Below are positions 1 through 38,552 of a DNA stretch of 38,552 nt, piece after piece. Source of the DNA: Lachnospiraceae bacterium (lineage in GTDB: Bacteria > Bacillota > Clostridia > Lachnospirales > Lachnospiraceae); the NCBI GenBank assembly GCA_011959925.1, contig BLMD01000145.1:1-38552 (forward strand), given 5' to 3'. How positions within the stretch are numbered: position 1 is the first letter of the stretch; each line of letters starts with the position of its first letter. A model generated the notes under the pieces. That model was not told the DNA's origin, searched no databases, and saw only the letters and a program-made list of their open reading frames with translations. Both the position numbers and the translations under genes were made by a program.

Positions 1-5
1 TAAAT

Positions 6-1568
6 ATGATACATGAGGTAGATAAATTTATCGGCAACCTGACGGCGGAAGAATTTAAAAAAGACATTGCCGAATTTCATGAAAAAACAAGGCAATTTTA
101 CGAAAAAAAAATATCGGTTGCCGAATATAAGCATTTTTCCGGCGGCTTTGGCAGTTATGCCCAGCGGGGCGGCGAACGCGGCATGCTGCGACTTAGGCTT
201 TCCGGCGGAAGGATTTCCAAAGACTCCCTCCGTTTTATTACGGAAAGCATACAGAAATACCAGATTGACCGCCTGCACCTGACTACCTGCCAGACGGTAC
301 AGCTTCACAACTTAACGGCGGACACCATTTTAAGCCTGATTGAAGAAGCATGGGACCACGGCATTATTACTAGAGGAGGCGGCGGAGATTATCCGCGCAA
401 TGTGATGATGTCTCCGTTAAGCGGCGTAGAAGCGAACGAAGCCTTTGACGTGACCGGTTACGTAACCGCTGCGGCGGATTATCTGCTTGGCTTTATCCAT
501 AAAGTAAAGCTTCCCCGTAAGCTTAAAGTCTGCTTTTCCAGCACGCCTGCCAATGCGCCTCACGCCACGTTTCGTGACCTTGGCTTTGTCGCCAACGAAA
601 ACCATACGTTTGACGTCTATGCCGCCGGAGGCCTTGGCAACAATCCGAAAATGGGTGTTTGCGTCGCCAGACAGATCGCTCCGGAAAAAACACTTTATTA
701 CATCAAAGCCATGATCGATACGTTTACCGCATTCGGAAATTATGAAAACCGCGGCAGGGCACGGACGCGTTATCTGCAGGATACGCTCGGCGCAGACGGT
801 TTGCGTGAAGCATTTACGGAAAAATTAAATTGCGCGCTCCAGTCGGAAGACCTGGATCTTTCTGTCCCCCCGTTTTCCGTTACAAAAAAAGGAGACGGCG
901 AGATCACGCATCCGCGCGTAATCGCACAAAAGCAGCCTGGATTATATGCCGTATCCTATCATCCGATCGGCGGCAATCCGACGCCGGAATGCATACATCG
1001 ATTATATGACGCCATCCTTCCGATGGAAGACGTGGAAATCCGTCTTTCCCCGGATGAAGGCATGTACCTGATCAACTGCACGGCAAAAGAAGCCGAAACC
1101 CTGCTTGCCCTGACGGACGACGGCGCAGAAACGCTGTTTGAAACATCGGTCGCATGTATCGGCAACCATATCTGCCAGCTCGGCGTCAGGGATTCGCAGA
1201 CTCTGCTGAAAGCATGCGTCGACGCCGTTCGCCCCTGCCGGTTTGCCGACGGCGTCCTGCCAAAAATCCGCATTTCCGGCTGTCCTTCTTCCTGCTCCGC
1301 ACACCAGGCGGCAGCGCTCGGCTTCCGCGGCGCCGTAAAACAGTCGCCGGAAGGACCCAAACCCGCTTACGCGATGTTTGAAGGGGGATGTGACGCTTCG
1401 GGAAAAGAATCGTTTGGCACAGATCTTTGCGTGATGACGGAAGAGAATATACCGAAATTTTTTGTGGAACTGGGACAGAGGATTACAGAAGAGAAGACGG
1501 TGTATGCAGACTGGATCAAAGGACATCGGGAGGATCTGGCAGCGTTGGCAGAAGAATTTGCAAAATAG
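6..1568 (+). CDS. Siroheme/4Fe-4S nitrite or sulfite reductase
   Basis: A 520-aa cytoplasmic reductase with the duplicated ferredoxin-like halves of the NirA/SiR hemoprotein family, which reduces nitrite to ammonia or sulfite to sulfide by six electrons. The 4Fe-4S/siroheme ligands are visible as C384-x5-C390 and C426-x3-C430 within an ISGCPSSC motif. Siroheme-binding basic patches lie at about residues 52-65 and 244-256 (NRGRARTRY). The ATG sits six bases from the window edge, so its ribosome site is not visible and the frame could extend upstream. Nitrite versus sulfite as substrate cannot be decided from motifs alone. A strong stem-loop follows the stop. Confidence 0.88.
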   Translation: MIHEVDKFIGNLTAEEFKKDIAEFHEKTRQFYEKKISVAEYKHFSGGFGSYAQRGGERGMLRLRLSGGRISKDSLRFITESIQKYQIDRLHLTTCQTVQLHNLTADTILSLIEEAWDHGIITRGGGGDYPRNVMMSPLSGVEANEAFDVTGYVTAAADYLLGFIHKVKLPRKLKVCFSSTPANAPHATFRDLGFVANENHTFDVYAAGGLGNNPKMGVCVARQIAPEKTLYYIKAMIDTFTAFGNYENRGRARTRYLQDTLGADGLREAFTEKLNCALQSEDLDLSVPPFSVTKKGDGEITHPRVIAQKQPGLYAVSYHPIGGNPTPECIHRLYDAILPMEDVEIRLSPDEGMYLINCTAKEAETLLALTDDGAETLFETSVACIGNHICQLGVRDSQTLLKACVDAVRPCRFADGVLPKIRISGCPSSCSAHQAAALGFRGAVKQSPEGPKPAYAMFEGGCDASGKESFGTDLCVMTEENIPKFFVELGQRITEEKTVYADWIKGHREDLAALAEEFAK

Positions 1569-1589
1569 AAGTTTGAATTTTATAGAAGC

Positions 1590-1626
1590 ATCAGAATCCG
1601 GAGTGCAGAGCACTCCGGATTCTGAT
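1590..1626 (+). terminator. Perfect 16-bp stem-loop, terminator-like
   Basis: The arms ATCAGAATCCGGAGTG (1590-1605) and their exact complement (1611-1626) flank a 5-base loop, 21 bases after the reductase stop. No uridine run follows on the plus strand, so this is either a weak intrinsic terminator or an mRNA processing/stability element. The next gene starts 27 bases later. Confidence 0.45.
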
Positions 1627-1652
1627 AACAGCAAGAAAAGACAGATGTATAT

Positions 1653-1991
1653 ATGAAAAAAGCGCTGTTACTGATATTCTTTCTAATCTTCCTGTTCGCC
1701 GGATGCGATAATGAAAAAAAACAGGATTTTTTTAAAGGAACCGTTTCTGAAATTACGCAATCCTATATCATTGTAACCCCAAATGACGGCGATCCAATCA
1801 AAGAGATCGGCGATACCATCTACGTCCCGAAAACCGTTGTATCCAAAGATCTGCCGGAACTTACCTTAAACGAAAACGTTCAGATTGTTTATCGCGGATA
1901 CGAACGTTTCGAGGATGCAGTAAAGCTGGATATTGTATTTGCCATTTATAAAGAATCTGACCTCAAAGAATTGAATGGGACTGCGGAATGA
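1653..1991 (+). CDS. Small secreted lipoprotein, function unknown
   Basis: A 112-aa protein with a lipoprotein signal: a short basic start, a hydrophobic stretch and the lipobox LFAGC with the lipidated cysteine at residue 18. The mature part is about 95 residues, acidic, with beta-strand-like alternation (KGTVSEITQSYIIVTP), like small OB-fold-type lipoproteins of Firmicutes, but no family is certain. It would be anchored on the outer face of the cytoplasmic membrane. The ribosome site is weak (AAGAAAAGACAG). An ATG at 1645 is out of frame. It sits behind the stem-loop at 1590-1626 and converges with the small membrane gene ending at 2020. Confidence 0.7.
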   Translation: MKKALLLIFFLIFLFAGCDNEKKQDFFKGTVSEITQSYIIVTPNDGDPIKEIGDTIYVPKTVVSKDLPELTLNENVQIVYRGYERFEDAVKLDIVFAIYKESDLKELNGTAE

Positions 1992-2019
1992 AAGGATAAC
2001 GGAGTGTTTGATCTAAGAA

Positions 2020-2292
2020 TCAGTTGATCCAAGCGCATTTTGTAAACATCCCTATTATCATAATAACAGTTATAACTTTCGACAACCGGCTAACGCTTCT
2101 TTCCGGACAATATCTTTGATCTAACCAATTTACAAAAAATGAAATGATACAATAGCCGGCAATTACTCCGCTAAAGGAGATGCCTGACCGCTCCTTCGGT
2201 GAAAAAATGAAAAACAAAGCCATTACGTTACCTATTATGAGCCAGATCTTGACTATAATATTTGTTAAAATTTTCATTTTTGTATTTTCCAC
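2020..2292 (-). CDS. Small three-helix membrane protein, possible partner or immunity protein
   Basis: About 90 aa with three hydrophobic segments (roughly residues 8-25, 36-52 and 70-85) and a short basic/acidic loop between the first two. No ATG is well placed. GTG at 2290-2292 has GAGGTG six bases upstream and is preferred; GTG at 2301 and ATG at 2277 are alternatives. It begins about 25 bases after the secreted 214-aa protein and is surely cotranscribed with it. A secreted protein followed by a tiny membrane protein is the usual layout of a bacteriocin and its immunity protein, but there is no sequence match that proves this. I do not recognise the family. Confidence 0.55.
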   Translation of the reverse strand: MENTKMKILTNIIVKIWLIIGNVMALFFIFSPKERSGISFSGVIAGYCIISFFVNWLDQRYCPERSVSRLSKVITVIMIIGMFTKCAWIN

Positions 2293-2316
2293 TTGCTCCA
2301 CCTCTCCAATAAATTT

Positions 2317-2961
2317 TTATATTCTCTCAAATACTCGCCATATTTTGGGATATTCCGTAGGATTTTCTATAATTGTATATCTTACGGCTGAAATCTTTTT
2401 ATTCATAATGTCTATATATGCCTGCGTCCACCAATCTTTCTGCTGCTGCTTTATATATGAAATTGCAGCGACAAAAATATCGGCAGATAATGCAAAAATA
2501 CTTGCTTTCTTTGAAAGTTTGATCAGTTTTTTTATCTCTGCAGCGGTCATAGAAAGCCTTGCCGCTTGATACCAATTGGCAAAGGCCCCTGTTCCGGAAA
2601 CCGCGTCAACAGCTTTTTTAATCGCTTTTTTATTTAACTTTTTCTGATATATTATTTTCCCCGGCGGCAATGCACGCGAACTAGTATCGGCAGCTCCAAG
2701 CGCTGATTCAATTTCCGCCTCACGAAATTCCTGATCTGTTTCAATCTGATTTTTATATTCTTCCGCTTTATCCTGCGGAACAGACACTACAATATAACGC
2801 TCATCTGATGAATCCAAAACAACATCCACCAAATTATTTTGAATGTCCCGGCTTACAATATCAGGCGTGGATTCCGCCGCATATGTAGAAACTGACAACA
2901 GAAGTGTAAAACAGAGAATCAGGCTCGTCAACCGAATCCTTTTATTCATTTTTGTTTTCAT
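2317..2961 (-). CDS. Secreted protein with signal peptide, function unknown
   Basis: A 214-aa exported protein. The start at 2961 is fixed by AGGAGG eight bases upstream; an in-frame ATG at 2988 lacks a ribosome site. Residues 1-29 are a signal peptide (basic MKTKMNKRIR, hydrophobic core, cleavage after STYAA). The next 80 residues are acidic and polar and end near SSRALPPGK; the last 110 residues are lysine-rich and helical, with a hydrophobic stretch (KKASIFALSADIFVAAISYI) and several Trp. An acidic propeptide followed by a cationic amphipathic region would suit a processed antimicrobial or pore-forming protein. That is inference, not family recognition. It is followed by a small membrane protein gene. 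Confidence 0.65.
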   Translation of the reverse strand: MKTKMNKRIRLTSLILCFTLLLSVSTYAAESTPDIVSRDIQNNLVDVVLDSSDERYIVVSVPQDKAEEYKNQIETDQEFREAEIESALGAADTSSRALPPGKIIYQKKLNKKAIKKAVDAVSGTGAFANWYQAARLSMTAAEIKKLIKLSKKASIFALSADIFVAAISYIKQQQKDWWTQAYIDIMNKKISAVRYTIIENPTEYPKIWRVFERI

Positions 2962-3006
2962 TTTAAATTCCTCCTGATAAATTTTCAAATTTTTTCATCA
3001 ACATAA

Positions 3007-3012
3007 ATTATA
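3007..3012 (-). promoter_or_regulatory. Candidate -10 box for the secreted-protein operon
   Basis: A perfect TATAAT on the minus strand, 46 bases upstream of the start at 2961, giving a predicted transcript start near 3000. The -35 element is poor (TTACAA at 19 bp spacing), so an activator or another promoter further up may be involved. Confidence 0.35.
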
Positions 3013-3195
3013 ACCAGCTAAATATAATGAGTTGTAATAGACCTCATAAACTATTTTCCAATGGAACCACCTCCTCTTGTTTGGTGTGAATCTTACAATT
3101 CGTGTATATATTTTTGAATTGAAGAGATTCGAAAAACGATTGGATCACTGAATTATTATGATCCTTGTTATACATAATATATCCGAAATATGCAT
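3013..3195. other. AT-rich divergent intergenic region
   Basis: This gap lies between the divergent secreted-protein and PadR genes (2962-3293 in full). It is rich in alternating TATA-type runs (for example near 3103-3112 and 3170-3183) that could hold PadR operator sites, since PadR proteins bind AT-rich dyads. Apart from the two promoter candidates listed, no gene or RNA structure is convincing. Confidence 0.4.
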
Positions 3196-3209
3196 TTGTC
3201 AATAGTATA

Positions 3210-3238
3210 TTGTAACTCTATGTATTGATTTTTATTAT
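3210..3238 (+). promoter_or_regulatory. Candidate promoter of the padR operon
   Basis: TTGTAA (3210-3215), a 17-bp spacer and TATTAT (3233-3238, five of six consensus bases) predict a start near 3245, about 50 bases before the PadR start codon. Confidence 0.5.
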
Positions 3239-3293
3239 GTATTGTATTATCATACAGCTAGTATATATACCGAATAGGGAGCCGCATATTTTA

Positions 3294-3659
3294 ATGGAAA
3301 AACAAAAATCAAACTTAACAGCCAACTTAAAAAAAGCAACCATAGAAATGCTTCTTTTAAAACTACTATCTGAAGAAGACATGTACGGTTACCAGATGTC
3401 ATCAGAATTAAAAAAGAGGAGCAATGGAAGCTATACCATCTTGGAGGGTTCCATGTACCCTATTTTATACCGCTTAACAGATCAAAAATACATTTCTTTC
3501 TTTGAAAAAAAGGTAGGGAAACGCCAATCCAGAATATACTATCATTTAGAAACTCCGGGTGAGAAATATTTAGAAGAAATGAAACACTCTTATTCTGATT
3601 ACATTAACTGCATCTCTTTTCTGCTAAATTCTCAAAAAGGAGATCTCTATGAACCATAA
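3294..3659 (+). CDS. PadR-family transcriptional regulator
   Basis: A 121-aa winged-helix repressor. The PadR signature is clear: IEMLLLKLLSEEDMYGYQMSSEL (about residues 16-37), the GSMYPILYRL recognition helix, and a YYHLETPGEKYL wing near residues 79-91. Family members usually bind an AT-rich dyad in their own promoter and respond to small molecules or stress. I chose ATG 3294 rather than the upstream TTG at 3225, because the upstream stretch is non-homologous and GGGAG lies 12 bases before the ATG. The next gene overlaps its 3' end by 11 bases, the usual PadR-HAAS pairing. It probably regulates this four-gene operon. Confidence 0.85.
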   Translation: MEKQKSNLTANLKKATIEMLLLKLLSEEDMYGYQMSSELKKRSNGSYTILEGSMYPILYRLTDQKYISFFEKKVGKRQSRIYYHLETPGEKYLEEMKHSYSDYINCISFLLNSQKGDLYEP

Positions 3660-4098
3660 ACTGCAAAAAGACGTTAAGCGCTATTTGAGAACAATTTCAA
3701 AGCAAATTCCAAAAGATTATCCGAATAAAAGCACATTAATGGATATGCTTTACCGGAATTTGGATGAATATCTGACAGAGCATCCGGAATCTACACTAGA
3801 TAGTATGATAGAAGAATTTGGCTCACCAACAAAAATTGCCGCTTCTTTTATAGAAGAAATGCCTGAAAATACTATCGTAGAAACTTTTCAAAAAAAACAC
3901 CGGCTTTACTTCACTTTATCTATTGCTTGCTTTTTATGTTTTATTATTTTTGTTTTTATCTTAAAGTATGTATACAATTGGTATCAAAATGATGCGCTAA
4001 TTGCCGAAGAGACGCTTTATGTGACGGATGATACAGAATTTCCTACAGAATGGAAAGAAAAATTTGAAAAAGGGGAGGATTCGGATGGTCAGCAGTAA
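3649..4098 (+). CDS. HAAS-domain membrane protein (DUF1700-like)
   Basis: A 149-aa protein. The N-terminal 85 residues form a helical HAAS-type domain (Lys-rich helix, then EEFGSPTKIAASFIEEM), followed by one transmembrane helix at about 86-107 and an acidic tail. ATG 3649 lies eight bases after AAAGGAGA and inside the end of padR, so translation is coupled. Proteins of this type accompany PadR regulators and are thought to relay a membrane or envelope signal; the exact role is unknown. It is a paralogue of the next gene: both share IPK-x-YP-x-K and FGSP motifs. Confidence 0.72.
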   Translation: MNHKLQKDVKRYLRTISKQIPKDYPNKSTLMDMLYRNLDEYLTEHPESTLDSMIEEFGSPTKIAASFIEEMPENTIVETFQKKHRLYFTLSIACFLCFIIFVFILKYVYNWYQNDALIAEETLYVTDDTEFPTEWKEKFEKGEDSDGQQ

Positions 4099-4507
4099 AA
4101 AGATCTTAATTAAAAATTACACGCAGGAACTTTCCAAGCACATTCCAAAAAACTATCCACACAAGGCAAAAATATTAAAAAGAATAAAGCAAGATTTACA
4201 GATTCATATGCAAGAAACGCCTTCTGCTTCCTGGGCGGCGATTTTAGAGGACTTCGGATCTCCTGCTGAAATTATAGAACTTTTTATATCCGAATATTCG
4301 GGAATGGAGATAAAAAATAACTTACAGAAAAAAAAGATACAAGAGCGGATTCTTGTTACACTTTGTATCCTATGTTTCTTTTGTTCCCTTGGTTCCTTAG
4401 GATATATGTATTATCAAGAGAACTATCAACCATCCTTTAAAAATGAACCACAGTATATTTTAGAAAACGGTGCCACAATTCCTTTAAAAAATATACAAAA
4501 CGATTGA
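4085..4507 (+). CDS. Second HAAS-domain membrane protein
   Basis: A 140-aa paralogue of the preceding protein: an N-terminal helical domain with IPKNYPHKAKILKRI and LEDFGSPAEIIELFI, one transmembrane segment near residues 91-111, and a short extracytoplasmic tail. The start is ATG 4085, preceded by AGGGGAGGA, and overlaps the previous gene by 14 bases; an in-frame ATG at 4028 lies deep inside that gene and lacks a ribosome site. The pair probably arose by tandem duplication. Whether they form a heteromer with each other or with PadR is unknown. Confidence 0.68.
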   Translation: MVSSKKILIKNYTQELSKHIPKNYPHKAKILKRIKQDLQIHMQETPSASWAAILEDFGSPAEIIELFISEYSGMEIKNNLQKKKIQERILVTLCILCFFCSLGSLGYMYYQENYQPSFKNEPQYILENGATIPLKNIQND

Positions 4508-4531
4508 TCTTGAAAGGAGAAAATTTAAAAT

Positions 4532-5014
4532 ATGAAAAAATTACTTTCTTTATTAACATTACTTTTAGTTGTAAATGTCATGATTCCTACAGAAATATAT
4601 GCAACAGAGGCTGTGCAGCATATGCCTTTGTCCGATTTTTCTGATTCAGAAGTAATTTATCAGGATGACGACATTGTCATTGAATGCATGCTTGTACCGT
4701 CTTCTAATATTCAACCTTTTGCAGCCAAAAATAAAACTGCAGCTAAAACTATCTCCATTAAAAAAACATCCGGAGCTTTAATTGGAACATTTACCTTAAA
4801 CGCTTCTTTTCGCTATACCGGAACATCTGCTACCTGTACAAAAACTTCACATTCATCTTCCATCAAAAATACAAAATGGCACTTTACATCAAAAAGTTCT
4901 TCCTCAGACAAAAACAAAGCTATCGGATCCTGTACAATAAAAAATTCCTCTACCGGAAAATCCAGATCTTTCTCTATAACTATCACTTGCAGTAAATCTG
5001 GGTCCATCTCATAA
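4532..5014 (+). CDS. Small secreted Ser/Thr/Lys-rich protein
   Basis: A 160-aa exported protein. The start has AAAGGAG 13 bases upstream. Residues 1-25 are a signal peptide (MKK, hydrophobic core, cleavage near IYA-TEA). About 40 acidic residues follow (FSDSEVIYQDDDIVIE), then a roughly 95-residue domain rich in Ser, Thr and Lys with regular beta-strand alternation and three cysteines, without a sorting signal. It looks like a compact beta-sandwich released or loosely wall-bound. It is last in the PadR-HAAS operon and is a likely effector. I do not recognise the family. Confidence 0.65.
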   Translation: MKKLLSLLTLLLVVNVMIPTEIYATEAVQHMPLSDFSDSEVIYQDDDIVIECMLVPSSNIQPFAAKNKTAAKTISIKKTSGALIGTFTLNASFRYTGTSATCTKTSHSSSIKNTKWHFTSKSSSSDKNKAIGSCTIKNSSTGKSRSFSITITCSKSGSIS

Positions 5015-5043
5015 TAAAAACAAAGCTTGATCTCCTTTCACAA

Positions 5044-5088
5044 AAAAATACCGGCGCTTTCCCTTAAAAAGAAGAAGCCGGTATTTTT
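5044..5088. terminator. Bidirectional intrinsic terminator
   Basis: A perfect 12-bp stem, AAAAATACCGGC (5044-5055) with its complement (5077-5088), is flanked by a T-run on each strand. It would end the PadR operon on the plus strand and the gene remnant at 5111 on the minus strand. Confidence 0.8.
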
Positions 5089-5110
5089 ATGCAAAAAAGC
5101 CTTGTATCTT

Positions 5111-5464
5111 TTACTCCGTTGTTCCGTCAGTATAAACAATCGATTGAATCTCATATTCAAAGATCAAGTCGTCATAATTCGTACCATATAATTTTACCTC
5201 TTTATCCTGAAATTCATTGATGTCGATCCCCAGATCTTCAAAGACACTTTTTCCGTTTGCCGGAATTGTTTGTCCGGTAAAATCCAACTGAATATCCAAA
5301 ATATCAACGCCAAACAGGTCTTTCGCTGTCAAAGTGCCCGAAACTCCTTTGATATCCTTCTGCGTTTGATTAAAAACTTCAAAATCGAAGTTTACTCTGG
5401 GCGAATACCTTCCCACTTTGTAATCTACATTTTTATTATTCTTATCAAAAAAGAACAGACTATA
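5111..5464 (-). pseudogene. 5'-truncated remnant of a secreted or lipoprotein C-terminal domain
   Basis: The reading frame is open from a stop at 5465-5467 to 5111 and has no ATG. The only near-full-length start is GTG 5414-5416, without a ribosome site, giving 101 aa. The peptide (FNQTQKDIKGVSGTLTAKDLFG, ending IVYTDGTTE) resembles the C-terminal beta-sandwich that follows a lipoprotein or zinc-ribbon head in many Firmicutes proteins, so the front half is missing. The upstream end runs straight into the terminator hairpin of the next operon, so no promoter is expected. Probably a decayed fragment. Confidence 0.55.
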
Positions 5465-5485
5465 TCATTTACCTCATATAGTCTG
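5446..5485 (-). terminator. Intrinsic terminator of the MMPL / LxxG-repeat operon
   Basis: On the minus strand, CAGACTATAT and its exact complement (5456-5465 and 5476-5485) form a 10-bp stem with a 10-base loop, followed directly by TTCTTTTTT. It lies about 85 bases after the stop at 5569. Confidence 0.75.
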
Positions 5486-5568
5486 CCCTATTTTCTCTTT
5501 CTTTTTCTATTAATTTATACCTATTCTTTTGTTTTCAGCATATCCACCCCAATGGCGGCGTATCCGCT

Positions 5569-8118
5569 TTATCCTTCCGTAAGCCCTCTCGTCTTAATAA
5601 TAAACTTCACATTTCCTCTCACATCCTCTTCTTTTCCGCCAAAGGACTCATAAGATTCTCCCGCATCCAGCACTTTCTGGATACGTCCGGTAAATTCTTT
5701 GATATCGCCGTTGTAACTGTTGACGAGTGTTTCGATGCCCTCTTCGTCAAACTTCACGATACCCTCGGCAAGCTCCTTTGAACCGTCCGCTAACTGCTCG
5801 ATCCCGTCTGCCAGCTGCCCGGTTCCTTCTTTAAGTTTTGCGGCGCCGCTGTTTAACTCGCCGTTTTTGGATGCAAGCGTCTGGCTTCCGTCATACAACT
5901 GCTCGATCCCGCTTTTAAGTTCCGGCATCTTTCCGGAAATCGTTCCCACGCCCTTATACAGCGCATTCATACCGCTGACAAGGCTGTATCCCGACTTTGC
6001 GTCCTTAGTTTCTATGCGTTTGGCAATCTGTTTTTTGGCGGATTCTGCACCTTCTACTGCCGCCTGGCCCGCTGCCTGGCCGGCTGCCGCTTTAGCTCCC
6101 TGTTTGACACTGTCTGCAACGGACGTTCCCACCGTATCTTTTGCCTGTGCTGCAATCCCTGTCACTACCTGGGGCGCTACCTGTTCCGCCACTGCCCCCG
6201 CCACCTGATCGGCTGCGGCCTCTGCCGCCTGGCCCGCGACGTTCTCTGCCACCTGATCGGCAACGCTTCCCGCCGTCTGCTCGGCTGCGCTGCCCGCTAC
6301 CTGGTCCGCAACGCTGCGCGCTACCTGATCAGCCACGTCGCCCGCTGCTTTTCCTACGTTTCCAAGGAGACCTTGCAGCTGTGCTTCCGCTGCCTGTGCC
6401 ACCGACGCCTGTACCGACGGATTCTGCATTGCCTGTTCCACAGTCATGGCTCCGCCGGACTGCTGCGCCGCCTGTACATAACCTGCCGCCAGAAAGGAAG
6501 CCTTCAGCTGGTTTTTTACATCCTCGGAAATTGCCCCGGACGCCGCGTTTACCGCCTGCTCTCTTGCCGCTGCTGCGATCGTATCCAGCTGTCCTTTGAT
6601 CGCCTGTGACGCCTGCGCCTTTGCTGCCGCTGCAATCGCCGGTTTCTGTTCTGCGATTCCCGCCGCAGCCTGTGCCTTTGCTGCCGCTGCGATTGCAGGC
6701 TTCTGGCTTTGAATGCCGTCCGCTGCCTGCGCCTTCGCCGCCGCTGCCGCCGACTGTTTTACGGCATCCGTCGTGACGGACGCATAAAATGCGCTTGCTG
6801 CCTGTGCTTTGATATTCTGATAACTCTGCGGGTTAGAATCGTCTGCAAACTGTGTCTCTACGGCCGTTTCTGCCGCCGTCTTTGCCGCTGCCATTGCCGC
6901 ATCCTTTTCCTGTGCTCCCATCGGCGCATGCAGCGCCGCATCCAATGTTTTTACGCCGTCGTTTAATGTACCCACACTGGAGACCAGATCCGATATTCCG
7001 CTCATCAAAAGACCGCTCTGCCCCTTTAACGTGCCGATTCCGTTTGCCAGTGTCTCTGCGCCGTTCGTATACGCCGCAATTCCCTGCGCAAGCGTATCGG
7101 TTCCGCCGGAAAATTCTCCCATCTTTTGATCCAGCGTATCCATTCCGTCTTCCAGTTTGCCGGAACCGTCTTTTAACCGGCTTACGGCGTCTGTCAGATC
7201 GTCTATTTTTTCATCCATCCCGGAAAGGTCCATCGAAGTTCCTGAGGTAAATTCAGATGCTCCCGTTACAACCGTCATCGTCATATCCAGCTGAAAATCT
7301 TCGGCGTCTGCCGTCACTTCCACATATTCCGGTATGGAAACATCTTCTGAAAAATCACGGTCTGTGACATGTAAGCTTTCGGATAATCCCGGAACCGCCA
7401 TCCCAACGACGATCTGCTTCTCCCCGTTGGAAATGACTTTTCCGTTTGTCACCTGTATATTGGAACAGCGGCTGTCTAATACCATGCCCGAAATGACCAG
7501 AAACGGCACATATACATCCCCCTCTTTCTGATGATTGCTATAATCAAAACGAATTGTAACGGTTCCGCTTTTTCCGGCAAGCTCTTTTGCCGATATCTCT
7601 TTTCCGTCCAGATAATACGTAATCTTTTCTGTTACAGGCGCCTCTTTTGTCGTCGTCCCCTGATAATAAATATCGTTTCCGTCTGCCTTCCAGTCTAAAA
7701 CGCTGCCGTTTTGTTCAAATGTTTCGTCTCCTTTTACATTTTCAATCTCTTTTAAATCAGAAACATCACAAAGACGATCGTTTCTTTCCGGATTTTTGAG
7801 CCATTCGCTGACAATCGTCTGCTCTGCATTTCCGTTTTCATCAGCAATAATATATACGGTCTCTTCTTTCCCGACTTCCTCTTCCGAAGCTTTGTCATCT
7901 TTGGAGAACATTTGCCGCAAGGTGTCTTTTGTCTCGCCGGCATCCGTTTCCTCCGTCGTTTCTTGTTCTGTCGCTTCCTGTTCTGTTTTTGCCTGTTTTG
8001 CCGCATAGACATTGTTAACAGCGGCACTGCTCCCGACCACGGCTACAATGAGAACGCCTGCCGCGATCCGTATCAGATATTTATGTTTAAATTTTTCTTT
8101 TAATTCTTTTAGCTTCAT
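5569..8118 (-). CDS. LxxG heptad-repeat exported protein paired with MMPL transporter
   Basis: An 849-aa protein with one N-terminal membrane segment (about residues 14-38, ending NNVYA) that could be a signal peptide or an anchor. An acidic linker and a globular domain follow to about residue 290. Two blocks of x-x-x-Leu-x-x-Gly heptads (about 300-395 and 735-810) surround a long Ala/Gln/Val-rich coiled-coil region. Within that region, 19-residue AAAAKAQA units and 8-residue ADQVAGSV units repeat in tandem. Heptad proteins of this kind are typical partners of MMPL/RND or YhgE-type envelope proteins and are thought to span the wall or form a periplasm-like conduit. The start has AGGAGG nine bases upstream. 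The gene follows the MMPL gene by 100 bases; a terminator lies downstream. Confidence 0.8.
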   Translation of the reverse strand: MKLKELKEKFKHKYLIRIAAGVLIVAVVGSSAAVNNVYAAKQAKTEQEATEQETTEETDAGETKDTLRQMFSKDDKASEEEVGKEETVYIIADENGNAEQTIVSEWLKNPERNDRLCDVSDLKEIENVKGDETFEQNGSVLDWKADGNDIYYQGTTTKEAPVTEKITYYLDGKEISAKELAGKSGTVTIRFDYSNHQKEGDVYVPFLVISGMVLDSRCSNIQVTNGKVISNGEKQIVVGMAVPGLSESLHVTDRDFSEDVSIPEYVEVTADAEDFQLDMTMTVVTGASEFTSGTSMDLSGMDEKIDDLTDAVSRLKDGSGKLEDGMDTLDQKMGEFSGGTDTLAQGIAAYTNGAETLANGIGTLKGQSGLLMSGISDLVSSVGTLNDGVKTLDAALHAPMGAQEKDAAMAAAKTAAETAVETQFADDSNPQSYQNIKAQAASAFYASVTTDAVKQSAAAAAKAQAADGIQSQKPAIAAAAKAQAAAGIAEQKPAIAAAAKAQASQAIKGQLDTIAAAAREQAVNAASGAISEDVKNQLKASFLAAGYVQAAQQSGGAMTVEQAMQNPSVQASVAQAAEAQLQGLLGNVGKAAGDVADQVARSVADQVAGSAAEQTAGSVADQVAENVAGQAAEAAADQVAGAVAEQVAPQVVTGIAAQAKDTVGTSVADSVKQGAKAAAGQAAGQAAVEGAESAKKQIAKRIETKDAKSGYSLVSGMNALYKGVGTISGKMPELKSGIEQLYDGSQTLASKNGELNSGAAKLKEGTGQLADGIEQLADGSKELAEGIVKFDEEGIETLVNSYNGDIKEFTGRIQKVLDAGESYESFGGKEEDVRGNVKFIIKTRGLTEG
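6165..6345 (-). repeat. Tandem 24-bp (8-aa) repeats inside the LxxG protein gene
   Basis: Imperfect units encoding A-D/E-Q-V/T-A-G/E-S/N-V/A repeat about seven to eight times, for example VADQVAGS, AAEQTAGS and VADQVAEN. Copy number is likely to vary by slippage. Confidence 0.7.
6555..6760 (-). repeat. Tandem 57-bp (19-aa) repeats inside the LxxG protein gene
   Basis: The unit motif GCCTTTGCTGCCGCTGC recurs with a spacing of exactly 57 bases at 6617, 6674 and 6731 (plus-strand reading), with a diverged fourth copy near 6560. It encodes AAAAKAQAADGIQSQKPAI-like units. Confidence 0.75.
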
Positions 8119-8218
8119 TCCAAGTTCCTCCTGAATATTTTTATTGATTTTCTTTTATTTTCATGCTTACACAACTCACCAGTTTGTTGTGATCCTGACT
8201 TCCCAAACGCATCATCCG

Positions 8219-10345
8219 TTATAATATGCCCTGCTTGCACAATCTCTTTTCCGACCGCGCGCTTGGTTCTGCCTGAAATCCTCTGCTTGTTTTCAGAATC
8301 AGACGGTCAAACAGCAGAAACATCGCCGGCAGGACAAACGCAACAACGAGCAGGCTGACGATCGCGCCTCTGGCAAGCAGCATACATAGAGAACTGATCA
8401 TGTCGATACTCGAATATATACCGACGCCAAACGTTGCCGCAAAGAAGCTTAACGCACTGACAAACACCGACTGCAGCGACTGGTTTAACGCCGCCGTGAC
8501 CGCTTCTTTTTTTCCCGCGCCGCGGCTTCTTTCCCGTTTATATTTATTGGTCATCAGGATCGCATAATCGACGGTCGCGCCAAGCTGGATCGTTCCGATT
8601 ACGATCGATGCAATAAACGGCAGTACGGTTTTTGTATAATAAGGAATTCCCATATTGATAAATATCGCAAATTCAATCACGGCAACTAAAATGACCGGCA
8701 GGGACACGGATTTTAAAACGACTGCAATGATCAGAAAGATCAGTACGATCGAAGCTGCATTTACGATTTTAAAATCCCTGTCTGTAATCGTGATCAAATC
8801 CTGGGTACAGGGCGCTTCTCCGATCAGCATTGCCGTTTTATCATACCGTTTGACGATATGACGAATTGCATCGCACTGCGCATTGACTTCGTCTGTTCCC
8901 GTTTTATATTCCGACAACACATAGATCATCTGATACGTCCCGTTATCTAAAACTTCCCTGATATGCTCCGGTACCATCGCATCGGGAACCAGCGGTCCCG
9001 TTACGGCGTCTAAGCCCAGCGCCGCTTTCACGCCTTTTACTTCCTGTAATTCTTTTTCCATCTGATATGCCTTCTTTTTCGGCAGGCTGCTGTCCGCAAG
9101 AATCACATGTGTCGCCCCCATATGAAATTCTTCTTCCAGCGCATCTCCTGCCGCCACACTTTCCAAATCTTTCGGAAGCGTGCCTACCAGATCGTAATAA
9201 ACCTGATTGTGGTTCTGGGCATAAAACATAGGACCTGCAATCACAAGAAACAACAAAATAAAAACGGGATAATGTTTTGTAACAAATCCGCCGATTTTTC
9301 CCAGATCCGGCAATAACGGCTTATGCTTTGTCTTTTCCAGCCATTTATCAAAGACGAGCACCATCGACGGAAGAATCGTCACACAGCCGATGACGCCGAA
9401 TACTACGCCTTTTGCCATTACAATGCCAAGGTCCATCCCCAGCGTAAACGTCATGAAGCACATGGCAAGGAATCCCGCAATCGTTGTAATGGAACTTCCC
9501 ACAACAGACGTCACGGTCTGGGAAATCGCATGTGCCATCGCACGTTTCTTATCCCCCGGATACCTCGTCTGGTTTTCCTCGTAACTGTGCCAGAGAAATA
9601 TGGAATAATCCATCGTAACGGCAAGCTGCAGTACCGCGGCAAGCGCCTGCGTGATAAATGAAATTTCTCCGGCAATCCGATTCGTTCCCAGATTGTAAAC
9701 AATCGCCATGCCAATACTCAATAGAAAGACCGCCGGTATCAAAAACGAATCCATCGCAAGCCCCAGCACAAGCGCGGATAAGACTGCGGCGATCACAACA
9801 TACATTACCGCCTCGCTGTTGCAGATCTTCTTAATATCCGTTACGACTGCGGACATTCCGCCAAGCAGGCAGTTCCTCTCGGTCAGTCCCCGGATTTCTT
9901 CGATCGCCAGAAGCGTTTCATCCGCCGACATGGAAGTGTCAAAGGTAAGGATCAGAAGAGAACTTCCCGTATCTGCATTCCGCAGCACATCCTTAAGATC
10001 GCCGGGCAGTAATTCCACCGGTATGGATAAGTCCGCGGCGCTGCCGTACCACAGCACGTCTTTGACATGATCTACTTCTTTCAGCTCTTCTTCCAGAACG
10101 GAAATATCTTTGTCTTCCATTCCGGAAACGACGCACACGGAAAACGCTCCCGTCCCGAATTCATCCAGCAAAATTTCCTGTCCCTGCATTGTCTCAATAT
10201 CCTCTGGCAGATACGAAAGTATATCGTAATTGATCCTTGTCTGCAGGTATCCGATCACTGACGGTATCAAAAGCAAAACGCTAACCACCAGAATCGGAAT
10301 ACGGAATTTTACTACTTTTTTTCCAAAACGTATCACTTTGCTCAT
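8219..10345 (-). CDS. MMPL/RND-family membrane exporter
   Basis: A 708-aa transporter with the duplicated RND layout: one helix (about residues 15-33), a large extracytoplasmic loop (to about 180), five or six helices (about 180-345), then a repeat of the pattern from about 360 to 695. Conserved membrane motifs AVTMDYSIF and GATVDYAILMTNKYK carry the Asp-Tyr pair that couples proton flow in MMPL proteins. It likely exports a lipid, peptide or drug. ATG 10345 has only a weak purine-rich site (AAAGAAAAGAG). It is cotranscribed with the downstream LxxG-repeat protein, which probably works with it at the envelope. Confidence 0.88.
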   Translation of the reverse strand: MSKVIRFGKKVVKFRIPILVVSVLLLIPSVIGYLQTRINYDILSYLPEDIETMQGQEILLDEFGTGAFSVCVVSGMEDKDISVLEEELKEVDHVKDVLWYGSAADLSIPVELLPGDLKDVLRNADTGSSLLILTFDTSMSADETLLAIEEIRGLTERNCLLGGMSAVVTDIKKICNSEAVMYVVIAAVLSALVLGLAMDSFLIPAVFLLSIGMAIVYNLGTNRIAGEISFITQALAAVLQLAVTMDYSIFLWHSYEENQTRYPGDKKRAMAHAISQTVTSVVGSSITTIAGFLAMCFMTFTLGMDLGIVMAKGVVFGVIGCVTILPSMVLVFDKWLEKTKHKPLLPDLGKIGGFVTKHYPVFILLFLVIAGPMFYAQNHNQVYYDLVGTLPKDLESVAAGDALEEEFHMGATHVILADSSLPKKKAYQMEKELQEVKGVKAALGLDAVTGPLVPDAMVPEHIREVLDNGTYQMIYVLSEYKTGTDEVNAQCDAIRHIVKRYDKTAMLIGEAPCTQDLITITDRDFKIVNAASIVLIFLIIAVVLKSVSLPVILVAVIEFAIFINMGIPYYTKTVLPFIASIVIGTIQLGATVDYAILMTNKYKRERSRGAGKKEAVTAALNQSLQSVFVSALSFFAATFGVGIYSSIDMISSLCMLLARGAIVSLLVVAFVLPAMFLLFDRLILKTSRGFQAEPSARSEKRLCKQGIL

Positions 10346-10641
10346 CTCTTTTCTTTATTTTCTGATTTCCCCTCAGGTTTCCTTTCCCCTGCTGCATAAC
10401 ATTCAGGTATCCTTCGGGATTTCATATAGAATTATATAAAAAAAGACCGGATACGTGAATATCCAATCCCTGTTTTGTGTCTGACTTCCTATACAAATCT
10501 ATGGATTTGTATAAAGATCAAAACACACATTTTGCTTTGTATCGATCTGCAAATTTCAAGTTTCTGCTGATTTTAAGGATTTTATAAACTTGTTAGTGAA
10601 GAGTTCAGCTGCCTTGAATTTCACAGATATGTTAATGTGTC
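10346..10641. other. Intergenic region between MMPL operon and PIN toxin gene
   Basis: It contains the MMPL promoter candidate and a 9-bp inverted repeat ATACAAATC...GATTTGTAT (10491-10512, 4-base loop). The repeat is not followed by a T-run and may be an operator. No coding frame is convincing. Confidence 0.4.
10431..10459 (-). promoter_or_regulatory. Candidate promoter of the MMPL operon
   Basis: On the minus strand, TTCACG (10454-10459), a 17-bp spacer and a perfect TATAAT (10431-10436) lie about 85 bases upstream of the MMPL start codon. Confidence 0.5.
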
Positions 10642-11046
10642 TCAATTCAATAAATATTTTTCATAAAAATCTTTTGCGGTCACGATTTGAACATTCCCAA
10701 ACTGCTCTATTACGAGAAGATCCTTATCTCCGCTGACAATATATAAAGCATAAGAATCTTTTGCACATTCTAAAAATTTGTTATCATCAGGGTCACGACA
10801 TATTTCAACATGAGTAACAGGTTCGATAATTTCCATAGCTTTAATGAGTGGACTTAAAATCGCCCTATTGATATGCCCTTGTTTTCTGTTAATCATTTCC
10901 TGCACAATTTCCTCGTATTCGTTAATAATTTCTGTCGTAGCACAGGCTGTTATCTTCTGACCAACAACAGCACTGAGAATTTCTCTAGGGAATCCGCCGA
11001 AAAACACGCCGGAAATCAAGACATTTGTATCTATCACAATTCTCAT
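10642..11046 (-). CDS. PIN-domain toxin (type II toxin-antitoxin)
   Basis: A 134-aa PIN-fold ribonuclease of the VapC-like COG1569 kind. The acidic metal-binding set is visible: D6 in VIDTNVLISG, a Glu near residue 43, D85/D88 in CRDPDDNKFLECA and D107/D109 in SGDKDLL. It probably cleaves RNA when freed from its antitoxin. Its ATG overlaps the antitoxin stop (ATGA at 11043-11046), ensuring coupled translation. Length is normal for the family and no key acidic residue is missing, so it is likely active. Confidence 0.85.
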   Translation of the reverse strand: MRIVIDTNVLISGVFFGGFPREILSAVVGQKITACATTEIINEYEEIVQEMINRKQGHINRAILSPLIKAMEIIEPVTHVEICRDPDDNKFLECAKDSYALYIVSGDKDLLVIEQFGNVQIVTAKDFYEKYLLN

Positions 11047-11309
11047 ACTCGATTCTTCTTTCTAACCGATTTGACTATATCATTCACATCGTTTTCATTA
11101 TATCCAACAGACTTTGCCCATTTTTGCGCTTCGTCCAGTGAAGTTTCAAATTCTTCGGCAGAAGGAAGTTTTAAAGTCTTGAGCATGATTACATCTCCGC
11201 AAGTATATGCCACCAATTTATCGCCTGTATCAATCGACAGGAGCTTTCGGATGCTGACTGGCAAAGAAATCTGTCCTTTGGAAGAAACTGTCAATATTTG
11301 TGTACTCAT
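11043..11309 (-). CDS. AbrB/SpoVT-type antitoxin
   Basis: An 88-aa protein with a swapped-hairpin AbrB DNA-binding domain at residues 1-45 (TVSSKGQISLPVSIRKLLSIDTGDKL) and a charged C-terminal arm that would occupy the PIN active site. The start has AAAGGGG ten bases upstream. It precedes the toxin in the normal order and probably represses the operon through the palindrome at 11327-11345. Confidence 0.85.
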   Translation of the reverse strand: MSTQILTVSSKGQISLPVSIRKLLSIDTGDKLVAYTCGDVIMLKTLKLPSAEEFETSLDEAQKWAKSVGYNENDVNDIVKSVRKKNRV

Positions 11310-11326
11310 TTGCTTATTCCCCTTTC

Positions 11327-11345
11327 AAGTAAGAATTTCTTACTT
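11327..11345. promoter_or_regulatory. Palindromic operator of the toxin-antitoxin operon
   Basis: AAGTAAGAATTTCTTACTT is a perfect 9-bp dyad around one central base. It lies over the predicted transcript start and 17 bases before the antitoxin ATG, where an AbrB-type antitoxin would autorepress. Confidence 0.65.
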
Positions 11346-11347
11346 AT

Positions 11348-11376
11348 ATTATGCCATAGTATAAAAATATATACAA
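11348..11376 (-). promoter_or_regulatory. Candidate promoter of the toxin-antitoxin operon
   Basis: On the minus strand, TTGTAT (11371-11376), a 17-bp spacer and CATAAT (11348-11353) would start transcription near 11341, inside the palindromic operator. Confidence 0.45.
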
Positions 11377-11665
11377 GAAAAATCGAATTTACCACTTGAC
11401 AATATGGCAAAGAATTCCTTGTATTTGAATTTATTAAAATAGGGAAATCCCGGTATTGAAATTAAGAAAAAAGAGAGCATATTTATATTTGTGAATTTAT
11501 AATTGCAAACAAGAATGTACTCAGAAACAGCGAAAATTATACATGTAACATTATTTTTTAATAATACAAATGAAACTATTTACAAAATTATATATATGTA
11601 ATACAATAATCGCATAAGAGAAAATTCAATAATGATATCAAAAAGTAAAGAAGTCTGCTGTCATA
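11377..11665. other. AT-rich intergenic region
   Basis: Very AT-rich sequence between the toxin-antitoxin operon and the LRR gene. The only supported element is the promoter candidate at 11579-11607. A perfect TTGACA at 11396 lacks a matching -10 box. No coding frame was found. Confidence 0.4.
11579..11607 (+). promoter_or_regulatory. Candidate promoter of the LRR-protein transcript
   Basis: TTTACA (11579-11584), a 17-bp spacer and TACAAT (11602-11607), five of six matches each. The transcript would carry both the signal-peptide ORF and the LRR gene. Confidence 0.55.
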
Positions 11666-11770
11666 ATGAAACAGTTTACAGCTGTTTTTCTTACTGCATG
11701 TGTGATCTGCCTGCCATCGGCATCCGTTGCCGCAGATACCATGCCTGCCAGACAAGAAGAAAAACAATAG
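11666..11770 (+). pseudogene. Signal-peptide-only ORF, remnant of a secreted protein or short secreted peptide
   Basis: A 34-codon ORF whose product is a classical signal peptide (hydrophobic core FTAVFLTACVICLP, cleavage after ASVAA) followed by only 11 residues, DTMPARQEEKQ, and TAG. The same frame resumes at once with ATG and stays open for 34 codons (charged, Lys-rich), ending inside the start of the LRR gene. Either a stop mutation has cut a small secreted protein, or the ORF makes a secreted 11-mer. The ribosome site is poor (AAAGAAG at about 12 bases). Confidence 0.4.
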
Positions 11771-11867
11771 ATGGAACATGAAAAAAAGAAACCTTCGGAA
11801 CCTGTTTTCAAACAAGTTCAAATGCACGCCTTATTAATTAAAAGAAAGCAGACAGGGGGATACCGCC

Positions 11868-13430
11868 ATGTATAGAAAGAAAACCATATTTATTCTGTTG
11901 CTGTTATGTGTATTAATCATACCTACAACCAGAGCATCTGCCTCGGATGTCATCGGCAACAACAAAAACGGCATTCCGGACAAGGGCTTATATCGGGATA
12001 TCTTAAATAAACTGGGGAAGAAACCAAAAGAAACATTTACAAAACAGGAAGCGGAGCAGATCCGTTCACTGAACGTGTTTTCAAACATAAAAAATATAAA
12101 AGGGATCAAACACCTGAAAAACTTAAAAAGACTGGATTTAGAAGGAAAAAGGTTAAAAAATCTAAAGGGAATCCAAAGCTTAAAGAATCTGGAAGTATTA
12201 AATATATCAGGCAACAGGATCCAAAGCTTAAAGCCATTGAAAAACCTCAAAAAACTGAAAAAATTAGACGCCGGCTATAATTGCCTGAAAAACACAAACG
12301 GATTACAAACATTAAAAAACTTAAAGGAGCTGAACCTGGAACGCAATCAGTTAGAAAGCGTGAAAGAGTTCAAAAACCTGAAAAATTTAAAACGCATCAA
12401 TCTCCACTTTAATAACCTGAAAAGTTTAAAAGGATTTGGAAAACAAAAAAACCTGACAACACTGGATATTACCAATAATGAAATAAAAAGCATAAAAGAA
12501 TTAAAGAATTTAAAAAAACTAAAATGGCTGAATGCCAAATGGAACAGCATAGGCGGCATAACGGATCTGAAAGAATTGAAAAATCTGGAATATCTGGACT
12601 TGTCCATGAATGAAATTACCAGCCTTAAGGGTCTGAAAAAACAAACAAAACTGACAGAACTCTACGTGAACCGAAATAAACTGACCGGAATAAAAGAGGC
12701 GGGGCATTTATCAAAATTAGAAACATTGGAAGCAGAACAGAATGATATTACAAGTCTGCAGGGAACGGAAACATTAAATAATCTAACCAACCTGAACATA
12801 TCCTCAAACCGGCTGGAGCGGTTGGATTCCATTCAGAATATGAAAAAACTGCGGCTTTTGAATGTGATGGATAACCAGCTGAAACAGTTGGATGAAATCT
12901 TATACGTAAAAAGCTTAACCAGCGTCTTTGCAGACTTTAACAGGATAAAAAACTTACCGGATCTGACTGCCCTTCCCAAATTAGATTATATCTGTTTCGG
13001 GTATAACCTGATCAATGAAGAGGAAAGCAGGTTAAGGGCAAATCTCCCAAAGGCATATTTCGATAAATATGAAGACAGCTTTCAGGAAAATTTCAAAAAT
13101 CAGAATATCGATTATTCGATCGATTTTAAAGAGCCTGCAAATCCCGAACTGATCCGTACAAATACAACAAGGATTTCCGGACAGATCCATATGCCGGCAG
13201 AAAAAATGGAACTGATTGTATATGAAGATTACCACGATGAAGAACCGCGCCGTAAAACTCATTTCCTTGCAGACGTGGATGAAAACGGATGTTTTGTATT
13301 TGAACAACTGGATTTGCAAAAATTTGCGGGCAAAAAATGCGATCTGTCTATTGGGATCGGCACAGAATACAGCGAAGCACACAAACAATATACCGGTATT
13401 TACCTGCATTCTTATAAACTGAAATCGTAA
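11868..13430 (+). CDS. Secreted leucine-rich-repeat protein, internalin-like
   Basis: A 520-aa exported protein: signal peptide at residues 1-26 (cleavage near RASAS-D), a short helical cap, then about fifteen 21-23-residue SDS22-type leucine-rich repeats (about residues 60-390, pattern LKNLKxLxLxxNxIxSLKxL). A C-terminal beta-rich domain of about 110 residues (RTNTTRISGQIHMPAEKMELIVYEDY) looks like a carboxypeptidase-regulatory or Ig-like fold. There is no LPxTG motif or other anchor. The repeats are strikingly rich in Lys and Asn, so the concave face is very basic and could bind acidic wall polymers, nucleic acid or host surfaces. AGGGGG precedes the ATG by about 10 bases. Ligand unknown. 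Confidence 0.82.
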   Translation: MYRKKTIFILLLLCVLIIPTTRASASDVIGNNKNGIPDKGLYRDILNKLGKKPKETFTKQEAEQIRSLNVFSNIKNIKGIKHLKNLKRLDLEGKRLKNLKGIQSLKNLEVLNISGNRIQSLKPLKNLKKLKKLDAGYNCLKNTNGLQTLKNLKELNLERNQLESVKEFKNLKNLKRINLHFNNLKSLKGFGKQKNLTTLDITNNEIKSIKELKNLKKLKWLNAKWNSIGGITDLKELKNLEYLDLSMNEITSLKGLKKQTKLTELYVNRNKLTGIKEAGHLSKLETLEAEQNDITSLQGTETLNNLTNLNISSNRLERLDSIQNMKKLRLLNVMDNQLKQLDEILYVKSLTSVFADFNRIKNLPDLTALPKLDYICFGYNLINEEESRLRANLPKAYFDKYEDSFQENFKNQNIDYSIDFKEPANPELIRTNTTRISGQIHMPAEKMELIVYEDYHDEEPRRKTHFLADVDENGCFVFEQLDLQKFAGKKCDLSIGIGTEYSEAHKQYTGIYLHSYKLKS

Positions 13431-13489
13431 TATGACAGGCGCCGCCTTCCACAGGCAAATGATTGGAGCCATTATCCCTTAAGACATAA

Positions 13490-13535
13490 AGCAGCACCGT
13501 CCTGCCTCCTTTGACCAGGGCAGGACGGTGCTGCT
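13490..13535. terminator. Strong 17-bp hairpin between convergent genes
   Basis: AGCAGCACCGTCCTGCC (13490-13506) and its exact complement (13519-13535) enclose a 12-base loop between the LRR and TetR genes. It is stable enough to end transcription, but T-runs are weak (TTTATGTCTT on the minus strand only). Confidence 0.55.
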
Positions 13536-13549
13536 GTCAAACAGATCCT

Positions 13550-14107
13550 TCATTCAAACAAAATCTCCGCAATCGAATGCTCCATCATATACTCATAAAT
13601 TTCCACCAGCTCTTTTGCAGATATTGTCATTCCGCTTTTGATCCAGACGATCACCACAGAACACATCGACTGTGCATAATATTCCGCAATGCGTTCCGGT
13701 GTCAGCCAGCGAAATTTGGGGATTTTCCTGACGGAATTTTTCTCGATAATTTCCAGCAGAATCTCTTTCACACATTCTCTTGCAATGGATTCAAAAGAAT
13801 TCTGTCCTTCCAGCCGAACCGTCTGCTTGTAAAACTCACGCTCCTTTTCAATATTCATAAACAGCAAAAGCAGCGCTTCGCTTACCATTTTATTTTCGAT
13901 CAGCGGGCGGATCGGCTCCAGCAAATCCGTTAAAATAATCCATTCCAGCAATTCATATTTATCCTGAAAATGATTATAAAACGTTGGCCGTATCACCCCC
14001 GCCTTTTCTGTAATCTCTTTAATCGTAATCTTTTCTATGGGCTGCCTTAACACAAGCTCCTTAAAGCTTTCCGCCAGCATAATCTCCGTTCCGTTCCTGC
14101 TCAGCAC
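13550..14107 (-). CDS. TetR-family transcriptional regulator
   Basis: A 185-aa regulator. The N-terminal helix-turn-helix is clear (KITIKEITEKAGVIRPTFYNHF, residues 25-46), followed by an all-helical ligand-binding domain like those of the Firmicutes DhaS-type TetR group. The start is GTG 14107, with GGAGGGGG nine bases upstream. It begins 28 bases after the MATE gene and is the last gene of that operon, so the likely role is ligand-relieved repression of the exporter operon. Confidence 0.82.
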   Translation of the reverse strand: MLSRNGTEIMLAESFKELVLRQPIEKITIKEITEKAGVIRPTFYNHFQDKYELLEWIILTDLLEPIRPLIENKMVSEALLLLFMNIEKEREFYKQTVRLEGQNSFESIARECVKEILLEIIEKNSVRKIPKFRWLTPERIAEYYAQSMCSVVIVWIKSGMTISAKELVEIYEYMMEHSIAEILFE

Positions 14108-14135
14108 AGTGCAAAACCCCCTCCGTTTCCGATTT

Positions 14136-15500
14136 TTACGTCCTGTGCGCGATCATTTCGTCCAAATTGCGCATGGTTTTTTTCAAATAAAGCAATGTCA
14201 CAAGCAACGACGCTATTTCCGCAAGCGGGAAAGAAAACCACACCGCCTCCAATCGTCCGGTCAAAGAAAGCAGGTACGCCGCCGGAATTAAGATTACCAG
14301 CTGGCGGATGACCGATAACACCAGGCTGTACACGCTCTTTCCAAGCCCCTGGAATAAACCGCTTGCCACGATGGACACGCCCGCAAAAATATAGCAGAGG
14401 CTCAACACCCGCAGTGCGAACACGCCGATCGTAAGCATCTGTTCGGATGCGTTAAACAAAAGCAACAGCTGCTCGGGTATCAGTTCTGCCGTGATCAACC
14501 CTGCCAGCATAATCACTACCGCGGCAGCCATGCTGCTTTTCATAACTTTTACAATCCGCTCCCTGTAACCTGCACCGAAATTATATGCCACAATCGGAAT
14601 CAAACCGTTGTTCATTCCGAATACCGGCATAAAGATAAAGCTCTGAAGCTTAAAGTATACGCCGAATACCGCCGCTGCCGTAGAGGTAAATCCAAGCAGA
14701 ATCTTATTCATAAAAAAGGTCATAACCGACCCGATCGACTGCATTAGGATTGCCGGTACCGCCACCGCATAGATCTGCTGCAGCGTCGCTTTCTGCGGAC
14801 GGATTGCAGAAACAGAAAGCCTGATCTCCTTATTCTTTTTCTGATTATAATAAAACCCGAAAAACATCGCTGCAATCTGTCCGAACACGGTTGCGGCAGC
14901 CGCCCCCGCAATTCCCATTTTGGGGAATCCGAACCATCCGAAGATCAGGATCGGATCGAAAATCAGATTCAGCACAGCCCCCGTCGTCTGTGTGATCATC
15001 GTACAAACCGTACGGCCGGTCGCCTGCAGAAGACGCTCAAAGCAAAACTGCCCGAAAAGCCCGAAACTGCATGCCGTGCAGATAAACATATAGATTTTTC
15101 CGTATGCAATGATCTCCGGTATATCCGTCTGCACACGAAAATAAAAATCGGAAAAACCGATTCCGATCAGCAAAAACAGCAGATAATTACAGCCTGCAAG
15201 AAATACCGAATTGCCCGCCGCAAGGTTTGCCTCATCCAGCCGCTGTTCTCCCAATCGTTTCGATAACAGTGCATTGACGCCGACACCCGTTCCCGCCGCT
15301 ACCGCAATCATAAAATTCTGAAGCGGAAACGCAAGCGAAACAGCCGTCAGCGCGTATTCGTCAATCTGCGCCACAAACACGCTGTCTACAATATTGTATA
15401 ACGCCTGCACAAGCATGGAGACTACCATCGGCAACGATATATTCACAAGCAGTTTGTTGATTGGCATAGTTCCCATCTTATTCTCTGTCTGTACTTCCAT
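14136..15500 (-). CDS. MATE-family multidrug/metabolite exporter
   Basis: A 454-aa inner-membrane antiporter with twelve predicted helices in two six-helix halves. MATE hallmarks include LVNISLPMVVSMLVQALYNIVDSVFVA (first helix) and the matching start of the second half (AVPAILMQSIGSVMTFFMNKILLG). It is of the MepA/DinF-like Firmicutes type, expelling organic cations or metabolites in exchange for Na+ or H+. ATG 15500 has GAGAGG about 12 bases upstream; M9 is an alternative start. It lies between a small protein gene and tetR in one operon with an ATP-grasp ligase, so it may export that ligase's product. Confidence 0.88.
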   Translation of the reverse strand: MEVQTENKMGTMPINKLLVNISLPMVVSMLVQALYNIVDSVFVAQIDEYALTAVSLAFPLQNFMIAVAAGTGVGVNALLSKRLGEQRLDEANLAAGNSVFLAGCNYLLFLLIGIGFSDFYFRVQTDIPEIIAYGKIYMFICTACSFGLFGQFCFERLLQATGRTVCTMITQTTGAVLNLIFDPILIFGWFGFPKMGIAGAAAATVFGQIAAMFFGFYYNQKKNKEIRLSVSAIRPQKATLQQIYAVAVPAILMQSIGSVMTFFMNKILLGFTSTAAAVFGVYFKLQSFIFMPVFGMNNGLIPIVAYNFGAGYRERIVKVMKSSMAAAVVIMLAGLITAELIPEQLLLLFNASEQMLTIGVFALRVLSLCYIFAGVSIVASGLFQGLGKSVYSLVLSVIRQLVILIPAAYLLSLTGRLEAVWFSFPLAEIASLLVTLLYLKKTMRNLDEMIAHRT

Positions 15501-15523
15501 TTCTTCTCATGTCCTCTCTGTCA

Positions 15524-15754
15524 TTACTCCTCAAATTCCACCATTACAAAATACCCTTTCGGCGTCTCTTCAATCTCTGCTACCCTTCCCTCTCTCGATT
15601 TCAGCCGCTCGCCGGCTTTATAGTTCGCAGACATTGCGTAGGCTTTGCCCAATGTATAATAATAAGACCCCGGCAGCTTTCCTTCCGTCACCGGCAGCAC
15701 ATCTCCCACCGACAAAAGTCCCAGCCGTTCCATTTTAAATTCCATGCGCCTCAA
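15524..15754 (-). CDS. Conserved-looking small protein, function unknown
   Basis: A 76-aa soluble protein, beta-rich (VGDVLPVTEGKLPGSYYY, then EGRVAEIEETPKGYFVMVEF), suggestive of a small barrel. The TTG start at 15752-15754 overlaps the previous stop (TTGA) and has GAGGGG eight bases upstream; ATG 15745 is an alternative with worse spacing. The tight coupling argues that it is real and works with its neighbours. I do not recognise the family. Confidence 0.6.
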   Translation of the reverse strand: MRRMEFKMERLGLLSVGDVLPVTEGKLPGSYYYTLGKAYAMSANYKAGERLKSREGRVAEIEETPKGYFVMVEFEE

Positions 15755-16374
15755 TTTTCATACCCCTCGTTATCTTCTGCAGATGCTTTTGCATCCGAAC
15801 GATCCGGCTCTGCCTGAACGGCTTCCAGCTGCTTTCTTACTTCTTTTCCCACCTGTACCAGACGGCTGACAATCCAAAGATCCGTGATTCCGTCATAGAT
15901 TAACATGGCTCCCACAAAACTTAACGTCACTGAAATCACACCAAAACAGTCCACGATACATACGATGCCAAACGCCATGCCAAGAACTGCCAGCAAAATC
16001 AGGACCGCCCACGACGCATACCCGGTTCTCTTCGCTTCCAGCGCATATTTAAAATCTTCCAATCCGTGAACAAACAGCACGGCGCCGATGCCGATAAACA
16101 AAATGCTCTGTATGCTGCGGGGTTTTAAGAAAATCCAGACGCCTACAAGCAAAAGCACAAGTCCGAGCAAAAGCATTACGCTGTGTTCTTCCTCTCTGTG
16201 CAGAATATATCCGATCGTTCTTACCGCTCCCAGAAAAGCAATTACGGCGCCGATCGCTTTACAGACAACCGTCGTCACCTCGACCGGCCATAAAATTAAT
16301 ACAATACCAAGCGCAATGCATATAAACGCACTGATGATCACATCGATCTTTATCCTCTCTGCCAATTCCCGCAT
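15751..16374 (-). CDS. DUF308/HdeD-family membrane protein
   Basis: A 207-aa protein with six hydrophobic segments in two three-helix repeats (IISAFICIALGIVLILWP, MLLLGLVLLLVGVWIFL and so on), the pattern of the DUF308/HdeD family. That family is linked to acid or envelope stress, but its biochemical role is unknown. The C-terminal 35 residues are cytoplasmic and acidic. GGAGGCG lies nine bases before the ATG. It begins 20 bases after the ATP-grasp gene and is translationally coupled to the downstream small gene. Confidence 0.78.
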   Translation of the reverse strand: MRELAERIKIDVIISAFICIALGIVLILWPVEVTTVVCKAIGAVIAFLGAVRTIGYILHREEEHSVMLLLGLVLLLVGVWIFLKPRSIQSILFIGIGAVLFVHGLEDFKYALEAKRTGYASWAVLILLAVLGMAFGIVCIVDCFGVISVTLSFVGAMLIYDGITDLWIVSRLVQVGKEVRKQLEAVQAEPDRSDAKASAEDNEGYEN

Positions 16375-16394
16375 AAAGCAAACGCCTCCAATCT

Positions 16395-17735
16395 CTATTT
16401 GTTTTCTTTCACCACAACGGACGGCAGGGCAATTTCACTATACTGTGTAGAGATAATTTCTCCCCGCGACACGCGGGAATATAATCCCCGGAACTCACCG
16501 TCATAGACAAACAGCCCGGTCAGATTAGATACATGGATAAAATCGGTATCGGCTCCCCCGGAAAAATCAATATTCCTGGTCTGATACGGCTTTGTAAATT
16601 CCTGTACCAGATAGCCTTCCTTCCTGTGTGCATCCACAATCTCCCGCCACCTGCTTTCCGATTCGTACTCAACGCCGGCAAACACACCTTTTGACCCGTA
16701 AGAATCCAAAGGCTTTAAAATCCAGCGGTCTTTTTGGCTTAGAATATCCTCATACGGCAGGTCTTCCGCCGTCATAAGCGCCGTATAGGGCACATGCGCC
16801 TTTACATAATCGTTTTCTTCTTCCGTCAAAAACTCCCGCGTCATCGGATGATGCAGAATCCAATACAGCACTTTATTATGCACGATCTGCGTAGTAAAAT
16901 CTCCGATCAGACATACGTCCTCTTCTTTGACTGCCTGAATAAAATCCGAAACCTCGTCATAATGTTTCATGATATCGCTTGTCACGGCCCTTCGATAAAT
17001 CAGATCGACCGCCCTGCCGCTTTCTGCATAAAGTTTTCCGTCCCGGTACCTAAGCTTCCTGATTTCGCAAATTTCACACTCCGCCCCAAATTTGCGGTAA
17101 CTGTCCGCAAAAATTTCAAACTCGTTATTGGTCGCGCTCTCCATAAAATCCACGATCGCAACATACGGATGCGATACCGCGCCTTCTGTTTCCCGGTAAA
17201 TACGAAGAGACGCCTTGGCCCAGCTGTCAAACAGCTCAAACGTCTGTAAACGGAAACGGCCGGCAAGCCAGTCATACCCCAACGTTTGCTGCAGAGCAAT
17301 ATTTAATTCCCGGTCCTCGTTCATCGCGCTCGAACCGTCCGTATTAAATTCGCAGAACCGAAACGCTTTGGTTTCCTCATTATAAAAAATGTCGATCCGC
17401 GCAATCGGAATGCTGCTTTTATACCTCGGCGTACGCAAAATCAATTCTTCCAGCCGTTTTTCAAATCCGAACAGTTCTCTGTAGTTTTTATCCTCTCTGT
17501 AATGCCGGATCACTTTATCAAAGATGCCGTACAGATCCCGTATCAGCCGTTGAAAATGGCAGATATCATCTTCGGTAAATATCTTCGGTATATAAAGCGT
17601 ACTAACGCATCTTCCATGGTATTTCGCAGTGGACTGGTTGATATAGGCAATCTCACGAAGCGCACTTTCGGCGTGGGCTTCTTTCTCTTTTACAATCTGT
17701 TCGCAATAGTCGCGGTTCAAGTCTAAAAGCTGCAC
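16395..17735 (-). CDS. Glutathionylspermidine-synthase-like ATP-grasp ligase
   Basis: A 446-aa enzyme of the glutathionylspermidine-synthase/circularly permuted ATP-grasp group, which joins a carboxylate to an amine using ATP. The central region has RIDIFYNEET...FCEFNTDGSSAMNE; the nucleotide-binding part has ILKPLDSYGSKGVFAG, then YLVQEFTKPY and a final strand with IDFSGGADTDF. A GTG start at 17735 is favoured because AAGGAGG lies five bases upstream; the longer TTG start at 17759 has no ribosome site. There is no amidase domain. The substrate is unknown. First gene of the DUF308-MATE-TetR operon, behind an extended -10 promoter and a leader hairpin. Confidence 0.75.
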   Translation of the reverse strand: MQLLDLNRDYCEQIVKEKEAHAESALREIAYINQSTAKYHGRCVSTLYIPKIFTEDDICHFQRLIRDLYGIFDKVIRHYREDKNYRELFGFEKRLEELILRTPRYKSSIPIARIDIFYNEETKAFRFCEFNTDGSSAMNEDRELNIALQQTLGYDWLAGRFRLQTFELFDSWAKASLRIYRETEGAVSHPYVAIVDFMESATNNEFEIFADSYRKFGAECEICEIRKLRYRDGKLYAESGRAVDLIYRRAVTSDIMKHYDEVSDFIQAVKEEDVCLIGDFTTQIVHNKVLYWILHHPMTREFLTEEENDYVKAHVPYTALMTAEDLPYEDILSQKDRWILKPLDSYGSKGVFAGVEYESESRWREIVDAHRKEGYLVQEFTKPYQTRNIDFSGGADTDFIHVSNLTGLFVYDGEFRGLYSRVSRGEIISTQYSEIALPSVVVKENK

Positions 17736-17760
17736 AGCAACCTCCTTCTTTTCATTCAAA

Positions 17761-17790
17761 AACCGGCAGTTAGAAAATCCTGCCGTTTCG
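17761..17790 (-). promoter_or_regulatory. Leader hairpin of the ATP-grasp operon, possible attenuator
   Basis: Between the promoter and start codon, minus-strand AAACGGCAG pairs with CTGCCG(G)TTT around a 10-base loop and is followed by a T-run (TTTTT). It could be a weak leader terminator. Confidence 0.35.
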
Positions 17791-17800
17791 TTTAAAGTTT

Positions 17801-17809
17801 AGTATACCA
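17801..17809 (-). promoter_or_regulatory. Extended -10 promoter of the ATP-grasp operon
   Basis: Minus-strand TGGTATACT fits an extended -10 (TGn plus five of six TATAAT bases); no good -35 is seen. Transcription would start near 17794, about 60 bases before the GTG. Confidence 0.45.
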
Positions 17810-17861
17810 GATATTTTGGCAAGAAAAAAGCTTTTTTACACTGCATTTTCAGGATTCCTGA

Positions 17862-17894
17862 CAAAAAAACTGTACAGTCATCGAAACTGCACAG
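17862..17894 (-). terminator. Intrinsic terminator of the Mrp-like operon
   Basis: Minus-strand CTGTGCAGT and ACTGTACAG form a near-perfect 9-bp stem (one A-C mismatch) with a short loop, followed by TTTTTTT, about 12 bases after the final stop. Confidence 0.75.
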
Positions 17895-17905
17895 CCTTTT
17901 TCTCT

Positions 17906-19999
17906 CTACCAATTTCCCAGATACAGCAAATAAATCAATGTAAACACAAGTCCCACATAAAACAGCAGAAGCCCAAAAGAAAGACTTCTCTGAATGATCG
18001 CATTTGTTTCCATAAACTTTTCCCTCTGCATGGCAAGTTTATGTTCATAAGACGTTTCATGCTCCGGCGCTTTCTGCCGCAATATTTTCCGCTTGATCTT
18101 CCGAAGAAAATCGAGCGCTGCGCCAAGTATATGCGTAAATTCGGAGCCCTCCGCCAATTCATGCGGAATCTTACGGTCACGGTACAACGTCTTTCGCAGA
18201 AGTAAGATCACGCCGTCCGCCAGGCTGTCCAAAATTCTGCAGAAAAACCGCGCCAAAAACGGCAGGATCGTAAGCAGCAGCGGACGATACAATAATTCCT
18301 CCAAATCCAGCCACTTCGGCCAGCAGTCCTTATATTCCCGTACGCCGTCCCGCTCTTTCATCATCAGCTTACGGATTCCTGCATACAGCAGGATACCGAT
18401 CGCGATGGAAATCAGCCCGCCTTTTAAATTTTCCAGGCTAAAGTAGGATACGGCATGCACTTCTTTTTCCAAGTGCATAAATCCCTGCCCCAGATCCGCC
18501 GCCCGATCTGACACAAGCCCGGGAACTGCGCCCAGCACAGGCAGAATCACGGCGCTTCCGGCAATTGCAAACGCACTGAAAGGATTCATGTAATGCCGGA
18601 TCGCCTGCATACGTTCCTGCTCTTTTTTATCCCTGTTTTCTTCAATAAAGATTGCGACGTAAAGTTTCGTCATATAGGCAAGCGTCATACCGCCGCTGAT
18701 CAAAAAGATCCATTCCGACATCTTCAGAAAACCGGAAAGCGCAGCCGCATGTCCGATTCCCTCTACAATACTCTCATGCAGCAGTGTTTTGCTGACATAG
18801 CCGTTAAAAAACGGAATACCGGAAATGCCAAGCGCTCCCGCCAGAAAACAGACATGCAGCAGCGGCTTCTTTTTTCCGAATCCTCGGATTTCATTCAGAT
18901 TTAATTTATGCAGATTCATCACGACGACGCCGGCAATCATAAACAAAACGAGTTTGATCAGGGAATGATTCACCATGTGCAGAAGCGTGCCGCGCACTGC
19001 GAGGGCATTTTCTTCGCCCAAAATTCCCTGCATACCGATCCCAAGCAGGATAAATCCGATCTGAGACATAGAAGAACAGGCAAGCGTACGCTTAAAATCC
19101 ACCGAACATACGGCTAAGAGCGCGCCGCCGAACATGGTAAACAGACCGATCGAAAAAATAAGCAGTCCCCATGCCGCGTCATGCAAAAAGATATTACAGC
19201 TCACTGCCAGCACGCCGAAAATCCCCGCTTTTGTCAAAATTCCCGAAAGCAGGGCAGACGCCGGGGCAGGCGCAACCGGATGGGCTTTCGGCAGCCAGAT
19301 ATGCAGCGGAAACGCACCCGCTTTCGCCCCGAACCCGACCAGCGTACAAACGCCGGCAAGATAGAGACGCTCTTTTTCCTCACATGCCGCAGCAGCCGGC
19401 AGCAGCTCCGACATCCGCAGCGTTCCGAGGGTATCGTACAAAAGAAACAGTCCCATCAAAAGCACCATACCGCCGATTACCGCCACTGCAAGGTACGTTT
19501 CCGCAGCTTTGCGCGCTCCTTTTGTTTCCTCCTGCACAACCCAGACATAAGAAGTGAACGACATCACTTCAAAAAAGAGAAACGTCGTGTAAAGATCTGC
19601 CGACAAAAACACGCCCAGCGTAGCCGAAAGCGTCACAAGCTGAAAGAAATAATAGCGTCCCAGATGCGTTTCATGCGACAAATATTCCCTGGAAAACAGA
19701 AGCGTCATCATCCACATAAATGCCGCGATCAGACCATATACCATGCGGAATCCGTCCAGGCAGAACGAAATTCCCATACCGCAGATCTCCGGCACAAAAA
19801 GCTCGCTCCCCTCTCCGTATACCGCCAGAATCCCCATTGCGGCAAGCGTACCGGCGCCGGTCAGAATCACGAACAGATCGCGCAGCATCTGCCAAAAGTT
19901 TTTTGTTCTCGAATCCAGGCACGCTTTTTTATCCGCCAGAAAGACCGCAATTGCTCCGGCCAGCGGAAATAAAATCAATACCAAAAACAACGTTTCCAT
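17906..19999 (-). CDS. NuoL/MrpA-like proton/cation antiporter subunit with long C-terminal extension
   Basis: A membrane subunit of about 697 aa with the Proton_antipo_M core of complex I and Mrp antiporters. The membrane Glu is in TFLFFEVMSF; the key Lys and His are in GAKAGAFPLHIWLPKAHPVAPAPASALLSGILTKAG. After about fourteen helices an unusual C-terminal part (about residues 510-697) has an amphipathic, Lys/Arg-rich stretch (FLRKIKRKILRQKAPEHE) and a final helix, reminiscent of the lateral arm of NuoL. I chose the ATG at 19999 (third codon of the longest frame), as AGGAGGGG is then eight bases away. Last gene of the operon, six bases from its neighbour. Confidence 0.82.
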   Translation of the reverse strand: METLFLVLILFPLAGAIAVFLADKKACLDSRTKNFWQMLRDLFVILTGAGTLAAMGILAVYGEGSELFVPEICGMGISFCLDGFRMVYGLIAAFMWMMTLLFSREYLSHETHLGRYYFFQLVTLSATLGVFLSADLYTTFLFFEVMSFTSYVWVVQEETKGARKAAETYLAVAVIGGMVLLMGLFLLYDTLGTLRMSELLPAAAACEEKERLYLAGVCTLVGFGAKAGAFPLHIWLPKAHPVAPAPASALLSGILTKAGIFGVLAVSCNIFLHDAAWGLLIFSIGLFTMFGGALLAVCSVDFKRTLACSSMSQIGFILLGIGMQGILGEENALAVRGTLLHMVNHSLIKLVLFMIAGVVVMNLHKLNLNEIRGFGKKKPLLHVCFLAGALGISGIPFFNGYVSKTLLHESIVEGIGHAAALSGFLKMSEWIFLISGGMTLAYMTKLYVAIFIEENRDKKEQERMQAIRHYMNPFSAFAIAGSAVILPVLGAVPGLVSDRAADLGQGFMHLEKEVHAVSYFSLENLKGGLISIAIGILLYAGIRKLMMKERDGVREYKDCWPKWLDLEELLYRPLLLTILPFLARFFCRILDSLADGVILLLRKTLYRDRKIPHELAEGSEFTHILGAALDFLRKIKRKILRQKAPEHETSYEHKLAMQREKFMETNAIIQRSLSFGLLLFYVGLVFTLIYLLYLGNW

Positions 20000-20011
20000 A
20001 CGCATCCCCTC

Positions 20012-21487
20012 CTAAAAACTGCCCGTCGCAATATCCGTCAAAAACCGGGTGACCGGAGCCGAACACAAACCGAACCCCACGATACCGACGACAAACACAA
20101 ACAACGGCACAAGCATCATCCAGTTGGGGTCCTTTACATCCGCAATCGTATCGTAATCAAACTCTTTATCCGGAACATAGGCGCGGATTACAATGCCGAG
20201 CATATAAATTGCCGTCAGCAGAGCGGAAATCAAAAGCGCGCCGATCCCGGCATAAGCCATCGGATTTTTGCTGTCCATCGCCGCAGACGCCAGATTCCAC
20301 TTACTGATAAATCCGCACAGTCCCGGCACGCCCATCAGCGCCAGCGCCGATATCGTAAAGACAGCAAAGACTTTGGGCATTTTCTTCGCAAAGCCGTCTA
20401 ATTGATGGATATAGTGGCGCTCGCTCTGATGCATAATGGCTCCGGCACAGAAAAAGGAGCAGATTTTCATAAACGCATGAAACAGCATATGGCTTAACGC
20501 CCCCACCAGTCCAAGCGGCGTCATAATTACAACGCCAAATAAAATATAAGAAAGATTACTGATCGTTGAATACGCCAGCCTTCGTTTTAAATGCGTCTCC
20601 CGGACCGCCATGCTGCAGCCGTAGACAATCGTAAACATCACGACGCCCATCAGAAGATACTGCGCCCACGTGCCCCGCAGAAAATCCGCGCCGAAACAAT
20701 AAAACGTCAGACGCATGATCGCAAACGCGCCGGATTTTACCACGGCAACGGCATGCAAAAGCGCCGTAACCGGCGTAGGCGCAACACCCGCCTGCGGAAG
20801 CCAGGAATTTAACGGACAGATTGCCGCTTTTACGCCAAACCCGAAAAAGCTGAACACATAGATCAGCAGAAAGATATTTTTCCCGTCTGCAAGGGTCGCC
20901 GCACTCATCACGCCGCCCAAAACAAATTCCGTACTTTCTCCGTATGTAATCAAAAATATCATGCCGATAAATGCAAACGCCGCCCCGCCGATCGAATAAT
21001 ACAGGTATTTTCGGCTCGCCAGAATTGCTTCCCTGGTAAGCGTATGCATCACAAGCGGCAGCGTGACCAACGTCAAAAGCTCATAAAAACAATACAGTGT
21101 CAGAAAGTTATCCGCCAGGGAAATTCCAAGCGTCACACCGTAAGTCACCGTATAAAACAGGAAAAACGTCTTTTCATGCTTTTCTTTCGTCATATATTCA
21201 AACGCATAGAGCGTCGCAAACGGCCATAAAAACGCAACCAGGCCTGCAAACACACAGCCCAGTCCGTCCAGCTGGAATGCGATCGTAAGATTTCCCGTAA
21301 AATTCACCAGCGTAAACGCCTCCTGCGGACGCCGGACTAAAATCGTAAACACCAAGATGGAGTTGATCACAACCAAGGTCTCCAGATAAATCATCATATG
21401 CGTCCGCTTTTTCCATGGAATCAGTGGAACCAGGATCCCTCCGGCACAGGGGATCAGCACAGCCAGAAACAAATAAAATGCATTCAT
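20012..21487 (-). CDS. Proton/cation antiporter subunit, variant motif
   Basis: A 491-aa, roughly 14-helix membrane protein of the Proton_antipo_M family. The membrane Glu (LYCFYELLTL) and Lys (FGVKAAICPL) are kept, but the usual PLHxWLPxAH motif reads PLNSWLPQAG, losing both His. The rest (VAPTPVTALLHAVAVVKSGAFAIMR) is NuoL-like. GGAGGGG precedes the ATG by six bases. It sits between two other antiporter-like subunits in one operon, so it is part of the same membrane complex. The loss of His may alter ion coupling. Confidence 0.85.
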   Translation of the reverse strand: MNAFYLFLAVLIPCAGGILVPLIPWKKRTHMMIYLETLVVINSILVFTILVRRPQEAFTLVNFTGNLTIAFQLDGLGCVFAGLVAFLWPFATLYAFEYMTKEKHEKTFFLFYTVTYGVTLGISLADNFLTLYCFYELLTLVTLPLVMHTLTREAILASRKYLYYSIGGAAFAFIGMIFLITYGESTEFVLGGVMSAATLADGKNIFLLIYVFSFFGFGVKAAICPLNSWLPQAGVAPTPVTALLHAVAVVKSGAFAIMRLTFYCFGADFLRGTWAQYLLMGVVMFTIVYGCSMAVRETHLKRRLAYSTISNLSYILFGVVIMTPLGLVGALSHMLFHAFMKICSFFCAGAIMHQSERHYIHQLDGFAKKMPKVFAVFTISALALMGVPGLCGFISKWNLASAAMDSKNPMAYAGIGALLISALLTAIYMLGIVIRAYVPDKEFDYDTIADVKDPNWMMLVPLFVFVVGIVGFGLCSAPVTRFLTDIATGSF

Positions 21488-21499
21488 GAAATCCCCTCC

Positions 21500-22987
21500 T
21501 TACATCACCTTAAGCACTTGATCTGCAAACGCAGACAATCCGTCCGTCCACATATTCGGAAACAGTCCGATCCACACGGTAACAACCGCCAGCGCCAAAA
21601 GCGGCACAAGCATCCAATACGACGGTTCTTTCCCGGCAAACCGGGACGCATCATATTCTTCTCCCGGAAAAAATCCCTGCATCGTAACCGGCAGCAGATA
21701 TCCCGCCGTAAGCAGCGCGCTCACTAAAAGCACTACGGGACCAAGCCAGGAAAAAACCGGAATTCCCGAAGCCAGAGAGCCGGCCGCCAGCGACCATTTA
21801 CTGATAAACCCGCTTGCAGGCGGAATCCCGATCAGCCCCAAAGAAACGATTGTATAACACCACAGGGTCACCGGCATTCCCTTTCCGATTCCCCGTAATT
21901 CCTCCACACGTTTGCATCCCGTCCGGTAAATCACGGCAGACGCGCACAAGAACAGCGCTACTTTGATAAACGCATGCGCCGATACATGCAAAAGCGCACC
22001 TGTCAGCGCCTGCGGCTGCAATACGGCAAGTCCGAATAAAATATAGGAAAGCTGGCTGACCGTAGAATACGCAAGACGTTTCTTGAGCACGGGCTCCCGA
22101 AACGCCAGCATAGAACCCATAAATACGGTAATCAGAGCAAGCGTCATCCACGCCGTCTGAACCCACGTGCCCCGCAGAAAATCGGCGCCGATCATCTGGT
22201 ACACGACACGAATCAATGCCAGAACGCCGCCCTTTACAATAATTCCGGAAAGCACGGCCGACGCAGGTCCCGGCGCGACCGGATGCGCCGCCGGCAGCCA
22301 GGCGTGCAGCGGAAACATACCCGCTTTCACGCCGAAGCCGATCAGCATACACATCGTAACCACCAAAAACAGCGTACGGTGTTCCTGCAAAACGGCGGCG
22401 GGAATCACACCGCCTGCCGTAAATGTAAGCGTCGTCCCATACCGGCAGATAAAATAAACGCCGAAAAGCGCCATATAAGCCCCGGCGAACGAAAAGAACA
22501 GGTACCGAAGCCCCGCCATAACCGCCTCTTTTGTCTGCGTATGCAATACAAGCGGCAGAGAAGTAAGTGTCATAAATTCATAGAACAGATACATCGTGAT
22601 CAAATTTCCGGCAAAATCAAGTCCCAGCAAAACGCCGAATACGATCAGGTAAAATCCGAAATAGCGTTTTTCCTTCTGTTCTTTTTTCATATATTCAAAC
22701 GAAAAAAATCCTGCCAGAATCCAGACCACGGTAAACAAAAAGGAAAAATAACGCCCCAGCGTATCCAGCTTAAAGTAAACCGGAAACGTATCCGTCAGAT
22801 AAAACAGCGTCACCCCGTCTGTAATTCCAAAGATTGCATATAACGCAAACGCCCCCGTTATGAGCAGCGTTCCGCCGACGTAAAGCAGCAAAGAACTTCT
22901 GTTTTGATATTCCTTTTTTATAAGCAGGACCGTCCCTGCCAGAATCGGAAAAAATACCGGCACAAGCAGCATATCCTCCATTTTCAT
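21500..22987 (-). CDS. Proton/cation antiporter subunit
   Basis: A 495-aa subunit with the canonical Proton_antipo_M signature: a membrane Glu in YLFYEFMTLTSLPLV and GVKAGMFPLHAWLPAAHPVAPGPASAVLSGIIVKGG. It pairs closely with the downstream 20012-21487 protein (FYE-x-x-TL-x-x-LPLV-x-HT and FLRGTW-x-Q segments are shared), suggesting a gene duplication. The start has AGGAGG five bases upstream. It lies 51 bases after the MrpD-like gene in the same operon. Confidence 0.87.
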   Translation of the reverse strand: MKMEDMLLVPVFFPILAGTVLLIKKEYQNRSSLLLYVGGTLLITGAFALYAIFGITDGVTLFYLTDTFPVYFKLDTLGRYFSFLFTVVWILAGFFSFEYMKKEQKEKRYFGFYLIVFGVLLGLDFAGNLITMYLFYEFMTLTSLPLVLHTQTKEAVMAGLRYLFFSFAGAYMALFGVYFICRYGTTLTFTAGGVIPAAVLQEHRTLFLVVTMCMLIGFGVKAGMFPLHAWLPAAHPVAPGPASAVLSGIIVKGGVLALIRVVYQMIGADFLRGTWVQTAWMTLALITVFMGSMLAFREPVLKKRLAYSTVSQLSYILFGLAVLQPQALTGALLHVSAHAFIKVALFLCASAVIYRTGCKRVEELRGIGKGMPVTLWCYTIVSLGLIGIPPASGFISKWSLAAGSLASGIPVFSWLGPVVLLVSALLTAGYLLPVTMQGFFPGEEYDASRFAGKEPSYWMLVPLLALAVVTVWIGLFPNMWTDGLSAFADQVLKVM

Positions 22988-23038
22988 CGCCTCCTATCCC
23001 CTTTTGGCATCCCGTTATGCCGTTCGGCAGATCCTTTG

Positions 23039-24529
23039 TCACGCAAACACAGACAGTCCCTGCGTGATCCAATCCGTAATCGGCTGGGAACACATGCCAA
23101 GTACAACGTTCAATACCATAAAACACAGCAGCGTGAATGCATACAACCGGTTTTTCTTTATGGACACCGAAGGATATCTGCTTTCCATCGGCGTATAGAT
23201 CCGAATCACCGTTTTCATAAAATAGATGGCATTCAGCACGGTACTGACCGCAAGTACAATCAGTGCGGGAAGCATTTTCATATTACTCTGCACCGCAGCC
23301 TGGGAAAACAGCAGTTTGCTGATAAAACCGGAAAACAGCGGAATTCCCACCATGGAAAGCGATCCCACCGTAAACGCCAGTCCCGCCGCTACATTGCGGT
23401 ACGCCGATCCCGTCAGTTCGATAAACTGCGTCTTCTCACCGGAAACATCCGTAAGTCCCACACCGGAAACAAACAACAGCGATTTCGTTGCCGCATGCGA
23501 GAGGATGTGAAACACAGACGCCACCATGCCCGCCGTTGTTCCAAGTCCAAATCCCATATAAATATAGCCGATCTGCGCCACAGAAGAATACGAGATCATT
23601 CTCCGGATATCATTTTCCCGAATCGCGCTTGTAGACCCCATAATCATCCCGGCAAGCCCGAATACGAACAACACGTTGATAATCCGGCTGTTTACAAAAA
23701 TATCGAATCCGATGACGCGGTAAATGATTTTTATTAAAAGGAAAATATATCCCTTGGACACCAGGCTCGATAACATGGCAGCCGAAGATACCGTGGAATA
23801 GCCGTATGCATCCGGGAGCCATGCATGGAACGGAAACAGCGCGCTTTTGATCGCAAGTCCGACCACGATCAGCGCAATCGTCACAAGCAGCGGAATCATA
23901 TACGTACCGTTTGCCGCAATCTCCCGAACACTCTCCTGAATATAACTCATCAGAAGATGCCCCGTCATATCATACAGCATACAAAGCCCGATCAAAAACA
24001 GGCCGGAGCCGAGCAGGCTCATAATCATATATCTGGTCGCCGCCTCGATCGCCCGCCCGCTTTCCATAATCATGATCAGCCCGCATGCAGCAATCGTATT
24101 GATCTCCACAAATACATATGCCGTAAATAAATCGTTGGTGTATACCAAAGCAAGCAGCGAACTTAACAGCAAATCTACCATAATATAGTAGAGATTCTCC
24201 TTGCCGGGATCGACTTCTATCCGAAGTTTCCCGCGGCCTCCGTTTAAAGAAAACAACATGATTACGCAAAAAAACAGCGCCATGCCCGCTTCCAGCGAAC
24301 CGAAACGGATCTCGTTTCCAAACGGCGCCGGAAAATGCCCCATAACATAGACGTAGCTTTCTCCCGTCGTATACGTCAGATACAGCGTGGCGGCAGATAA
24401 ACACCCGACTGCCGTCACGACAAACGTATTCAGGCGCCTTGCCCCATTTCCTTTCAGTGCCGAACTGATGATTGCGGAAAACATTGCCAGCAGAATCGAA
24501 AGACAGGGAAAATTTCTTATGATTTCCAT
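23039..24529 (-). CDS. mrpD: MrpD/MbhH-type antiporter subunit
   Basis: A 496-aa, roughly 14-helix antiporter subunit immediately after MrpC, as in Mrp and Mbh operons. It has the membrane Glu in YVFVEINTIAACGL and the core motif AIKSALFPFHAWLPDAYGYSTVSSAAMLSSLVSKG. The ATG directly abuts the MrpC stop (TAAATG), with AGAAGG as ribosome site. Of the four antiporter-like subunits here, this one best fits the MrpD role by order and motif. Confidence 0.88.
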   Translation of the reverse strand: MEIIRNFPCLSILLAMFSAIISSALKGNGARRLNTFVVTAVGCLSAATLYLTYTTGESYVYVMGHFPAPFGNEIRFGSLEAGMALFFCVIMLFSLNGGRGKLRIEVDPGKENLYYIMVDLLLSSLLALVYTNDLFTAYVFVEINTIAACGLIMIMESGRAIEAATRYMIMSLLGSGLFLIGLCMLYDMTGHLLMSYIQESVREIAANGTYMIPLLVTIALIVVGLAIKSALFPFHAWLPDAYGYSTVSSAAMLSSLVSKGYIFLLIKIIYRVIGFDIFVNSRIINVLFVFGLAGMIMGSTSAIRENDIRRMISYSSVAQIGYIYMGFGLGTTAGMVASVFHILSHAATKSLLFVSGVGLTDVSGEKTQFIELTGSAYRNVAAGLAFTVGSLSMVGIPLFSGFISKLLFSQAAVQSNMKMLPALIVLAVSTVLNAIYFMKTVIRIYTPMESRYPSVSIKKNRLYAFTLLCFMVLNVVLGMCSQPITDWITQGLSVFA

Positions 24530-24904
24530 TTACAGCCCTTCTTTCTTTAATCTCATTGTAATCTCATCCAGATCCAGCGTATGGTATCTGCGGTACAGAC
24601 GGATGGTCAGCGAGAGCATCAGCGCCGTCACCGACACGGACACTACGATTCCGGTCAAAACCAGCCCGCTTGGCACAGGATTGATATAGGTATCGGGATC
24701 TAAATTGCCGTTCACCACGATCGGCGCAAAATGCCCCTCGATATAACCTTTCTCGGCAAGGAACAGATAAACGGCAGTATCCATAATGTTCAGCCCGATA
24801 ATTTTTTTAATCATGTTCTTCTGCAAAAGCAGGTTGGTAAAGCCGATTCCAAATAAAGCAACCGCCACGACTTCCGCATAATTTGCAAACAAATGCTCTC
24901 CCAT
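24530..24904 (-). CDS. mrpC: MrpC/NuoK-type subunit
   Basis: A 124-aa protein with three transmembrane helices, homologous to NuoK: FGIGFTNLLLQKNMIKKIIGLNIMDTAVYLFL, then PSGLVLTGIVVSVSVTALMLSLTIRLYRRYHTLDLDEI. The start at 24904 has GGAGGATT upstream and overlaps the previous stop (TAATG); the longer frame to 24952 lacks a ribosome site. It is essential for assembly and ion coupling in Mrp complexes. Confidence 0.88.
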   Translation of the reverse strand: MGEHLFANYAEVVAVALFGIGFTNLLLQKNMIKKIIGLNIMDTAVYLFLAEKGYIEGHFAPIVVNGNLDPDTYINPVPSGLVLTGIVVSVSVTALMLSLTIRLYRRYHTLDLDEITMRLKKEGL

Positions 24905-25866
24905 TATAATCCTCCTCTCCGAAACAGCGCATAAAATGCATACATGGTACACGCGACCTCGGAACCGACAAAAATATTGATCGGCAGCGTAATTCCCCCG
25001 CTCAAAATTTTGCCTGGCTCACCCAACGGAATCAGACAGTCCAGCCCGTTTGCCCCCGTCAGAAAATAATATGTCACAATACAGCCGTAACAGATCAGCG
25101 CCGTCACTTTTACGCATTTATATGCTTTCTCGTTGAAAAATTTCCCCATCTTATCAAATCCAAACGCCGTTACATACAAAATCATCCCGGCTCCGATCAT
25201 CGCACCTCCAGAAAACCCTCCGCCCGGCGAAAGATGTCCGTTTAAAATTATGTAAATCCCAAATAAGAACACAACCGGAACCAAAAGCGTTGCGATCATC
25301 TGTAAGATCACATCATTTTTCGGCTCAAATCCACGGTCGTTCGACTCCTTATTTTCCCGGATTTTATCTTCGTCTACCATCAGCATGATCATCACACAGC
25401 AGGTTGCGATAAACAGCACATTCGTTTCCCCAAACGTATCAAACGCACGGTACGATAAAATCATGCCCGTTACAATATTTACGGCTCCCGTATCTTTTAG
25501 CCCGTCCGTAATATATGTCTCCGACACCAGATTGTTAGTCGGCTTATCCTCCATTCCGACCGATGGCAGGTAGGAAACCGTGATCACCAGCAGGCTTACG
25601 ATCGCAATGCAGAACACAATACTGAAACACTTATACAGCACCTGAAAAAATTTCAGTTCCTTATTGTGGCTGCTGTCATAAACTTCTGCCAGCGCTTGCT
25701 GACGGTCTTTCATCCGCTCTTTCATGGTGGCTTCTTCTTCCACATACTCTTTCTGTGGCTTCATTTCCATATTGCCTACAAATGCGTCCTTTTCTCCGCC
25801 CATCCACCGAAAAAAATGAAACGCAAACGTTTTTTCATACTCACTCTGTTTCCTGATATGACTCAT
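24904..25866 (-). CDS. mrpB: Fused MbhE-MrpB (MbhF) subunit
   Basis: A 320-aa protein. A roughly 70-residue charged N-terminus (GGEKDAFVGNME, Lys/Glu-rich) precedes an MbhE-like domain (YLPSVG...YITDGLKDTGAVNIVTGMILSYRAFDTFGET, about residues 100-160). An MrpB domain of four helices follows (IYIILNGHLSPGGGFSGGAMIGAGMILY). In canonical Mrp systems MbhD/MbhE are the tail of MrpA; here MbhE is joined to MrpB instead. The ATG at 25866 has AGGGGGAG and overlaps the MbhD gene by 26 bases. The soluble N-terminal extension has no obvious family. Confidence 0.82.
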   Translation of the reverse strand: MSHIRKQSEYEKTFAFHFFRWMGGEKDAFVGNMEMKPQKEYVEEEATMKERMKDRQQALAEVYDSSHNKELKFFQVLYKCFSIVFCIAIVSLLVITVSYLPSVGMEDKPTNNLVSETYITDGLKDTGAVNIVTGMILSYRAFDTFGETNVLFIATCCVMIMLMVDEDKIRENKESNDRGFEPKNDVILQMIATLLVPVVFLFGIYIILNGHLSPGGGFSGGAMIGAGMILYVTAFGFDKMGKFFNEKAYKCVKVTALICYGCIVTYYFLTGANGLDCLIPLGEPGKILSGGITLPINIFVGSEVACTMYAFYALFRRGGL

Positions 25867-26125
25867 CGTTCTCCCCCTCTTTCGGCTCCTGCTGCAGCGC
25901 ATGGATCTTTTTCAGCGTAACAAAAAACAGTATGCTCGTTACGCCGGCACCTACGGCCGCTTCTGTGATCGCCAGGTCCGGCGATTCCAAAAGTATCCAG
26001 ATAATCGACATGATCAGGCTGTAAGACATAAATATCAGGATCGAATTTAAAAGATTTTTGGAAAAACTGACGGAAACCGCACAGACCACCAAAAATCCCA
26101 GCAAAATCATATTAAAGATCATCAT
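25841..26125 (-). CDS. mbhD: MbhD-like subunit (DUF4040, MrpA tail domain)
   Basis: A 94-aa, three-helix protein matching the MbhD/DUF4040 domain: LLESPDLAITEAAVGAGVTSILFFVTLKKI carries the characteristic PDLAITEAAVGAG motif. Ribosome site AGAGG nine bases upstream; it overlaps mrpG by 14 bases and the next gene by 26. As a stand-alone gene it follows the archaeal Mbh arrangement rather than the MrpA fusion of Bacillus. Confidence 0.87.
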   Translation of the reverse strand: MMIFNMILLGFLVVCAVSVSFSKNLLNSILIFMSYSLIMSIIWILLESPDLAITEAAVGAGVTSILFFVTLKKIHALQQEPKEGENDESYQETE

Positions 26126-26489
26126 GCTCGTTCGCCTCTCTTTCGGATTTTTTCCGCTTCCTCAAAATTACAATCCGGCAGTGATCCAGTACCCTCTTAT
26201 CGGTAAACATCTGCAATCGCGCAATCATATGCGAAGATACCGGAGACGCGCACCACAAAAACACAAGGACTAGAGCAAGCTTTGCCGTCGCCCAGTTAAA
26301 ACCGTTTGCAATCATAAGCCCAATCAGGCACAGCCCGATTCCCAGCGTATCCCCCGTCGCCGCAATCTGCATACGGTTTAACACATAATGAAACCGGTAG
26401 GTACCAAATATTTCCAGGAAAAAAATCGACATTCCAAACAAAAGACATCCTGCCGCCAGAAAAAACCGAATCCACTCAATAGCCTCCAA
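26112..26489 (-). CDS. mrpG: MrpG subunit
   Basis: A 125-aa, three-helix MrpG/MnhG protein with the family pattern FFLEIFGTYRFHYVLNRMQIAATGDTLGIGLCLIG and WCASPVSSHMIAR near residue 80. It uses a TTG start (26487-26489) behind GGAGGGGGAG and overlaps mrpF by 14 bases. The C-terminal 25 residues are highly charged. Confidence 0.88.
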   Translation of the reverse strand: MEAIEWIRFFLAAGCLLFGMSIFFLEIFGTYRFHYVLNRMQIAATGDTLGIGLCLIGLMIANGFNWATAKLALVLVFLWCASPVSSHMIARLQMFTDKRVLDHCRIVILRKRKKSEREANEHDDL

Positions 26490-26811
26490 ACTTCTCCCCC
26501 TCCTTCGTCTTCCATTCCATATATACGCCCATATATACTTTTGTCAGCACAATCACTGCAAGAAAACTGATCATTGCATAGATCAGGCAGATATCTACCA
26601 GATATCCTTCCTGCACCATAACCGCAAGAATCGCGATCGCCACTATAACCATGGTTCCCATCATATTGACGGCTACGATCCGGTCCGCCATACGCGGTCC
26701 GATCACCGCCCGGATCAGACATGCAAAAAACAATATAGCCAAAATTACCAAAAACACCAGAAACAGGATATGATACGCCTGCTCAAGCGATGCAATCCCA
26801 CTATTCATCAT
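26476..26811 (-). CDS. mrpF: MrpF subunit
   Basis: A 111-aa, three-helix MrpF/MnhF protein: FFACLIRAVIGPRMADRIVAVNMMGTMVIVAIAIL contains the conserved GP-x-x-ADRI-x-A motif, followed by YLVDICLIYAMISFLAVIVL. Tandem ATG codons (26811 and 26808) follow GGAGGGG. It overlaps mrpE by 11 bases. Confidence 0.9.
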   Translation of the reverse strand: MMNSGIASLEQAYHILFLVFLVILAILFFACLIRAVIGPRMADRIVAVNMMGTMVIVAIAILAVMVQEGYLVDICLIYAMISFLAVIVLTKVYMGVYMEWKTKEGEKFGGY

Positions 26812-27301
26812 GTCCCCTCCGTTTCTTTAAAAACTCTTCATCCATTGCTTCCATCTTTCGCAGCATACGGACAAATATACTCTCGTCGATTCCTTCGATC
26901 AATGTTTCATCCAGCGCATGTACGATCAATTCGTCTTCCTCTAACGCCACCGTGATTGTCCCCGGCGTAAGCGTAATGGAATTTGCCAGCGCCACTCTTG
27001 CCGCCCTGGATTTTAAATCGGTCCGAAACCTTACGATCACAGGATCCACTTCATTTCTAACGCTGAGCGAGAGACGTATGGCATCCATATTTGCCTTAAT
27101 GATTTCCCAGATCAAAATCAGAATATATGCCAGAATATACGGCAGCTTCCGCATCAGCAGCAGATCCTTTTGAGGGGAATAATCCAGAAACCGACAGACA
27201 AACGCATACAAAACGCCGGCAATGATAACTCCGAAACAGACAATTTCCAGGTTGAACTGCCCGTTTAACATAATCCACAATAACAAAAATATAATATACA
27301 T
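26801..27301 (-). CDS. mrpE: MrpE subunit
   Basis: A 166-aa MrpE/MnhE protein: two or three N-terminal helices, then the family core YILILIWEIIKANMDAIRLSL and SRAARVALANSITLTPGTITV, followed by an acidic domain (EEDELIVHALDE). It is the first gene of the ten-gene antiporter operon. The ATG at 27301 has GAAAG close by and GGGAG about 12 bases upstream. Regulation is not evident beyond a weak promoter candidate. Confidence 0.88.
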   Translation of the reverse strand: MYIIFLLLWIMLNGQFNLEIVCFGVIIAGVLYAFVCRFLDYSPQKDLLLMRKLPYILAYILILIWEIIKANMDAIRLSLSVRNEVDPVIVRFRTDLKSRAARVALANSITLTPGTITVALEEDELIVHALDETLIEGIDESIFVRMLRKMEAMDEEFLKKRRGHDE

Positions 27302-27374
27302 CTTCTTTCACACTCCCACAATAATTTACCTCTTTAATAGGAAGAAATCAAGTGAATAATGCTTTTTTTTACAT

Positions 27375-27402
27375 TTTATAAGTGCCGATTTCCAAAATGC
27401 AA
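27375..27402 (-). promoter_or_regulatory. Weak candidate promoter of the Mrp-like operon
   Basis: Minus-strand TTGCAT (27397-27402), a 16-bp spacer and TATAAA (27375-27380) would give a leader of about 65 bases. The -35 match is poor. A TTGATT/TAAATT pair closer to the gene is an alternative. Confidence 0.3.
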
Positions 27403-27432
27403 ACCGGAGCGTCTGTTTTCGGATGCATATGT

Positions 27433-27457
27433 AAAAGAGCCGGAGTGCTCCGGCTCT
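27433..27457 (-). terminator. Terminator of the 4-hydroxybutyrate / transketolase operon
   Basis: The self-complementary arms AGAGCCGGAG and CTCCGGCTCT (27436-27457) form a tight hairpin. On the minus strand it is followed by TTTT. It lies about 90 bases after the CoA-transferase stop and separates the two operons. Confidence 0.7.
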
Positions 27458-27545
27458 CTGATAGGTCTGATAGGATAGAGATATTTGTATATTAAGTCAG
27501 TCACCCAGGCTTCATCCCTGCCGTGAACCTTCTCCTGCAGATGCT

Positions 27546-28850
27546 CTACACATCGTAACGGCAGCAAAACCGCCGCTCAAATTCCTCCGCCAGCGTCCGT
27601 CGGAATTTCGGATGTGCAATACGAATCAGCGCCCTTGCCCGGTCTCTGAGCGTCTTTCCCCTAAGATGGGCAATGCCGTACTCCGTCACAATATAATCCA
27701 CATCCGTCCGCGATGTAGTCACGGCAGCCCCTTCATCCAGCACGGAGACAATTTTGGAAATCTTTCCTTTTGCCGCCGTCGACGCAATGGCGATGACGGA
27801 ACGACCGCCCCTGCTTAGCCTTGCGCCCCGGACAAAATCCAACTGTCCGCCGATGCCGCTGATCTGCGTCAGCCCGACGCTTTCCGATGCCACCTGTCCC
27901 GTCAGATCCACCTGTACGCAGGAATTGATCGACACCAGATGATCGTTTTGCCCGATCACATACGGATCGTTCACATACTCTACCGGCATAAGTGCAATGG
28001 ATGGATTATCGTCTGCATAATCATACAGCCGCTTTGTTCCCATCAGAAACGTCGCCACGGTTTTCCCCGGATGCAGCGTTTTCCTGGCATTTGTGATCAC
28101 GCCGCGCGTAATCAGCTCCACTACGCCGTCCGAAACCATTTCCGAATGAATGCCCAGGTCTTTTTTATCCTTCAAAAACAGCAGCACCGCATCCGGGATC
28201 GCTCCGATGCCAAGCTGCAGCGTATCGCCGTCATGAATCAGCTTTGCACAGTTCTCACCGATTGCCTGTTCCGTTTCTCCAATTACCGGCGGGGTAAGTT
28301 CCAGAATTGGACGGTTGATCTCTACAAAGCTGTCAATCTCGGATACATGAAGCTGCGTGTCTCCGTGCGTCCGCGGCATACTGCCGTTTACCTGGGCAAT
28401 CACGTACTTCGCCTTTTTGACTGCCGCAAGGGTATAATCTACGGAAATGCCCAGGCTTACATATCCGTGCCGATCCGGCGGGGAAACCTGAATGAGCGCC
28501 GCGTCTACCGGAAGCATTCCACCAAACAGACCCGGAATCTCATGAAAACAGCAGGGGGTGAAATCTCCCCGCCCCTCTTTTACGGCAGTTTTTGTATACG
28601 GACCCAGAAAAAATGCATTGAGCCGGAAATGCCCTTCCATGTCCGCATCTGCAAACCGGGCGTTTCCCATCGGCACAAGCTGCACGATCTCCGCATGTTT
28701 AAAATGCTCTTTCTGCCTTACCAGCTCATCCGTTAATGCAATCGGCACACCGGCGGCATGCGCCAGCACAATACGCCCGCCGGGTGCAATCCGCCGGATT
28801 GCCGCGCCTGCATTCGTCTTCCGTTTCTCATATACGTTCTGCCATTCCAT
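27546..28850 (-). CDS. abfT: 4-hydroxybutyrate CoA-transferase
   Basis: A 434-aa family I CoA-transferase of the acetyl-CoA hydrolase/transferase group, moving CoA from acetyl- or butyryl-CoA to 4-hydroxybutyrate. The catalytic Glu is E237 in GIHSEMVSDG, equivalent to E238 of the Clostridium aminobutyricum enzyme. The oxyanion/glycine loop QISGIGGQLDFVRGA and the C-terminal VTEYGIAHLRGKTLRDRARALI are also present. GGAGGCGG precedes the ATG. It follows the dehydratase AbfD by 18 bases; the combination strongly supports the 4-hydroxybutyrate assignment over generic acetate transfer. Confidence 0.88.
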   Translation of the reverse strand: MEWQNVYEKRKTNAGAAIRRIAPGGRIVLAHAAGVPIALTDELVRQKEHFKHAEIVQLVPMGNARFADADMEGHFRLNAFFLGPYTKTAVKEGRGDFTPCCFHEIPGLFGGMLPVDAALIQVSPPDRHGYVSLGISVDYTLAAVKKAKYVIAQVNGSMPRTHGDTQLHVSEIDSFVEINRPILELTPPVIGETEQAIGENCAKLIHDGDTLQLGIGAIPDAVLLFLKDKKDLGIHSEMVSDGVVELITRGVITNARKTLHPGKTVATFLMGTKRLYDYADDNPSIALMPVEYVNDPYVIGQNDHLVSINSCVQVDLTGQVASESVGLTQISGIGGQLDFVRGARLSRGGRSVIAIASTAAKGKISKIVSVLDEGAAVTTSRTDVDYIVTEYGIAHLRGKTLRDRARALIRIAHPKFRRTLAEEFERRFCCRYDV

Positions 28851-28868
28851 ATCGTCCGCCTCCGTCCA

Positions 28869-30320
28869 TCAATCCTTTATTTTTGCAATTTTCTTTGCCA
28901 TCTCTTTTTTCTTGGGCAGGTCTCCCTGGCGGGAAATCATGATCCGCTGCGCCTGCGGGCTTCCGGCTCCGTGCAGCGATTCCGTACGGTATCCGACCGC
29001 CGCCGTTCCAAGACAGAGATTTTCGATCAGCCGCAGAATGCGGATACGGTCTTCCACGCTGACGTCCTTTGCGCCTTTTAGATATTTTTCGACATAGGGT
29101 CCCGTCACCGGATCGCGGAAATCCGCCTCGGAAGGCGCCGTTACCATGATACCGCCCGCAATATCTTCCGCCAGGCGGGAAATCTCATACGGAAATCTGG
29201 TCACATTCTGCTTGCAGACATTGGCAAGCAGAAGATCGATCATATAATTGCCCGCCTCCGTTGGTTTTCCCTCTGCGGAACAGGCAATGCCGCAGCAATA
29301 TAAGCTTTCATTTAAATGCGTCATCTCAATCAGCTTATCTTTGATATGGGACGCTTTTGCGCATCCGTTGCAGTCCGCCGCAACCGCAGCCGCCCCGATC
29401 AGCACGTCCCCGACGCCCGCTTTACATCCGCCGTAGCTTTGTCTGTGGTATCCGGCAAACCGCTCTACCAGCACTCCCGCATACTCAGTTTCTCCGTTTA
29501 AGAAAATCCGCTCATTCGGCACAAACACATCGTTAAATACCACCAGAGCTTCCACGCCGCCGAATTCGCTGTTTCCCACATCCAGCTCGCTGCCCTCCAT
29601 TTTTCTGGTATCGCAGGACTGTCTTCCGATAATCATCAAAATCCCTTCCGTATCCGTAGGCACGGCAAACGCCACGGCATAATCTTTATCCTCCGGCTTC
29701 ATGGAAACCGTCGGCATCACGATCATTTCCTGGGAATTAATGGCGCCTGTCTGATGCGCTTTCGCGCCCCGTACGACGATGCCGTCTTCCCTGCGCTCCA
29801 CTACACGCAGATACAGATCCGGATCTTCCTGTGCATGCGGCGCAAGCCCTCTGTCCCCTTTCGGGTCCGTCATTGCACCGTCTACCGTCAGATCGTTCTC
29901 CTGGCAGTATTTCGCATATTCGATAAAATTTTTGTGATAGCTGCTCCCGTATTTCTGATCCGTTTCAAACGTCGTACTGAATACGGCGTTAAACGCATCC
30001 ATCCCGACGCATCTCTGGAAACAGGCGCCTGTCTGCTGTCCCAAGAGACGCTGCATCTTCACTTTGTCCATCAAATCTTTTGTACTTTGATGAATATGTA
30101 AAAAACGATTGATCTTCTTTCCCGTCAGCGAAGACGTCGCTGTCATAAGCTCCTCATACTGCGGATCCTGCGCAAGGTCATACGTCGCCTTTACGGAATT
30201 TAACGACGGCCGTAAAATCGGATGGTCCGCAGGACATGCAATCTTCTTTCCAAACATATATACGTTAAGGTTCAGCTTTCGTATGCTCTCCACATACTCC
30301 TCCCCTGTCATAAGCGCCAT
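28869..30320 (-). CDS. abfD: 4-hydroxybutyryl-CoA dehydratase / vinylacetyl-CoA isomerase
   Basis: A 483-aa flavin and 4Fe-4S enzyme that dehydrates 4-hydroxybutyryl-CoA to crotonyl-CoA by a radical mechanism. All four cluster ligands known from C. aminobutyricum AbfD (C99, C103, H292, C299) are present at C100, C104, H292 and C299, in GACFQRC and YHRQSYGGC. FAD-binding segments of the acyl-CoA-dehydrogenase-like fold are intact. The start is 30320, with AAAGGAGA upstream; the longer frame to 30383 adds an unrelated 21 residues. Oxygen-sensitive in characterised members, consistent with a strict anaerobe. Confidence 0.93.
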   Translation of the reverse strand: MALMTGEEYVESIRKLNLNVYMFGKKIACPADHPILRPSLNSVKATYDLAQDPQYEELMTATSSLTGKKINRFLHIHQSTKDLMDKVKMQRLLGQQTGACFQRCVGMDAFNAVFSTTFETDQKYGSSYHKNFIEYAKYCQENDLTVDGAMTDPKGDRGLAPHAQEDPDLYLRVVERREDGIVVRGAKAHQTGAINSQEMIVMPTVSMKPEDKDYAVAFAVPTDTEGILMIIGRQSCDTRKMEGSELDVGNSEFGGVEALVVFNDVFVPNERIFLNGETEYAGVLVERFAGYHRQSYGGCKAGVGDVLIGAAAVAADCNGCAKASHIKDKLIEMTHLNESLYCCGIACSAEGKPTEAGNYMIDLLLANVCKQNVTRFPYEISRLAEDIAGGIMVTAPSEADFRDPVTGPYVEKYLKGAKDVSVEDRIRILRLIENLCLGTAAVGYRTESLHGAGSPQAQRIMISRQGDLPKKKEMAKKIAKIKD

Positions 30321-30386
30321 AATATTCTCTCCTTTCGTTACATTATTTATTGTGCTGCTTTCCAGCACATAAAGGGATACCATACT

Positions 30387-31523
30387 CTACAGGCATCTCC
30401 GGTAAATTTCCCTGATTTCCTCCTGTGTCAGTTCCGCATAATTATTTGCCAAAAGCCTCTGCTGGTTTTTGACCGTACTTTGGGCGAATACATCCAGATC
30501 CTCTCTCTGCGCGCCGTAATCCGACATTGGACGGCGGGCAAGCACGTTCTGCAAAAGCTCCTCCAAAAGAGAAATACCGTCCTCCTTTGTCTCTTCCCCG
30601 GCAAATCCTTCTCTGCACAAAATCTCCCGAACCATCTGCTCAAACACGGCTATCTTGCCTTTCGGCTTCTTTGTCTGATACATCCGCAGCACTTCCGTAA
30701 AAAACTGATAATTGCTTTCTCCGTGCGGCACATGGTATTTACCGCCGAACGCATAGCTCATCGCATGTACGGCGGCGCAGCCGCTGTTTGAAAATGCGAT
30801 TCCCGCATATGTACTTGCCCTTAGATATGCTTCTTTCTCTTCTTTCCAGACATCCGTTCCATATGCCGCTATCTTTCCATATCCCCACAGGATTATTTCA
30901 ACCGCCTGCTTGGAATACAGCTCCGTAAACGGCGTAGCTTTCGGGCTGAGATAGGATTCTGCCGCATGTACCAGAGCGTCGATCGAACTGGTGGCAAATA
31001 CTTTATACGGAAGACTTTCTAAAAATTCCGGAATCAGAACCGCAGCATCCGCATACATCGCTTCCGACACCAGTCCCTGTTTCGTACCGAGCGCCAGCCG
31101 GTTTAGAATCGCAATATTCGTCACTTCACTTCCGGTTCCGCAGGTCGTAGGCACGATCACAAGCGTCTGGTTTTTTTTCAGGTCAGCCATATGTGCATAC
31201 ATCTGATCTATCGTATCCTGCCCTTTTAGCACAAGCGCTTTTGCCAGGTCAATGATCGTACCGCCTCCGATCGCAATGATACGGCTGCAGTCTCTTTTTT
31301 GCACTTCTTCCAAAAGCGCCTGTGCCATCTCATCTGTCGGTTCTCCCTGTCCGTATTTCTCCTGAAAAATGACAGAACTCTTCAGGCGTTCCGTTTCGAT
31401 GACCGGACGGTATATGTATTCGTTTGTCAGTATCAAATCATCCGCCCCGACCGCAAACGCTTCTGCAAATGTATGAAAATCTGAAAACTCCCAGATTTCC
31501 GGACGAATCAACAGCTGTTTCAT
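30387..31523 (-). CDS. 4hbD: 4-hydroxybutyrate dehydrogenase (iron-containing ADH family)
   Basis: A 378-aa group III alcohol dehydrogenase, NAD-dependent, interconverting succinate semialdehyde and 4-hydroxybutyrate. Visible motifs: the dinucleotide loop GGGTIIDLAKAL, PTTCGTGSEVTNIAI, and metal ligands D182, H186 (DALVHAAE), H253 and H267 (AVHAMSYAFGGKYHVPHGESN). The start overlaps the transketolase stop (ATGA) with AAAGGAGAG upstream. Position directly before abfD supports this substrate. No succinyl-CoA reductase is seen in the window, so the source of the semialdehyde lies elsewhere or differs. Confidence 0.85.
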   Translation of the reverse strand: MKQLLIRPEIWEFSDFHTFAEAFAVGADDLILTNEYIYRPVIETERLKSSVIFQEKYGQGEPTDEMAQALLEEVQKRDCSRIIAIGGGTIIDLAKALVLKGQDTIDQMYAHMADLKKNQTLVIVPTTCGTGSEVTNIAILNRLALGTKQGLVSEAMYADAAVLIPEFLESLPYKVFATSSIDALVHAAESYLSPKATPFTELYSKQAVEIILWGYGKIAAYGTDVWKEEKEAYLRASTYAGIAFSNSGCAAVHAMSYAFGGKYHVPHGESNYQFFTEVLRMYQTKKPKGKIAVFEQMVREILCREGFAGEETKEDGISLLEELLQNVLARRPMSDYGAQREDLDVFAQSTVKNQQRLLANNYAELTQEEIREIYRRCL

Positions 31524-32494
31524 TTGCTCTCCTTTCGCTTCATCACTTCTTTGACCGCTTCTGCAATCTGCTCCGCCTCTAACCCAAACCGCTTAGAAAG
31601 CTCGTGCAGCTTTCCGACCTCGCCGAACTCATCCTGCACGCCGACCATTTTTACGGGAACCGGTTTTTCTTTTACAAGCACTTCGGCAACCGCCGATCCC
31701 AGACCGTTGATGACATTGTGATTTTCCGCCGTTACAATTCCGCCGGTCTCTTCTGCCGCCGCCAGAATCGCTTCTCTGTCAATCGGCTTCCAGGTAAACA
31801 TGTTCAGCACGCGGACCGAAATTCCTTCCGTTTTCAAAAGATCCGCAGCCCGCAATGCTTCCGCCACGCAAAATCCGCTGGCAATCACGGTAAGGTCGTC
31901 TCCCTCACGCAGCGTGACGGCTTTTCCGATTTCAAAATCCGATCCGTCTTCATAGACTTTTTTCACAGATTTACGGACTAAGCGCAGATAATGCATCCCG
32001 TAAGTCGTTGCAATTTTCGGAAGCAGGTTTTTCAGCATCGCGATATCCGTCGGCTCGATCACCGTCATCGTCGGAATGCCCCGCATTATCCCCATATCTT
32101 CAAACGGCATATGCGTACCGCCGTTTAACTCCGCCGTAATCCCGGGATCCGAACCTACCAGTTTTACGTTCATTTTTGCATATGCGCCGGACATAAAGAC
32201 CTGGTCGCAGGCGCGGCGCGTGATAAACGGAGCAAAGGTGTGGGCAAACGGCACATATCCGGCAGCGGAAAGTCCGCAGGCAACGCCGACCATGTTGGCT
32301 TCCTGGATCCCACAGTCAACCGTCTGTCCCGGAAATTTCTTACCAAACGGCGCCATTCCCATAGCCGCCATCAAATCCGCGTCCAGAGCGGTAATTTTCG
32401 GATTTTTCTCCGCCAGTTCCATCATTGCCTCGCAATATCCCGTTCTCATATCTTTCGTTTCGTTTTCGATGGTTTTACAAACTGCCGCTTTCAT
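31520..32494 (-). CDS. Transketolase, C-terminal subunit
   Basis: A 324-aa subunit with the pyrimidine-binding and C-terminal domains of a two-gene transketolase. The catalytic Glu that activates thiamine diphosphate is E65 in DCGIQEANMVGVACGLSAAG. The substrate-side loop THMPFEDMGIMRGIP and the C-terminal ENHNVINGLGSAVAEVL are conserved. ATGA overlap with the N-terminal subunit ensures equal synthesis. Split transketolases in catabolic clusters include those acting on D-apulose 4-phosphate (AplAB) and 6-deoxy-6-sulfofructose (SqwGH), so a non-housekeeping substrate is plausible. Confidence 0.88.
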   Translation of the reverse strand: MKAAVCKTIENETKDMRTGYCEAMMELAEKNPKITALDADLMAAMGMAPFGKKFPGQTVDCGIQEANMVGVACGLSAAGYVPFAHTFAPFITRRACDQVFMSGAYAKMNVKLVGSDPGITAELNGGTHMPFEDMGIMRGIPTMTVIEPTDIAMLKNLLPKIATTYGMHYLRLVRKSVKKVYEDGSDFEIGKAVTLREGDDLTVIASGFCVAEALRAADLLKTEGISVRVLNMFTWKPIDREAILAAAEETGGIVTAENHNVINGLGSAVAEVLVKEKPVPVKMVGVQDEFGEVGKLHELSKRFGLEAEQIAEAVKEVMKRKESK

Positions 32495-33351
32495 TCTGCA
32501 TCACCCTCCTCAATCGCCTGCAGCGCCTGCCGCATTTCTTTTAACGCACGTTCTTTATCTTCCTGTGAGATCGTACGGCTGTGGCTTCCCACCTTTCCTT
32601 CTATTTCACTCCACCCCTTTCCTTTGACCGTATGCAGCACGATCATCGTCGGTTTATCCGTCTGTTTTTTTGCTTCTTCTACAGCGGCGTCGATGCTTTC
32701 CACATCATGGCCGTCCACCGTACGGGAATTCCACCCAAACGCTTCAAATTTCAAACCGATATCCCCCAAAGCGCAGAGCTCGTCTACCTCTCCGTCGATC
32801 TGAAGCTTGTTATTATCCACAAACGCAATCAAATTTCCCAATTTCTTTGCGGCTGCAAACATCGCCATCTCCCAGACCTGTCCTTCCTCAATCTCTCCGT
32901 CTCCCAGGACAAGATATACCCGATTGTCTTTTCCCGACATCTTAAGTCCCAGCGCCACGCCGGCAGCGGAAGACGCTCCCTGCCCCAGAGAACCTGTCGT
33001 AATATCAATGCCCGTCGTTAAATTCCGGTCGCAATGGCTGGGCAGGCGCGTGCCGCACCGGTTCAGCGTATCCAGCTGTTCCATCGGGAAATAACCTTTC
33101 AGCGCAAGCGCGGAATACACCGCCGGCCCCGCATGCCCTTTGGATACCACCAGCCAGTCCCTCTCTTCCCAGGCCGGATGTTTCGGATCAATCTTCATCT
33201 GTTTTCCGTACAATACCGCCAGCAGGTCGGCAATTGACAATGCGCCTCCCACATGTCCGATGCCTATACCCGCAATGGTTTCTATGGTTTTCATCTGGAT
33301 CTGTTTTGAAAATATCCGTAGTTTCTTCTTTTCGTCTTTTTGCATACTCAT
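32491..33351 (-). CDS. Transketolase, N-terminal subunit
   Basis: A 286-aa thiamine-diphosphate-binding subunit. The motif GDGEIEEGQVWEMAMFAAAKKLGNLIAFVDNNK is the GDG...NN cofactor site; H33 in GIGHVGGALSIADLL and SKGHAGPAVYSALALKGYF are typical of transketolase N-domains. ATG 33351 overlaps the upstream dehydrogenase stop (ATGA), with AAGGAG nearby. It forms a heterotetramer with the next gene's product. Membership of an operon with an isomerase and two dehydrogenases suggests a dedicated catabolic role. Confidence 0.88.
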   Translation of the reverse strand: MSMQKDEKKKLRIFSKQIQMKTIETIAGIGIGHVGGALSIADLLAVLYGKQMKIDPKHPAWEERDWLVVSKGHAGPAVYSALALKGYFPMEQLDTLNRCGTRLPSHCDRNLTTGIDITTGSLGQGASSAAGVALGLKMSGKDNRVYLVLGDGEIEEGQVWEMAMFAAAKKLGNLIAFVDNNKLQIDGEVDELCALGDIGLKFEAFGWNSRTVDGHDVESIDAAVEEAKKQTDKPTMIVLHTVKGKGWSEIEGKVGSHSRTISQEDKERALKEMRQALQAIEEGDAE

Positions 33352-34454
33352 TCTGCTCCTTCCCTGCCTGCTTCCTCCGGACTGATGTTTAAAATCACCT
33401 TAAGCGCCTGTTTGGTTTTCACCAGTTCCATCGCCCTGCCGATTTCCTCCATCGGAACGATATGTGAATAAAAGTCTTCCGGACGGATCTTTTTTTCCCG
33501 GATCAATCGTATATTTTCTTCCATCACATCGTACTCCCCAAACGGAAAATTCAGCATATGCAGCCTCGTATTATTTTTCAGGCGGCCGAGATTCATCTGC
33601 AAATCGTCTTTTTTCAGCACTCCCATCGAACCTGCCGTACCGCCCGGCTTTAAAAAGGAGGATGCCTGAATTAAAACGTCCGACAGGCCTACTGCGTCGA
33701 TTGCAACGTCAAACAGCCGCCCCTGCAGCGCCTCTTTTATGTCTTCTTTCTCAAAATTAATAATCTGATCCGCATGCGCCACGGTTCTTGCATTGTCAAG
33801 CCTCTCCTGCCTGCCGTCGACCACCGCCAGAAAATCCGCTCCGATAATTTTGCTGTACGCCGCGACTGCCGTTCCCATCGGTCCCGCGCCGAACACCAGG
33901 ACCGAACTGCCTTTAGTCACGCCGAAATTTTTTGCGGCGCTTAAGCTCTCGCTTAAAGACAGCAGCATCGCCCCGTAGGTAAACGGAAAATCCCTTGGAA
34001 CCTGCCAGAATTTTTTATAAAACGGAAAATCCAGCCTGGACATCTCTTTGGGACAGAATCCGTCTTCGATCATCGCCCGATGATCCGCCACAAGTCCGTA
34101 TTCCGCCATACCGCCGTACGTTTTCGAGTAGCCTGCTCCCACATCCGGATGCAGGTTATTGTGGATAAACCGGTCGCCCGGTTTGATATACCGCACTTTT
34201 TTTCCAAGTTTCACGGCATATCCTACGCCTTCATGCCCAAGAATCGTCGGATAGGGCTGCAGCCCCTCCGTCTCTTCCATTGTATTTAAAATAATCTGAA
34301 AATCGCTCCCGTTGCAGAATCCGCAATGCACCACCTTTACCAGCACTTCATAATCATTTGGTTTTGGAATCGGCACATCGTCTACGATCCGCACATCCCC
34401 TGCGCCAAATACCGCGACTGCGCGCATCGTCTGTTTTGTATCGAATCTATCCAT
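33348..34454 (-). CDS. Medium-chain dehydrogenase, substrate unknown
   Basis: A 368-aa MDR-superfamily oxidoreductase. The catalytic zinc site is suggested by C44/C47 (HCGFCNGSD) and H74-E75 (ILGHEGVG); the Rossmann motif is VLVFGAGPMGTAVAAY. The four-cysteine structural zinc loop is absent, replaced by an insertion (HNNLHPDVGAGYSKTYGGMAEYG). ATG 34454 is chosen, ten bases after the previous stop, with GAGGTG upstream at long spacing; the longer TTG start at 34484 has no ribosome site. It likely oxidises a polyol or reduces a sugar-derived aldehyde in this pathway. Confidence 0.75.
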   Translation of the reverse strand: MDRFDTKQTMRAVAVFGAGDVRIVDDVPIPKPNDYEVLVKVVHCGFCNGSDFQIILNTMEETEGLQPYPTILGHEGVGYAVKLGKKVRYIKPGDRFIHNNLHPDVGAGYSKTYGGMAEYGLVADHRAMIEDGFCPKEMSRLDFPFYKKFWQVPRDFPFTYGAMLLSLSESLSAAKNFGVTKGSSVLVFGAGPMGTAVAAYSKIIGADFLAVVDGRQERLDNARTVAHADQIINFEKEDIKEALQGRLFDVAIDAVGLSDVLIQASSFLKPGGTAGSMGVLKKDDLQMNLGRLKNNTRLHMLNFPFGEYDVMEENIRLIREKKIRPEDFYSHIVPMEEIGRAMELVKTKQALKVILNISPEEAGREGAE

Positions 34455-34464
34455 GGTTTTGGCG

Positions 34465-35448
34465 TCACCTCGCTTTACCCTCAAAAATACGTCTCGGCGT
34501 ATCTACAAGCATTGCCTTAATGTCAAATTCACTGAAACCGGCGGCTTTCAATTCCGGCAGCACGCGTTCCGTAATAAATGCAAACTGAAATTCCAGCTTC
34601 TCTATATCAAACTCCCGAACCATCTTCCACGGACAGCCCAGGTTTTCTTTTCCTTCCCAATAATCAATAAAAATCGACGCGTCGTGAGCGCATACAATCT
34701 GCTCCAATTTTCCCCTGTGTTTCAATTCTATGATATTTTTGATCCGCTCTTTGGTATCCAATTGCTCCGGATGACGCTTATCTACGCCGATGCGGTCTTC
34801 TCCCACATAAAATCCCCGGTCTGCGACGGATGCCAAAAAATCCGGATCGTCCAGATCTCCGATATGTCCGATGATGACCCGGCCAGGGTCTACGCCCCGC
34901 TCCGTCAGAAATTTCATCTGCGACTCTGCGCCCGCTTTTCCGGCAGAGTGTGTAATGATCGGCGCATTTGTCTCCTTATGCGCGATCACTGTCGCCTCCC
35001 ATATGGTTTCATCCAGCTTACTCATATGATCCTGCGATGTTCCGCATTTGATTATGCCCGCTTTCACAGACGTGCCCTCCATGCCTTTCTCCAGATCCCG
35101 CAGCAGTATCTCTGCCAGAAATTCCGGACTTTTATCGACCAGGCAGATTTCGTTTCCCCAAAAATATCCGGTCGCCGCAATAATATTGATTTCTGCCTCT
35201 TCCGATACCCGCTGCAGTACCGATACGTCCCTTCCCAGCTGAAACGGCGTAACGTCTACAATGGTACGGACCCCCGCGCGTTTTCCTCTCGCAATGTAAC
35301 GTTTTGCAAACGCGGTAAATTCATCGATATTGATCCAGTCCGCCCACATCCTGCGCATCGTATGGTTTGCGATCATAATATGCTCATGCATCAGTGTATA
35401 GCCCATGTCTTTCGTATCCAGGCTGCCCAGTACCGTATTTACTTTCAT
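34465..35448 (-). CDS. Phosphotriesterase-family hydrolase, probable lactonase
   Basis: A 327-aa amidohydrolase-fold enzyme of the phosphotriesterase-like family. The binuclear metal set is complete: H21 and H23 (LMHEHI), the carboxylated lysine K134 (AGIIKCG), H167 (PIITHSAG), H195 (VIIGHIGD) and D256 (CAHDAS). Bacterial members in sugar operons are mostly lactonases, opening sugar-acid or gamma-lactones. AGGAGGCG precedes the ATG. It lies 11 bases after the isomerase gene. A lactone from oxidation of a cyclic sugar, or gamma-butyrolactone, would fit the neighbours, but this is inference. Confidence 0.82.
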   Translation of the reverse strand: MKVNTVLGSLDTKDMGYTLMHEHIMIANHTMRRMWADWINIDEFTAFAKRYIARGKRAGVRTIVDVTPFQLGRDVSVLQRVSEEAEINIIAATGYFWGNEICLVDKSPEFLAEILLRDLEKGMEGTSVKAGIIKCGTSQDHMSKLDETIWEATVIAHKETNAPIITHSAGKAGAESQMKFLTERGVDPGRVIIGHIGDLDDPDFLASVADRGFYVGEDRIGVDKRHPEQLDTKERIKNIIELKHRGKLEQIVCAHDASIFIDYWEGKENLGCPWKMVREFDIEKLEFQFAFITERVLPELKAAGFSEFDIKAMLVDTPRRIFEGKAR

Positions 35449-35459
35449 AGTATCGCCTC

Positions 35460-35933
35460 CTATTTGAACTGCGTTTCCTCCAATTCATACACCTGCTTTA
35501 AAAACCCGCTCAGTTTGTCAAATCGCTCCTGCGGTGAGTTTTCGCAGAATTTTGTATATAAAAAGGTATCTGCAATATCATTTGCCATATCTTCTCCCAA
35601 AATGCGTCCGCCCATCGCCAGCATATTGGCATTGTTGACAATCCTGCATTCTCTTGCCGCCCACTGGCTCTCCACCAGGGCGCAGTAAACGCCTTTGTGC
35701 TTGTTTGCCACAATACTTACGCCCATACCCGTGCCGCAGAATACGATTCCAAATTCCGACTCTTTTGTCTGAACCGATACTGCCACGCGGTCGGAAACCT
35801 CGATATATTTCACCGGTTCATCCGCGGCAAGCGTGCCCAAGTCTAACATCTCGTATCCTTCCGCAAGCAAATGCGCTTTTACTTTTTCTTTTAACTCAAA
35901 TCCCAAAGGATCTGCTCCTATCGCAACTTTCAT
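35460..35933 (-). CDS. RpiB/LacB-family sugar isomerase with altered active site
   Basis: A 157-aa isomerase. The family fold and the catalytic Cys are clear (C66 in FGIVFCGTGMGVSIVANK). Two residues of ribose-5-phosphate isomerase B are changed: the Asp-His pair of SDHxG is D8-P9 (GADPLGF), and the ring-opening His (H99 in E. coli) is Val (RIVNNANML). The substrate is therefore probably not ribose 5-phosphate; a linear tetrose or modified sugar is possible. The start is 35933 with GGGAGGAA upstream. It is grouped with a split transketolase, as in transketolase-based sugar pathways. Confidence 0.8.
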   Translation of the reverse strand: MKVAIGADPLGFELKEKVKAHLLAEGYEMLDLGTLAADEPVKYIEVSDRVAVSVQTKESEFGIVFCGTGMGVSIVANKHKGVYCALVESQWAARECRIVNNANMLAMGGRILGEDMANDIADTFLYTKFCENSPQERFDKLSGFLKQVYELEETQFK

Positions 35934-35986
35934 CTGATTTCCTCCCTGCTCTTTTTTCTGCCGCCGGCACAAAACGCCGCCTTACC

Positions 35987-37027
35987 TCATTTCATAGAGA
36001 CAACCGCTTTGATCACATCCGCTTTTTCATTCATCGCTTTCTCAAACGCTTTCTGCACATCTGCAAAAGCAAACAGATCCGTTGCCGCCTCTTTTACCGA
36101 AATCCGTCCCGACGCTACCTCTTTGATTGCTTCCGGAAAGATATTTCTGTAACGAAAGACCGATTGAATCTGCCCTTCTTTCAAATACAGGTTCCGAAAG
36201 CTGAACGAAACGTCCGGTACAATATTTCCTACCATTACAATCGTCCCGCCGCGTTTTAACAGACCGCTCGTCTGTGCTGCCGTCACTTTGTTTCCCGCCG
36301 TCTCAAATACAACGTCAAACCCTTCCCCGTCCGTCACGTCATTGCATGCAGCCAGAATATCCGTATCCGGCAGAGAAGCAAACACATCCGTTGCCCCAAG
36401 CATTTTCGCTTTTTCCAGCCGCTTGTCAAACAGGTCCGACACAAAGATTGTCGAAGCTCCCGCTGCTTTACATGCCAGCAATGTCATCAGCCCGATACAT
36501 CCGCCGCCCAGAACCGCCGCTTTCATGCCCGGCCTTACGCCGCCTTTTTTTACGGCATACATTCCGACGGCCAGCGGTTCGATCAAAGCGCCTTCCAGAG
36601 AAGACACCTGATCCGGCAGCAGATATGTCATATCTTCTCTGCAGCAGAACGCTTCCCGCAGCACGCCGTCATACGGCGGCGTCGATAAAAATCGAATATC
36701 CGGACAGAGGTTATACCTGCCGCTTTTACAATATGTACACGTTCCGCACGGAATCCCCGGTTCTATCGTTACACGGTCGCCCGCTTTCCGGCTTTTTACG
36801 TTTGTTCCCACCTTTACTACCGTACCCGCACATTCATGTCCCAGGATAAAAGGATAGCGAACCGCACAATTTCCGATCTTTCCATTTTCAAAAAAATGTA
36901 CGTCCGAGCCGCAGATGCCCACATATTCCGGACGTATGACGACTTCGTTTTCCTTTGGTTCTTCCAATTCTGTTTCTTCTATTGTTATGTTCTTTGGCTC
37001 TGTCAGCCTTGCCGCTTTTATCTTCAT
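35987..37027 (-). CDS. Zinc-dependent sorbitol/xylitol-dehydrogenase-like enzyme
   Basis: A 346-aa NAD-dependent polyol dehydrogenase of the SORD branch. Catalytic zinc ligands C39 (GICGSDVHFF) and H64-E65 (ILGHECAG); structural zinc C94, C97, C100, C108 (PCGTCTYCKSGRYNLC). The following FLSTPPYDGVLREAF is a hallmark of sorbitol/xylitol dehydrogenases. The Rossmann loop is AVLGGGCIGLMTLLA, then SDLFDKR. AGGAGG lies six bases before the ATG. It likely oxidises a secondary alcohol of a polyol or sugar acid that enters the operon's pathway. Confidence 0.85.
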   Translation of the reverse strand: MKIKAARLTEPKNITIEETELEEPKENEVVIRPEYVGICGSDVHFFENGKIGNCAVRYPFILGHECAGTVVKVGTNVKSRKAGDRVTIEPGIPCGTCTYCKSGRYNLCPDIRFLSTPPYDGVLREAFCCREDMTYLLPDQVSSLEGALIEPLAVGMYAVKKGGVRPGMKAAVLGGGCIGLMTLLACKAAGASTIFVSDLFDKRLEKAKMLGATDVFASLPDTDILAACNDVTDGEGFDVVFETAGNKVTAAQTSGLLKRGGTIVMVGNIVPDVSFSFRNLYLKEGQIQSVFRYRNIFPEAIKEVASGRISVKEAATDLFAFADVQKAFEKAMNEKADVIKAVVSMK

Positions 37028-37045
37028 CTTCTGCCTCCTCTGCCG

Positions 37046-37630
37046 TCACCGGATATAGATCACCGGATTCCCGGTTCTCTTTGGCGCGCTGATATGCTCC
37101 TGTGCCGCAAATCCAAGCGCGACGGCTCCCATAACCGCTTCGTCGTTTCCGATCCCAAGTCCCTGCAGATACTTTTCCATGACCGCATTTTGGGACAGCC
37201 ACTTCAGCTGATTGATCCAGCAGGAGCCGATCCCAAGCGACGCCGCGGCGATCATCATATTTTCCATTGCGGCGGCACAGTCTGCCATCGCATTGTCATA
37301 TCCCTTTTTATTCGCCAGAATCATTAAGGTCGGCGCATGATAATGAAACACATAGCCTCCCTTTTTGGAACGCAGGATGGAGTTTTTTAAACTCTGGTAC
37401 ATCGAATCCGAAATTTCCATTTTGGAAAATTCTTCTTCCGCAATCTCTGCAAGTTCCGATAAAATCTTTGCATTCTGCACGGCCAGAAACGTCGTATACT
37501 GATGATTTCCGCCGCTAGGCGCATACCTTCCTGCCTGAATAATTATTTCCAGGTCCGAATCGTCGATCTGCTGCTCTAAAAAGCTGCGGACGCTGCGCCG
37601 TCTAATGATCGTATCGATTACCGTTCGCAT
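37046..37630 (-). CDS. Nitroreductase-family flavoprotein
   Basis: A 194-aa FMN-binding oxidoreductase. Family motifs: RRRSVRSF near the N-terminus, APSGGNHQYTTFLAV (FMN contact), AAAMENMMIAAASLGIGSCWI and the C-terminal GAVALGF. The ATG abuts the shikimate-dehydrogenase stop (TAAATG) with GGAGGGGAGG upstream. Nitroreductases in anaerobe catabolic operons may reduce quinones, enoates or other activated double bonds; the substrate here is unknown. Confidence 0.83.
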   Translation of the reverse strand: MRTVIDTIIRRRSVRSFLEQQIDDSDLEIIIQAGRYAPSGGNHQYTTFLAVQNAKILSELAEIAEEEFSKMEISDSMYQSLKNSILRSKKGGYVFHYHAPTLMILANKKGYDNAMADCAAAMENMMIAAASLGIGSCWINQLKWLSQNAVMEKYLQGLGIGNDEAVMGAVALGFAAQEHISAPKRTGNPVIYIR

Positions 37631-38539
37631 TTACGCCATTCCTCCCCTCCTTTGATCGCGAAGATCCCGGAGCGTTACGGCGCAGGCAAGCGCCTCTTCC
37701 GCCTGCAGCAGACACTTCTGCGGCAGCTTTATGCCGAAACGAAATTCGATCATAGCAATCTGCTGATTTAACAGCATGCCAAGGCCGTTTAACACAGGAA
37801 GCCCAAGCGCTTTCGCCCTGTCCAGAAACTCCGTGTTCGGATATAAGACGTCTGCGCAGAGCACATCCTTATGCAGCCGTTCCATAAACCGAAGCGATTG
37901 GTACTGCTGCGCGCTCCCCGCCATTCCAAGCGACGTGCACTGTACGACAAGATCCGCCTGTGATGCCGCGCCGGCTAAGTATTCCTCCGTAAGTTCTCCG
38001 TATCCTGTTTTTACTCCAAAATAATCTCCGATGGTTTGGGCCGTCTTTTTCGCTTTTTCCACTGTCCGGTTTGCTACAAAAACTTCGCTTACGCCTCTTT
38101 GGCAAAGATCTGCCCCGATCGGTCCCGCAACGGAACCCGCGCCCAGTAAAAGCACTTTTTTCCCTTTCAGGGAGCCTGCTTTTTCTGCAATTGCAGAGCC
38201 CATGCCCACGCCGTCCAATCCGATTCCGATCAGTTTTCCGTTCTCGTTTTTGACATGATTGACCGAATTAAACAGGCGGCTGGTTTCGTCGCATTCATCC
38301 AACAGCGGTATAATATCGCTTTTATGCGGCATGGTAATGTCAAATCCGTTTAAATTCAGCCTTCTGACCGCCTCTGTAAATTCCGGCAGCGTTCCTTTTT
38401 TTACAAGGATGGGCACGCAGACGGCATTGATATTTGCCAGGTCATACATTTCATTGTGCAAAAAAGCGGCCGTACTGTGATCGATTGGATCGCCGATCTG
38501 AAAAATCAGCTGCGTATCCACATCATATTTCACTCTCAT
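37631..38539 (-). CDS. Shikimate/quinate dehydrogenase-like protein
   Basis: A 302-aa AroE-superfamily enzyme. Seen are the catalytic Lys K73 in FDITMPHK, N94, D109 (GIGLDGVGM), the nucleotide loop LLGAGSVAGPIGADL, VANRT (NADP-type) and VLNGLGMLLNQ. The substrate-carboxylate motif that normally reads HSxSPxxHN is HSTAAFLHN (S22 kept, second Ser replaced by A24), so shikimate may not be the substrate. GAGGA lies eight bases before the ATG, 13 bases from the window edge. Most upstream gene seen in the operon; it may be quinate/shikimate catabolism or a paralogue with a new substrate. Confidence 0.8.
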   Translation of the reverse strand: MRVKYDVDTQLIFQIGDPIDHSTAAFLHNEMYDLANINAVCVPILVKKGTLPEFTEAVRRLNLNGFDITMPHKSDIIPLLDECDETSRLFNSVNHVKNENGKLIGIGLDGVGMGSAIAEKAGSLKGKKVLLLGAGSVAGPIGADLCQRGVSEVFVANRTVEKAKKTAQTIGDYFGVKTGYGELTEEYLAGAASQADLVVQCTSLGMAGSAQQYQSLRFMERLHKDVLCADVLYPNTEFLDRAKALGLPVLNGLGMLLNQQIAMIEFRFGIKLPQKCLLQAEEALACAVTLRDLRDQRRGGMA

Positions 38540-38552
38540 CTCACTTATCCTC

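Follow-up and report, generated by a model that had tools for sequence, protein, structure and literature searches.

What does an operon arranged around a split transketolase (TK) and an RpiB-type isomerase degrade, and where does its product go? The window analyzed here is the entire contig C145 (38,552 bases). In it, the original prediction recognized a catabolic operon of eight coupled genes, ending at 31,520, which could not be matched to a named pathway. All eight open reading frames are present on the minus strand (31,520-38,539), and Pfam confirmed their stated families: Shikimate_dh_N/Shikimate_DH, Nitroreductase, ADH_N/ADH_zinc_N twice, LacAB_rpiB, PTE, Transketolase_N and Transket_pyr/Transketolase_C. 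The gaps between them are short (0, 18, 53, 11 and about 10 nt), and 4 nt are shared at each of the MDR2/TktN and TktN/TktC junctions, so the eight genes indeed look coupled. The operon does not end at 31,520, however: TktC overlaps FeADH by 4 nt, and AbfD and a CoA-transferase gene follow on the same strand after 66 and 18 nt. It thus counts eleven genes (27,546-38,539, minus strand), probably transcribed as one unit, with a 244-nt gap after the CoA-transferase:

37631..38539, minus strand: AroE-like dehydrogenase of a divergent subfamily, not a biosynthetic shikimate dehydrogenase (Pfam, NCBIfam)
37046..37630, minus strand: nitroreductase-family flavoenzyme, NTR (Pfam PF00881, 7e-30)
35987..37027, minus strand: zinc MDR dehydrogenase, MDR1 (Pfam, NCBIfam)
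35460..35933, minus strand: RpiB/LacAB-fold isomerase, non-housekeeping (TIGR00689, tree)
34465..35448, minus strand: phosphotriesterase-like lactonase/hydrolase, PTE (PF02126, 7e-62)
33348..34454, minus strand: second, rare MDR dehydrogenase, MDR2 (Pfam, genome search)
32491..33351, minus strand: split transketolase, N-terminal subunit, TktN (PF00456, 1e-57)
31520..32494, minus strand: split transketolase, C-terminal subunit, TktC (6yaj match, tree)
30387..31523, minus strand: iron-dependent alcohol dehydrogenase, FeADH, putative 4-hydroxybutyrate dehydrogenase (Pfam, tree, gene order)
28869..30320, minus strand: 4-hydroxybutyryl-CoA dehydratase, AbfD (1U8V alignment)
27546..28850, minus strand: acyl-CoA transferase of the butyryl-CoA:acetate / 4-hydroxybutyrate CoA-transferase type (Pfam, NCBIfam)

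The AroE-like end of the operon abuts the contig end. In the last 203 bases, one 24-base stretch is the sole match elsewhere in the genome, the assembly of which is 92.9% complete with 5.2% contamination. GC3 of the eleven genes (0.51-0.59) is similar to that of six other contig genes (0.54-0.59), and total GC rises to 0.506 over the operon, against 0.451. No transporter genes are in view at the operon. In three other genomes (G742, G751 and G791), homologous genes stand beside a LacI-type regulator and ABC transporter genes of the ribose type, identified in G751 and G791 by eye or by similarity.

The three added genes change the reading of the pathway, which would now lead from a TK-derived C4 semialdehyde to crotonyl-CoA. 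AbfD matches 1U8V of C. aminobutyricum with E = 8e-241, and C99, C103, H292, C299 and Lys300 are all aligned and kept; we take the first four to be the [4Fe-4S] ligands and Lys300 to be an active-site residue. In the tree, it falls within the canonical 4-hydroxybutyrate AbfDs (100/97), not with that of an inositol locus. The CoA-transferase carries AcetylCoA_hyd_C (Pfam, 6e-68) and is 46-64% identical to the AbfD-adjoining gene in 14 of the 22 AbfD loci surveyed; its best NCBIfam match, butyryl-CoA:acetate CoA-transferase, reaches 315 bits, under the cut-off of 675. None of the 15 NCBIfam models listed accepts FeADH at its cut-off; the highest score, 164.5 bits, is with the sulfoacetaldehyde reductase SarD, which demands 700. 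The FeADH of locus L190, from the same family as the window, scores alike; there, the order FeADH-AbfD-CoA-transferase is identical and is preceded by the end of a CoA-acylating aldehyde dehydrogenase. Since none of the eleven operon genes encodes an aldehyde dehydrogenase, the CoA-dependent succinic semialdehyde dehydrogenase included, the TK would replace this source of semialdehyde.

TktN possesses the GDG...N cofactor motif. TktC matches the split transketolase 6yaj (1.6e-76), and at the phosphate site of the donor pocket it has Asp116 and Ala44 where 6yaj has His and Ser. The same Ser to Ala and His to Asp changes are reported for the sulfofructose TK (PMC11659671). The TktC tree, which compares the window with other TK loci, shows a clade with L049/L050 (100/99) and groups the window with L051 (97/95). 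The nearest TktC relatives are set among transport and dehydrogenase genes; of the two nearest TKs, that of L050 is without a visible AbfD, and the contig of L049 stops 248 nt past TktC.

From these features, we propose, at slightly under an even chance, that the operon of this gut-type anaerobe ferments a non-phosphorylated sugar-like substrate to butyrate. MDR1, MDR2, the AroE-like enzyme and the nitroreductase-like flavoenzyme would shift oxidation states, the PTE-fold enzyme would hydrolyze a lactone (or a cyclic diketone), and the RpiB-fold enzyme would interconvert aldose and ketose; jointly, they would yield a ketose acid with the general form HOCH2-CO-CHOH-R-COO(-). Its C2 ketol would be transferred by the split transketolase to an acceptor of the pentose-phosphate pathway, which would free a C4 semialdehyde; succinic semialdehyde is the likeliest. 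FeADH would reduce the latter to 4-hydroxybutyrate, the CoA-transferase would activate it, and AbfD would dehydrate it to crotonyl-CoA, on the way to butyrate. We know of no common natural sugar that is the C6 precursor yielding succinic semialdehyde, which counts against the pathway.

Two of the upstream enzymes, the AroE-like and the RpiB-type protein, stand apart from their housekeeping counterparts. The AroE-like protein scores below every listed NCBIfam shikimate dehydrogenase cut-off (best 159 vs. 252 bits) and is 28-29% identical to the genome's own AroE, from which it stands apart in a tree with a long-branch warning. K73 and D109 are kept; in all five members of the subfamily, Ala occupies the position of Ser16, and Leu or Met that of Thr101. 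Ser14, Ser16 and Thr101 (E. coli numbering), with the catalytic Lys/Asp pair, presumably define a shikimate dehydrogenase. This identity was rejected, given the changed shikimate-binding positions and the low scores. The RpiB-type protein keeps Cys66 and exceeds the cut-off of TIGR00689; it remains under that of the rpiB equivalog TIGR01120 (118 vs. 138.65 bits). The genome's own RpiB, 37% identical, belongs to a 25-row clade that neighbors the window and L073, in a tree whose bootstrap is not settled. Below the equivalog cut-off and not in the housekeeping clade, the protein was rejected as ribose-5-phosphate isomerase B.

The nearest PDB entry of NTR is 3ek3 (1.7e-32). PTE is closest to 'aryldialkylphosphatase' chains such as 2vc5 (about 3e-51) and contains the HEH, K, H, H and D motifs, which we assume to be its metal ligands. 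MDR2 is rare: at E <= 1e-40, it was found in one of 398 genomes of the phylum, its own.

The conservation of these genes together in other genomes is visible in part: two of them hold AroE, MDR1 and RpiB-type genes together, and one holds PTE, NTR and MDR2. The AroE-like protein has relatives of 59% identity in G751, 48% in G742 and 50% in G791, and MDR1 has relatives of 44-49% near AroE, RpiB or TK in these same genomes. G751 also holds relatives of PTE (57%), MDR2 (65%) and, between these two, NTR (42%). The RpiB of G742 and G751 belongs to a different clade from that of the window, which counts against the proposed pathway. AbfD beside the AroE/MDR1 set was seen in the window and in none of G742, G751 and G791, a further point against it.

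The proximity of TK and AbfD, on the other hand, recurs. AbfD was found at 17 places, distributed over 9 of the 16 genomes searched, a set chosen because 15 of its members hold TktC relatives; at 6 of these places, TK is at most one gene away. The six loci (the window, L051, L164, L165, L166 and L175) spread over three separate TktC clades with an unresolved backbone, L165 showing TktN only. In L165, the inositol-type locus among them, the expected TK product has an extra hydroxyl, so its AbfD would not receive plain 4-hydroxybutyryl-CoA. TK-linked AbfDs are monophyletic in 0 of 200 bootstrap trees, and this conflict between the AbfD and TktC trees suggests that the pair formed more than once. 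The three changes can also be read as one gain and two losses. Two surveys speak against the proposal. In the class survey, no TK lies near the 22 other AbfD loci within 1.5-kb flanks, which would reach no further than the tip of TktC if the genes were arranged as in the window. Conversely, AbfD occurs within 10 kb of TktC in 1 of 80 scanned TktC loci, many on contigs that end early.

A broader and somewhat more tentative proposal is that Clostridia of the gut type use sugar acids and cyclitols as fermentation substrates with neither kinase nor aldolase, the split TK stripping C2 units and AbfD turning the resulting C4 semialdehydes into butyrate precursors. Inositol would be one such substrate, in Clostridiaceae bacterium strain 9 (G742); the pairing would have had more than one independent origin, and the window would be one version of it.

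The operon in the window might itself act on a cyclitol, an unlikely competitor. Such a substrate would be converted to 2-deoxy-5-keto-gluconate or a stereoisomer, with RpiB in the role of IolB; TK would free 3-hydroxy-4-oxobutanoate, FeADH would make 3,4-dihydroxybutyrate, and AbfD would turn its CoA ester into acetoacetyl-CoA (or a dehydration and reduction would come first). Strain 9 indeed has a row of genes for Gfo/Idh, a sugar symporter, a TIM barrel, IolE (376 bits, cut-off 290), an IolG-like protein (333, 355), IolD (863, 715), an IolB-like protein (95, 205), FeADH, CoA-transferase, AbfD and TktN, the last cut by the contig end; no IolC kinase exceeds the cut-off in its genome (best 140 vs. 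300). The best NCBIfam match of MDR1 is the scyllo-inosose 3-dehydrogenase IolM, yet at 211.6 bits it is well under the cut-off of 450. IolD, IolB and IolE are absent from the eleven genes, the window's own genome lacks any match to the TIM barrel, weakly similar to IolE, that related clusters encode, and the grouping of AbfD also argues against an inositol route.

It is improbable that two neighboring units, not one pathway, are juxtaposed. The first would be a rare-ketose route, in which MDR1 and an AroE resembling 5-ketofructose reductase invert C5 while TK and RpiB take off two C2 units, as happens in the sulfo-TK route; the second, behind it, would be an ordinary 4-hydroxybutyrate module. 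The AroE subfamily profile matches 5-ketofructose reductase 7cok (4e-41), although in fifth rank (best shikimate dehydrogenase, 8e-50); in the fold search, 7cok shares the best E-value with shikimate dehydrogenases. In G791, a binding protein, MDR1, AroE and TktN make up a short unit, G742 has a unit with RpiB and TK but no AbfD, and the window's RpiB is up to 49-50% identical to isomerases from sulfoquinovose-type loci. The 4-nt TktC/FeADH overlap and the recurring TK-AbfD proximity speak for a single pathway, and PTE and NTR would be left unexplained.

The sulfoquinovose or apiose routes named by the original prediction are very improbable, despite the sulfofructose-type donor site of the split TK and the RpiB-fold isomerase. 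No sulfoquinovose isomerase, sulfoacetaldehyde/isethionate or other sulfonate gene, or sugar kinase is among the eleven genes before the contig ends; in the apiose TK pathway, a sugar kinase presumably accompanies TK. The FeADH-AbfD-CoA-transferase end suits a C4 compound with a carboxyl group. Neither TktC nor FeADH falls in the clades of L038/L039, called sulfoquinovose-type from gene content alone; the isomerase is 45-50% identical to theirs, yet stands elsewhere, with L073, in a poorly settled tree. A steroid side-chain cleavage like that of DesAB of Clostridium scindens, for which transketolation was proposed (PMC3735941), can hardly apply: split TK and zinc dehydrogenase are likewise found in an anaerobe, but the eleven genes include no DesD-like symporter, and RpiB, PTE and AbfD would have no evident role. 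The idea of a catabolic-looking operon around the split transketolase and the isomerase is supported. Neither condition under which the original prediction would have fallen was borne out: the phylogenies, covering RpiB and AroE, set these apart from the housekeeping enzymes, and co-conservation in other genomes was observed.

If true, the preferred pathway to butyrate would be an entry that bypasses sugar phosphorylation and aldol cleavage, with a direct link between a transketolase and a radical-type dehydratase and with an AroE-fold enzyme, normally biosynthetic, at work in catabolism. TktN-TktC with FeADH-AbfD-CoA-transferase would then be a gene signature to find as yet unrecognized sugar and inositol degraders in gut metagenomes.

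Among the matches listed in the literature searched, none describes a pathway fitting the operon or the combination of TK with a butyrate route, and the operon appears to be an undescribed variant of TK-based catabolism. With the sulfofructose transketolase pathway (SqwGH/SqwI; PMC11659671), it shares a split TK with an altered phosphate site, an RpiB-fold isomerase, an Fe-ADH next to TK and, as proposed here, an unphosphorylated substrate; it differs by the additional AroE, NTR, PTE and two MDRs, by its FeADH-AbfD-CoA-transferase end, and by having TktC and FeADH in other clades. The 5-ketofructose reductase 7cok, also of AroE fold, acts on a free sugar and is 28% identical to the window enzyme over the fold alignment. 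In myo-inositol catabolism, IolG/E/D/B precede IolC/IolJ (PMC8355322); the inositol-type operon of strain 9 has FeADH-CoA-transferase-AbfD-TktN in place of IolC/IolJ, while the window operon has no IolE, IolD or IolB in view. DesAB is likewise a split TK whose proposed substrate is a ketol other than a sugar phosphate (PMC3735941); its companion genes differ from those of the window. The succinate/4-hydroxybutyrate branch (1U8V of C. aminobutyricum; L190) shares the FeADH-AbfD-CoA-transferase order and the AbfD clade, and the window has TK genes in front of them instead of the CoA-acylating aldehyde dehydrogenase.

The eight genes of the original prediction, from the AroE-like gene to the split transketolase, are confirmed: all lie on the - strand between 31,520 and 38,539, each matches a named Pfam family, and they are separated by intergenic gaps of 0-53 nt, with two 4-nt overlaps. 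The operon is longer than claimed. It does not end at 31,520, where the transketolase gene TktC overlaps an iron alcohol dehydrogenase gene (FeADH) by 4 nt; an HpaB-family protein (gap of 66 nt) and an acyl-CoA transferase (gap of 18 nt) follow, and the next gene lies 244 nt further on. The operon and the other features of the contig are:

27,546-38,539, - strand: operon of eleven genes, namely AroE-like, nitroreductase-family (NTR), zinc dehydrogenase MDR1, RpiB, phosphotriesterase-like (PTE), zinc dehydrogenase MDR2, transketolase (TktN, TktC), FeADH, HpaB-family and CoA-transferase
17906-27301, - strand: Mrp-type Na+/H+ antiporter subunit genes (MNHE, MnhB, Proton_antipo_M), directly downstream past the 244-nt gap
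11868-13430: 520-aa protein with many leucine-rich repeats and a signal-like start (by eye)
8219-10345: MMPL-family transporter, beside the next protein
5569-8118: 849-aa protein in which an Ala/Gln/Lys-rich stretch recurs in many near-repeats (by eye)
6-1568: gene of the nitrite/sulfite-reductase family, at the left end of the contig

The window spans all of contig C145 (38,552 bases), whose end forms the right edge; the 3.92-Mb assembly comprises 418 contigs and is 92.9% complete and 5.2% contaminated. No contig overlap leading to the upstream genes was found: the last 203 bases have no match longer than 24 bases to any other contig.

The HpaB-family protein matches 1U8V of C. aminobutyricum (E=8e-241) and scores 631 bits to vinylacetyl-CoA isomerase (6vjr), against at most 170 bits to flavin monooxygenases. 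Both cluster cysteines, His292, Cys299 and Lys300 of 1U8V are aligned in it, and from these alignments it is assigned as a 4-hydroxybutyryl-CoA dehydratase (AbfD). The transferase belongs to the acetyl-CoA hydrolase/transferase family, its best NCBIfam model being butyryl-CoA:acetate CoA-transferase, under the cut-off; a survey across the class covered 22 other AbfD loci, and at 14 of them the gene adjoining AbfD resembles this transferase. The identical order FeADH-AbfD-CoA-transferase occurs at L190, a locus whose genome belongs to the window's own family; there, unlike in the window, the last part of a CoA-acylating aldehyde dehydrogenase precedes it. Because of these two identities and the gene order of L190, the end of the operon suggests a path from a semialdehyde through 4-hydroxybutyrate and its CoA ester to crotonyl-CoA.

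For TktC, the closest solved structure is the split transketolase 6yaj (1.6e-76). The histidine and serine of the donor-phosphate site of 6yaj are replaced by Asp116 and Ala44; PMC11659671 reports the same two changes for sulfofructose transketolase. Among the 90 rows of its tree, TktC groups with loci L049 and L050 (100/99), then with L051 (97/95), and away from the sulfoquinovose-type loci. The proposed resemblance to the sulfoquinovose and apiose routes is not supported. At L049, the transketolase is preceded by a GntP-family permease, a zinc dehydrogenase, a creatininase-family hydrolase and a hydroxyacid-dehydrogenase-family protein; L050 holds a ribose-type ABC transporter, a TIM barrel, MDR1, RpiB and the transketolase, and L051 a branched-chain-type ABC transporter, a cupin, the transketolase, an MDR, AbfD and a CoA-transferase. 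A further transketolase locus (L063, with FeADH, Gfo/Idh and an MDR) shows no AbfD up to the contig edge at which it ends.

A search of 16 genomes, a biased choice as 15 were picked for holding TktC relatives, placed AbfD at 17 sites in nine of them, two viewed through 1.5-kb flanks only and some at contig ends. The transketolase adjoins AbfD, or lies one gene off, at six of the 17 (the window, L051, L164, L165, L166 and L175). Class-wide, AbfD was present in 21 of 391 genomes, own genome included, and no transketolase stood within 1.5-kb flanks of the 22 other AbfD loci; seen from the transketolase side, AbfD is in view at one of 80 TktC loci. The AbfD tree places the window among canonical loci (100/97) and the other transketolase-linked AbfDs in a distant clade. 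All transketolase-linked AbfDs together form a single group in none of 200 bootstrap trees; three label changes are counted, which may equally be one gain and two losses. A coverage threshold (0.6-0.8) was applied to the matches entering the trees, which leaves partial AbfDs such as those of L164 and L175 out of the AbfD tree, and some genes stand under two locus identifiers. The trees conflict: TktC joins the window with L051, whereas AbfD does not. In the AbfD tree, L051 and the canonical locus L173 of the same genome have identical rows; therefore, at least the L051 transketolase locus uses an unspecialised AbfD. A functional link between transketolase and AbfD is argued mainly from this repeated pairing and the conflict of the trees. 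Titles and abstract openings among the literature matches listed contained no transketolase coupled to AbfD.

The sugar-modifying genes are found together elsewhere. A region of Clostridiaceae bacterium strain 9 (G742) holds AroE (48%), MDR1 (48%), RpiB (47%), TktN (69%) and TktC (71%). One of Eubacteriales S27M_St_5 (G751) holds PTE (57%), NTR (42%), MDR2 (65%) and LacI, then a TIM barrel, a second PTE (39%), an ABC transporter, MDR1 (49%), RpiB (45%) and AroE (59%). In another genome, MDR1, AroE and TktN are consecutive on a 3.5-kb contig. At L144 (4464-7186 and 8566-16453), one region contains two separate PTE genes, the first kept company by NTR and MDR2, the other by the TIM barrel and the transporter. 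The AroE subfamily occurs in three of 295 genomes around G751 (G751 included), and PTE (E<=1e-30) in three of the 295 genomes searched in the window's order, its own and two at 32-36%. MDR2 was found in one of 398 genomes of the phylum, its own (E<=1e-40), and, at E<=1e-20 among 15 genomes of the genus, in its own and two at 27% identity. A PTE bait gave ten pattern matches in genome contigs, none a relative, and 28 plasmid records, all below 60% (best 36%). The gene set is rare and patchy, yet no chance assembly; MDR1, AroE and the transketolase look like its core, with PTE, NTR and MDR2 as a second block.

The RpiB tree, whose bootstrap had not settled, speaks against co-conservation: the window pairs with L073 (98/86), and G742 and G751 fall together in a separate clade; RpiB may have been swapped. 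L073, from a MAG labelled Prevotella, carries a split transketolase, RpiB of the window's clade, an old-yellow-enzyme-type flavoprotein, an SDR, an MDR, an M20-family protein and a ribose-type ABC transporter. The flavoprotein in place of the nitroreductase hints at, and does not prove, an ene-reduction. PTE keeps its metal-ligand motifs. The AroE-like enzyme retains the catalytic Lys and Asp and has Ala and Leu/Met at the positions that bind shikimate; in a fold search, its model (mean pLDDT 86.8) fits shikimate dehydrogenase and 5-ketofructose reductase equally well.

The gene set fits a three-stage route: the products of the upstream genes would make a ketose acid from a free sugar-like substrate, the transketolase would cleave it to release a C4 semialdehyde, and this would be reduced, activated and dehydrated to crotonyl-CoA, the end now suggested for the operon. 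The preferred reading and one with a cyclitol-type substrate differ in the C4 product, which would be succinic semialdehyde in the first and its 3-hydroxy form in the second. The second has a parallel in G742 (contig C22, bases 1-24,000; L165, L179), where genes for IolE (376 bits, cut-off 290), an IolG-like protein (333, cut-off 355), IolD (863, cut-off 715) and an IolB-like protein (95, cut-off 205) form an operon that runs on into FeADH (52%), CoA-transferase (52%), AbfD (69%) and TktN (54%), the last truncated where the contig stops. Cleavage of 2-deoxy-5-keto-gluconate by the transketolase would give 3-hydroxy-4-oxobutanoate. For the window, succinic semialdehyde is favoured, because its AbfD sits among canonical enzymes. 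A quinate or shikimate substrate was rejected, as the shikimate-binding residues are altered and, by reasoning, no hydroaromatic route to a transketolase donor could be drawn. A housekeeping pentose-phosphate set is disfavoured, since the genome has a separate RpiB (contig C239) and AroE (contig C131), both apart from the operon copies in trees.

No IolC over the cut-off was found in the G742 genome, and one was found in G751. In the Anaerostipes route, as described in PMC8355322, IolC and IolJ act at the point where the G742 operon runs on into FeADH; the G742 operon is possibly a kinase-free inositol fermentation. The RpiB of the window might prepare the ketose, the task of IolB in inositol breakdown, or serve tetrose recycling, as SqwI does.
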